Part shown: positions 1 through 64,000 of the stretch, piece by piece
How the letters are laid out: each line of letters opens with the position of its first letter
Numbering within the stretch: the stretch's first letter is position 1
Source: Chondrosia reniformis
Taxonomy: Eukaryota > Porifera > Demospongiae > Chondrillida > Chondrillidae
Assembly (NCBI GenBank): GCA_947172415.1
Contig: OX359196.1
Span: 6,821,901 to 6,885,900, forward strand
Reading direction: 5' to 3'
Length of the DNA stretch: 64,000 nt
Notes under the pieces: generated by a model
Database searches by the model: none
What the model saw: only the letters and a program-made list of their open reading frames with translations
What the model was told of the DNA's origin: nothing
Translations under genes and position numbers: made by a program

Positions 1-3000
1 CCAGCTCTAATGTGGAAATTGTAATTCCAACTTGAATATAAGTTACTGAAGTCAAATGATGTGCCATTAATTGTAATAGTATTGGAGTAGTAATCATGCT
101 TGCAGTTATATATAGTGTAGTAAAAATAATACGAGGAGCCATATGCTTTGCCAGAGTAGTATACTTGATAGTGAGTAATGATTCCATTTGACTTGTCAGG
201 TGGTTCCCATGTCAGTAGGAGACTAGTGTTGCCAATTGATGATATCTTTAGGAAACGTGGAGCTGATGATGGAACTGTAGTACATGCAAACATGCAAACA
301 TATGCATAACATGTGACATACTGCACATACGTACGTACGTATATGTGTAAACTGCTAATATAATTGCTACTTACGTACCACTTTCAAGTGTTCTACTAAG
401 CACACTTGTATATTTGTCTAATACAGAGACTGATATTTCATATTCTGAGTAAGGTTCCAATGAATTTATTGTATAAACTGTGCTGTTAATGTCAACAGTA
501 GCTTCCATTACATCATAAAATGATCCACTGACTGAGTTTTCTGAAGATATTCCTCTGTACCTTATTTGGTAATATCCTGTAGAGTTAATAAGGTCAACCG
601 AAGAGTCCCATTCTACTGTTAAGGATGTTGCAGTCTTGTCCAAAACAGTTATGTTGAACAAAGGAAAATATCCTGAACAATGTTACCAACAAGAGAGCTT
701 ATAACTTTTATATACTACATCTACATCTATATGCATCTATACATCACCCTATCCATCCATCTAATTATCTATCTACGTGTGTCTATAATTGTATTTGACT
801 TACTTTCACTGAACATTAAAGTAACAACTTCAGATGAGGAATTCCCTTCTCCAACACTTGTACTAGCAACCACCGTGATGATGTACATTGATAGATAGGT
901 CAATTTTGTTAAGGTTGCTTGATTCTCTGTTGTAGTCACTGATTTCACATCTGAACTGTTTGCTGAAGTATTTAAAGTTGTAGTCATATATTCAACCTTG
1001 TAGTCAACAATAATTCCATTAGGATTGAGTGGTAGGTCCCAGAAAACAGATAGTGTAGTGTTATCTATAGCAGTTGCCCTCACATTCACTGGAGGGGATG
1101 GAACTATAGGGAAGATATGGCTGTTAACTATATACGTACACATGCAGTCGAGAGAGGCTATAGTAGCAGACATACCATCCTCAAAAGTACTTCTTCTAAT
1201 GCATGAATAACTGCTAGTATAACTGTTGGTATACACTTCATTCTGTGTATAAACACAAATTTGATAGTCTGAATATGGTTCTAATCCACTCAGATAAACT
1301 GATGTCTCTGTAGAGTTCACACTTAAAGTTACTGAACGGGAGAAAGTATAGTCAACTCTATTAGGTGTGAACCGTCCATAATAGCGAATTCCATATTGTA
1401 TGATAGAACCATGAGGTTGAGGAGGAGGTTGCCATTCAATCAGCAGAGAGGTAGATGTTTTTGTTTGTACTTGAATTGTTTTTGGAGGTAGTGGACCTGG
1501 AAAATATACCGTACATATAAAATACATCAATACTGAAAGTCACATTTAAAGTATGTATAAACTAACGAGTGGTTTGAGATATAAAAGGAGTGAATTCTCC
1601 AGGACCAGCACTTGTAACAGCTCTCACTCTAAAGCTGTAGGTTGATGATGGAATTAAATATATAATATATACATAGGTACGAATTATAGATATTGACGAT
1701 ATCTGAGAAAATCCATTTTCTTGATCTGTTTCTGCAGTAGTTTCATTGCCAACATATTGTACTTCATAGTATTGTATAATACCATTTGGTCTAGCCGGTT
1801 GAGACCACCAGAGGTAGACTTTACCATGACCAGTGACTATATTAGCAGGACTATAACTATATAGATTTTGAGGTTCTGAAGGAACTGTATATAAAATAAG
1901 CAAAAAGAAGAGAGGATGTATGTAAATATAGATTTAAATATGAACAAAATTCAAATGTGGAAGTCCTTGGTGCATGAACATATTGCTGATCTCCATTTAG
2001 GACTAAACTGACAGTTTGATGGTTGCAATTTTTCCTTCTACTACGTAGTTAGCCAAATAGGATTTGCTTTAGAAGCCTGTTGTCTCTGGATTGACCTAAC
2101 CATTTTAACACATAATCTAGCTGCTTTCTTATACTACTTGCTGGGGCATAGAGCAGTATGGCCTAGCAACTTTTGTCATTTTCACACCTTGAACCGATTA
2201 ATGAAGCAATTGTTGCATAAGCTTAATAGAATTGGTCACTCTAGCTGTTGACACTTCTATTTACTCTGAAGGTATTAATGTCACCCTTAAATTACTATTT
2301 CAGAAATTCCTTTAGCAGATCAAGTGGGATGCTACCCTGGGTGTTAGCAAGACAGAGAGCTTCTAAGACATACTTGGTCTGGTTGTCTACTTAAGGCTGA
2401 GCAAGAGGAACTTCCAACAGTGATAGATCCTCATCCAATCACTACATCATGTAGGTCAAGTGCCAAAAGACCATGGTTCCAAGACAGCCCATGCATACAT
2501 GGCTACAGACACTATCCTGCCTTCTTTGTGGATTGTCCTCTCCTTCATCTTTCTTGAACTGTCCTACCTCACTGGTGTGGGATCTTGTACTTTGTAAACA
2601 ATTACTGTTTCAGCAAAATCTGGCTTTTTTGTTGAGCTTTCAAATTCAGCTGAGAAATGTGTACAAGAATGTCTAGTGATGATGGACCTCCTTGGGAGGC
2701 ACTTCCTTGTTATTATAAAGTGGCTTGAAAAGAATTCTGGCAACATCCTACTTGGCTGCATGCATGCTGCATGCAATGACTGAATAACATTTTCAAACCA
2801 TCCACATGCTGTTCTAAAAATAACTGCCATTGATTATACAAGGTGTGAAATTGACATTTAGTTGCTAGATCCTATATAAAATTCCTTCATCAAGAGAAAG
2901 TATAGGGACTAGTGGCTATACTAGTTCCAAGCCAGGCTTCAATCTGGTCCCTTACCAGATGACTTGCCTGGCATGGGTGACCCTACTAGTAGCTAAGCTA

Positions 3001-5697
3001 CCCTCAGTATGACTCACTTGGTTGCCATCCCCACGAAATACAAGAAGGTATATACCCAACCAGTCAGGACATTGGTGTCCATTTACGTATATATGTCCAT
3101 ATATCTACGTATATGCTAAAAACTGACTATACGTGTGACTCATGTTAATTTTGGAAAAACAATAGTGTGACTAACTTCGCTTTCCTGAAACTACTTTAGC
3201 CGAACACTGAAAAAATCAAATCAAACTTTTCGACCCCAATCCAGAGGTCCTCATCAGTGAATTGACAAGGTGACTTATATACTACAGTGTGGGGGAGAAA
3301 TCAATAAAAAGTGTGTGAGGGTGTATCAATGACAATAGGTGATGCAATAGCATAGAAAAGGCAATTGTCATAATTGTCAATTCACTTTTGTCCACAGTGA
3401 ATGAGAGGGTTGTACACCGAGGGCAAAGGGCCCGCATCTCTGTTCATTGTATTGTCTTGTGCACGGATGTGCCAGGCCTCCAAAGCACATCTCTGGTGGA
3501 AATGGAAGTGGCCGTCTACCATTGTTGCTTCCATCCCGTCTATGTCGTGCCTATCATCCACTGCATGCTGAGCCACTGCAGACAGATTGATCTCTCCTAA
3601 AACCAGTGCCCTTCTATGCTCCTTCAACCTATGCTATTGCATCACCAAACAGTACCTATTGGTATTGATACGCCCTTACACACTTTTATTGATTTCTGCC
3701 CCACACTGTAGTATATAACCACCTTGTCAATTGGTTGTACTTATTATCACTGATGAGGACCTCTGGTTTGGGATCAAAACGTTTGATTTGATTTTTTTCA
3801 GTGTTCGGCTAGAGTAGTTTCAGGAAAGCGAAATTATTATGGCACCTAGCCACTTGAGTGTTTTCAAGTTAATAGTGTGATTATAAATTTGGTTACATTA
3901 AATCTACTTGAGACTTACCTGCTGGTGTGGGTGTAGGTGATGAGGACAGTTCATATGTTGTCTTAAGTCTTGTAGTCGAAGTGACATCTATGATACATGT
4001 CTGACATTCATCAACTGAAGTGGTACCTACAACTATAGATGGAAGTTCTGCAATCAAAGTTGTTTCAATGTTAGTTGTCTCGGATTTATCAACTGAAGTT
4101 GTATCTATGAGTGTAGATGAAGGTTCTGCAATCAAAGTTGTTTCAGTGTTAGCTCTCTCAGATTTATCAATTGAAGTTGTATCTATGAGTGTAGATGGAG
4201 GTTCTGCAATCAAAGTTGTTTCAATGTTAGTTGTCTCAGATTTATCAACTGAAGTTGTATCTATGCGTGTAGATGAAGGTTCTGCAATCAAAGTTATTTC
4301 AATGTTAGCTCTCTCGGATTTATCAACTGAAGTTGTATCTATGAGTGTAGATGGAGGTTCTGCAATCAAAGTTGTTTCAATGTTAGTTGTCTCAGATTTA
4401 TCAACTGAAGTTGTATCTATGCGTGTAGATGAAGGTTCTGCAATCAAAGTTGTTTCAATGTTAGCTCTCTCGGATTTATCAACTGAAGTTGTATCTATGA
4501 GTGTAGATGGAAGTTCTGCAATCAAAGTTGTTTCAATGTTAGCTCCCTCGGATTTATTAACTGAAGTTGTATCTATGAGTGTAGATGGAGGTTCTGCAAT
4601 CAAAGTTGTTTCAATGTTAGTTGTCTCAGATTTATCAACTGAAGTTGTATCTATGCGTGTAGATGAAGGTTCTGCAATCAAAGTTGTTTCAATGTTAGTT
4701 GTCTCGGATTTATCAACTGAAGTTGTATCTATGAGTGTAGATGAAGGTTCTGCAATCAAAGTTGTTTCAGTGTTAGCTCTCTCAGATTTATCAATTGAAG
4801 TTGTATCTATGAGTGTAGATGGAGGTTCTGCAATCAAAGTTGTTTCAATGTTAGCTCTCTCGGATTTATCAACTGAAGTTGTAGCTATGAGTGTAGATGG
4901 AGGTTCTGCAATCAAAGTTGTTTCAATGTTAGCTCCCTCGGATTTATTAACTGAAGTTGTATCTATGAGTGTAGATGGAGGTTCTGCAATCAAAGTTGTT
5001 TCAGTGTTAGCTGTCTCAGATGTATCAACTGAAGTTGTATCTATGAGTGTAGATGGAAGTTCTGCAATCAAAGTTGTTTCAATGTTAGCTCTCTCGGATT
5101 TATCAACTGAAGTTGTAGCTATGAGTGTAGAGGGAGGTTCTGCAATCAAAGTTGTTTCAGTGTTAGCTCTCTCGGATTTATCAACTGAAGTTGTAGCTAT
5201 GAGTGTTGAATTTGCAATGGTGATGCATAATCCTAATGAATTCAAAGAGTAGATACTGAGATTATACTTATAAAACTACTTTTGAACATATAATAAATTC
5301 AAAATATATAGTGGATGTCGGATTAATAACGATTGAACTTCAAATATACTACATCGTCATAACCAAATTTCGTTCTAAAATTGCTACATAATCGCTTTTC
5401 AAACTTTTCGGACACACACTGTATCCGAAGATCAAAAAGAAAGCTTCTTTTATATTAGTAACTGATTTTCCTAAGTTATGTAACTGAAAGTTCGTTATAA
5501 ACCAAAGGTTTAATAATTGCTTAACCCGTTTTTTCAAACCGAAATTTGGTTAAATCCGCGCGTGTTCGTTATGAACTGTCCTACGTACAGTATATTGTCT
5601 AATCAATATTATTCAACATATTATTTAAATAGAAATAAACACAGACTAACCTAAAGTGAAAAGAATCATAATTTTCCAGCCACAATCCCTGTCCATT
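1..5697 (-). CDS. Gene A: adhesion-GPCR-like receptor, 5' part (signal, Ser/Thr repeats, 5 FN3), truncated by window edge
   Basis: Minus-strand exons by splice sites: 5697-5652 (signal start MDRDCGWKIM), 5232-3919 (Ser/Thr repeats), then FN3 exons 1884-1567, 1496-1176, 1103-804, 672-379 and 274-1, the last cut by the edge. Exon 1 leaves phase 1 and each complete internal exon is phase 1-1, with a multiple-of-three length. The signal peptide is split over exons 1 and 2 (ILFTL, then GLCITIANS). FN3 domains show the usual W...P.....I..Y...Y pattern, for example [18 protein letters not shown]. All match gene B exons 1-7 in order, so the missing part is probably Ig/EGF/HormR/GAIN/7TM, but that lies outside the window. 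The repeat exon is twice the length of that in B and C. It is a cell-surface protein by its signal peptide and FN3 domains; ligand unknown. No stop seen in the visible exons. Confidence 0.85.
1960..3060 (-). mobile_element. Decayed LINE-like fragment in intron 2 of gene A
   Basis: Same intron content as B (20400-21500) and C (38090-39200), where the minus strand preserves [12 protein letters not shown], a motif typical of the region after LINE reverse transcriptase. Here it is more decayed. An open stretch at 2830-2564 ([14 protein letters not shown]...) was not recognised and is probably part of the same debris. Confidence 0.45.
3228..3257 (-). ncRNA. Hammerhead-ribozyme-like core in left arm of the Penelope-like element
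   Basis: On the minus strand CTGATGAG is followed by GACC, a 10-nt loop, GGTC and then GAAAA. This is the hammerhead order of CUGAUGA, stem II, GAAA. The known association of hammerheads with Penelope-like terminal repeats supports it. Stems I and III were not resolved. Confidence 0.5.
3750..3780 (+). ncRNA. Decayed hammerhead-like core in right arm of the Penelope-like element
   Basis: The plus-strand right arm carries CTGATGAG, then GACC...GGATC, then AAAAC. It mirrors the left-arm copy, but the GAAA box and stem II carry changes, so it is probably inactive. Confidence 0.4.
4020..5230 (-). repeat. Coding minisatellite of gene A: 78-bp units encoding a Ser/Thr-rich stalk
   Basis: About fifteen 78-bp (26-residue) units, each around [20 protein letters not shown], fill exon 2 of gene A. 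The exon is 1314 nt against 612 nt in genes B and C. Unit length is a multiple of three, so expansion keeps the frame. The many Ser/Thr residues suggest an O-glycosylated, mucin-like stalk between signal peptide and first FN3 (inference). The complementary strand is also open throughout, a by-product of the repeat. Confidence 0.9.
5455..5590. other. Micro-inverted segment in intron 1 of gene A relative to B and C
   Basis: The stretch including gaaagttcgttataaacc and ttcgttatgaactgtcctac appears as its reverse complement at 22495-22620 (B) and 40190-40315 (C), while flanking intron sequence stays collinear. Confidence 0.75.
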
Positions 5698-6479
5698 TCT
5701 CCCTGAGAATTGTCCACAGCAGTGAAAACTATACTGTGCACATATACTCAGCTGAAAATATATACTTAAAGGATCCATAACTAACTATATATGTACACAT
5801 ACCTTATACTGTCAGGCATTCTTAACTGACTTGTATAGTGATGTATGTATAGGCCTATATACACGTAGCTGTACACAAATACTTTGTGAAACCTGATACA
5901 GTATATATATATGTTACTATATATATATACAATATACAGTAAGTGTCATGAAGTCCAATATACACAATTACAAGACTACTACATGGGTGACTTGTAATTC
6001 ACAAAGTATATATACATAACAAGTGTAAATAGACCTTTTGTACATGCTCCATATACGTATAGCAATCTCAGGTGGAATGGACCGGAACAAACGAATGCTT
6101 AACTTGTGATACCCAGTTCACAAGAGGCATGTTGCTATATAAATAGCTGATAAGCACTCCTACATGAATACGTATATCATGTACATGCCATTAGTAATGT
6201 TGTGAGCTTTGAATTCCAAACTACAAAATTATATTTAATAACTGCACTGTTAGATCAATGAGTTAAAAGATGAAGAGTTATATACATATTATTGCAATAA
6301 CAAATTAAATAACTTTACCAGCATTTCAACTAGAGGATCAGCAGTATAGTTGACTACTGTCTAGTACCACCTAAATACATAAATTACTACAGCAATTTTG
6401 ACCTAAGAAAGGCCAAATTACCTGACCACATGTCTCTTGAAATGGAATCTAAGCATACTTGTAGATAAAGGCACTGAAG

Positions 6480-7200
6480 AAACTGTCAGAGGCGAGGAGC
6501 CCCTTTTGAACAATAAACCAATTAGAATATCAATACACTTTATAGATGATTTAATGAGGAGCTAACTAGCAATCTAGACACATCCTCTGTTTCCATTGAA
6601 GACAACTATAACAATCTCTACAAATTACTGCTGTCAGCACTACCCAAAACTACATGCAGAACGAGCAACATACATTAACACAAAGAAAAAATCTTGATGG
6701 AATAAAAAATTAGGAGAAACTTGCTTTGTTGACTTCAAGCATTTGACTATATCAACAGGGAACACTGTCTTAATTCCATTTCATATAATATTAATAGGCT
6801 AGTTTTTAATAGGTGGACTAGGGAAATAGATAAGATAGAAGGAAATAGTAGGTCTGGTGGGAGGTTGGCCTTTTACAGGCAATTGAAGAGATGTCCATGT
6901 GCAGAAGCATATGTAATGATGGGGTGTCATGAAAGGAGGAGAATCCTGGCTACACTCAGATGTGGATGTCTTCTGCTTCAAATAGAAGCAGGTAGGATCT
7001 GGCAACCTATAGTGCCACTGGAGGATAGGATCTGTAAACTGTGCCAATTTTTAACTTGATGAGGTCAAGGATGCATCACACTTTTTAATCACATGTCCAA
7101 TCCTACACAACCTAAGATGTAAGTTATTCACAGAATGCAGTCAAATCATCCCTAATTTTTACTCGTTTAACACATTGTAAAAAACGTTATTCATTCTCTC
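6480..7200 (+). mobile_element. Non-LTR retrotransposon reverse-transcriptase relic
   Basis: Plus strand near 6715-6790 reads FVDFK...FDYINREHC with a one-base frame disruption, matching the LINE motif (V)DFKKAFD. Further on, RIWQPIVPLEDRICKLC and then DEVKDASHFLITCPILHNLR in a shifted frame match the conserved region after LINE reverse transcriptase. Frameshifts and lack of a long frame mark it as dead. The same relic is at 23520-24240. Confidence 0.65.
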
Positions 7201-7384
7201 ATATCCGAATAAACCAATCACTAACTTAATCTACTATATGTACTTACAGCATAAATCACTTTCATGATTTGACATAGTTTTATAAGCATAAACCAACACC
7301 CTTAAGCTTCACTGCCCCAAGAAAAGAATGTAACTTGTTAACCAAAGCTGGTTGGGCCATGATTTGAACCTACTATTGGATGAT

Positions 7385-7465
7385 GCATGATCTAATTAGA
7401 ATAATATTATTGTCATGGATGATGTGTGATCATGACAGTAATATTGTTCTAATTAGATAGTTCAC
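7385..7465. repeat. Imperfect palindrome (hairpin)
   Basis: gatctaattagaataatatt and its near reverse complement aatattgttctaattagat lie about 35 bp apart. The duplicate in the B-C spacer is at 24428-24505. The right half resembles a PIK3C3 intron sequence at 56276-56310. Confidence 0.55.
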
Positions 7466-7780
7466 AGTGTATATCATAACAAGTCTGAATATACACAGTA
7501 TATGAATTACCTTCTGTACAGATTTTCAGACCCCATTATTGTGATCTGTACAAGGTGCATCATAGAAGTAATTATTCCTGGGTGAAATTTGTAAAGTAAA
7601 TGTAAGTAGATATGTAAACAGAGAACCGGTATTTCATTGGGGGAATACACTGTGCATTCCTAAACCAATAAAGGAGTGTCTACAAGTGTAAACAATCTTT
7701 TGTGAAATGATTGACATTCTGTGCTTAGCTAGTCTACATATATGGAGAGTCCCCCTCCTTCAACCTACACACAACACTAA
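7430..7780 (-). pseudogene. Relic resembling PIK3C3 exons 22-23 region
   Basis: Segments 7430-7545 and 7685-7770 resemble 56276-56395 (intron plus end of PIK3C3 exon 23, with the donor-side aatctgtacagaaggta) and 56765-56830 (exon 22, with ggactctc and atgtcaatcattt). Order and strand are as in PIK3C3. Frames are broken. Identity is moderate, so this could also be a shared repeat. Confidence 0.45.
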
Positions 7781-7957
7781 GAAAAGAAATTCTTGTAGAT
7801 GGCATTACTTCTAACAATAATGTAAGAGCTGTAAAGGGTGATTTAAAATAAAAAGTAGCTCAGGGGAATATATATATATAAACAAATAGAACATTTCATA
7901 GAAGGCAATTATTCATGTTGAAAGTTGTAATTATAAAGTATATAAGTGTAAAGAAAA

Positions 7958-8082
7958 GAGGGACAGGGGCAGGGGCAGGGGGAGGGGGAGGGACAGGGAC
8001 AGGGACAGGGGCAGGGGCAGGGGGAGGGGGAGGGACAGGGACAGGGACAGGGGCAGGGGAGAGGGGAGAGGGAGGGACAGGG
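7958..8082. repeat. G-rich hexamer satellite (short array)
   Basis: gggaca/ggggca/gggga units. Same simple sequence as 25248-25572, 41222-41398 and the long array 51781-54343, and in each case followed at once by gttaactaacctc from GGH exon 5. Confidence 0.9.
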
Positions 8083-8130
8083 TTAACTAACCTCAGTTAG
8101 GACGGCTTCATTGTGGTTGTTTATAGTGAT
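8083..8130 (-). pseudogene. Relic of GGH exon 5 with its splice donor
   Basis: ggttaactaacctcagttag and the following ttcattgtggttgtttatag match 54343-54396, the intron-5 donor and end of GGH exon 5. Only about 50 bp survive. Confidence 0.7.
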
Positions 8131-8441
8131 TGCATATATATACGTAATATAAGCAAAAAGTAGCTAGTATGCTTAATGACTGTCTTGTGTTACCCCACCT
8201 CCAAAGAAATATTACGACTATAAGACCTAAGAGTAGACTTATGTAATGTGTCCTACTTGTGTCTTGTAATAGTTATGCTGAGTCTGTTTTGCCTGTACAA
8301 GCCAGATTACTAATTCATAAAATTTAATTTGACTTACATTCCTTTCATAAACTTAAATTTAATGTATCTTACGTAGTTAACATCTCAACTTTTGTCATCA
8401 AAATAATGTATATAAGGCCCCTAGATTTAGCATAGAGAGCC

Positions 8442-8490
8442 AAGGATTCACAGAAGATCAAGAAAAAGAAAAAGACAAAGACTACAATTA
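8442..8490. repeat. Truncated copy of the dispersed repeat, A-B spacer
   Basis: aggattcacagaagatcaag with the following aaagacaaagact tract matches only the left end of the family. Confidence 0.6.
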
Positions 8491-8619
8491 TTTTCATTAT
8501 ACGTATGTGCATGCATGGAGATATTTAATTATAAGCTGTTAATGTAGTAACGTTTGTGATTCTAGTTATTGTATATACTTTATCTTTTATCTTGACTTTG
8601 ATTGAATCAGTGCCATTTT

Positions 8620-11600
8620 TTATAGTGAATCCTCTACTTGTACTTGTACGTTTTCAGCAAATGAACACAAATCCTTTTGAGCCATGGTATTACCCTTTTC
8701 AGTTACAGCTGGTTGCAGATGTATATCTACTCTTTGAAACTGAAACTGCTGGGAATCCTGATGGCTTTGGTAGCTACTTGTTTGCTCTGATACAAAGTTG
8801 AAAGAGCTTGGCTCTGTCTTACTCTCCTGAATAGAAGGATTTGATATAATTTGACCAGTTTCTGTTGATCCAATTGTAGATGCCTTCTTTGTAGCAAACC
8901 TTTTGGCAAGGGACTGTGAAGTACGTCTTCCTAGAGTGGTAATCTTTGTAGCTAGTGTACCAGTCCATCCACTGCTACTTGGCTCCAATGAATGTTTAGG
9001 TCTCTTGCTCTCACAACACAGAATCCTCTTCCAGACCTTCCTCACTTCAGCTGCTCTCAAGCAGTAGAGAATGAATATGATTAATCCTTGAAATGCTGTC
9101 ATTATTGTGAATGCCCATTCAAAGATTATATGAATAAATGAAGGCAGTCCTGTGGTGGCTAGGAGTCCAATACCCCAACCTAGTCCAAAGAGTACTGATA
9201 GTCCCATGGCAACCCACAGGTTCTCTTTCAACTTGCGGTAGTTGGCTTTCTTGCTGCCTTCCTTCTTCAAGTTGGGTCTTGAAGAAAGAGACACCATTAT
9301 GAGAATGAAGATGACCCAGTTGAAGATGTAGACCAGTCCAAAAGGGATAATCACTCCAAAGTAGAAGGAGTAATCATAAACACGACAGCTAAAGTGGAGC
9401 ATTAAGGGATTTGAAATAATACAACTAAGAAAATTGCATATCCTATACATGCATAATATATAGATTTGTGTTTACAATAAACTTACAAGTTCTGATGGAA
9501 GTAGTTCTGATATCTCGGAGCTAAGGAGAATGCCACTATGAAGGCTGGAACAACTGAAAGTTCAAAATATGGAATGACATATAATGCTAACTGATGTTGT
9601 ATTCTCAAATATAATCCATCTTACCCCAGCATGTTGCCATGGCAATGGCTACATAGTTTTTGATATCAGGTTTGAACACTTGAACCAGTTTTCGATACAG
9701 ATTGATAGCCTCTGCAGTCATCCAGAAGAAGGTAGCCAGGAAGAAGTACTGCATTAAAGCAGATATCACAATGCACCACTGCCACACTGCCATTGAGAAG
9801 GTGCTGACTATGAAGGTAGCATACAACCCTGTGAGGGCTACACAGAGATTAATCAGTAATTGTTTGTGGATCCCTTGTCGAAGTGTCCTAAGTGGAACAC
9901 ATTAAGATAAAATATGTGTTATATGTGATGTATGCTTTATATGGCCCCTCCCACAGGAAATATGTGTTATATGTGATGTATGCTTTATATGGCCCCTCCC
10001 ACAGGAAATATGTGTTATATGTGATGTATGCTTTATATGGCCCCTCCCACAGGAAATATGTGTTATATGTGATGTATGCTTTATATGGCCCCTCCCACAG
10101 GAAATGATAGTTACTGTGCAGCTGGTTAGACAATTTAATTACTGAATGATGAAAAACTGATTTAATTAAATTATTGTATACATACGTATATGTATGTAGT
10201 TCAGCAATAGAGAGAGCTGCATGGTGGCTTGTATACATACCAGTTAGAAATGAAGATATACGTACGTAGAACTAGTAAGGATGACCTCCTGTCTAGTTGA
10301 TTGATTGATTGATTAAGTGATTCAATAACTCTCTGTATATATTTAGGTGCATCATTATACTGGGATGGATGATGTGCCTAAAGTGTTTAGAGTTGTCATG
10401 ATGTGTGCAGTTTCTTCAATATGTATACATACAAGGTTTTAGCTTACTTATCTGCTAAATAAGTCACTATTGTTAGAATAAGGCAAATGATGGATACACC
10501 TGTTCCAATGTATGATACAGCTGTCAGGAACTGGTTCTGCAATGTAAGATTATCAGTCGGTGGTACATCTGGAAAAATATCCTAAGTATAATGTAAAATA
10601 CCAACAATAGACAGTACAACATGTTTAAATATAACATGAGTATTGGTATTATATATACATATAATATATATATAAACAGCTGCAGCATCTGCTATAACAT
10701 GTTAAAATCTTAATAGTAGTGCTATTGAAAATTTGGGTCATTTTCAGCTGTTTTGAAATATATAGTATGCAAATTTGTACCATATCAACTGTTAAACTAT
10801 ACAAGGAATAGCGCTTATAGCTGCTATTTCAGATAAAACATACCAAAAGAATTGCAAAGTTAGTCAAGTGATCACATTCACAAACAATATAGTTATTTGT
10901 TGAATTAATAAGATCACAACCAGAATTGTCCCAAGCACCAAAGGCACCTAAAAACAAAAAAAGAAATGTGTATATATAGAATGTCTCCCTTAGCTGAACT
11001 TGTATATACTGTATAAATAGTGTACAGGGTTAATGTATTGTTACAAGTAAAATAAAAAAACATTTACAAAAATGATGATGTTAGAAGTAGGAAAGGTGCG
11101 CCCAAACAAAGAAGTGTATGTTTAAGTTACTAATTAAATTTCAGTATGCAGTGAATATTCATTAATTCGCCCCCGGTTAATCCACCAAACCACTTAAACC
11201 GCCACTATTTCTTGAAATGAATTCAAATGTATGGCAGTAGTATATAGCCATTTTTTCTGAACCAATTAGAACTTAGTATGGAATTTGATGATAGATAATC
11301 TGCCAAATGTCAAGCTGGACATTGCTGCCACACAGAATGCAACTCAGACCTCACTACTCAAATACTTACACTAATCCTGTATGATTAGCCTTATCACATA
11401 ATCACTGTCTTGTTCTATTACTTTTTACAGATGTACTATATAGTCACAGGCCTATTTCTGGTTAACTACTTTTTGAACATTGTAGAGCATCGAAACATGT
11501 TTTGGCTTTTAGAAAATCGTACATAAATGGCTGCCAATAACCGCGTATAGCCGAAAATCGCTTCGTTGAGGTGTTGATTGATAATACATTGGATAGGATA

Positions 11601-14600
11601 TTTTTTCTACCATTCCTAAATAGAGAGTACTACCGTACTCTATGATATATATGCATGTATGTCTGTACATTTATGTATTTGCGTGCACACATATATACAT
11701 ACATAGATATATATGTACATACAGTACTGTATATACATGTATAAGTATCAATATAACTGTGCATACGTACGATCCAAAGAAAAATTCCAAAATGTACACC
11801 TTGGAAAATAACCCTAAAGAATGATTTATATATAAATATTCATACGTATATCATATATACAATATATATATACATGTAGTTAATGGTCTATATATGTATA
11901 TAGTGTGAAAAAGATAAAAGGCATAGATGTATGCATGAAAAATAGCAACTAAACATTTTGTTATACCTGATCGTTCATTATTCCCAAAGTAATTGTTACA
12001 GCCTCCTCCAAATCAGATATTTGTTGTCCATCTCTAATGATAGAAAATGAAACCACTGCACTTCCCACTTCTGTTTCATTTGAGAAAAGCGGTGTGTTAT
12101 TTCTCTGTTGGAACAGTGTGGCATCAGTATACAAGGCGGCTGAGACACGGAGTGCAGTACTGTTGGGAACGGCTGATCCCGGTAGAGCTATGTTTGCTAA
12201 TGGAGGCCCCATGTTAGAGTTATTAACAATGCTGTCAGCAATGCTGGACAGGTCTGGTACAAGGGGTTTCTCCGGATCTACCATTACTGTCTGCACTTGA
12301 AGACCAAAGGATTCTCCAACAAACTGTAAAGTCTCATTTCCCTCCAATGGAACATTTTCAGTAACAGTCTGAAGAATATCTAGTAATCTGAGAGATGAAA
12401 GATAAGTGCTTGAGTAGATGTATTAATTTTGTAAAACAGGTTCATAAACACACATATCATCAAAATGGGTATTCAGAAAAAGGACACATGCATATATACC
12501 TTGATGAGGAATTTGTATTTTGTTGACTTGTTCTAATTGAATCTTGTGGTGCACTAGCCAACTGATCTACTGTTCCCAGTATATCTAAGGTCACCTGTAG
12601 ATTATATATTATATGTATATATATATATTGTATACGTAGCTAGTATATACATGGCTAACCATTAGTAAATAGTAATTGCACAATCTCTTGTAAATATGCA
12701 GTAAATGTACAATTATACATAGTGATAATGTCCTGAATTTTTCACAATATGACATACGTACATATGTCAATATTAGATGAGCTGGATGAATAGGAGGATA
12801 TAATGACAAAAACTCAAACTTACTCTCTCATCTTCCTGAATTTCTGAGGTAGGAATAACTTCCAAGAGATCAGCACTCAAAGCAACATCTTCAGTTCTCA
12901 GTTCTTCTGTGTTGTCTGTAATTGTTACTAAAGCACTCGCCAACTGAGCTCCACTATCAATCTGAAAAATATCAAAGAAAACGGTGTCTTAAAATGTTAA
13001 CAACTTTCAAGCTTAAAAGCATAACAAAAGACTATTACAAATTAACAAATTGCTCCCATAGATACATTTATCCTTTAAATGTCATCATAATGGCAGAGAA
13101 ATTGAATTATAAAACACCATAAAAAGCACATAAAAGAATATCATTCCTTAAAGCTGCCATTTTACTGGATATATATATTGGTACACATCCATATGTAAAT
13201 GCATAATAATTGTGAAGGTATATATAGATATACAATCTTGTATAGATGTGTATATATATACATAATAACTATTATGAGTTGCCCAAACTGTGACATATGC
13301 AATTTATGGAGGAGAACTTAGCTACCAACATATAGGTCAATATAACCATGGAGACTTTATAAGAATAACTATGGTACACATATATGAGGGAGTTTTGTAT
13401 ATAATTTAAATGTTATAAGAAAAATTAAATTAAACTTTTCTTACATTGACAAGTTCACACAAAGCTCTAGTCACTCCTGTTAAGTTGCAGTTAGAACATT
13501 CTGGATCACTCCATATTGCTCCAGTTGCAAAATCTCCTATACATTCTCTTGTGGCTACCAAATCAAGATCTTCAAATGTTGTGGAGCTAATACCACACGG
13601 ACATGGCTGCCTGGATTCCCCACCTATCTCAGTCTCTGACCAATAAACACCACCAATGTTTCCACACAGAGCCTCTTCAGCTGGACAACCATCTACATGT
13701 ATGTATACAGTACATATATGTATCTATCTACCTACCTATACCTACCTATACCTACGTATATACATATAACAATACCACATGAGTACGTATTTACATATGT
13801 AACACAGAGTGACTTGCATGGACGTACAACTGGCCTTTCACGAAAATTTTGGTGAAGTGCTTTATAATATAGCATACTTTATAGGATTAAAGTACTCAAT
13901 CCGTCTACTTTATGGACAACCATCTATATGTATATATACATATACATACTGTATGTATCTATCTACCTACAATACATGTCTTGAACATAAACTTACCAAA
14001 TCTAACTATTTGAGACACTTGAAATGGTTGGTTGATGACTTGAGATGCTTCCTGAACGACCTCTCGCAGCGGTACCACCAGTAGAGTGGACAACTGGAGG
14101 ATTTCTGTGGACTGATCTGTGTCAGTGACAGTGGTCACTAGAAGAACATTATCGGAAGCATCAGGTGGAGAAGAAACACTTATTATCTCTGATGTCAGAG
14201 TACCATTGCCACTCTGAAGTGTAAGCTCCATACCAGATAAGAGGGCATTGACCTGAGATTAAGATGTATAATCAAGCTACAGTAAATAGCTGCATGTACA
14301 TACGTACATGTACGTATAGCTGTATATATGTATAAATATGTACACACATACTTTACATATAGTGTATACTGTATATACGTACCATGTACTATACATAATA
14401 ATGTATATACAGTACCCACTTCTTCTATAAAACTACTGTTTTCATTTTGCTGTCTTCTCCTTCTACTGGACAAGTCAACAGTTACTGCCTGCTGAATAAG
14501 TCCTTCAAATATAAAGTATATATACGTATGTATATACATACTGTACATACACATTCCATATTGATATGTACGTACCTTTAATCAAGATTGATGCATTGTT

Positions 14601-17600
14601 TGAATCAACTGTTTCACTAAATGCTATACTGGTGGCTCTGCAGCGGTAGAATCCTCTGTCATTTGGTTGTATAGAATTGATTGTATACACTTGACCAAAC
14701 ACATCTAATGGCTTATCATCTTTGTACCACTGAATAAGTGGTTCAGGGTTGCCCATTGTCATACAAGATAGAGTTACTGAACTAAACAGTGCTACATCTT
14801 TGTCTTCTGGACCTTGAGTGATTTCAGGTGGTGTGTTTACGGTGACCTCTACAATGAAATCAAAATTAATATCCATGATTTCCTTGAATAATGCTATTAT
14901 TTAGATTATGTACATATGTACATACAAAGAGACGGTGTAAGAAAATTACAAAGTCTATTAGATAATCAGAGTGCAGTATAGATCAAAATACAGCCTTGTA
15001 AAGTATATGAACATTACCTCTACAACCTAAAGACACGAGTATAAACATGTTTACCTTCAGAACATGTTTTCCCTGTATAGTATCCACTTGAAGAGTCAGT
15101 ACACATACAAGTAAAGTCATCAATCCCATCAATACAGCGCCCTCCATTTTGACATGGACCAGAATCACAGTTATTAAAGACTACAATAACATTCCAAAGG
15201 TTCACATGATAATGTACACATATGTGTCTACATATATACAAATATATGTAAAATAGACATACAGTACATCTGTACACATTAGGTATAATTCCCTATTTAT
15301 ATTTACTCTATATAGGAATATCATTCTGTGATCTCACCTTTTACCAAAAGGTCAAATTGCCACACATTTTGACCAATAATGGGAGCCACAAATCCACTCA
15401 CTGCTCTACAGGAGTACTGTGCAGCATCACTTAACTGCAGTCTGGTAAAATTTAAGGAGCTGGTTCTATTCAAGATACCACCACCATTTTCTAAATCAGG
15501 GGTGGATGTAACTGTCACACGTGTTCCATCTCCTTGTAATATAGCTTCATTTCTCAACCATTGTATGGAAGGTTGAGGTAATCCACTAGCCGTGCATTGG
15601 AGAGTGATAGTAGATCCTTCTTCCCTTTCCAGTTGACCATTATGAAAAACAGTATCAACAGCTTCTCTTATAACTGAAATAGTTGGTCTCACTGGAAGAG
15701 GGTGATTAAAGTACTAAAACAATCTGTAAGTATATATGTATGTATATATGAACATGCCTGTACATAAATATGATGAATTCACATACACTTGTATTTCATT
15801 TATCAGAACTAGCTGATAAACAGGGACCCAGCCCATTTCCAGTGGGAGGGGCCAGCTTTACCAATTGGCATCTGGCCACCATTATCCACAGGACAGCTGT
15901 TAATAATCAAAGTGAGAATCAAGTCCAGAAACCTCAAATGCTTAATATATGTTTATACATGCTCTAACTGACCTACTGTATCTACAGTGAATGTGGGAGA
16001 TGATGTGTTTCCAATCTCATTCATAGCAACACATGAATATTCTCCAGCATCACTTAAGCTGAAGTTGCTTATCACTAATCTACTTGTTGCAATTCTGTCC
16101 TGAACACTTTCAGATGTACTGATATTTAGGATGGAGCTCTCCTTCATCCAGATTATTGATGGAGGTGGATTGGCAATGGCCTGGCATTCTACAGTGAGCA
16201 CTTCTCCCTCAACGACATCACGAATTTCAGAAGGTGTCAACAAGAATGCTGGTGGACCTGGTATTGAATAAATAATTGACATGCAAAGCAGTTAAACACA
16301 ATTGACCAGATAGAGAAACTATGTATATGCTCTTTCACATTTTAGTCGAAGACAATATATGCATAAATTCACACATTTACTTCCTACGTATATAATACAT
16401 ATAGGTATAACCTGTGTACAGTATATATATATTTGTGTTATACATATACTGTACGTATGTATGTATGACAAAACTATACCCAGTATGGTAATGAAAGCTG
16501 ATGTGCTGTCTGGACCAAAACTGTTGGAAACTGAACAGTTGTATTCACCCTCATCACTTCCTGCAACTCCAACAACTGTCAATGTACTGACACTATTGTT
16601 ACTGACAATCTCATACTTGTTAGCAATAGTAGAGATCCTTTCCCCTCTAAATCTCCACACAAACACTGGACTAGGGTCCGCCACTGCAGGACATGTTAAA
16701 ATGAGACTTTGACCTTCCACAACAGTTGTGTTCCGCAGAGGAGTGGTTATTTGAGGAGATACTGCATAACAAATGGTTTATGGTTATATATATATATATT
16801 GTGGGATTAAGGTACCGTATATAGTACATATATGTATATAGTTCTATGTTATGAATATTGCAATAAAGCATAACCAATGATATGTAGCTTACCTCCAGTG
16901 ACCATGAGGGTAATCTCAGCTGAAGCTGTTCCAACCGCATTGCTAACATTAACACTGTATGTCCCTGCATCTACTCTTCTGGCTCTTTGTATCCTCAATG
17001 TGAGTCTGTCTTCAGAAAACACATAATTATCTCCTTCACCACTTCCTAAGTCAAATGTACCACTACTGCTAGTTATCGTCCACACAATGTCGTCAGGTGA
17101 GACTGGAGGCACAGCTTGTGTGATGGAGAAGGAGAGGACTATGGAATCATCTCTACTAACTGAGACAGATGTTTCGTTATTAGAAACTATCCTTGGTATT
17201 TCTGTGAATGAAACAGTAAACAGTAATAGATAAAACATGTAGTTTAAATATGATATTACTCTCATTATATACATATACACCTCAGTGAATTTGTAGCTTC
17301 ATTATACACCATAGAAGTGCACATTATGGACATTGAAGCTTAAAGTCCCTGAAATAAGGACACCCCATAACTAGAACATTTAATTTAGACGTTGTTAAAA
17401 GTGTCTGGATTATAGAGGTTCCACTGTATGTGTTTATATGCAGACAAATCATCTTTCACATATATAGATATATATATGCACACATGCATGCTTAGTGAAT
17501 TATACACTTTACATAATAAATGCATTATACACACATAATACCCCACCCACTCATATGTGAGCAATGAGCCAATGGGTGGAACTACAGTCACACTGTAAAT

Positions 17601-20600
17601 TGTATACATTGTAGAATATACCAATTAACTTACTTCTGGATACATTGCTCACTACTCCAGCAAAGCTCCAGCTCCCCAGACCAACACTTGTAGCTGCTCT
17701 AACCCTGATCGTGCAGTTTGACAGTGAGCTACTGTTACCAGTGATGAATAAGTGAGTGGACATTGTTATGTTATAGTAGATTTCAGTTGACTGGCTGTCT
17801 GTGGAATAGGCTTTGTGAACCTCATAGTATAGTATGATCCCATTGGGTCTGAGAGGTGGTTCCCAGGTAACAAGAAGAGTATCATTATTTATTACCGACA
17901 ATGACACATTTACAGGAGCTGAGGGAACTATATAGTAAAATACCATGTGGATATAATGAAATGGAGATACATAATATCTAAAAACTTTCAAACCTACCAT
18001 CTTGGAGAGTTCTGATTTCACTTGTTGAAGAGTTAGATGAGAAATCATAAATGTTTACTGCTATCACTGATATCTTATAAACTGAATATGGCTCCAGTCC
18101 ACTCAAAGTGATGGACTCAGTGGGACAATCCAGAGGGTAATAGTCAGAGTACATAGGATGTACTTCATATGTTACATTTGTTGTTTGGTAAAATGTCTCA
18201 TTAATAAGGTTTTTAGTAGAGACACCTCGATATGTAACTTCATAAAAGCTAATACCACCAGCAGTTTGTAAAGGACTCTGCCATTCTACTTGAAGTGTAT
18301 TTGCAGTGTTATTCACAACAGTGACATTGATTGGAGGTGAAGGAGCTATTGAAACAAATCAGAGTCTATATCATACATCCATACATGTCCACAGTTAAGT
18401 GTACAAGATTATATTTTCTCACCTCCTGCTAGAGTTCTTCCATTAACAGACCTACTGTAACTACTCAAGCCAATGTTATTTCCAGCTCTAATGTTGATAT
18501 AGTAATTCCAACTTGAATATAAGTTACTCAAGTTAAATGATGTGTTTCCATTAATTGTAATAGTATTGGAGAAGTAACCACGCTGGCAGTTATATATAGA
18601 GTAGTAATAATAATACGAGGAGCCATATGCATTGCCATAGCAGTATACTTGATAGTGAGTAATGATTCCATTTGACTTGTCAGGTGGTTCCCATGTCAGT
18701 AGGAGACTAGTGTTGCTAATTGATGATATCTTTAGGAAACGTGGAGCTGATGATGGAACTGTAGTACATGCAAACATATACATAATATGTGACATACTGC
18801 ACATATGTACGTACGTATATGTGTAAGCTGCTAATATAATTGCTACTTACCACTTTCAAGTGTTCTACTAAGCACACTTGTATATTTGTCTAATACAGAG
18901 ACTGATATTTCATATTCTGAGTATGGTTCCAATGAAGTTATTTTATAAACCATGCTGTTAATGTCAACAGTAGCTTCCATTACATCATAAAATGATCCAC
19001 TGACTGAGTTTTCTGAAGATATTCCTCTGTATCTTATTTGATAATATCTTGTATTGTTAATAAGGTCAACCGAAGAGTCCCATTCTACTGTTAAGGATGT
19101 TGCAGTCTTGTCCAAAACAGTTATGTTGAACAAAGGAAAATATCCTGAACAATGTTACCAACAAGAGAGCTTAAAACGTTTATATACTATATATATCTAT
19201 ATGCATCTATACATCACCCCATCCATCCATCCATCCACCTAATTATCTATCTACGTATGTCTATAATTGTATTTGACTTACTTTCACTGAACATTAAAGT
19301 AACAACTTCAGATGAGGAATTCCCTTCTCCAACACTTGTCCTAGCAACCACCGTGATTATGTATATTGATAGATAGGTCAAATCTGTTAAGGTTACTTGA
19401 TTCTTTTTAGTAGTCACTGATTTCACATCTGAACTGTTTGCTGAAGTATTTAAAGTTGTAGTCATATATTCAACCTTGTAGTCAACAATAATTCCATTAG
19501 GATTGAGTGGTAGGTCCCAGAAAACAGATAGCGTAGTGTTATCTATAGCAGTTGCCTTCACATTCACTGGAGGTGATGGAACTATAGGGAAGATATGGCT
19601 GTTAACTATATATGTACACATGCAGTCGAGAGAGGCTATAGTAACAGATATAGACATACCATCCTCAAAAGTACTTCTTCTAATGCATGAATAACTGCTG
19701 GTATACACTTCATTCCGTGTAAAAACACAAATTTGATAGTCTGAATATGGTTCTAATCCACTCAGATAAACTGATGTCTCTGTAAAGTTCACACTTAAAG
19801 TTACAGAACGGTAGAAATTGTTGTCAACTCTATTAGGTGTGAACCGTCCATCATAGTAAACTCCATATTGTATGATAGAACCATGAGGTTGAGGAGGAGG
19901 TTGCCATTCAATCAGCAGAGAGGTAGATGTTTTTATTTGTACTTGAATTGTTTTTGGAGGTAGTGGACCTGGAAAATATACCATACATATAAAATACATC
20001 AATGCTAAAAGTCACATTTAAAGTATGTATAAACTAACGAGTGATTTGAGATATAAAAGGAGTGAATTCTCCAGGACCAATATTTGTAACAGCTCTTACT
20101 CTAAAACTGTGGGTTGATGATGGAATTAAATTTGTAATGTATACATAGGTACGAATTATAGATATTGATGATATCTGAGAAAATCCATTTTCTTGATCAG
20201 TTTCTGCAGTAGTTTCATTGCCAACATATTGTACTTCATAGTATTGTATAATACCATTTGGTCTAGCTGGTTGAGACCACCTGAGTCTAACTGTATCAGG
20301 GACGATATAAGAAATAGAGCTGTGTAGATTTTGAGGTTCTGAAGGAACTGTATATAAAATAAGCAAAAAGAAGAGAGGATGTAAATATAGATTTAAATAT
20401 GAACAAAATTCAAATGTGGAGGTCCTTGGTGCATGAACATTGTGTTGATCTCCATTTAGGACTAAACTGACAGTTTGATGGTCACGATTTTCTGCTATTT
20501 GAAAGCCTATTAGGTCTGATCTCACACAGTCATTCCACCTCATCTTGGGCTTGTATTGTGATTTTTCCTTCTTCTACATAGTCAGCCAAATAGGATTTGC

Positions 20601-22717
20601 TGTTGTCTCTGGATTGACCTAACCATTTTAGCACAGTCTAGCTGCTTGCCCATACTACTTGCAGGGGCATAGAGCAGTATGGCCTAGCAACTTTTGTCAT
20701 TTTCACACCTTGAACCGATTAATGAAGCAATTGTTGCATAAGCTCAATAGAGTTGGTCACTCTAGCTGTTGACACTTTTATTTGCTCTGAAGGTATTAAT
20801 GTCACCCTTAAATTACTACTTCAGAAATTCCTTTAGCAGATCAAGTGAGATGCTACCCTGGGTGTTAGCAAAGCCTCAAAGACAAAGAGCTTCTAAAACA
20901 TACTTGGGTTGGTTGTCTACTTAAGGCTGAGCAAGAGGAACTTCCAACTGTGATAGATCCTCATCCAATCACTACATCATGTAGGTCAAGTGCCAAAAGA
21001 CCATGTTTGTCCTCTCCTTCATCTTTCTTTAACTGTCCTACCTCACTGATGTGGGATCTTGTACTTTGTAAACAATTACTTGTTTGAGCAAAATCTGGCT
21101 TATTTGTTGAGCTTTCAAAGTCAGCTGAGAAATGTGTGCAAGAATGTCTAATGATGATGGACCTCCTTGGGAGGCACTTCCTTGTTATATTATAAAGTGG
21201 CTTGAAAAGAATTCTGGCAACATCCTTCTCGACTGCATGCAATGACTGAATAACATTTTCAAACCATCCACATGCTGTTTTAAAAATAACTGCCATTGAT
21301 TATACAAGGTGTGAAATTGACTTTAGTTGCTAGACCCTACATAAAATTCCCTCCATCAAGAGGAAGTATAGGGTCTAGTGGCTAGACTAGTTCCAAGCCA
21401 GACTTCAATCTGGCCCCTTTCCAGATGACTTGCCTGGCATGGGTGACCCTACCAGTAGCTAAGCTATATACCCTCAGTATGACCCACTTGGTTGCATGGA
21501 ATATGTTACATCATCCTCACTATATACAGGAAGGTATATACCCAACCGGTCAGGACATCGCTGTCCATATATCTACTTATATGCTAAAAACTAAATATAT
21601 ATGACTCATGTTAATTTGGGGAAACAATAGTGTGATTATAAATTTGGTTACATTAAATCTACTTGAGACTTACCTGCTGGTGTGGGTGTGGGTGATGAGG
21701 ACAATTCATATGTTGTTTTAAGTCTTGTAGTCGAAGTGACATCTATGATACATGTCTGACATTCATCAACCGAAGTGTTACTTACAACTATAGATGGAGG
21801 TTCTGCAATCAAAGCTGTTTCAATGTTAGCTCTCTCGGTTGTATCAACTGAAGTTGTATCTATGGGTGTAGATGGAGATTCTGTAATCAAAGTTGTTTCA
21901 ATGTTAGCTCTCTTAGATTTATCAACTGAAGTTGTATCTATATGTGTAGATGGAGGTTCTGCAATCAAAGTTGTTTCAATGTTAGCTCTCTCAGATTTAT
22001 CAACTGAAGTTGTATCTATGGGTGTAGATGGAGGTTCTGCAATCAAAGTTGTTTCAATATTAGTTGTCTTGGTTTTATTAACTGAAGTTGTATCAATGGG
22101 TGTAGATGGAGGTTCTGTAATCAAAGTTGTTTCAATGTTAGCTGTCTCGGATTTATCAGCTGAAGTTGTATCTATGGGTGTAGATGGAGGTTCTGTAATC
22201 AAAGTTGTTTCAATGTTAGTTGTCTCGGATTTATCAACTGAAGTTGTATCGTTGAGTGTTGAATTTGCATTGGTGATGCATAATCCTAATGAATGAATTC
22301 AAAGAGTAGATTATTCTTATAAAACTACTTTTGAACCTAATATATAATAAATTCAGTGGATGTCGGATTAGTAACGATCAAACTTCAAATATCGTCATAA
22401 CCAAATTTCGTTCTAAAATTACTACATAATCGCTTTTCAAACTTTTCGGGCACACACTGTATCCGAAGATCAAAAAGAAAGCTTATTTTATATTAGTACG
22501 TAGGACAGTTCATAACGAACACGACCAAATTTCGGTTTGAAAAAAACGGGTTTAAGCAATTATTTAACCTTAATTTGGTTTATAACGAACTTTCAGTTAC
22601 AAAATTTAGGAAGATCAGTTCTGTACTAATCAATATTATTATTCAATAAATAGAAATGAACACAGACTAACCTAAAGTGAAAAGAAATATAATTTTCCAG
22701 CCACAATCCCTGCCCAT
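8620..22717 (-). CDS. Gene B: complete adhesion G-protein-coupled receptor
   Basis: Exons: 22717-22672, 22285-21674, 20347-20039, 19968-19660, 19581-19282, 19144-18851, 18758-18423, 18345-17998, 17927-17634, 17201-16893, 16761-16480, 16257-15973, 15691-15338, 15180-15055, 14848-14576, 14502-14420, 14252-13997, 13692-13445, 12961-12824, 12594-12500, 12387-11967, 11813-11771, 10947-10844, 10581-10448, 9887-9625, 9553-9487, 9388-8620. Every junction keeps phase; 7098 nt give 2365 residues. Domains: signal peptide; Ser/Thr repeats (to ~219); seven FN3 (220-949); Ig1 lacking both cysteines; Ig2-4; one EGF (1360-1401); Ig5; RRRR in exon 16, a possible furin site; HormR (1606-1688); GAIN; GPS with CTFWNFS...GAWDNSGC...CECDHLTNF, so cleavage at HL/T is expected; 7TM; cytoplasmic tail ending DSL. 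Cell-surface receptor with a probable tethered agonist after the GPS; ligand unknown. Exons 2-15 are all phase 1-1, one domain each. Confidence 0.93.
9902..10104. repeat. 48-bp tandem repeat, 4 copies, upstream of a 7TM exon acceptor in gene B
   Basis: Four almost identical 48-bp units containing atggcccctcccacagg lie in the intron just before gene B exon 25 (starts 9887). Gene C has five units at 27590-27838. Confidence 0.92.
20400..21500 (-). mobile_element. LINE-like relic in intron 2 of gene B
   Basis: Minus strand 20640-20420 reads [20 protein letters not shown], then in another frame [20 protein letters not shown], the pattern after reverse transcriptase in many LINEs. Frames are broken. 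An open stretch 21296-20961 ([10 protein letters not shown]...) is unrecognised. The copy in gene C is at 38090-39200. Confidence 0.5.
21775..22285 (-). repeat. Coding minisatellite of gene B (78-bp units)
   Basis: Six to seven 26-residue Ser/Thr-rich units ([20 protein letters not shown]) in a 612-nt exon. Same unit as gene A, fewer copies; same length as gene C. Confidence 0.88.
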
Positions 22718-23519
22718 TTCTCCCTGAGAATTGTCCACAGCAGTGAAAACTATACTGTACACATATACTCAGCTGAATATATATACTTTACAAGATCCAT
22801 AACTAACTATATAGGTATGTATATACACATACCTTATACTGTCAGGCATTCTATATATTATATATTATTGCTAAACTGACTATACAAATTATGTATAATT
22901 GTATAGTGATGTATGTATAGGCTTATACACGCAGCTGTACACAAATACTTTGTGAAACCTGATTGCTTATCACGGTATGTTACTATATATATATGTACAA
23001 TATACAGTAAGTGTATTATACAAGGCTACTACATGGGTGACTTGTAATTCACAAAGTATATATACATAACAAGACTTAGTGTAAATAGGCTACCTTTTAT
23101 ACATGCTCCAGGTGGAATGGACCGGAACGAACAAATGCTTAACCTATAACACCCAGTTCACAAGAGGGATATATTCTATTGCTATATAAATAGCTGATAA
23201 GCACTCCTACATGAATACATATATCATGTACATGCCATTAGTAATGTTGTGAGCTTTAAATTCCAAACTACAAAATTATATTTAATAACTGCACCGTTAG
23301 ATCAATGAGTTAAAAGATGAAGAGTTATATATATATTATTGCAATAACAAATTAAATAACTTTACCAGCATTTCAACTAGAGGATCAGCAGTATAGTTGA
23401 CTACTGTCTAGTACCACCTAAATACATAAATTACTACAGCAATTTTGACCTAAGAAGGGCCAAATTACCCAACCACATGTCTCTTGAAATGGAATCTAAG
23501 CATACCTGTAGACAAAGGC

Positions 23520-24240
23520 ACTGAAGAAACTGTCAGAGGCGAGGAGCCCCTTTTGAACAATAAACCAATTAGAATATCAATACACTTTATAGATGATTTA
23601 ATGAGGAACTAACTAGCAATCTAGACATATCCTCTGTTTCCATTGAAGACAACTATAACAATCTCTACAAATTACTGCTGTTGGCACTACCCAAAACTAC
23701 ATGCAGAATGAGCAACATACATTAACACAAAGAGAAAATCTTGATGGAATAAAAAATTAGGAGAAACTTGCTTTGTTGACTTCAAAAGCATTTGACTATA
23801 TCAACAGGGAACACTGTCTTAATTCCATTTCATATAATATTAATAGGCTAGCTTTTAATAGGTAGACTAGGGAAATAGATAAGATAGAAGGAAATAGTAG
23901 GTCTGGTGGGAGGTTGGCCTTTTACAGGCAATTGAAGAGATGTCCATGTGCAGAAGCATATGTAATGATGGGGTGTCATGCAAGGAGGAGACCTGGCTAC
24001 ACTCAGATGTGGATGTCTTCTGCTTCAAATAGAAGTAGGTAGGATCTGGCAACCTATAGTGCCACCGGAGGATATAGGATCTGTAAACTGTGCCAACTTG
24101 ATGAGGTCAAGGATGCATCACACCTTTTAATCACATGTCCAATCCTACACAACCTAAGATGTAAGTTATTCACAGAATGCAGTCAAATCATCCCTAATTT
24201 TCACTCGTTTAACACATTGTAAAAAACGTTATTCATTCTC
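23520..24240 (+). mobile_element. LINE reverse-transcriptase relic, second copy
   Basis: Duplicate of 6480-7200, with the same broken FVDFK/FDYINREHC motif and downstream DEVKDASHFLITCPILHNLR. It was carried along in the segmental duplication rather than inserted independently. Confidence 0.62.
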
Positions 24241-24469
24241 TCATATCCGAATAAACCAATTACTAACTTAATCTAATATATGTACTTACAGCGTAAATCA
24301 CTTTCATGATTTTGACATAGTTTTATAAGCATAAACCAACACCCTTAAGCTTCACTCCCCCGAGAAAAGAATGTGACTTGTTAACCAAAGCTGGTTGGGC
24401 CATGATTTGAACCTACTATTGGATGATGCATGATCTAATTAGAATAATATTACTGTCATGAATGATGTG

Positions 24470-24870
24470 TGATCATGACAGTAATATTGTTCTAATTAGA
24501 TAGTTCACAGTGTATATCATAACAAGTCTGAATATACACAGTATATGAATTACCTTCTGTACAGATTTTTAGACCCCATCATTGTGATCTGTACAAGGTG
24601 CATCATAGAAGTAATTATTCCTGGTGAAATATGTAAGGTATATGTAAGTAGATATGTAAACAGAGAACCGGTATTTCATTGGGGGAATACACTGTACATT
24701 CCTAAACCAATAAAGGAGTGTCTACAAGTGTAAACAATCTTTTGTGAAATGATTGACATTCTGTGCTTAGCTAGTCTACATATATGGAGAGTCCCCCTCC
24801 TTCAACCTACGCACAGACACTAAGAAAAGAAATTCTTGTAGATGACATTACTTCTAACAATAATGTAAGA
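24470..24870 (-). pseudogene. Second copy of the PIK3C3-like relic
   Basis: Same arrangement as 7430-7780, with the donor-side stretch attaccttctgtacagattt and the gaaatgattgacattctg stretch. Frames broken. Confidence 0.42.
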
Positions 24871-25247
24871 ACTGTAAAGGGTGATTTAAAATAAAAAGTA
24901 GCTCAGGGGAATACATACGTATAAACAAATAGAACATTTCATAGAAGGCAATTATTCATGTTGAAAGTTGTAATTATAAAGTATATATAAGTGTAAAGAA
25001 AAATTGATGTTAAAGCTAATTACAATCTAGAACTAAATATATATACAGTGCAAGTTATTTGTAAGTGCTCTGACTCCTAGGATAACTACATATATACATA
25101 CAATCAAGTTATTGTAGTCATTTTTAAACTTTAAATTTGAACTGCATACATGTATGTATGTATGTATTACTAGTACTTTGAATGTAGTTGGAATCATATA
25201 TGAAACATTTTGTGTGACATATATACATACAATATTATATACAGAAT

Positions 25248-25572
25248 AGGGCAGGCGAGAGGGAGGGACAGGGGCAGGGGGAGGGACAGGGGTAGGGGCA
25301 GGGGAGAGGGGGAGGGACAGGGGTAAGGGAGAGGGAGGGACAGGGGCAAGGGGAGGGACAGGGGCAGGGGCAAGGGAGAGGGAGGGACAGGGGCAGGGGC
25401 AAGGGAGAGGGAGGGACAGGGGCAGGGGCAGGGGAGAGGGGGAGGGACAGGGGCAGGGGAGAGGGAGGGACAGGGGCAGGGACAGGGGAGAGGGAGGGAC
25501 AGGGGCAGGGGGAGGGACAGGGGCAGGGACAGGGGGAGGGACAGGGGAGAGGGGAGAGGGAGGGGCAGGGTT
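25248..25572. repeat. G-rich hexamer satellite, about 325 bp
   Basis: Repeats of gggaca, ggggca and gagagggag variants. Purine-rich on the plus strand and joined at its right end to the GGH exon-5 relic. Confidence 0.92.
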
Positions 25573-25622
25573 AACTAACCTCAGTTAGGACGGCTTCATT
25601 GTGGTTGTTTATAGTGATTGCA
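25573..25622 (-). pseudogene. Relic of GGH exon 5, second copy
   Basis: taactaacctcagttaggac and the following bases match 54346-54396, as at 8083-8130. Confidence 0.7.
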
Positions 25623-25885
25623 TATACGTAATATAAGCAAAAAGTAGCTAGTATGCTTAATGACTGTCTTGTGTTACCCCACCTCCAAAGAAATGTTACG
25701 ACTATAAGACCTAAGGGTAGACTTATGTGATGTATCCTACTTGTGTCTTGTAATAGTTATGCTGAGTCTGTTTTGCCTGTACAAGCCAGATTACTAATTC
25801 ATAAAATTTAATTGTCTTACACAATTAACATCTCGACTTTTGCCACCAAAATAGTGTATATAAGGCCCCTAGATTTAGCATAGAG

Positions 25886-26125
25886 AGCCAAGGATTCACA
25901 GAAGATCAAGAAAAAGAAGACTCCCAGGATCACTGATGAAGGGTGGAATTCCCAGAAACAGCTGTCTGACCCAGTGGAGAAGAAGATAAAAGAAAGGAAA
26001 AGAAGAAAGAAAAAACTCCTGTATCTTCATCCAAAGCTCTCTTTAGGTTTAAATCCCATATAGGCTTTTTTACAGAATAGGCATAGCATGTAGGAAAATG
26101 GTATATATTAGATTTTTCATGTACA
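25886..26125. repeat. Dispersed repeat family, copy in B-C spacer
   Basis: About 240 bp from ttcacagaagatcaagaaaa to tagatttttcatg. It is shared with 44556-44790 and 63656-63900, with truncated or partial copies at 8442-8490 and 58605-58680. Class unknown. Confidence 0.8.
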
Positions 26126-26294
26126 AGCTGACATACCCATTTATATGTACACATTATAAAGTATATAAAATGACAATTATTTTCATTATATGTGCACGCA
26201 TGGAGATATTTAAGCTGTTAATGTAGTAACGTTCGTGCATCTAGTTATTGTACTTTATCTTTTATCTTGACTTTGATTGAATCAGTGCCACTTT

Positions 26295-29200
26295 TTATAG
26301 TGAATCCTCTACTTGTACTTGTACGTTTTCAGCAAATGAACACAAATCCTTTTGAGCCACGGTATTACCCTTTTCAGTCACAGCTGGTTGCAGATGTATA
26401 TCTACTCTTTGAAACTGAAGCTGCTGGGAATCCTGATGGCTTTGGTAGCTACATGTTTGCTCTGATACAAAGTTGAAAGAGCTTGGCACTGTCTTACTCT
26501 CCTGAATAGAAGGATTTGATATAATTTGACCAGTTTCTGTTGATCCAATTGTAGATGCCTTCTTTGCAGCAAACCTTTTGGCAAGAGATTGTGAAGTACG
26601 TCTTCCTAGAGTGGTAATCTTTGTAGCTAGTGTACCAGTCCATCCACTGCTACTTGGCTCCAATGAATGTTTACGTCTCTTGCTCTCACAACACAGAATC
26701 CTCTTCCAGACCTTCCTCACTTCAGCTGCTCTCAAGCAGTAGAGAATGAATATGATTAATCCTTGAAATGCTGTCATTATTGTGAATGCCCATTCAAAGA
26801 TTATATGAACAAATGAAGGCAGTCCTGTGGTAGCTAGGAGTCCAATTCCCCATCCCAGTCCAAAGAGTACTGATAGTCCCATGGCAACCCACAGGTTCTC
26901 TTTCAGCTTGCGGTAGTTGGCTTTCTTGCTGCCTTCCTTCTTCAAGTTGGGTCTTAAAGAAAGGGAGACCATTATGACAATGAAGGTGACCCAGTTGAAG
27001 ATGTAGACCAGTCCAAAAGGGATAATCACTCCAAAGTAGAAGGAGTAATCATAAACACGACAGCTAAGTGGAACATTAAGGGATTTGAAATATACATATA
27101 TACAACTATAGGGTTTGTATGTAATACAATACATTTTTGTGTGTACGTATACACAATAAACTTACAAGTTCTGATGAAAGTAGTTCTGATATCTTGAAGC
27201 TAAGGAGAATGCCACTATGAAGGCTGGAACAACTGAAAGTTTAAAATATGAAATGACATATAATGTTAAAATGCCAACTGATGTTGTATTCTTAAATATA
27301 ATCCATCTTACCCCAGCATGTTGCCATGGCAATAGCTATATATTTTTTGATATCAGGTTTGAACACTTGAACCAGTTTTCGATACAGATTGATAGCCTCT
27401 GCAGTCATCCAGAAGAAGGTAGCCAGGAAGAAGTACTGCATTAAAGCTGATATCACAATGCACCACTGCCACACTGCCATTGAGAAGGTGCTGACTATGA
27501 AGGTAGCATACAACCCTGTGAGGGCTACACAGAGATTAATCAGTAATTGTTTGTGGATCCCTTGTCGAAGTGTCCTAAGTGGAAAACATTAAGATAAAAT
27601 ATATGTTATATGTGATGTATGCTTTATATGGCCCCTCCCACAGGAAATATGTGTTATATGTGATGTATGCTTTATATGGCCCCTCCCACAGGAAATATGT
27701 GTTATATGTGATGTATGCTTTATATGGCCCCTCCCACAGGAAATATGTGTTATATGTGATGTATGCTTTATATGGCCCCTCCCACAGGAAATATGTGTTA
27801 TATGTGATGTATGCTTTATATGGCCACTCCCACAGGAAATGATAGTTAATGTGCAGCTGGTTAGACAATTTAATTACTGAATGATGAAAATCTGATTTAA
27901 TTAAATTATTGTTACATACGTATATGTATGTAGTTCAGCAATAGAGAGAGCTGCATGGTGACTTATATACATACCAGTTAGAAATGAAGATATACGTACG
28001 TAGAACTAGTAAGGATGACCTCCTGTCTAGTTGATTGATTGATTGATTAAGTGATTCAATAACTCTCTGTATATATTTAGGTGCATCATTATACTGGGAT
28101 GGATGATGTGCCTAAAGTGTTTAGAGTTGTCATGATGTGTTCAGTTTCTTCAATATGTATACATACAAGGTTTTAGCTTACTTATCTGCTAAATAAGTCA
28201 CTATTGTTAGAATAAGGCAAATGATGGATACACCTGTTCCAATGTATGATACAGCTGTCAGGAACTGGTTCTGCAATGTAAGATTATCAGTCGGTGGTAC
28301 ATCTGGAAAAATATCCTAAGTATAATGTAAAATACCAACAATAGACAGTACAACATGTTTAAATATAACATGAGTATTGGTATTATATATACATATAATA
28401 TATATATAAACAGCTGCAGCATCTGCTATAACATGTTAAAATCTTAATAGTAGTGCTATTGAAAATTTGGGTCATTTTCAGCTGTTTTGAAATATATAGT
28501 ATGCAAATTTGTACCATATCAACTGTTAAACTATACAAGGAATAGCGCTTATAGCTGCTATTTCAGATAAAACATACCAAAAGAATTGCAAAGTTAGTCA
28601 AGTGATCACATTCACAAACAATATAGTTATTTGTTGAATTAATAAGATCACAACCAGAATTGTCCCAAGCACCAAAGGCACCTAAAAACAAAAAAAGAAA
28701 TGTGTATATATAGAATGTCTCCCTTAGCTGAACTTGTATATACTGTATAAATAGTGTACAGGGTTAATGTATTGTTACAAGTAAAATAAAAAAACATTTA
28801 CAAAAATGATGATGTTAGAAGTAGGAAAGGTGCGCCCAAACAAAGAAGTGTATGTTTAAGTTACTAATTAAATTTCAGTATGCAGTGAATATTCATTAAT
28901 TCGCCCCCGGTTAATCCGCCAAACCACTTAAACCGCCACTATTTCTTGAAATGAATTCAAATGTATGGCAGTAGTATATAGCCATTTTTTCTGAACCAAT
29001 TAGAACTTAGTATGGAATTTGATGATAGATAATCTGCCAAATGTCAAGCTGGACATTGCTGCCACACAGAATGCAACTCAGACCTCACTACTTAAATACT
29101 TACACTAATCCTGTATGATTAGCCTTATCACATAATCACTGTCTTGTTCTATTACTTTTTACAGATGTACTATATAGTCACAGGCCTATTTCTGGTTAAC

Positions 29201-32200
29201 TACTTTTTGAACATTGTAGAGCATCGAAACATGTTTTGGCTTTTAGAAAATCGTACATAAATGGCTGCCAATAACCGCGTATAGCCGAAAATCGCTTCGT
29301 TGAGGTGTTGATTGATAATACATTGGATAGGATATTTTTTCTACCATTCCTAAATAGAGAGTACTACCGTACTCTATGATATATATGCATGTATGTCTGT
29401 ACATTTATGTATTTGCGTGCACACATATATACATACATAGATATATATGTACATACAGTACTGTATATACATGTATAAGTATCAATATAACTGTGCATAC
29501 GTACGATCCAAAGAAAAATTCCAAAATGTACACCTTGGAAAATAACCCTAAAGAATGATTTATATATAAATATTCATACGTATATCATATATACAATATA
29601 TATATACATGTAGTTAATGGTCTATATATGTATATAGTGTGAAAAAGATAAAAGGCATAGATGTATGCATGAAAAATAGCAACTAAACATTTTGTTATAC
29701 CTGATCGTTCATTATTCCCAAAGTAATTGTTACAGCCTCCTCCAAATCAGATATTTGTTGTCCATCTCTAATGATAGAAAATGAAACCACTGCACTTCCC
29801 ACTTCTGTTTCATTTGAGAAAAGCGGTGTGTTATTTCTCTGTTGGAACAGTGTGGCATCAGTATACAAGGCGGCTGAGACACGGAGTGCAGTACTGTTGG
29901 GAATGGCTGATCCCGGTAGAGCTATGTTTGCTAATGGAGGCCCCATGTTAGAGTTATTAACAATGCTGTCAGCAATGCTGGACAGGTCTGGTACAAGGGG
30001 TTTCTCCGGATCTACCATTACTGTCTGCACTTGAAGACCAAAGGATTCTCCAACAAACTGTAAAGTCTCATTTCCCTCCAATGGAACATTTTCAGTAACA
30101 GTCTGAAGAATATCTAGTAATCTGAGAGATGAAAGATAAGTGCTTGAGTAGATGTATTAATTTTGTAAAACAGGTTCATAAACACACATATCATCAAAAT
30201 GGGTATTCAGAAAAAGGACACATGCATATATACCTTGATGAGGAATTTGTATTTTGTTGACTTGTTCTAATTGAATCTTGTGGTGCACTAGCCAACTGAT
30301 CTACTGTTCCCAGTATATCTAAGGTCACCTGTAGATTATATATTATATGTATATATATATATTGTATACGTAGCTAGTATATACATGGCTAACCATTAGT
30401 AAATAGTAATTGCACAATCTCTTGTAAATATGCAGTAAATGTACAATTATACATAGTGATAATGTCCTGAATTTTTCACAATATGACATACGTACATATG
30501 TCAATATTAGATGAGCTGGATGAATAGGAGGATATAATGACAAAAACTCAAACTTACTCTCTCATCTTCCTGAATTTCTGAGGTAGGAATAACTTCCAAG
30601 AGATCAGCACTCAAAGCAACATCTTCAGTTCTCAGTTCTTCTGTGTTGTCTGTAATTGTTACTAAAGCACTCGCCAACTGAGCTCCACTATCAATCTGAA
30701 AAATATCAAAGAAAACGGTGTCTTAAAATGTTAACAACTTTCAAGCTTAAAAGCATAACAAAAGACTATTACAAATTAACAAATTGCTCCCATAGATACA
30801 TTTATCCTTTAAATGTCATCATAATGGCAGAGAAATTGAATTATAAAACACCATAAAAAGCACATAAAAGAATATCATTCCTTAAAGCTGCCATTTTACT
30901 GGATATATATATTGGTACACATCCATATGTAAATGCATAATAATTGTGAAGGTATATATAGATATACAATCTTGTATAGATGTGTATATATATACATAAT
31001 AACTATTATGAGTTGCCCAAACTGTGACATATGCAATTTATGGAGGAGAACTTAGCTACCAACATATAGGTCAATATAACCATGGAGACTTTATAAGAAT
31101 AACTATGGTACACATATATGAGGGAGTTTTGTATATAATTTAAATGTTATAAGAAAAATTAAATTAAACTTTTCTTACATTGACAAGTTCACACAAAGCT
31201 CTAGTCACTCCTGTTAAGTTGCAGTTAGAACATTCTGGATCACTCCATATTGCTCCAGTTGCAAAATCTCCTATACATTCTCTTGTGGCTACCAAATCAA
31301 GATCTTCAAATGTTGTGGAGCTAATACCACACGGACATGGCTGCCTGGATTCCCCACCTATCTCAGTCTCTGGCCAATAAACACCACCAATGTTTCCACA
31401 CAGAGCCTCTTCAGCTGGACAACCATCTACATGTATGTATACAGTACATATATGTATCTATCTACCTACGTACCTATACCTACGTATATACATATAACAA
31501 TACCACATGAGTACGTATTTACATATGTAACACAGAGTGACTTGCATGGACGTACAACTGGCCTTTCACGAAAATTTTGGTGAAGTGCTTTATAATATAG
31601 CATACTTTATAGGATTAAAGTACTCAATCCGTCCACTTTATGGACAACCATCTATATGTATATATACATATACATACTGTATGTATCTATCTACCTACAT
31701 ACATGTCTTGAACATAAACTTACCAAATCTAACTATTTGAGACACTTGAAATGGTTGGTTGATGACTTGAGATGCTTCCTGAACGACCTCTCGCAGCGGT
31801 TCCACCAGTAGAGTGGACAACTGGAGGATTTCCGTGGACTGATCTGTGTCAGTGACAGTGGTCACTAGAAGAACATTATCGGAAGCATCAGGTGGAGAAG
31901 AAACACTTATTATCTCTGATGTCAGAGTACCATTGCCACTCTGAAGTGTAAGCTCCATACCAGATAAGAGGGCATTGACCTGAGATTAAGATGTATAATC
32001 AAGCTAAATAGCTGCATGTACATACATATATGTATATACTTGTATACATACGTACGTATAAATATGTACACACACATACTTTACATAGTGTATATATACC
32101 ATGTACTATTATATACATAATATTTTACAGTACCCACTTCTTCTATAAAACTACTGTTTTCATTTTGCTGTCTTCTCCTTCTACTGGACAAGTCAACAGT

Positions 32201-35200
32201 TACTGCCTGCTGAATAAGTCCTTCAAATATAAAGTATATATACGTATGTATATACGTACTGTACATACACATTCCATATTGATATGTACGTACCTTTAAT
32301 CAAGATTGATGCAGTATTTGAATCAACTATTTTACTAAATGCTATACTGGTGGCTCTGCAGTGGTAAAATCCTCTGTCATTTGGTTGTACAGAATTGATT
32401 GTATACACTTGACCAAACACATCTAATGGCTTATCATCTTTGTACCACCGAATAAGTGGTTCAGGGTTGCCCATTGTCATACAAGATAGAGTTACTAAAC
32501 TAAACAGTGCTACATCTTTGTCTTCTGGACCTTGAGTGATTTCAGGTGGTGTGTTTACGGTGACCTCTATAATGAAATCAAAATTAATATGATTTCCTTG
32601 AATAATCCTATTATTTAGATTATGTGCATATGTACATATGTACATACAAAGAGATGGTGTAAGAAAATTACAAAGTCTATTAGATAATCAGAGTGCAGTA
32701 TAGATCAAAATACAGCCTTGTAAAGTATATGTACAGTACCTCTACAACCTAAAGACACGAGTATAAACATGTTTACCTTCAGAACATGTTTTCCCCGCAT
32801 AGTATCCACTTGAAGAGTCAGTACACATACAAGTAAAGTCATCAATCCCATCAATACAGCGCCCTCCATTTTGACATGGACCAGAATCACAGTTATTAAA
32901 GACTACAATAACATTCCAAAGGTTCACATGATAATGTACACATATGTATCTACATATATACAAATATATGTAAAATATATAGACATACAGTACATCTGTA
33001 CACATTAGGTATAATTCCCTATTTATATTTACTCTATATAGGAATATCATTCTGTGATCTCACCTTTTACCAAAAGGTCAAATTGCCACACATTTTGACC
33101 AATAATGGGAGCCACAACTCCACTCACTGCTCTACAGGAGTACTGTGCAGCATCACTTAACTGCAGTCTGGTAAAATTTAAGGAGCTGGTTCTATTCAAG
33201 ATACCACCACCATTTTCTAAATCAGGGGTGGATGTAACTGTCACGCGTGTTCCATCTCCTTGTAATATAGCTTCATTTCTCAACCATTGTATGGAAGGTT
33301 GAGGTAATCCACTAGCCGTGCATTGGAGAGTGATAGTAGATCCTTCTTCCCTTTCCAGTTGACCATTATGAAAAACAGTATCAACAGCTTCTCTTATAAC
33401 TGAAATAGTTGGTCTCACTGGAAGAGGGTGATTAAAGTATTAAAACAATCTGTAAGTATATATGTATGCCTGTACATAAATATGATGAATTCACATACAC
33501 TTGTATTTCATTTATCAGAACTAGCTGATAAACAGGGACCCAGCCCATTTCCAGTGGGAGGGGCCAGCTTTACCAATTGGCATCTGGCCACCATCATCCA
33601 CAGGACAGCTGTTAATAATCAAAGTGAGAATCAAGTCCAGAAACCTCAAATGCTTAATATATGTTTATACATGCTCTAACTGACCTACTGTATCTACAGT
33701 GAATGTGGGAGATGATGTGTTTCCAATCTCATTCATAGCAACACATGAATATTCTCCAGCATCACTTAAGCTGAAGTTGCTTATCACTAATCTACTTGTT
33801 GCAATTCTGTCCTGAACACTTTCAGATGTACTGATATTTAGGATGGAGCTCTCCTTCATCCAGATTATTGATGGAGGTGGATTGGCAATGGCCTGGCATT
33901 CTACAGTGAGCACTTCTCCCTCAACGACATCACGAATTTCAGAAGGTGTCAACAAGAATGCTGGTGGACCTGGTATTGAATAAATAATTGACATGCAAAG
34001 CAGTTAAACACAATTGACCAGATAGAGAAACTATGTATATGCTCTTTCACATTTTAGTCGAAGACAATATATGCATAAATTCACACATTTACTTCCTACG
34101 TATATAATACATATAGGTATAACCTGTGTACAGTGTATATATATTTGTGTAATATATGTATAAACTATACCCAGTATGGTAATGATAGCTGATGTGCTGT
34201 CTGGACCAAATCTGTTGGAAACTGAACAGTTGTATTCTCCCTCATCACTTCCCCCAACTCCAACAACTGTCAATGTACTGACACTATTGTTACTGACAAT
34301 CTCATACTTGTTAGCAATAGTAGAGATCCTTTCCCCTCTAAATCTCCACACAAACACTGGACTAGGGTCCGCCACTGCAGGACATGTTAAAATGAGACTT
34401 TGACCTTCCACAACAGTTGTGTTCCGCAGAGGAGTGGTTATTTGAGGAGATACTGCATAACAAATGGTTTATGGTTATATATATATATATTGTGGGATTA
34501 AGGTACCGTATATAGTACATATATGTATATAGTTCTATGTTATGAATATTGCAATAAAGCATAACCAATGATATGTAGCTTACCTCCAGTGACCATGAGG
34601 GTAATCTCAGCTGAAGCTGTTCCAACCGCATTGCTAACATTAACACTGTATGTCCCTGCATCTACTCTTCTGGCTCTTTGTATCCTCAATGTGAGTCTGT
34701 CTTCAGAAAACACATAATTATCTCCTTCACCACTTCCTAAGTCAAATGTACCACTACTGCTAGTTATCGTCCACACAATGTCGTCAGGTGAGACTGGAGG
34801 CACAGCTTGTGTGATGGAGAAGGAGAGGACTATGGAATCATCTCTACTAACTGAGACAGATGTTTCGTTATTAGAAACTATCCTTGGTATTTCTGTGAAT
34901 GAAACAGTAAACAGTAATAGATAAAACATGTAGTTTAAATATGATATTACTCTCATTATATACATATACACCTCAGTGAATTTGTAGCTTCATTATACAC
35001 CATAGAAGTGCACATTATGGACATTGAAGCTTAAAGTCCCTGAAATAAGGACACCCCATAACTAGAACATTTAATTTAGACGTTGTTAAAAGTGTCTGGA
35101 TTATAGAGGTTCCACTGTATGTGTTTATATGCAGACAAATCATCTTTCACATATATAGATATATATATGCACACATGCATGCTTAGTGAATTATACACTT

Positions 35201-38200
35201 TACATAATAAATGCATTATACACACATAATACCCCACCCACTCATATGTGAGCAATGAGCCAATGGGTGGAACTACAGTCACACTGTAAATTGTATACAT
35301 TGTAGAATATACCAATTAACTTACTTCTGGATACATTGCTCACTACTCCAGCAAAGCTCCAGCTCCCCAGACCAACACTTGTAGCTGCTCTAACCCTGAT
35401 CGTGCAGTTTGACAGTGAGCTACTGTTACCAGTGATGAATAAGTGAGTGGACATTGTTATGTTATAGTAGATTTCAGTTGACTGGCTGTCTGTGGAATAG
35501 GCTTTGTGAACCTCATAGTATAGTATGATCCCATTGGGTCTGAGAGGTGGTTCCCAGGTAACAAGAAGAGTATCATTATTTATTACCGACAATGACACAT
35601 TTACAGGAGCTGAGGGAACTATATAGTAAAATACCATGTGGATATAATGAAATGGAGATACATAATATCTAAAAACTTTCAAACCTACCATCTTGGAGAG
35701 TTCTGATTTCACTTGTTGAAGAGTTAGATGAGAAATCATGAATGTTTACTGCTATTACTGATATCTTATAAACTGAATATGGCTCCAGTCCACTCAAAGT
35801 GATGGACTCAGTGGGACAATCCAGAGGGTAATAGTCAGAGTACATAGGATGTACTTCATATGTTACATTTGTTGTTTGGTAAAATGTCTCATTAATAAGG
35901 TTTTTAGTAGAGACACCTCGATATGTAACTTCATAAAAGCTAATACCACCAGCAGTTTGTAAAGGACTCTACCATTCTACTTGAAGTGTATTTGCAGTGT
36001 TATTCACAACAGTGACATTGATTGGAGGTGAAGGAGCTATTGAAACAAATCAGAGTCTATATCATACATCCATACATGTCCACAGTTAAGTGTACAAGAT
36101 TATATTTTCTCACCTCCTGCTAGAGTTCTTCCATTAACAGACCTACTGTAACTACTCAAGCCAATGTTATTTACAGCTCTAATGTTGATATAGTAATTCC
36201 AACTTGAATATAAGTTACTCAAGTTAAATGATGTGTTTCCATTAATTGTAATAGTATTGGAGAAGTAACCACGCTGGCAGTTATATATAGAGTAGTAATA
36301 ATAATACGAGGAGCCATATGCATTGCCATAGCAGTATACTTGATAGTGAGTAATGATTCCATTTGACTTGTCAGGTGGTTCCCATGTCAGTAGGAGACTA
36401 GTGTTGCTAATTGATGATATCTTTAGGAAACGTGGAGCTGATGATGGAACTGTAGTACATGCAAACATATACATAATATGTGACATACTGCACATATGTA
36501 CGTACGTATATGTGTAAGCTGCTAATATAATTGCTACTTACCACTTTCAAGTGTTCTACTAAGCACACTTGTATATTTGTCTAATACAGAGACTGATATT
36601 TCATATTCTGAGTATGGTTCCAATGAAGTTATTTTATAAACCATGCTGTTAATGTCAACAGTAGCTTCCATTACATCATAAAATGATCCACTGACTGAGT
36701 TTTCTGAAGATATTCCTCTGTATCTTATTTGATAATATCTTGTATTGTTAATAAGGTCAACCGAAGAGTCCCATTCTACTGTTAAGGATGTTGCAGTCTT
36801 GTCCAAAACAGTTATGTTGAACAAAGGAAAATATCCTGAACAATGTTACCAACAAGAGAGCTTAAAACGTTTATATACTATATATATCTATATGCATCTA
36901 TACATCACCCCATCCATCCATCCATCCACCTAATTATCTATCTACGTATGTCTATAATTGTATTTGACTTACTTTCACTGAACATTAAAGTAACAACTTC
37001 AGATGAGGAATTCCCTTCTCCAACACTTGTCCTAGCAACCACCGTGATTATGTATATTGATAGATAGGTCAAATCTGTTAAGGTTACTTGATTCTTTTTA
37101 GTAATCACTGATTTCACATCTGAACTGTTTGCTGAAGTATTTAAAGTTGTAGTCATATATTCAACCTTGTAGTCAACAATAATTCCATTAGGATTGAGTG
37201 GTAGGTCCCAGAAAACAGATAGCGTAGTGTTATCTATAGCAGTTGCCTTCACATTCACTGGAGGTGATGGAACTATAGGGAAGATATGGCTGTTAACTAT
37301 ATATGTACACATGCAGTCGAGAGAGGCTATAGTAACAGATATAGACATACCATCCTCAAAAGTACTTCTTCTAATGCATGAATAACTGCTGGTATACACT
37401 TCATTCCGTGTAAAAACACAAATTTGATAGTCTGAATATGGTTCTAATCCACTCAGATAAACTGATGTCTCTCTAAAGTTCACACTTAAAGTTACAGAAC
37501 GGTAGAAATTGTTGTCAACTCTATTAGGTGTGAACCGTCCATCATAGTAAACTCCATATTGTATGATAGAACCATGAGGTTGAGGAGGAGGTTGCCATTC
37601 AATCAGCAGAGAGGTAGATGTTTTTATTTGTACTTGAATTGTTTTTGGAGGTAGTGGACCTGGAAAATATACCATACATATAAAATACATCAATGCTAAA
37701 AGTCACATTTAAAGTATGTATAAACTAACGAGTGGTTTGAGATATAAAAGGAGTGAATTCTCCAGGACCAATATTTGTAACAGCTCTTACTCTAAAACTG
37801 TGGGTTGATGATGGAATTAAATTTGTAATGTATACATAGGTACGAATTATAGATATTGATGATATCTGAGAAAATCCATTTTCTTGATCAGTTTCTGCAG
37901 TAGTTTCATTGCCAACATATTGTACTTCATAGTATTGTATAATACCATTTGGTCTAGCTGGTTGAGACCACCAGAGTCCAACTGTACCAGGGACGATATA
38001 AGAAATAGAGCTGTGTAGATTTTGAGGTTCTGAAGGAACTGTATATAAAATAAGCAAAAAGAAGAGAGGATGTAAATATAGATTTAAATATGAACAAAAT
38101 TCAAATGTGGAGGTCCTTGGTGCATGAACATTGTGTTGATCTCCATTTAGGACTAAACTGACAGTTTGATGGTCACGATTTTCTGCTATTTGAAAGCCTA

Positions 38201-40407
38201 TTAGGTCTGATCTCACACAGTCATTCCACCTCATCTTGGGCTTGTATTGTGATTTTTCCTTCTTCTACATAGTCAGCCAAATAGGATTTGCTGTTGTCTC
38301 TGGATTGACCTAACCATTTTAGCACAGTCTAGCTGCTTGCCCATACTACTTGCAGGGGCATAGAGCAGTATGGCCTAGCAACTTTTGTCATTTTCACACC
38401 TTGAACCGATTAATGAAGCAATTGTTGCATAAGCTCAATAGAGTTGGTCACTCTAGCTGTTGACACTTTTATTTGCTCTGAAGGTATTAATGTCACCCTT
38501 AAATTACTACTTCAGAAATTCCTTTAGCAGATCAAGTGAGATGCTACCCTGGGTGTTAGCAAAGCCTCAAAGACAAAGAGCTTCTAAAACATACTTGGGT
38601 TGGTTGTCTACTTAAGGCTGAGCAAGAGGAACTTCCAACTGTGATAGATCCTCATCCAATCACTACATCATGTAGGTCAAGTGCCAAAAGACCATGTTTG
38701 TCCTCTCCTTCATCTTTCTTTAACTGTCCTACCTCACTGATGTGGGATCTTGTACTTTGTAAACAATTACTTGTTTGAGCAAAATCTGGCTTATTTGTTG
38801 AGCTTTCAAAGTCAGCTGAGAAATGTGTGCAAGAATGTCTAATGATGATGGACCTCCTTGGGAGGCACTTCCTTGTTATATTATAAAGTGGCTTGAAAAG
38901 AATTCTGGCAACATCCTTCTCGACTGCATGCAATGACTGAATAACATTTTCAAACCATCCACATGCTGTTTTAAAAATAACTGCCATTGATTATACAAGG
39001 TGTGAAATTGACTTTAGTTGCTAGACCCTATATAAAATTCCTTCATCAAGAGGAAGTATAGGGTCTAGTGGCTAGACTAGTTCCAAGCCAGACTTCAATC
39101 TGGCCCCTTTCCAGATGACTTGCCTGGCATGGGTGACCCTACCAGTAGCTAAGCTATATACCCTCAGTATGACCCACTTGGTTGCATGGAATATGTTACA
39201 TCATCCTCACTATATACAGGAAGGTATATACCCAACCGGTCAGGACATCGCTGTCCATATATCTACGTATATGCTAAAAACTAAATATATATGACTCATG
39301 TTAATTTGGGGAAACAATAGTGTGATTATAAATTTGGTTACATTAAATCTACTTGAGACTTACCTGCTGGTGTGGGTGTGGGTGATGAGGACAATTCATA
39401 TGTTGTTTTAAGTCTTGTAGTCGAAGTGACATCTATGATACATGTCTGACATTCATCAACCGAAGTGTTACTTACAACTATAGATGGAGGTTCTGCAATC
39501 AAAGCTGTTTCAATGTTAGCTCTCTCGGTTGTATCAACTGAAGTTGTATCTATGGGTGTAGATGGAGATTCTGTAATCAAAGTTGTTTCAATGTTAGCTC
39601 TCTTAGATTTATCAACTGAAGTTGTATCTATATGTGTAGATGGAGGTTCTGCAATCAAAGTTGTTTCAATGTTAGCTCTCTCAGATTTATCAACTGAAGT
39701 TGTATCTATGGGTGTAGATGGAGGTTCTGCAATCAAAGTTGTTTCAATGTTAGTTGTCTTGGTTTTATTAACTGAAGTTGTATCTATGGGTGTAGATGGA
39801 GGTTCTGTAATCAAAGTTGTTTCAATGTTAGCTGTCTCGGATTTATCAGCTGAAGTTGTATCTATGGGTGTAGATGGAGGTTCTGTAATCAAAGTTGTTT
39901 CAATGTTAGTTGTCTCAGATTTATCAACTGAAGTTGTATCGTTGAGTGTTGAATTTGCATTGGTGATGCATAATCCTAATGAATGAATTCAAAGAGTAGA
40001 TTATTCTTATAAAACTACTTTTGAACCTAATATATAATAAATTCAGTGGATGTCGGATTAGTAACGATCAAACTTCAAATATCGTCATAACCAAATTTCG
40101 TTCTAAAATTACTACATAATCACTTTTCAAACTTTTCGGGCACACACTGTATCCGAAGATCAAAAAGAAAGCTTATTTTATATTAGTACGTAGGACAGTT
40201 CATAACGAACACGACCAAATTTCGGTTTGAAAAAAACGGGTTTAAGCAATTATTTAACCTTAATTTGGTTTATAACGAACTTTCAGTTACAAAATTTAGG
40301 AAGATCAGTTCTGTACTAATCAATATTATTATTCAATAAATAGAAATGAACACAGACTAACCTAAAGTGAAAAGGAATATAATTTTCCAGCCACAATCCC
40401 TGCCCAT
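26295..40407 (-). CDS. Gene C: adhesion GPCR, near-identical copy of gene B with one in-frame stop
   Basis: Exons: 40407-40362, 39975-39364, 38038-37730, 37659-37351, 37272-36973, 36835-36542, 36449-36114, 36036-35689, 35618-35325, 34892-34584, 34452-34171, 33969-33685, 33417-33064, 32902-32777, 32566-32294, 32220-32138, 31979-31724, 31426-31179, 30695-30558, 30328-30234, 30121-29701, 29547-29505, 28681-28578, 28315-28182, 27574-27312, 27232-27166, 27063-26295. All 27 exon lengths equal those of gene B, giving the same order: signal, Ser/Thr repeats, 7 FN3, Ig, EGF, HormR, GAIN, GPS, 7TM. In exon 8 (FN3-6) the TGG CAG of B is TGG TAG here (35971-35969), stopping the frame at codon 758 of 2365. 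Exon 8 is phase 1-1 and 348 nt, so skipping it would restore the frame. It may be a recent pseudogene, an exon-skipping gene or a sequencing error. Confidence 0.85.
27590..27838. repeat. 48-bp tandem repeat, 5 copies, in gene C
   Basis: Same unit and place as 9902-10104, upstream of exon 25 (starts 27574), but five copies; the last has ggccactccc. Confidence 0.92.
38090..39200 (-). mobile_element. LINE-like relic in intron 2 of gene C
   Basis: Near-identical to 20400-21500, including [12 protein letters not shown] on the minus strand (about 38240-38200). Confidence 0.5.
39465..39975 (-). repeat. Coding minisatellite of gene C (78-bp units)
   Basis: Same 612-nt Ser/Thr repeat exon as gene B, with only scattered differences. 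Confidence 0.88.
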
Positions 40408-41059
40408 TTCTCCCTGAAAATTGTCCACAGCAGTGAAAACTATATATACTGTGCACATATACTCAGCTGAATATATATACTTTAAAGGATCCATAACTAA
40501 CTATATATGTACACATACCTTATACTGTCAGGCATTCTATATATTATATTATTGCTTAACTGACTATACAAATTATGTATAATTGTATAGTGATGTATAT
40601 ATGTATAGGCCTATACATGCTTGCAGCTGTCCACAAATATATACTTTGTGAAACCTGATTGCATTGTAACTTGCACTGTATACCATATACAGTAAGTGTC
40701 GTGAAGTCCAATATACACAATTACAAGCCTACTACATGGGTGACTTGTAATTCACAAAGTATATACATAATAAGTGTAAATAGGCTGTCTGACTACCATG
40801 TATACATGCTCCATATATAGGTATAGCAATCTCAGGTGGAATGGACTGGAACGAACAAATGCTGAACCCGTAACACCCAGTTCACAAGAGGCATGTTGCT
40901 TTATATATAAATAGCTGATAAGCACTCCTACATGAATACATATATCATGTACATGCCATTAGTAATGTTGTGAGCTTTATATATTCCATACATTAACACA
41001 AAGAGAAAACCTTGATGGAATAAAGAATTAGGAGAAACTTGCTTTGTTGACTTCAAGAA

Positions 41060-41221
41060 AGTATTGGAGCGACTACTGTTGCGAGCTAAATAGAGAAGGG
41101 AGAAATGTATTGCTATGCACCCTGGAAGATGGCAGTACCTTCATTCACAAAGAAATTGGCCCCAGTCTGAGCTATTCTCACTGCATGGAAGGAGTGGTGT
41201 TTGACCTCATACAATTTCCAC
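41060..41221 (-). pseudogene. GGH relic: start of last exon, intron and 3' part of exon 6
   Basis: gagcgactactgttgcgagc through tttgacctcatacaatttcc aligns with 51387-51545, spanning the 5' end of GGH exon 7, intron 6 and the 3' part of exon 6. It breaks off at the satellite. It cannot encode an enzyme. Confidence 0.85.
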
Positions 41222-41398
41222 AGGGGCAGGGGAAGGGACAGGGGGAGAGGGAGAGGGAGGGTTAGGGGCAGGGGCAGGGGCAGGGGCAGGGGGAGGGACA
41301 GGGGCAGGTTAGAGGGAGGGACAGGGGCAGGTTAGGGGGAGGGACAGGGGCAGGGGCAGGGACCAGGGACAGGGACAGGGGAGAGGGAGGGGTAGGGT
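41222..41398. repeat. G-rich hexamer satellite inside the GGH relic
   Basis: ggggca/gggaca units in the same relative place (between GGH exons 6 and 5) as the long array in the intact gene, but about 180 bp instead of 2.6 kb. Confidence 0.92.
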
Positions 41399-41478
41399 TA
41401 ACTAACCTCGGTTAGGACGGCTTCGTTGTGGTTGTTCATAGTGATTGGCTCATTCTGTAACAAGCTTAACTCCTCTTT
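41399..41478 (-). pseudogene. GGH exon-5 relic (longest copy)
   Basis: taactaacctcggttaggac through cttaactcctcttt aligns with 54346-54423, covering the intron-5 donor and much of exon 5. Confidence 0.82.
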
Positions 41479-41583
41479 CTTGCTCTCACAGTACAGAATT
41501 CTCTTCCAGACCTTCCTCACTCAAGTAGTAGAGAATGAATATTTGAAATGCTGTATTTATTGTGAATATTTTGCCCATTCAAG
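41479..41583 (-). pseudogene. Relic of an adhesion-GPCR 7TM exon
   Basis: ttgctctcacagtacagaat, cttccagaccttcctcact, gtagagaatgaatat and gtgaatattttgcccattca align with 9005-9125 in gene B exon 27 (last two helices and start of tail, [11 protein letters not shown]...VRKVWKRIL) with small deletions. It lies about 540 bp 3' of the gene D stop codon, the place where a 7TM exon would be expected. Confidence 0.8.
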
Positions 41584-41744
41584 GTACAGTAGTTCCATTC
41601 TGGCAGAACACTGGTGGTCATAACAACAATATATCAATTATACTTCCTTTGTAAAGTATATAACACACTGTAAATATAATAAGGATGAGTATATGGCTCT
41701 AAGGAATACAAAAACAGAACATTCTAAAGTATGCAAAAATATGC

Positions 41745-41880
41745 ACACTGCATGGTATTTCATTGGGGGAGTACACTGCATACTTAGGCCAATAAAGGTG
41801 CGTCAACAAGTGTAAACAATTTTTTGTGAAATTATTGGTATACTCCCCCAACCTACCTATAGACATTTATAGGAAAAGAT
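41745..41880 (-). pseudogene. Piece resembling the PIK3C3-like relic
   Basis: gtatttcattgggggagtac and aagtgtaaacaattttttgt match 7630-7700 and 24675-24745 in the other spacers. The link to PIK3C3 exon 22 is weak here. Confidence 0.35.
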
Positions 41881-42120
41881 CTTGTACATGACACTATGAT
41901 TATTATGCATGATAATACTTCAATACCTCATAGTTATACGATATTGGTGCCCATGAGGTGAATGACCAAATATTCACAAAATATAAAGCATTAATGTAAT
42001 AATATGATGCATATAGTATATATAGCTGATGTTTTTATATACTGTATTGAGCACATGTATACTCCTATAGATAATGTTTTAATGTTTCTGATTCCAATCC
42101 TTGTTGGAAGTTATTTAAAA

Positions 42121-45100
42121 CTACATTTCAGCAGTGACTGATTCATTGGCAAACACTCCTTCATCACTGTGATCTGGTTTGACCATGTTATTATCAAGAC
42201 TGGACCCACCATTAGCTGGTATATTGTCTCCATTAGTGTTTCTAATGACTGAAACAGCTGAATCATTGACAAGACCATTTTCAGTTTCTATAACAACATT
42301 TTTTTGCTTTCTCCATCTACAAAATAGAAAGTAATGTGTATAGCAAAGTTGCAAGTTCTTACACTATTAGGTATACGTATATAGTGTTATGGTGCATTCT
42401 TAATTGTATATACATACATATATTGACTATTAAAATGAAGCGAGACGTTCTCATATGCACCGAAAGTGTGATCATATATGACAAATGTGGTGAAATATTG
42501 CCCCAGTCTGAGAGATGATCTCACTTTGATCATTTTAACAGTGTTCAGATCTCATCAATGTATGTATTGTAAAGTACAGTACATACAGCTTGCCAATTTT
42601 TGGATGCTTCAGAACTTACGCAATAATCACTCCTCCCACAATGGCAATAATAACAAAAACAACAATCACTGCTACTACAATTGGAATGATGATAGCCACA
42701 ATGGCCACAGGGGCTATGGGTGGGGAAGGCTGTTCGTCAAGGACCTATATATGAATATCAAACATCATATCATAGTATGTATATCATATATATAGGTGAA
42801 AATTTATATACTTTGCAATATCAAAAATCAAGTATTAGTTTTGTATATATAATATACATATATATATACCAATACAATTGCAACTTAATGTATACATATA
42901 CGTATATGATAATCATGAGCGATATATATGTATATAGGGCAAATATGAGTAAACATCAAAATGTTTTATCAATGTCTGTGAATGCTGACACCAAGTTTCA
43001 GGCTCATATCTGTCCATTTAACAGAGTTACAACACTAAATGTACATGAAATATTGGTATACCAATTTAATATATGGTAATAGAGATAGGAAAAATTTATT
43101 TCAACATCTAATTTTCCAAAAACTCATTGGACATTGTGGATGTCTATGAATGCTTATATAAGTATATATATATATCTAATCCATAGCCTGCCCCTTGATT
43201 ATATAGCTAATTAATACACTCAAGTTAATGGTGTATATATATATACTCACTGATAACACAGCATAGGTTGTGGCATGGTTACATCTGCATTCCACCTGTC
43301 CATTGGTTGGGAATAATGTCAGACATCCATCTGTCCTAAAAGCTGTTTTATATGAGAATATTATTAGTAGTAACTTTAGCATTCCAAGAATTGTAATTAT
43401 ACAAGACACTTTAGTCTACAAATCTTTATATAATTATATGTATATAAAGATTATATATATGCTTGAAATACGTATGTGTATATATATATACACATATATT
43501 GTTCTACCAGTATATAATAAATATATGTGAATAATATTATACAGCAGAATACTGACCATCTCCTGACTGTCTTCTTGCTCGGCATTCAGATCTTTTTCCA
43601 CTTCCAGCATTCTGTGACTACATTGTTACACACAAAGTACATGTACATATATACAAAGGATGGATATTATACACTCCTTAAATCAATACGTTAATTCTAC
43701 TGAATATAGAGAGTGTCAACAACATGAATGTAGAGCAATTTCCTAAAACAATGCTGAATGGTATACGTATACCCACATTGAGTTTCCAATTGGATGGTTC
43801 TATAATATATATATTCCTACTTGGCAAATGTTCAAATATAATTATATACCTAATAATAATGCATAATAGGAGAAAATTGTCACAGTGTGTCATTTGATAC
43901 AATATATAAATGCTCACCCTATGTCTAATTCTGATTGGTCTTTGAAGGTTTGAAATGCTCCCAATACCAAAGTTAATATCTATGACTTCACCAAGCACAT
44001 CATCCAGAAATGTGATAATACCTCTCCTTCGAATAATTACAATTGTTACTTCAACAGTAATATTTCCAAACACCTCTGCTGGAATACCAATGTCTAATTC
44101 ATTATTGGTTTCATTAGTATATTGAGGACTGTATTCCTCAGTGTCTGGATCAATATTATTTAGATTAACATTTATTTTTGATGCAATAATAGTATCTGTT
44201 TCCACGGTGATGTCTTCACTGAATCCATTGACAAAATTAGCAGCCAAATCAATAATCCTTTAAGAGTTGAAATATTGTCATATAAGTATAATTATTACTT
44301 CAACTTGTAGGTAAGTGTTAAATTGAAAAACAAAATTATTATTAATATAATAGGGGACGTACGTATATCTGGTTTTGCAACACCTTGACCAACTGGTATA
44401 ACAGTAATTATATTGGTCACAGTGCCAGTCACCAATTAATTGGTGCCTATATTGACTGTATAAGCATATAAATGCATATGTTATATAGGCAAATATAGCA
44501 CTATATAGGTCACAGTGCTCCACAAGATATTTATCTTACATGAAAGGATTGAATTTCACAGAAGATCAAGATAAAGATAAAGAAAAAGACTCCCAGGATC
44601 ACTGATGAAGGGTGGGATTCCCAGAAACGGCTGTCTGACCCAGTGGAGAAGAAGATGAAAGAAAGGAAAAGAAGGAAGAAAAGACTCCTGTATCTTCATC
44701 CAAAGCTCTCTTCAGGTTTAGTTCCCCTATAGGCTTTTTACAGAATAGGCATAGCATGTAGGAAAATGGTATATTAGATTTTTCATGATATATGGATGGA
44801 TTGTAAATAATTGTTTGGTTACCTATAGCTACGTATATACTTGCAATGTAATTTGAACTCAAAGCAAAGAGTTTTATATGTATTATAGGACAAGTACGTA
44901 ATACTGTGTATGTTATCTCACATTGCTCCAGTGTCAATATCTTGATGGCTGTCTCGTAAGACATCTTCATCAGCCTCTCTGATAAGCTCATCGGTATTCC
45001 TAATTACCATCTCCTGGGGAACAGAAATCAGAATGAATAAACAATAAGGCAAAATGGGCTCCCATTCATTTCCATAGCAACCGCTAATCATGAATAAACT

Positions 45101-48100
45101 TACGTACAGTTAGATTATTTAAGTCCAGGTCAATTAATCCTTCTGCTATAGTGGCCACATCACTGCCAGTAATATTACTTCCATTTCTACTTATAAGCTC
45201 TTCCAATATTTCTATGACACTCTCACCCTGCAGGTACATGATGCAATAAAACCATTTTACAATACATTCAATGTAAATGTTTCCATTTTGAATTTAATTT
45301 GTATGCTTATGGAAACAATTTTTAAAAAACATACATACATATATATCATGTACATATACGTATGTCATACGTATATTACTATATATATGCAGGACATAAA
45401 ATTATTTCTTGAAAACAGTGTATTATATACAATCTTAAATCTTAAATCTTAGATTCTAAAATACGTAGATCAAAGATATCTCTACTTATTTGCATATCAG
45501 TACTTACATTGCATAGTCTAACTAATGCCATGCCAAGACAATTGACAAAATTGGATGGAGCCCATTCTCCATTTGGTAGACATTGTCTTCTTGCTCTTTG
45601 TCCTGTGTTGCTCTTCATTGGACAAGGACAGAATACAACAGCTTCATCACCAAAAGCTGTCAGGGGCCACTGGACAGTCTCATTGTATTTCTCAGTCATA
45701 AACAGCTCAGATTCTACAGGACAACCATCAGCTACAGAAAACCAAACAAAGGGAGTCACATATAGATATTAATATATGTATGTATACTACTATCACCATC
45801 AGTTTGTTTGTATTAGAGGTGTAACTTATTAGTGTCATTTTCAGCTGATGAAGGTCTACGAACTGAAACATTCTAAAATAATCCAGTAATTGTTTTGCAT
45901 TACTACAGAAAGCTCGTCATTTAGCCACTTCCACATGACATCTAACTTTGGCACAGGTATTGCGCAGTTAACCCAATCCTTCTCATACATATATATTGCA
46001 CATGAATGATTACAAACATGTAGTATATGCACATATGTGATTTATGCTCAATAGTGTGTAAGCACGCTTCTCAGCTTACCAACACATGTTTTCCTATCTC
46101 CAGACAATTTAAAGCCATTATTGCAAGTGCAGTTAAATGATCCTTCAGTGTTGACACATTCTTGATTACATCCATGATCACCATCACATTCGTCAATGTC
46201 TGAAAATAATGTATATACAAATTTAAATTTCCTTACCCCATCCTTTATTATTCTATATAATTTGATTGGAACTTATCAACCTATATAATTTACGTAGATA
46301 TTTCACGGAAAACAGTATAATATGTGTCAAGGTCTGGGAAAAGCATCAAAACCTTAAAATGGACCAAATGACTTTTTCCAAGTCCTGACACACACATGTA
46401 TACATGTACTGTATATATGTACAGGAAGGAACAATTTACCTTGTATATGTATATATGTATTATGCAGTTAACAAGTGGCTTTGCACAATATATGAGTGTG
46501 TACGTCATCCTGTATATGTACATCCATTCTAACCTTGACAGGATGTTTCATTGATTAGAATAAATCCTGGTCTACAAGTACATTCACGTCCACCGGCAAC
46601 ATTGAGACAATTGTGATGACAGCCTCCGTTATTTATAAGACATTCATTTACATCTATTATATTTGTTAAATACAGTACGTATACATATTATGAAGTAACT
46701 GTATATAGCTTATAAATTCTTCAGGAACAATGCATATGTCTATTCTCTATAACATATGGCACCATATATATGTGTTGTACATATATGCACAGCCAATTGG
46801 CCTAAGCCTATATACAGTGGAAGTATATATAAGTAACAGTGTAAGTCGTACACATGCACATACAATACGTATATAAATACAAGAGTATATACCTACCATT
46901 GCATGCTCTTTCTCCCACTTTTATGTATCCTTCAGGACAATCACAAGTATAGCTACCTTTTGTATTGTTACACAAGCTTCTATCAAAGCACATTTGTTCA
47001 CCATTTTGACATTCATCAATATCTACAAATCAAAAGGATTTGGCAAATTGTCCCATTTAATATTATGCAGGGAGACATGTACGTACTTGTAATAATTGCC
47101 TATACATACCTATTGACTACTATACATTGTGAATCACATATATACATGTGTCTAAAGAATGCGAGATTGCAAGCTTTTTTGCCTGCATCCGTAATCTTTT
47201 GATGCGCATTGATTTGACACCTCTGTAATTCTGTATACTATAGGTTCACCTTCATCTAACATTCTTTTAACCACAATGTTTTCTTGTACCTGTAATTTTT
47301 AAATCACCATCTATATATTACCCTTATATTCAATTCATGATATATGATATATACTGGGAGACATACCTTCACAATCAGTTATATTCACAAGTTTAAACCC
47401 AGATCTGCAGCTGCACACAAAACTATCCATTGTGTTATTGCACACATGAGCACACCCTCCATTGTTCTGACTACACTCATCAATATCTATAATTAATGAA
47501 TACATACATAAGCATATTAAACAAGTACGTATATACATATATGATGAGTATAATAGAATTTCATGTGTTCAAGTAAATTAGAAATATTGTAGAAACTGCA
47601 GCTGGCTGTAGAAATACTTCCTAAATCGCAGTGTGGATTCAGGAATTGTACTGATATATACACTGTACATCAGTTGGGAGAGAAGTCATGGAAAAGGACA
47701 AATCCTTCTTGACACTTGTAGACTTGAACAAGGCTTTTGACTCTGTGTCGAGGAATGCCATGCATTGCTTAGCTAGCTAAGGCTTAAGGGAGACTCTAGT
47801 TCCCATTAAGCAAACTTCGGTTCCACCCTTTGTTCGAATCCATCATGCTCCTCATGCAGGATATATTTGTGTGGAGTAAAATCCAGAATCAGAAGATGGT
47901 ACATCACAGCCTTAAGATGAGCTTCAGATCTTAAAGTCCCATATTTGATTATTTGCTCCATTCATCAAGGAATGCAAGCCAGAATACACAATACACAAGA
48001 GGAGATCCATGTTGAAAATGGATTAAGGCAAGGTTGCTACATGACACTAGTCCTAGGTCTACTTAATCTGTGTGTGTTTTGCAGGTTGAATGCTGGCATA

Positions 48101-50931
48101 AAAGGATACACAGCACATTGACTTCAAAGACATTAGTGTTACGTTGAAATTCAAGTCTGACCAGAAACTGTTGCATGAGGAAGTATGCAAGGAATGCAGG
48201 TGACAGGAGCATTAGTGCATTACTTGTATCTACTGGATTAGGAGCAAAGGCATCCAGATCATATAAATCAAAAATTGCTCTGTTTGGGTGTAGGGTTACC
48301 TCAATTTAACCATGACCCGTATGTAGTCCAAGAGTGAGAAGGAGATAATTATTAAGATGGATGAAAAGGAGTGGTATACATACAGTGGCAACTACTTCCA
48401 GAAGAGGATGGGGTCAATATATATGCAGAATTAAGTGTGGAATACAAGACTCTTTTGGCACAAGAACTCGTGATATTTTCAGATTTGTTCTAAAACCGTT
48501 CAAAGGGAAAGCCACAAAAAGATATACTTATAAATCAACCCACGTGATGCTGCTAATGCATAAAGTACAAGAAGTGGTTTAAAAGTAAAGGTGGCATGGC
48601 AGTAGATGCAGCCAGAACCCCATGGATAAGCTAGTAAGTGTGTGTGTGTGCACTTAGGTGTGAATGTAGTCAAATTTCCTGGTCTTAGCTATGTATGTCT
48701 GCATTTAATACATCTACTTGGGACTTACCTATTGGTGTGGGGGTTAGCAAAGGCAGTGAAGAGGACATCCCTGCAGCTGAAGTAGAATCAATCAAGGTTG
48801 TCTCAAATTCATCACTCAAGGTGGCATCGATCAAGGTTGTCTCAAATTCATCACTTGGGGTGGCATCCATCAAGGTTGTCTCAAATTCATCACTTGATGT
48901 GGCATCGATCAAGGTTGTCTCAAATCCATCACTTGAGGTGGCATCGATCAAGGTTGTCTCAAATTCATCACTTGAGGTTGCATCGATCAAGGTTGTCTCA
49001 AATTCATCACTTGAGGTTGTTTCAAATCCATCACTTGAAGTGGCATCGATCAAGGTTGTCTCAAATTCATCACTTGAGGTGGCATCGATCAAGGTTGTCT
49101 CAAATCCATCACTTGAGGTGGCATCGATCAAGGTTGTCTCAAATTCATCACTTGAGGTGGCATCGATCAAGGTTGTCTCAAATTCATCACTTGAGGTGGC
49201 ATCGATCAAGGTTGTCTCAAATTCATCACTTGAAGTTGTCTCGAATCCATCACTTGAGGTGGCATCGATCAAGGTTGTCTCAAATTCACCACTTGAGGTT
49301 GTCTCAAATCCATCACTTGAAGTGGCATCGATCAAGGTTGTCTCAAATCCATCACTTGAGGTTGTCTCAAATCCATCATTTGAGGTTGTCTCAAATCCAT
49401 CACTTGAGGTGGCATCAAATCCATCACTTGAAGTGGCATCGATCAAGGTTGTCTCAAATTCATCACTTAAGGTGGCATCGATCAAGGTTGTCTCAAATTC
49501 ATCACTTGAAGTTGTCTCGAATCCATCACTTGAGGTGGCATCGATCAAGGTTGTCTCAAATTCATCACTTGAGGTTGTCTCAAATCCATCACTTGAGGTG
49601 GCATCGATCAAGGTTGTCTCAAATTCATCACTTGAGGTGGCATCGATCAAGGTTGTCTCAAATTCATCACTTGAGGTTGTCTCAAATCCATTACTTGAGG
49701 TGGCATCGATCAAGGTTGTCTCAAATTCATCACTTGAGGTTGTCTCAAATTCATCACTTGAGGTGGCATTGATCAAGGTTGTCTCAAATCCATCACTTGA
49801 GGTGGCATCGATCAAGGTTGTCTCAAATTCATCACTTGAGGTGGCATCGATCAAGGTTGTCTCAAATTCATCACTTGAGGTGGCATCGATCAAGGTTGTC
49901 CCAAATTCATCACTTGAAGTTGTCTCAAATCCATCACTTGAGGTGGCATCGATCAAGGTTGTCTCAAATTCATCACTTGAGGTGGCATCCATCAAGGTTG
50001 TCTTGAATCCATCACTTGAGGTGGCATCGATCAAGGTTGTCTCAAATTCATCACTTGAGGTTGTCTCAAATCCATCACTTGAAGTGGCATCGATCAAGGT
50101 TGTCTCAAATCCATCACTTGAGGTTGTCTCAAATCCATCATTTGAGGTTGTCTCAAATCCATCACTTGAGGTGGCATCAAATCCATCACTTGAGGTGGGA
50201 AAAGAGAATGGATCTGAGTGATTTGCGGAGGTTGTACATGGTCCTAATAAGTGATTCAAAGTGGTTAATATAATCATTCACATTTATATAATACATACGT
50301 ACATGAATAATTAAAGTGATAAACAGACTGCAGTAAGATATAAATCAGGATGAGTTTGGATTTGATATAGTCATTAATTTTCCACATTCCAAAAAAGTAT
50401 TATATCCCTATACACAGTCTATACCTATGGTATACTTTGCAGTATAATGTATCTTTGTACAGTGCTACATGGGGCAAAATAGCCCTAGTGTGCAAAGCAC
50501 ATGAAGCACTTAAATTAATTAATTGTTAATAATAATAATATACAATATATAGATTGCCTCTATATAAGTCTAAGTCTAAGATAAAAACATTTAAAAATAA
50601 AAGTAGAAGTGGGGATGGCAGTGCTTCCAACAGTCACTAACAAATCTGGAAAAGGTAGCAAAACAAGAAAGGGATCATGTGACAAGGATAACCATGATAT
50701 AGAAGTGGTATATATACTGGAATTTAAGTGACTGAACCATACACATCACTTCCATGTTTGTGTCCTTTGGTATAGCTGAAGTAGGGATTATGTGCCAGTC
50801 AGAGTATATTCTATACTGTAAGTGGCAGATATTCATATAACATTATCCAGAATAGAAACAAGCTTACCAAAAGTGAAAATTAGGCTGATAACCAGGACTA
50901 TTGGTATTTTACAGTCACAAGCCCAGTTCAT
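42121..50931 (-). CDS. Gene D: single-pass HormR-GAIN-GPS membrane protein with four cbEGF domains (7TM-less adhesion-GPCR relative)
   Basis: Exons: 50931-50868, 50243-48729, 47486-47367, 47022-46897, 46653-46534, 46199-46080, 45731-45508, 45227-45108, 45013-44922, 44257-43918, 43611-43557, 43342-43251, 42744-42620, 42316-42121. Phases agree throughout; 3309 nt give 1102 residues. Signal peptide ([14 protein letters not shown]) split as in A-C; Ser/Thr repeats to ~526; four calcium-binding EGFs (each opening D[IV][DN]EC) at 527-688; HormR 689-763; GAIN 764-947; GPS degenerate: the first Trp-containing half is replaced by [11 protein letters not shown], then DGC...[13 protein letters not shown], with HAT in place of HLT; one hydrophobic helix ([20 protein letters not shown]) at ~1007-1038; 64-residue polar tail ending TAEM. 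No further 7TM exon was found before the spacer. Self-cleavage is doubtful. Function unknown; by architecture a surface or adhesion receptor. Confidence 0.88.
44556..44790. repeat. Dispersed repeat family, copy in a gene D intron
   Basis: About 235 bp, ttcacagaagatcaagataa to tagatttttcatg, closely matching 63656-63900 and 25886-26125. Confidence 0.85.
47600..48620 (+). mobile_element. LINE reverse-transcriptase relic in intron 2 of gene D
   Basis: Plus strand reads [19 protein letters not shown] (about 47705-47765), and later [15 protein letters not shown] (about 48010-48055), the LINE reverse-transcriptase motifs (V)DLxKAFDxVxR and NGxRQGC. Stops and frameshifts intervene, so it is inactive. 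Confidence 0.7.
48780..50210 (-). repeat. Coding minisatellite of gene D (39-bp units)
   Basis: 39-bp units encoding [13 protein letters not shown], mixed with shorter SSDGFETT units, fill most of the 1515-nt exon 2. The ETTLI core is shared with A-C. Lengths stay multiples of three. The opposite strand is also open. Confidence 0.92.
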
Positions 50932-51147
50932 TTCTTCAGTATATTTGTCAATCACAGCAGTTGTACCTTAACTGGTGAAACAGTATACAGCTATTGATGT
51001 ATACCTGGCAATAATCTATACTACAAATACCATCTACGTACGTATATATAATAGTGTCAAAATGCATGGTATGTAATGTACAGTATATACTAGTCACATG
51101 TCTCAGTTAAATTAGAATTACGTAGATGTTTTAAATTCTCAAGGTTA

Positions 51148-51153
51148 TTTATT
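51148..51153 (-). promoter_or_regulatory. Candidate polyadenylation signal of GGH
   Basis: AATAAA on the minus strand about 130 bp after the GGH stop codon. Position fits, but no cleavage-site evidence. Confidence 0.4.
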
Positions 51154-51281
51154 AAGCTTCATTTTATCAAGCAGTTACCTACAAAGTATACACTATTTAA
51201 AATGTTCATGCAATTTGCTGAGCTGCATGGCAAATGTATAAAATTTAAAGTGTCACTTCAGATATATACAACTTTGTGATG

Positions 51282-52861
51282 TCAGTCAAAAATGTAAACT
51301 TGTTCAAAGTTGCTTCCAGTCTTGCCAGAGTATGTTGCATTGTAATTGTATATCAACCACTTCTGTGCTTCCTTCAAACTGGCAAAGGAGTGACTACTGT
51401 TGCGAGCTAAATAGAGAAAGGGAGAACGTATTGCTAGGTAACACATGCACCCTGGAAGATGGCAGTACCTTCGTTCACAAAGAAATTGGCCACAGTCTGA
51501 GCTATTCTCACTGCATGGAAGGAGTGGTGTATGACCTCATTCAAGTTCCACTCAAATGTATTCTTTTCTGGATGCCACTGGACAGCATAAAAGGGATACT
51601 TGATGGCTTCTACTGTTGAGACAAACTCCAGTCCATTTCTGTCCTTGTTGGTGGAAAGCATTTTGTAGAATGAGTTCAACTTTGGAGTAGTCTTGAATGT
51701 CTGTGCAGTGAAGTAAAAAGAGTAGGACCCTAATGTGTACATAAATGAAGAGCTACTTCTAGGAGATTTCAAAATTAAGTGGCAGGGGCAGGGACATGGG
51801 GAGGGACATGGGGAGGGACATGGGGAGGGACATGGGGAGGGACATGGGGAGGGACATGGGGAGGGACATGGGGAGGGACAGGGGCAGGGACAGGGACAGG
51901 AGCATGGGGAGGGACATGGGGAGGGACATGGGGAGGGACATGGGGAGGGACATGGGGAGGGACAGGGACAGGGACAGGGACAGGAGCATGGGGAGGGACA
52001 TGGGGAGGGACATGGGGAGGGACATGGGGAGGGACAGGGACATGGATAGGGACAGGGACAGGGGCAGGGACAGGGGCAGGGACATGGGGAGGGACAGGGA
52101 CAGGGGCAGGGACAGGGACAGGGGCAGGGACAGGGACAGGGGCAGGGGCAGGGACAGGGGCAGGGGCAGGGGCAGGGACAGGGGCAGGGGCAGGGGCAGG
52201 GACAGGGGCAGGGACATGGGCAGGGACAGGGGCAGGGACATGGGCAGGGACAGGGACATGGGCAGGGACAGGGGCGGGGACACGGGGAGGGACAGGGACA
52301 TGGATAGGGACAGGGACAGGGGCAGGGACAGGGGCAGGGACATGGGGAGGGACAGGGACAGGGGCAGGGGCAGGGGCAGGGGCAGGGGCAGGGACAGGGG
52401 CAGGGACAGGGGCAGGGGCAGGGGCAGGGACAGGGGCAGGGGCAGGGACATGGGGAGGGACAGGGACAGGGACAGGGGCAGGGACAGGGACAGGGGCAGG
52501 GACATGGGGAGGGACAGGGACAGGGACAGGGGCAGGGACAGGGACAGGGACAGGGGTAGGGGCAGGGACAGGGACAGGGACAGGGACAGGGGCAGGGACA
52601 TGGGCAGGGACAGGGGCGGGGACACGGGGAGGGACAGGGACATGGATAGGGACAGGGACAGGGGCAGGGACAGGGGCAGGGACATGGGGAGGGACAGGGA
52701 CAGGGGCAGGGGCAGGGACAGGGGCAGGGACAGGGGCAGGGGCAGGGGCAGGGGCAGGGACAGGGGCAGGGGCAGGGACATGGGGAGGGACAGGGACAGG
52801 GACAGGGGCAGGGACAGGGACAGGGGCAGGGACATGGGGAGGGACAGGGACAGGGACAGGG

Positions 52862-52897
<36 letters not shown>

Positions 52898-53191
52898 GCA
52901 GGGGCAGGGGCAGGGACAGGGACAGGGGCAGGGACATGGGGAGGGACAGGGACAGGGGCAGGGACAGGGACAGGGGCAGGGACATGGGGAGGGACAGGGA
53001 CAGGGACAGGGGCAGGGACAGGGGCAGGGACAGGGACAGGGACAGGGACAGGGGCAGGGACATGGGCAGGGACAGGGGCGGGGACACGGGGAGGGACAGG
53101 GACATGGATAGGGACAGGGACAGGGGCAGGGACAGGGACAGGGGCAGGGACAGGGGCAGGGACATGGGGAGGGACAGGGACAGGGACAGGG

Positions 53192-53227
<36 letters not shown>

Positions 53228-53239
53228 GCAGGGGCAGGG

Positions 53240-53287
<48 letters not shown>

Positions 53288-55805
53288 GCAGGGACAGGGA
53301 CAGGGGCAGGGACATGGGGAGGGACAGGGACAGGGACAGGGGCAGGGACAGGGGCAGGGACAGGGACAGGGACAGGGACAGGGGCAGGGACATGGGCAGG
53401 GACAGGGGCGGGGACACGGGGAGGGACAGGGACATGGATAGGGACAGGGACAGGGGCAGGGACAGGGGCAGGGACATGGGGAGGGGCAGGGGCAGGGACA
53501 GGGGCAGGGGCAGGGGCAGGGGCAGGGGCAGGGGCAGGGGCAGGGACAGGGGCAGGGGCAGGGGCAGGGACAGAGGCAGGGGCAGGGACATGGGGAGGGA
53601 CAGGGACAGGGACAGGGGCAGGGACAGGGGCAGGGGCAGGGGCAGGGGCAGGGGCAGGGACAGGGACAGGGGCAGGGACATGGGGAGGGACAGGGACAGG
53701 GACAGGGGCAGGGGCAGGGACAGGGACAGGGGTAGGGGCAGGGACAGGGACAGGGACAGGGACAGGGGCAGGGACATGGGGAGGGACAGGGACAGGGACA
53801 GGGGCAGGGACAGGGGCAGGGACAGGGGCAGGGGCAGGGACAGGGACAGGGGCAGGGACATGGGGAGGGACAGGGACAGGGACAGGGGCAGGGACAGGGA
53901 CAGGGGCAGGGACAGGGGCAGGGGCAGGGGCAGGGACAGGGGCAGGGACATGGGGAGGGACAGGGACAGGGGCAGGGACAGGGGCAGGGACAGGTACAGG
54001 GACAGGGGGAGGGACAGGGGCAGGGACAGGGGCAGGGACAGGGGCAGGGACAGGGGCAGGGACAGGGGCAGGGACAGGTACAGGGGGAGGGACAGGGGCA
54101 GGGACAGGGGCAGGGACAGGTACAGGGGGAGGGACAGGGACGGGGGCAGGGACGGGGGCAGGGGCGGGGGCAGGGGCGGGGGCAGGGGCAGGGGCAGGGA
54201 CAGGTACAGGGGGAGGGACAGGGGCAGGGACGGGGGCAGGGGCGGGGGCAGGGGCAGGGGCAGGGGCGGGGGCAGGGGCAGGGACAGGGGCAGGGGCAGG
54301 GGCAGGGACAGGGGCAGGGGCAGGGACATGGGGAGGGGCAGGGTTAACTAACCTCGGTTAGGATGGCCTCATGGTGGTTGTTCATAGTGATTGGCTCATT
54401 CTGCAACCAGCTTAACTCCTCCTCAGAATAAGCAGCAAATATTCTACTGTCTTTGTAACCTGTAGGTGAGGCAAGGTGAGAATTAAACACATGTCATTAG
54501 AGAACATGTGTAGAAATTTGAAGAAGATATGTGTACAGTATAATTACCATCATTAAGTGAAAATATTTGGTGGCCATTTTGACATTACCCTCGCTCACCT
54601 GATGTGAAGTTAAGAGGAAGACTAATATTTTCGGCATCCACACGAGAAAGTGATTTGGCTGTTCCACTAGTCAGGACCATTAGGAGCTCAAACCCCAGAC
54701 AAGTGCCCCACAGAGGAAAGTAGTCACCCTTATCATTGGCTGTCATGGCCAAGTCATAAATCTGTTTGCTGACCTTAAAGTATCCAGAATCTAATAAACT
54801 GGCTCCACCTCCTGGGAAAAGTACCCTACATTAGTAAGTGTATGTAGTTTATGAGAAAACTCAAAGGTCAAAGTCCTTGGGGGTGGGGTCAAAGTATAGG
54901 GGGTGGGGTCAAAGTATAGGGGGTGGGGTCAAAGTATAGGGGGTGGGGTTCAACCACTTACCCATTGAGTACAGAAAAGAGATATTGAATCTCTTCAGTG
55001 GATGAGGTGCTTCTGAGTGCAGTTAAGAAAATCTTATACACCTTTTAAACACGTATCTATGGTTAACTATTGATATAGTATACACTCCTTAGACTGCCAG
55101 TTAAGAGGAAAGTGGCAGTCAAAATTCATGAGGTCATATAATTAGTGCCCTGAGGCATACTCTAGCAGGATACAAGATGGGTACCACTCTGGCACCGGCT
55201 GATTCCAAGTACTTGACATAGGAGGCCGCAATGTAGTTTCTAGTTCCATCACTCTGTGAGATAATACCTTCAAACAGAGAAGAGAAGATCCTATTTATTT
55301 ATTTCTGTGTACAATATTAATTGAATTAAATACTGCTATTAGCAAGGAATAGAGAAGAGAAGATCCTATATGTATAAGATTAGAGCTTATACGTCCATGT
55401 GGACATAGGCTATAGTTACCACTGTAAGGCCCTTCAAAAACTATCCTTAGACAAATATTAATTAAACATTCCCTTTTGTATGCATGTTTACTTTTTAAAA
55501 CTAACTTTTTCATCATATACCCATTATTGCCCTAATTATTTCTGTGTACATATCTCTCCGGGCTCTCTGTAAAGTAGCCTCCCGGCCTAAATAAGATGAG
55601 TGAATTGAATTGAATACCGTTAGCAGGTAATACACTCTGCTACGAATTACGTCACTAATCTACGTCCTATTTCGACCCGCCATGCTACATACCATACAGT
55701 ACCATTACACTACACAACAGTGTTACCTATAACTGGTCGCAGGTTCTCCGCCTGACAGAGTGCAAAGGTAATCACTAGATAGATGGCAAAGAAATTCGAA
55801 GCCAT
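51282..55805 (-). CDS. GGH: Gamma-glutamyl hydrolase (folate poly-gamma-glutamate hydrolase)
   Basis: Exons: 55805-55727, 55267-55161, 55041-54962, 54825-54599, 54459-54353, 51700-51469, 51406-51282; 957 nt, 318 residues. Signal peptide [13 protein letters not shown], then [31 protein letters not shown]; nucleophile motif [12 protein letters not shown] region; catalytic QWHPEK; C-terminal [16 protein letters not shown] ending TGA. These match the family throughout, which removes gamma-linked glutamates from folates in lysosomes or outside cells. The start of exon 3 is the least certain point: acceptor 55041 keeps phase but adds residues not expected from homology (VYKIFLTAL). Intron 5 (51701-54352) is almost all G-rich satellite. 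The start codon lies only 136 bp after the PIK3C3 stop. Confidence 0.92.
51781..54343. repeat. 2.56-kb G-rich hexamer satellite in GGH intron 5
   Basis: Uninterrupted variants of gggaca, ggggca, gggaca-tgg and ggggag, with longer-period blocks (for example gggcggggacacggggaggg recurring at about 52270, 52615, 53090 and 53410). Purine-rich on the plus strand, so C-rich in the GGH pre-mRNA. Open in all three plus frames (Gly-Thr-Gly-Ala, Gly-Arg-Asp) and on the minus strand (Leu-Pro-Leu-Ser) purely because of composition; no gene here. Confidence 0.97.
54875..54955. repeat. 21-bp tandem repeat in GGH intron 3
   Basis: About four copies of gggggtggggtcaaagtatag next to the exon 3 donor. Confidence 0.9.
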
Positions 55806-55941
55806 TTAATATTCGATTGCGTAAGTCTTGCGCAAGAACATGCACGTGATGTTGCAATCACTATACAATTTAAAAGCATAGTGAGTAAAAATCCAGTGTT
55901 TAACAACAGGCTGAATAAAGCTGGCAAAGTTGTCAAGTTTT

Positions 55942-58900
55942 CTACTTTCTAAAATACTACATAAAAAAGAAAATCAGTATGTATTCATAATCTAACACAA
56001 TCCATAAATAGGTAGGTGTATCTGGTATCAATAAGTAAATTCATTATGTACCTGGGCAATTTTGTGAGCTCTTTCATTCCAAACTACAAATATTGCATTT
56101 ACACTGTCATCAATGGAACTCTGCAATGTTTTAATAGCTTCTTCTTCTGTCACTTCTAATCGAAACTTGTCTCTTATCTATATTTGAAGAATCACTATCT
56201 ACCACTCCACTAAACACACTCTGATCTGTCCCTATGGTGGGCATTAATTAGGACTACCACTATTGGATGATCTGTCACCATGACAGTAATATAGTTCTAA
56301 CAAGATAAGTACATAGTTCACAGAATATATCATATCATAACAATTATTATTAATATACATGTGTGAATACCTTTTGTACAGATTTCTCTTGCTCCATGGC
56401 AATCTCAGCAATACTGGAATGTATCATTAGTGCAAACAAGTTCAGGAGAAGGTGAGCAGATCTGTATACACATTGTACAGAAAGGGTATTCTACAATATG
56501 TATATGTTAAACCAGTGCGTTGGCCCTCAAGTGATATGATTGACCGGCTGTGTAACACCTCAGAAACCAGGGGTCAACTGTTTTGTCACATTGAAAAAAC
56601 ATTCTGGTCGACACTCATAACACCTGGGTGATACTCATAAGGCCCAGGATATAGTCTATCAATACAAGATATATTATCCATTTGGTTCCTTTGATCTTCA
56701 GCCCACCCAGGTTAAATAATTAGGGATGACATAGCTCCTACCTTCTTAGGGCTTGAAAGGTTATGTAGCAATATTTGCGGAATGATTGATATTCTGTACT
56801 AGAGAGTCCTCCCATAGCCTCAACCTGCAGGCACAGAAGAACGTGCTCAAACACACACTATACCCGATATAGTTTCTGGTTAGTTGCACTGCTACCACAC
56901 CACTGATGACTTGCTGCTACCACACCACTGATGACTCACTGCTACCACACCACTGATGACTCACTGCTACCACACCACTGATGACTCACTGCTACCACAC
57001 CACTGATGACTCACTGCTACCACACCACTGATGACTCACTGCTACCACACCACTGATGACTCACTGCTACCACACCACTGATGACTCACTGCTACCACGC
57101 CACTGATGACTCACTGCTACCACACCACTGATGACTCGCTGCTACCACACCACTGATGACTCACTACTACCACACCACTGATGACTCACTGCTACCACTG
57201 ATGACTCACCATCTCCTTGCTAAGTTTCATGGGGGGAGGGAAGGGCTTTGGGTCCCGGCCCATAATGTAGCTAAAGTCTATATGTAGTAGCTTGCCACTT
57301 GTGGTTAGCAAGAGATTGTCAAAGTGTCTGTCTCCAACACTCAACAGATAAGTAATGACACAGTAACCAGCTATAATACAAATAAACTAGCAAAGTAGCT
57401 ACGTAGATCAACCTATAATATGCACATTATAGGTAGAGCATGCACATATGACATTATACCAGTCTGACGCTCCTAAGCATACAAGAAGCATAAAGTTGGC
57501 AGTACTACTTGAGCTCTAAAATGAATGTTGGATCTCCCATCTTTAGCCACCATGCTGAGATTAGCTATTGGTGATACTATTAATATGATTGCATATGTAC
57601 CTATTCACAGATCTCAATGTATGAGTATGAAGATATCTAATATAATATGGATATGCATGTTAATACATGTTTGAGTATGCAGATATTAGAATGTATGTAC
57701 ATACTCAAACATGTATTAACGACTTGTGAATGCACTGCACATCACTTGCCACAACTTCTGACATAGTTGTCCAAAACATGAGGAGCTACATCACCATTCT
57801 GTAGGGAACCTCCAGGTGCGGACTTGAAGAAGGTCTGGATTGACTTGTGTCGAGAGAGTATGTCAGAAACTGTACTTGTGCCCTCAACAAATTCTATCAT
57901 ACCTATCAATCAGATTGCAGGATAACAAGCAAAGAGTACAACTACCAATCAGATTGCAGGATAATGAGCAAAGAGTACAACTACCAATCAGATTGCAGGA
58001 TAATGAGCAAAGAGTACAACTACCAATCAGAATGCAGGATAACGAGAAAAGAGTACAACTACCAATCAGATTGCAGGATAACGAGCAAAGAGTACAACTA
58101 CCAATCAGATTGCAGCAAAGAGTACAACTACCAATCAGATTACAGCAAAGAGTACAACTACCAATCAGATTGCAGGATAACGAGCAAAGAGTACAACTAC
58201 CAATCAGATTGCAGCAAAGAGTACAACTACCAATCAGATTGCAGATTAACAAGTGATGAATACTAACCATATAATTTGGAACATGCTAAGACCTTATAAG
58301 GAGATAGTTTGAGGTCCAGCTCTTCCTTCTTCAGTATCCTGTCCATCAGAGCAAGCAGCTGAAGAACAAACTGATCCTTACGCAGATCATCCAAACGTTT
58401 AAACATCATCTGTAGGTAATAAGGAGTGTAACTGTATCAAAGGTCAAAGGTGTGACTGGCCAACAGTACCAAAGAGCTGTGGATTGCATGAGCATACCTT
58501 GTATCTTTTTCCAGTGGATGTTCTGAATGCAAGGCCCATTGGATACAACACACTCTTGAATATTACTGTCCAGTCTACAAACACAACAATAAAGCTCTCA
58601 CTAGGTTTAGTTCCCTATAGGCCCTTTAACTATGTAGATGTAGTATGTAGGAATGTCGTTTTAGATACTCATGCTACTCTCTGTACTAAATAGTCATGCA
58701 CAGCAGTGAAATACAATACAATATATAAGACTGGCCTGTATCTACGCCTGTGATGATGATGGATGGATCAAGAGGTAGCCGAACTTGAGCACTGAAATGC
58801 TGCCACTCATCGGCTGATAGCAGCTTCTTCAGATAATCAACCTATCAAATACACCAGCCATTTTACATACATTTATTAATGAATAATAGGGGGTAACTAC

Positions 58901-61900
58901 AAGAGGCAAATGTTCCAACTGAGTATCACATTTCTTGATAAGGAAAAAAGCTGAGGAAATAAGGTACTTATTACACCAACCAAGAATGATGCTAGCCTAC
59001 ACTTTCTGATTGGAATATTTCATACATGATACTCATGACATTGCTTCATTTTTAATGGGAATGGCATGTAAAAAATGTAAAGCTGAAGTTAAAAATAGAA
59101 AGGGCTCCATGTGAATTAAAAGCTACGTACATAAGTAATCACTGGCAAAAACAGCCTAGCAACCAGCTCACCAAACAACAAGTGCTTAGCAACCAGCTCA
59201 CCTTCACACAAGCGCTCACCTTCACACAAGCGCTCACCTTCTTCTCTCTGTCTCCCGAGCAAGCTGCCACCTTATTGGCCAAGTCCACTAATCTTAGCAC
59301 AAAAGCGTACTGCCGTTCCAGCATCTTGTACCTCGCTCTCCACTTTGGTTTGGCACTCTACATTAACACATAACGGTCATAACCATATAACAACATTTAC
59401 AACCCTAGACAGAGCTAGTATTACATATGTACATAGGATACTAGTCTCAAATCCAGCCCCTATCCTCCTCGCGCATCACTATTGCAAAATAGTGACGTGT
59501 GTGGAGGATAAGGGCCAGATTCGATACTAATAGGATACAGGTACATGTATAGGTATATATACGAAATGGGCTGGTCTCTGATTATCTAGCCGTTCTGATG
59601 AATCAGAATCACCAAAAATTAATTACTGAATTAGTTGTTAATATATAAAGAGGGAAACATGAGAATGGAGCATAGCTGTGACAATTGTAGCTAGTGACAG
59701 AGAATGGAGCATAGCTGTGACACTGGCAGTCATAACCAGTTATCCTGTACTCCTCATTATATTCCACATTTCAGCATATGTATTTGTCATAAGTATGAAA
59801 GTTCAAATCACATTAAGAATAATCTCACCACAAGTAAATTGGTGAGTAGTTTTCTTCTTATTGCCATGTAACGCTGGGTCACTGATGGTTCACCATCTTT
59901 GTCTTCACATTCAGTGGTCAAATACCTTTTATAAGAGCATACAAAAGTACACTTAGATAAGTAAGAAAATGAAATGTCTACTTATATATTATATAATAGT
60001 AGTCTACTGACATACATTACCAAACACACACCAAAACACTGCTTACCAGTAAAAGAAGTTTGTCAAATGTGTGCTACAACAAGCTCTGTCCACAAGGAAC
60101 CCAGCTAAACTAGTATACTACAAAACAACCAAGACAAACAGAACAACAATAAATGGTTTTTACTCCACACATATGGACATAAATATAGAGCTGATGTTTG
60201 TTATTCAGGCATAAATATGTATGTACATTTCTTCCTTATAAGGTTTAACAGTCAACAGCTTATAAAGTCATGTGACCCAGCTTCAGCTTATAAGGTCATG
60301 TGACCCAGGTTATAAAGTCATGTGACACAGCTTCAGCTTATAAAGTCATGTGACCCAGCTTCAGCCTATAGAGTCTTGTGACCCAGGTTATAAATTCATG
60401 TGACCCAGCTTCAGCTTATAAAGTCATGTGACCCAGGTTATAAAGTCATGTGACCACACCTTCTTTTCTTCTGCAGCACTGCCATAGCTACTTGATATGT
60501 CTGATGCTCCTTCAATGCGCAACAAGTCTGCTTCACTCGGGGGTTGATTGTCTTCTTCGGTGTCACTCTCCAACACTTCATCATATCCTGGATCCTCGCT
60601 CTGTGAGAAACTGACTTTCCCAGTAGCACTGTCTATCATGGCTTCCGCTAAGTCCTTTTCAATCTGAGATGTTGGTGCTAGCACAAACAAACAGATTGTT
60701 ACACTCATAAACAATAAACCATTAAATGCAATAATATTGTGGTGTAAATATGAAATTTCAAAGATATTGTAAATTCAGCTATGCATACTGTAATACATGT
60801 TCTACAAGGTTTACCCTCATATTTAGCATCATCAATGAAGAGTGCTGACTGTCCCTCTTCCTCTTCGTCACGCATCAGCTCAATTATAGACAAAGGAGAG
60901 TCATAGCGAATAGCTTGTACCAGCTGCAACAGATAAAACTGCAACTCCTATCATAATTATACAAAATGGCCAAAAGAAAGGGGAGCATAGCTAATTAGGT
61001 ATGTATAATTTACTAGTTAGCAACTTTGGCTTAACATTTTCAATGTGCTTATAACAACAGTCACTCAAAACATAAGCCATGTGCTTATAGCAATAGTCAC
61101 ACATAAAGCATAGGCCAATGTGCCTATAACAGTAAGGCAGATGTGACCTGCAAGCTATGAAGGGAGGGATACTACATGGAGCATGTAAGTGTACCTCATT
61201 GTCTGCTTTTTGTAGTTGAGAGAGTGCATAAGTCCGAATGGCTTGGTGGGTCCTATTTGGAGCATAGTCCACATTTAGCAGTTCCAGAGCTTCCGAAGGC
61301 TCCAGAGGATGCCATTGGTGGAGTAACTCAAGGGCATCCTCCATCTCAGTCTTTGATTCTGCAGTGCCAGACCAGCTGACACTCTTGATGAACTTGGGTA
61401 GAGACTACATTGTAAGGACAATAGTGAGTACAGCCATCTTAAGCAGGGCTCTGTCACAGAACACTCACTGGTCCATCCTGAGATAGATAGTACCTGTACA
61501 TCCAAACAGCCTGCTTCTCCTTACCAGAAAGTGGATGCAGGGGAGGATGGTTAAGAATTTTCTATAAGATCATGCAGTGAAGAGAAGGGTGAGGTAGCAG
61601 GGCAGGATTAGGGAGAGGGTAAAGGGACATGTGGGAAGGAGGAGAAAGTAGATTTGAGAAGTAGAATCTTTATAAAATCTAAATGGGCTGGTGAGTCGTA
61701 AATCACCTGAAGAGCTGTTTTATGCTTTGGAGGAGGCTCTATATTCTTTCTTGCTCCTTTTCTGTTTGGGTTAAAGGTCAAACGATGATATTTATTTTCC
61801 ACCAAATTTTCCTTCAGCAAATGAGACCGAAATATTATTTGAAATACAACACTTGTATATAGAAATTAGACTCACATTGTGTGATTCTGGGTCCACAATC

Positions 61901-63993
61901 ATTTTAATGTCCTTATGCTCCATCATAGGAATCACAATTGGTTCAATGTCCTATATTCAACACAAATCATGATTCACTGGTCTGCTGATACGTGGAAGTC
62001 TGTAGAAACTAACTGTTTGATAGTATACCACTCTGTATTCAGTATTGTCCTTCTTGAAGGTGGGAAAATTTATAAGCAAATACATGCAGTCTGAATCCCT
62101 TTTCTCTCTCTGTAAATGTTTTGACATTTTTGAAGTAGATGAAAATTTAAGGGAAGAAGAGGAATAATGTTGGCTTAACTTACTAGCATTGATGTGGTAG
62201 ATCAGGCTTGAGTGATTGTGATTGAGTAGTCTAAAGCTTACCTCATTGACAAGTTCAATATCTCTAAACACCATTTTATCCATCCATTCACACTCCTGCA
62301 CTGCTCCATTTCTATACCTCTTCACCAACTGTTCATATAGCAAGACACATTCACTACATTCATCCATGCAGACAAAAGTTACGCCCTACCTTCTTTAGCC
62401 TTGCCATTTCACCTTCCTTCAGCTTCCCAGAAGTGGTGGTTTCTTCCTGACCATCTGCAACCTGATTTTCCCACACTTTTAGATCATGAGATCCCTTGCG
62501 TAGACATCTACAGAAATGAGAATATAAAGGACTGAGAAAAGAAAAAAAGAAAAAGTCCACCGAGCCGATTCGAGGAAAAGCAGGATTCGAAGAAAAAAAG
62601 GAAAAAAAGTCCACCGAGCCGGATTCGAAGAAAAAAAGGAAAAAAAGTCCACCGAGCCGGATTCGAAGAAAAAAGGAAAAAGTCCACCGAGCCGGATTCG
62701 AACCAGCGACCTATGGATTTCTAACACCTCTACAGTCCACCGCTCTACCATCTGAGCTATCGGTGGCTCTGATTACTAATACCTAAAATGGCCCTATTTA
62801 TAGTAGCGACTTACCCCCGCTTTCCGAACAAACTTATTGTGGTTCCTCCTACGACTATTCGTTTACCAGGTCCGTAAATATCGTATATAGTTATGGCCAA
62901 CTGCGCCGTCCTAGGAATGTCCTTGAACATGATAGGTACTGTCACCCATTCGTTCCAGCTGCAGGTATTAGAAGAAGAAGAATTATTAAAAACAGTTTGC
63001 AGATAAGTAATTCTAAATCAAGTCTAAACATACCTCCAACGATTTGTAAATGGTTTGTGTGCTGTTTGTGAAGGCAAGCTTATGGCCTTTCCATCATCAA
63101 ACACTTGCAACTCTACATACAAATCTGATTTATCCCTACATATTGCAGCAACAATAGATCATGATAATATCCACAAATGGTACAACTTTTTCATAATACA
63201 GTTTCAAGGTATATCCATACATCTATTACTTCTACACAGTGGTTTAAAGTAGATACAAAATGCCTTAAAAGTGTATATTGTGTAAGTTCTTTATTTCTAT
63301 ATCAAACTACTAACTGAAAAGATTGATACTGTCCAGAGAACTGTAGCATTGGGTCGCTTAAGAGAGCCTTCACGTCTCTCTCTCCTCTGTATCCCTCCAA
63401 GGTACCACTGCAGGGAGAGATGCATCCATTCTAAACCAAACAACAGACCGAGGACCATCAGTACACCATTCGAGTCGTATGTATCCTTTAATGGCGGAAA
63501 AACGATCCTCTATCTTTCATTTATATACTACGCATACAGTCTTTGAACTATAGACAAGAACTACACATAAGGATCGTATCAAAAATAATTGGATAAAGAT
63601 TGGAGCGGATGAACTACCACAATGGCTTTGGACGCAAGGAACCTATCGTGTATGTGCCAAGGATTCACAGAAGATCAAGATAAAGAAAAAGACAAAGACT
63701 CCCAGGATCACTGATGAAGGGTGGGATTCCCAGAAACGGCTGTCTGACCCAGTGGAGAAGAAGATGAAAGAAGGGAAAAGAAGGAAGAAAAGACTCCTGT
63801 ATCTTCATCTAAAGCTCTCTTTAGGTTTAGTTCCCCTATAGGCTCTTTTTACAGAATAGGCATATAGCATGTAGGAAAATGGTATCTTAGATTTTTCATG
63901 TGCTCACATTTTTATCTGGAGAGGTACGTTCAAGACACACGAACGAATGTAATAGAAGAAGTGCTCCTGCGATGCATCTGAAATGGTCGCCAT
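55942..63993 (-). CDS. PIK3C3: Phosphatidylinositol 3-kinase catalytic subunit type 3 (VPS34)
   Basis: Exons: 63993-63908, 63407-63315, 63135-63034, 62958-62815, 62507-62390, 62328-62242, 62109-62014, 61950-61876, 61811-61707, 61561-61469, 61404-61195, 60947-60815, 60677-60460, 60117-60047, 59925-59829, 59357-59238, 58841-58736, 58574-58498, 58409-58268, 57893-57750, 57370-57210, 56824-56742, 56461-56371, 56177-56052, 55956-55942; 2793 nt, 930 residues, all in phase. N-terminal C2 ([30 protein letters not shown]), helical PIK domain ([19 protein letters not shown]), an acidic insert in exon 13, kinase ([31 protein letters not shown], ending AQYFRK). It makes PtdIns3P on endosomes and autophagosomes with VPS15/Beclin partners (family knowledge). 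Odd points: DFG is DFS, GDDLRQD is LDDLRKD, and two introns have GC donors (57749, 58735). Minisatellites crowd four introns. Confidence 0.96.
56889..57209. repeat. 25-bp minisatellite carrying donor-like motifs, PIK3C3 intron 21
   Basis: About 12-13 copies of ctgctaccacaccactgatgactca directly after exon 21. On the transcribed strand nearly every unit contains gtgagtcatcag, the same sequence as the true exon 21 donor (57209-57198). Confidence 0.93.
57900..58250. repeat. 39/24-bp minisatellite, PIK3C3 intron 19
   Basis: About ten units of ccaatcagattgcaggataa plus cgagcaaagagtacaacta, some lacking the 15-bp middle. Unit lengths are multiples of three, so all frames look open, but it lies between exons 19 and 20. 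Confidence 0.92.
58605..58680. repeat. Partial copy of the dispersed repeat, PIK3C3 intron 17
   Basis: ctaggtttagttccctatag and tatgtaggaatg match the 3' part of the family at 63830-63880, with divergence. Confidence 0.5.
59196..59240 (-). repeat. 18-bp tandem repeat triplicating the exon 16 splice donor
   Basis: Exon 16 ends AAG/gtgagcgcttgtgtgaag, and aag/gtgagc recurs twice more at 18-bp steps. Each donor is in frame and would add the six residues VSACVK per step. Confidence 0.8.
60245..60458. repeat. Degenerate 24-30 bp tandem repeat, PIK3C3 intron 13
   Basis: Repeats of ttataaagtcatgtgaccca with ggtta or gcttcagc spacers, directly abutting the exon 13 donor. Confidence 0.88.
62530..62682 (-). 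repeat. Tandem partial copies of the tRNA-Tyr 3' part
   Basis: Three further copies of gtccaccgagccggattcga, each followed by an a/g-rich tract (poly-T on the minus strand), lie just downstream of the tRNA. They contain the 3' acceptor strand and T-arm with box B, but no 5' half. Confidence 0.85.
62683..62766 (-). tRNA. tRNA-Tyr (anticodon GTA), with an 11-nt intron
   Basis: Minus strand: acceptor CCACCGA/TCGGTGG with A discriminator, D-arm GCTC-AGATGGTA-GAGC, anticodon arm GTGGA-CTGTAGA-TCCAT interrupted after G37 by 11 nt, T-arm GCTGG-TTCGAAT-CCGGC. 73 nt without the intron. Anticodon at 62733-62731. A T-rich tract follows as a polymerase III terminator. It lies in PIK3C3 intron 4, on the same strand. 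tRNA-Tyr genes commonly have an intron at this site. Confidence 0.93.
63656..63900. repeat. Dispersed repeat family, copy in PIK3C3 intron 1
   Basis: About 245 bp, ggattcacagaagatcaaga to tagatttttcatg. The best-preserved copy with 44556-44790. Ends abruptly 8 bp from the exon 1 donor region. Confidence 0.85.
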
Positions 63994-64000
63994 ATTTATA

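Follow-up and report, generated by a model that had tools for sequence, protein, structure and literature searches.

Results

Layout of the locus

The window, i.e. the whole stretch of DNA that was analysed, comprises 64,000 nucleotides of the Chondrosia reniformis genome. It holds an array of receptor genes (A, B and C) and gene D, which adjoins gene C. Contigs of the assembly are designated C5, C6 and so on, and the genome searched amounted to 117 Mb in 15 contigs. The features on which our interpretation turns are the following.

42121..50931, minus strand: gene D, a single-pass protein of the order Ser/Thr-EGF4-HormR-GAIN-GPS-TM-tail, 14 exons, 1104 residues (exon model, with Pfam for exons 4-14)
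48729..50931, minus strand: head of D, made up of exon 1 (50931-50868, signal peptide) and exon 2 (50243-48729, Ser/Thr repeats), with exon borders like those of the A, B and C heads
47486-47367, 47022-46897, 46653-46534 and 46199-46080, minus strand: the four EGF exons of D, all phase 1-1, the last three found by Pfam; with matches on contig C5
45508..45731, minus strand: HormR (HRM) exon of D (exon model and Pfam)
43251..45227, minus strand: GAIN exons 8-12 of D, with RARR in exon 11 and the 13-residue GPS motif in exon 12 (43342-43251)
42620..42744, minus strand: single transmembrane exon of D, phase 0-2, as the TM1 exon of gene C
42121..42316, minus strand: cytoplasmic tail exon of D, 64 whole residues, conserved in D2 and D3
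41754..41896, minus strand: array intergenic element E, of which 41837-41754 has matches at 24755-24670 and 7713-7628; probably left over from the upstream side of a lost unit X
41478..41582, minus strand: relic of the last 7TM exon of an array receptor (ascribed to lost unit X), from matches to B, C and other array genes
41066..41475, minus strand: gene fragment (GGH) with the end of the penultimate exon, a CCCTG intron array and the last exon
40400..41057, minus strand: array upstream blocks and the gene C promoter region, from array matches
26295..40407, minus strand: gene C, the intact adjoining 7TM adhesion GPCR, our reference for the relic and for the phases

Gene D and its relation to gene C

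In the exon model, D runs from 50931 to 42121 with GT..AG introns throughout and a single open frame, and its product consists of a signal peptide, Ser/Thr repeats, four EGF exons, HormR, GAIN/GPS, one membrane helix and a 64-residue tail. The Pfam scan covered exons 4-14, exons 1-3 lying outside it, and detected EGF_CA, HRM before GAIN (28.5 bits, cut-off 26.2) and GPS (26.2 bits, cut-off 22.5). No 7tm_2 was found in exons 4-14, and the exon model stops after one helix, so that the first-pass annotation of D as a one-helix HormR-GAIN-GPS gene is borne out. When a profile of D and its relatives D2 and D3 was compared with solved structures, the HormR part matched latrophilin-1 (4dlq, E 1.8e-4) and CELSR1 (E 0.0023), and the GPS part matched adhesion GPCRs only at E 0.027 or weaker. 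A search with residues 120-537 of the exon 4-14 product in a large protein set with an unstated number of eukaryotes scored 7993 candidates, of which none reached E 1e-3.

Gene C, searched in its HormR-to-7TM part, gave 103 bits for 7tm_2 and 57 bits for GPS, with HRM at 18.6 bits, below the cut-off. From the HormR exon to the TM exon the phases of D are 1-0, 0-0, 0-2, 2-0, 0-1, 1-0 and 0-2, and those of C are equal through its TM1 exon; the phases of C were derived, from HormR onward, from the exon lengths of the model together with one 43-nt exon (29547-29505) read by eye. The identical phase pattern originally ascribed to D and its adhesion GPCR neighbour was thus confirmed for C, from HormR through the first TM exon. 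With the adhesion GPCRs (class B2) of the array, genes B and C, D has in common HormR, GAIN, GPS and the phases to the first TM exon (the phases as compared with C), whereas B and C possess a 7TM and D has one membrane helix, no 7tm_2 and only 23% amino acid identity to C over HormR-GAIN-GPS. The TM1 of C is unlike the helices of D and of its one-pass relatives in sequence. The TM intron of genes C and B holds a tandem repeat (27579-27934 and 9888-10271) with several frames open.

Several repeats were encountered in and around D. Intron 9 contains an interspersed repeat (44555-44787) that is 91 and 96% identical to 25895-26121 and 63664-63900, with more copies around D2 and D3 on contig C5. 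Another, in intron 1 (50640-50796), has at least 59 genome matches including D itself, from the best 40 of 369 candidates scored, and a DNA search with the 5' region of D returned mostly matches to an interspersed repeat. Downstream of the D stop, 42106-42038 gave a 70-bp match at C8:1.17 and 1.20 Mb, which on inspection provided no further lead.

One-pass paralogues and remoter relatives

Full-length relatives of the D body were found on contig C5, where exons 4-14 of D2 occupy 738941-744064 and D3 occupies 766875-772167, along with partial extra copies. D, D2 and D3 have the same phases in all 11 exons compared (4 to 14), and each ends in one TM exon and a tail exon. At the amino acid level D is 76% identical to D2 and 64% identical to D3, with dS values of 0.32 (D-D2) and 0.51 (D-D3). 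The dN/dS ratio of about 0.43 between D and D2 is as expected for a working gene.

The genome search identified HormR exons in eight genes: D, D2, D3, two more on C5, two on C14 and one on C10. In all eight a GPS exon follows 1 to 4 kb downstream of the HormR exon, and in none of them was a 7tm_2 match found within 10 kb downstream of GPS. Three of the five remoter genes (C14:1.95 Mb, C5:1.23 Mb and C10:6.60 Mb) were read past GPS; all three have a GPS exon that closes in phase 0, followed by a single TM exon of phase 0-2 and then by a short tail exon and stop in the C14 and C10 genes and by a tail that is open to the end of the piece read in the C5 gene. One TM exon was accordingly seen in 6/6 genes read among the eight, five of the six being read to the stop. 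D has the arrangement that marks the family, a GPS exon ending in phase 0, one 0-2 TM exon and a short tail exon. A run of the IVVPxVV or IIIPIVV type makes the helix look alike in D, D2, D3 and the genes at C14 and C5:1.23 Mb; the helix of the C10 gene lacks this run. Since D2, D3 and the remoter relatives have one helix, the single-pass state is, as judged from these comparisons, older than D.

The literature searched, with partial coverage, yielded no account of one-pass HormR-GAIN genes of sponges. In Amphimedon, 40 adhesion GPCRs, at least eight of them with HRM, are described in the part of Krishnan 2014 (PMC4302439) available to us, and that part yielded nothing on GPS genes without 7TM; nor does the term "single-pass" occur in the available part of a choanoflagellate GPCR paper (PMC12716839).

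Origin of the D head

Exon 1 and the end of exon 2 of D, each with intron flanks, matched the array heads A, B and C with 0/500 dinucleotide shuffles as good in each comparison. For the start of exon 2 the figures were 0/500 against B and C and 20/500 against A. None of the three head queries matched either of two unrelated targets. The proposed relationship between the D head (exons 1-2) and the array head accordingly stands, with the start of exon 2 against A as its weakest comparison. No convincing match to the D head was found in C5:700001-790000, the 90 kb around D2 and D3, where five of six scans were within 20 shuffles and that of the exon 2 start on the minus strand was slightly above them (36 vs 34), the match falling within intron sequence of the query. 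Exons 3 to 14 of D match C5. Array-like exons 1-2 together with C5-like exons 3-14 place the join in intron 2, and from these matches D is probably a hybrid of an array-type head and a C5-type body joined in this phase-1 intron.

Exon 1 of D agrees with that of C at 89/110 positions, array heads among themselves being 94-98% identical, and the region upstream of D (51386-50966) has no homology to the array promoters. The origin of the D head from unit X in particular is unproven, as the head diverges from the array more than the array heads do mutually.

The 7TM relic past the D stop

Positions 41582-41478 match 9122-9003 in gene B and 26797-26678 in gene C with an E value of about 1e-21. Identity to B/C is 94/100 aligned bases, with gaps of 5 and 11, which shift the frame, and of 9, in frame. 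An origin of this match by chance is ruled out by an alignment score of 133 as against a maximum of 32 in 200 shuffles. The relic lies 539 bp beyond the D stop and on the same strand as D. We can therefore corroborate the earlier observation of a decayed piece of about 100 bp of a 7TM exon of the B/C kind, on the right strand and about 540 bp past the stop; the piece measures 105 bp, and alignment of the 41479-41583 region to the 7TM exon of B, the check suggested along with that observation, gave the 94/100 identity. Splicing of D into an open 7TM frame of the relic is ruled out by stops in all three frames.

Genome-wide, the relic finds its counterpart in the last 7TM exon of seven array genes, of which four lie on C8 and three on C6. 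Over 120 bp the C8 copies show no differences among themselves, and two bases separate them from the C6 copies; to each of the seven the relic is identical at 94/100 bases in a joint alignment, and at 95/100 to the C6 copies pairwise. More receptor copies or arrays of the B/C type were seen at C6:6.24-6.29 Mb, C9:4.55-4.65 Mb, C7:8.00 and 1.90 Mb, and C8:4.34 Mb.

DNA homology between D and D2 stops at 42082, 40 bp past the D stop, which leaves 500 bp to the relic. A further tail fragment on C5 stays alignable with D as far as 42016, still over 400 bp short of the relic. In view of this early end of the 3' homology, and of array element E in between, we reject the relic as D's own tail. The debris beside D is genuinely of 7TM origin, as first annotated, but it has company: an array element precedes it on the 5' side, and on the 3' side come, after two bases, the GGH fragment and then array blocks.

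Intergenic order

The gene represented by the fragment at 41066..41475, and hosting the repeat array at 51759-54351, we take, from protein sequence, to be gamma-glutamyl hydrolase (GGH). The region 51759-54351 contains a 2.6-kb GC-rich array of the CCCTG type in the last intron of this GGH-like gene, and shrunken versions of it, with the exon end, occur in the three receptor-array intergenics examined. Intergenics C-B and B-A have, in sense order, the end of the 7TM gene, the GGH exon end with CCCTG repeats, E, a 71-82 bp block, the promoter and the next gene. The D-C intergenic runs through E (41837-41754), relic (41582-41478), GGH fragment (41475-41066), block (41057-40987) and promoter (40978-40400) to gene C. 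The GGH exon end is present in all three intergenics (58/63, 57/63 and 79/86), with 92 and 90% identity in C-B and B-A, and the last GGH exon is kept, among these three, only between D and C. In the array, E sits between units, upstream of each next gene; the array order would also call for a second E copy after the GGH fragment and ahead of the 41057 block, and none is there. Because the D-C order equals the array order read across one missing gene, the relic is most simply the tail of a lost unit X, most of which (promoter, head, body and TM1-6) is missing.

A weaker extension of E (41896-41843) gave 0/100 shuffles as good against the 3' flank of C and 13/100 against that of B. E can be assigned equally well to the 3' flank of one unit or to the region upstream of the following one, and taken alone it does not exclude that D stands in the slot of a unit. 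The 170-bp gap between E and the relic (41753-41584) resembled neither the 7TM exons of C and B (57 and 58/100 shuffles as good) nor their 3' flanks (19 and 7/100). In the other gap, 42037-41838, a match to the stretch upstream of the B TM1 exon was barely above shuffles (38 vs 36), and a match to the C 3' flank (43 vs 40) is an extension of E. The slot of D as a simple tandem copy of C with its promoter failed as an explanation, the upstream regions of D and of C, B and A being unlike (35, 26 and 58/200 shuffles as good).

Age of the relic

The relic has changed at 6/100 bases (95% CI 2.2-12.6%), mostly on its own branch. Between D and D2, 26/164 fourfold sites differ, and in the alignable intron pieces, four of ten introns having given no match, the difference is 19% over two branches or about 9.5% per branch. 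Set against a dS of 0.32, the 6% would make the relic look clearly younger than the founding of D, but per branch the values overlap. We therefore do not rely on a pure dating argument, and the loss of X may be as old as the founding of D, or younger. Going by the identities, it cannot be as old as the split between the D body and C, since D and C share only 23% identity and the relic is 94% identical to C.

Genome-wide count of GPS exons

At E 0.01 the genome contains 93 GPS exons. A same-strand 7tm_2 match in the 10 kb downstream was found for 65 of them and was missing for 28. With other distances the split was 63/30 (5 kb) and 66/27 (20 kb). These 7TM counts are lower bounds, since exons were scored singly; the 7TM set comprised 111 rows from the scan (150 of 153 candidates scored) and three added from another search. 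One of the 28 GPS exons without 7TM, C7:107097, is a weak GPS match with an internal stop. Contig C5 carries 12 GPS exons and no 7tm_2 match over its whole length at E 0.01, and stands out as a concentration of GPS genes without 7TM.

Discussion

We consider it quite likely that D is an intact member of an old, dispersed one-pass family and that the relic is the tail of a separate, decayed array unit X. On this account the parting of the one-pass HormR-GAIN-GPS family from the 7TM adhesion GPCRs most likely preceded D by a long time. The body of D (exons 3-14) would have come from the contig C5 branch, with an array-type head (signal and Ser/Thr exons) joined to it in the phase-1 intron 2. Unit X would once have stood between D and C, deletion and mutation having reduced it to 105 bp of the last exon, with an upstream element on one side and a 3' flank derived from GGH on the other.

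The first-pass annotation had instead proposed that D was once a complete adhesion GPCR of the array which lost its 7TM here, in a transition to a single-pass protein, and that the relic is the fossil of that domain. The strand, the distance of 539 bp and the phases in common, including that of the TM exon, agree with such a history, but the one-pass D2 and D3 and the remoter one-pass relatives argue against a loss at this locus, and the body of D, at 23% amino acid identity to C, is not array-like. Moreover, a fossil of so old a split would have diverged far beyond the 94% identity of the relic, and D-D2 homology ends at 42082, before the relic and with E in between. We regard this proposal as very improbable. 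A related possibility is that a C5-type body (exons 3-14) landed inside unit X, so that D kept the head of X and the stranded tail of X became the relic, and a replacement of cassettes made an array receptor one-pass. The array-like head of D, the location of the relic and the GGH fragment where the tail of an array unit belongs, and an age of the relic compatible, per branch, with the D-D2 divergence would all be accommodated. This event seems to us unlikely, however, insofar as E, in the array the mark of an intergenic with another unit to follow, separates D from the relic, the promoter region of D is not array-like, and the D head is more diverged than the array heads are mutually.

It could also be argued that the relic was never part of a whole unit and is a short duplication copied from B or C. 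Its length of only 105 bp, and a GGH fragment that starts two bases away at what is possibly a junction, would fit such a copy. The collinear array pieces on both sides (E on one, the GGH exon end, block and promoter on the other) are more simply explained by a shrunken unit, and we hold a copied origin to be decidedly improbable. With a probable decayed unit X beside an intact D, the story of a transition caught in the act is replaced by a testable one. It also illustrates that receptor arrays leave sense-strand debris that can mimic the fossil of a lost domain.

With 28 of the 93 GPS exons lacking a 7TM match nearby, single-helix GAIN/GPS ectodomains look like a stable gene family rather than failed GPCRs, which bears on the role of GAIN domains when the 7TM is absent. 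The one-pass helix occupies the slot of the TM1 exon, with the same phases on both sides, and this would fit an adhesion GPCR cut after TM1 long ago, although phases in common do not alone prove a TM1 origin of the family. As a tentative extension, which we would put at somewhat less than an even chance, the family may derive from an adhesion GPCR cut at the TM1-TM2 intron and fixed in a 1TM form, a separate lineage that might number up to 28 genes in this genome, might pair with the 7TM receptors and would now be exchanging heads with them by exon shuffling.

As to function, D may be a putative two-chain one-pass adhesion receptor or co-receptor, by analogy with known systems. Its EGF/Ser-Thr ectodomain would bind a partner. 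The RARR in exon 11 of D, D2 and D3 is presumably a furin-like site, and the chain may be cut by furin there and at the GPS, giving two pieces that are held together. From these motifs, cleavage of D appears about as probable as its opposite. Lacking a 7TM of its own, D would signal, if at all, via the short conserved tail or by pairing with 7TM relatives; a co-receptor role, suggested by analogy, is doubtful at present. Polycystin-1-like GAIN proteins, as far as described in the sources available, likewise carry GAIN/GPS outside the classical adhesion GPCRs. They have eleven membrane helices, and to our knowledge no EGF-HormR layout occurs among them.

The GPS motif of D carries H-A-T, with Ala where the H-L-T of the array has Leu, and is of the H-X-S/T type as named in the available part of PMC13062082. 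Single-helix forms of adhesion GPCRs are on record elsewhere. The 1TM isoforms of Drosophila Cirl (latrophilin), which arise by intron retention and appear to pair with the 7TM form (Bormann 2025, as summarised in the accessible part of the review PMC13197933), resemble D in placing an adhesion-GPCR ectodomain on a single helix. As described there, Cirl 1TM is spliced from a 7TM gene, whereas D, D2, D3 and their relatives are separate genes with their own tail exon. The E2/EMR2-1TM truncation construct likewise has a GAIN domain on one helix and, unlike D, was engineered from TM1 of a 7TM receptor; the portion of PMC12488864 at hand reports it at the cell surface, the degree of cleavage not being quantifiable there.
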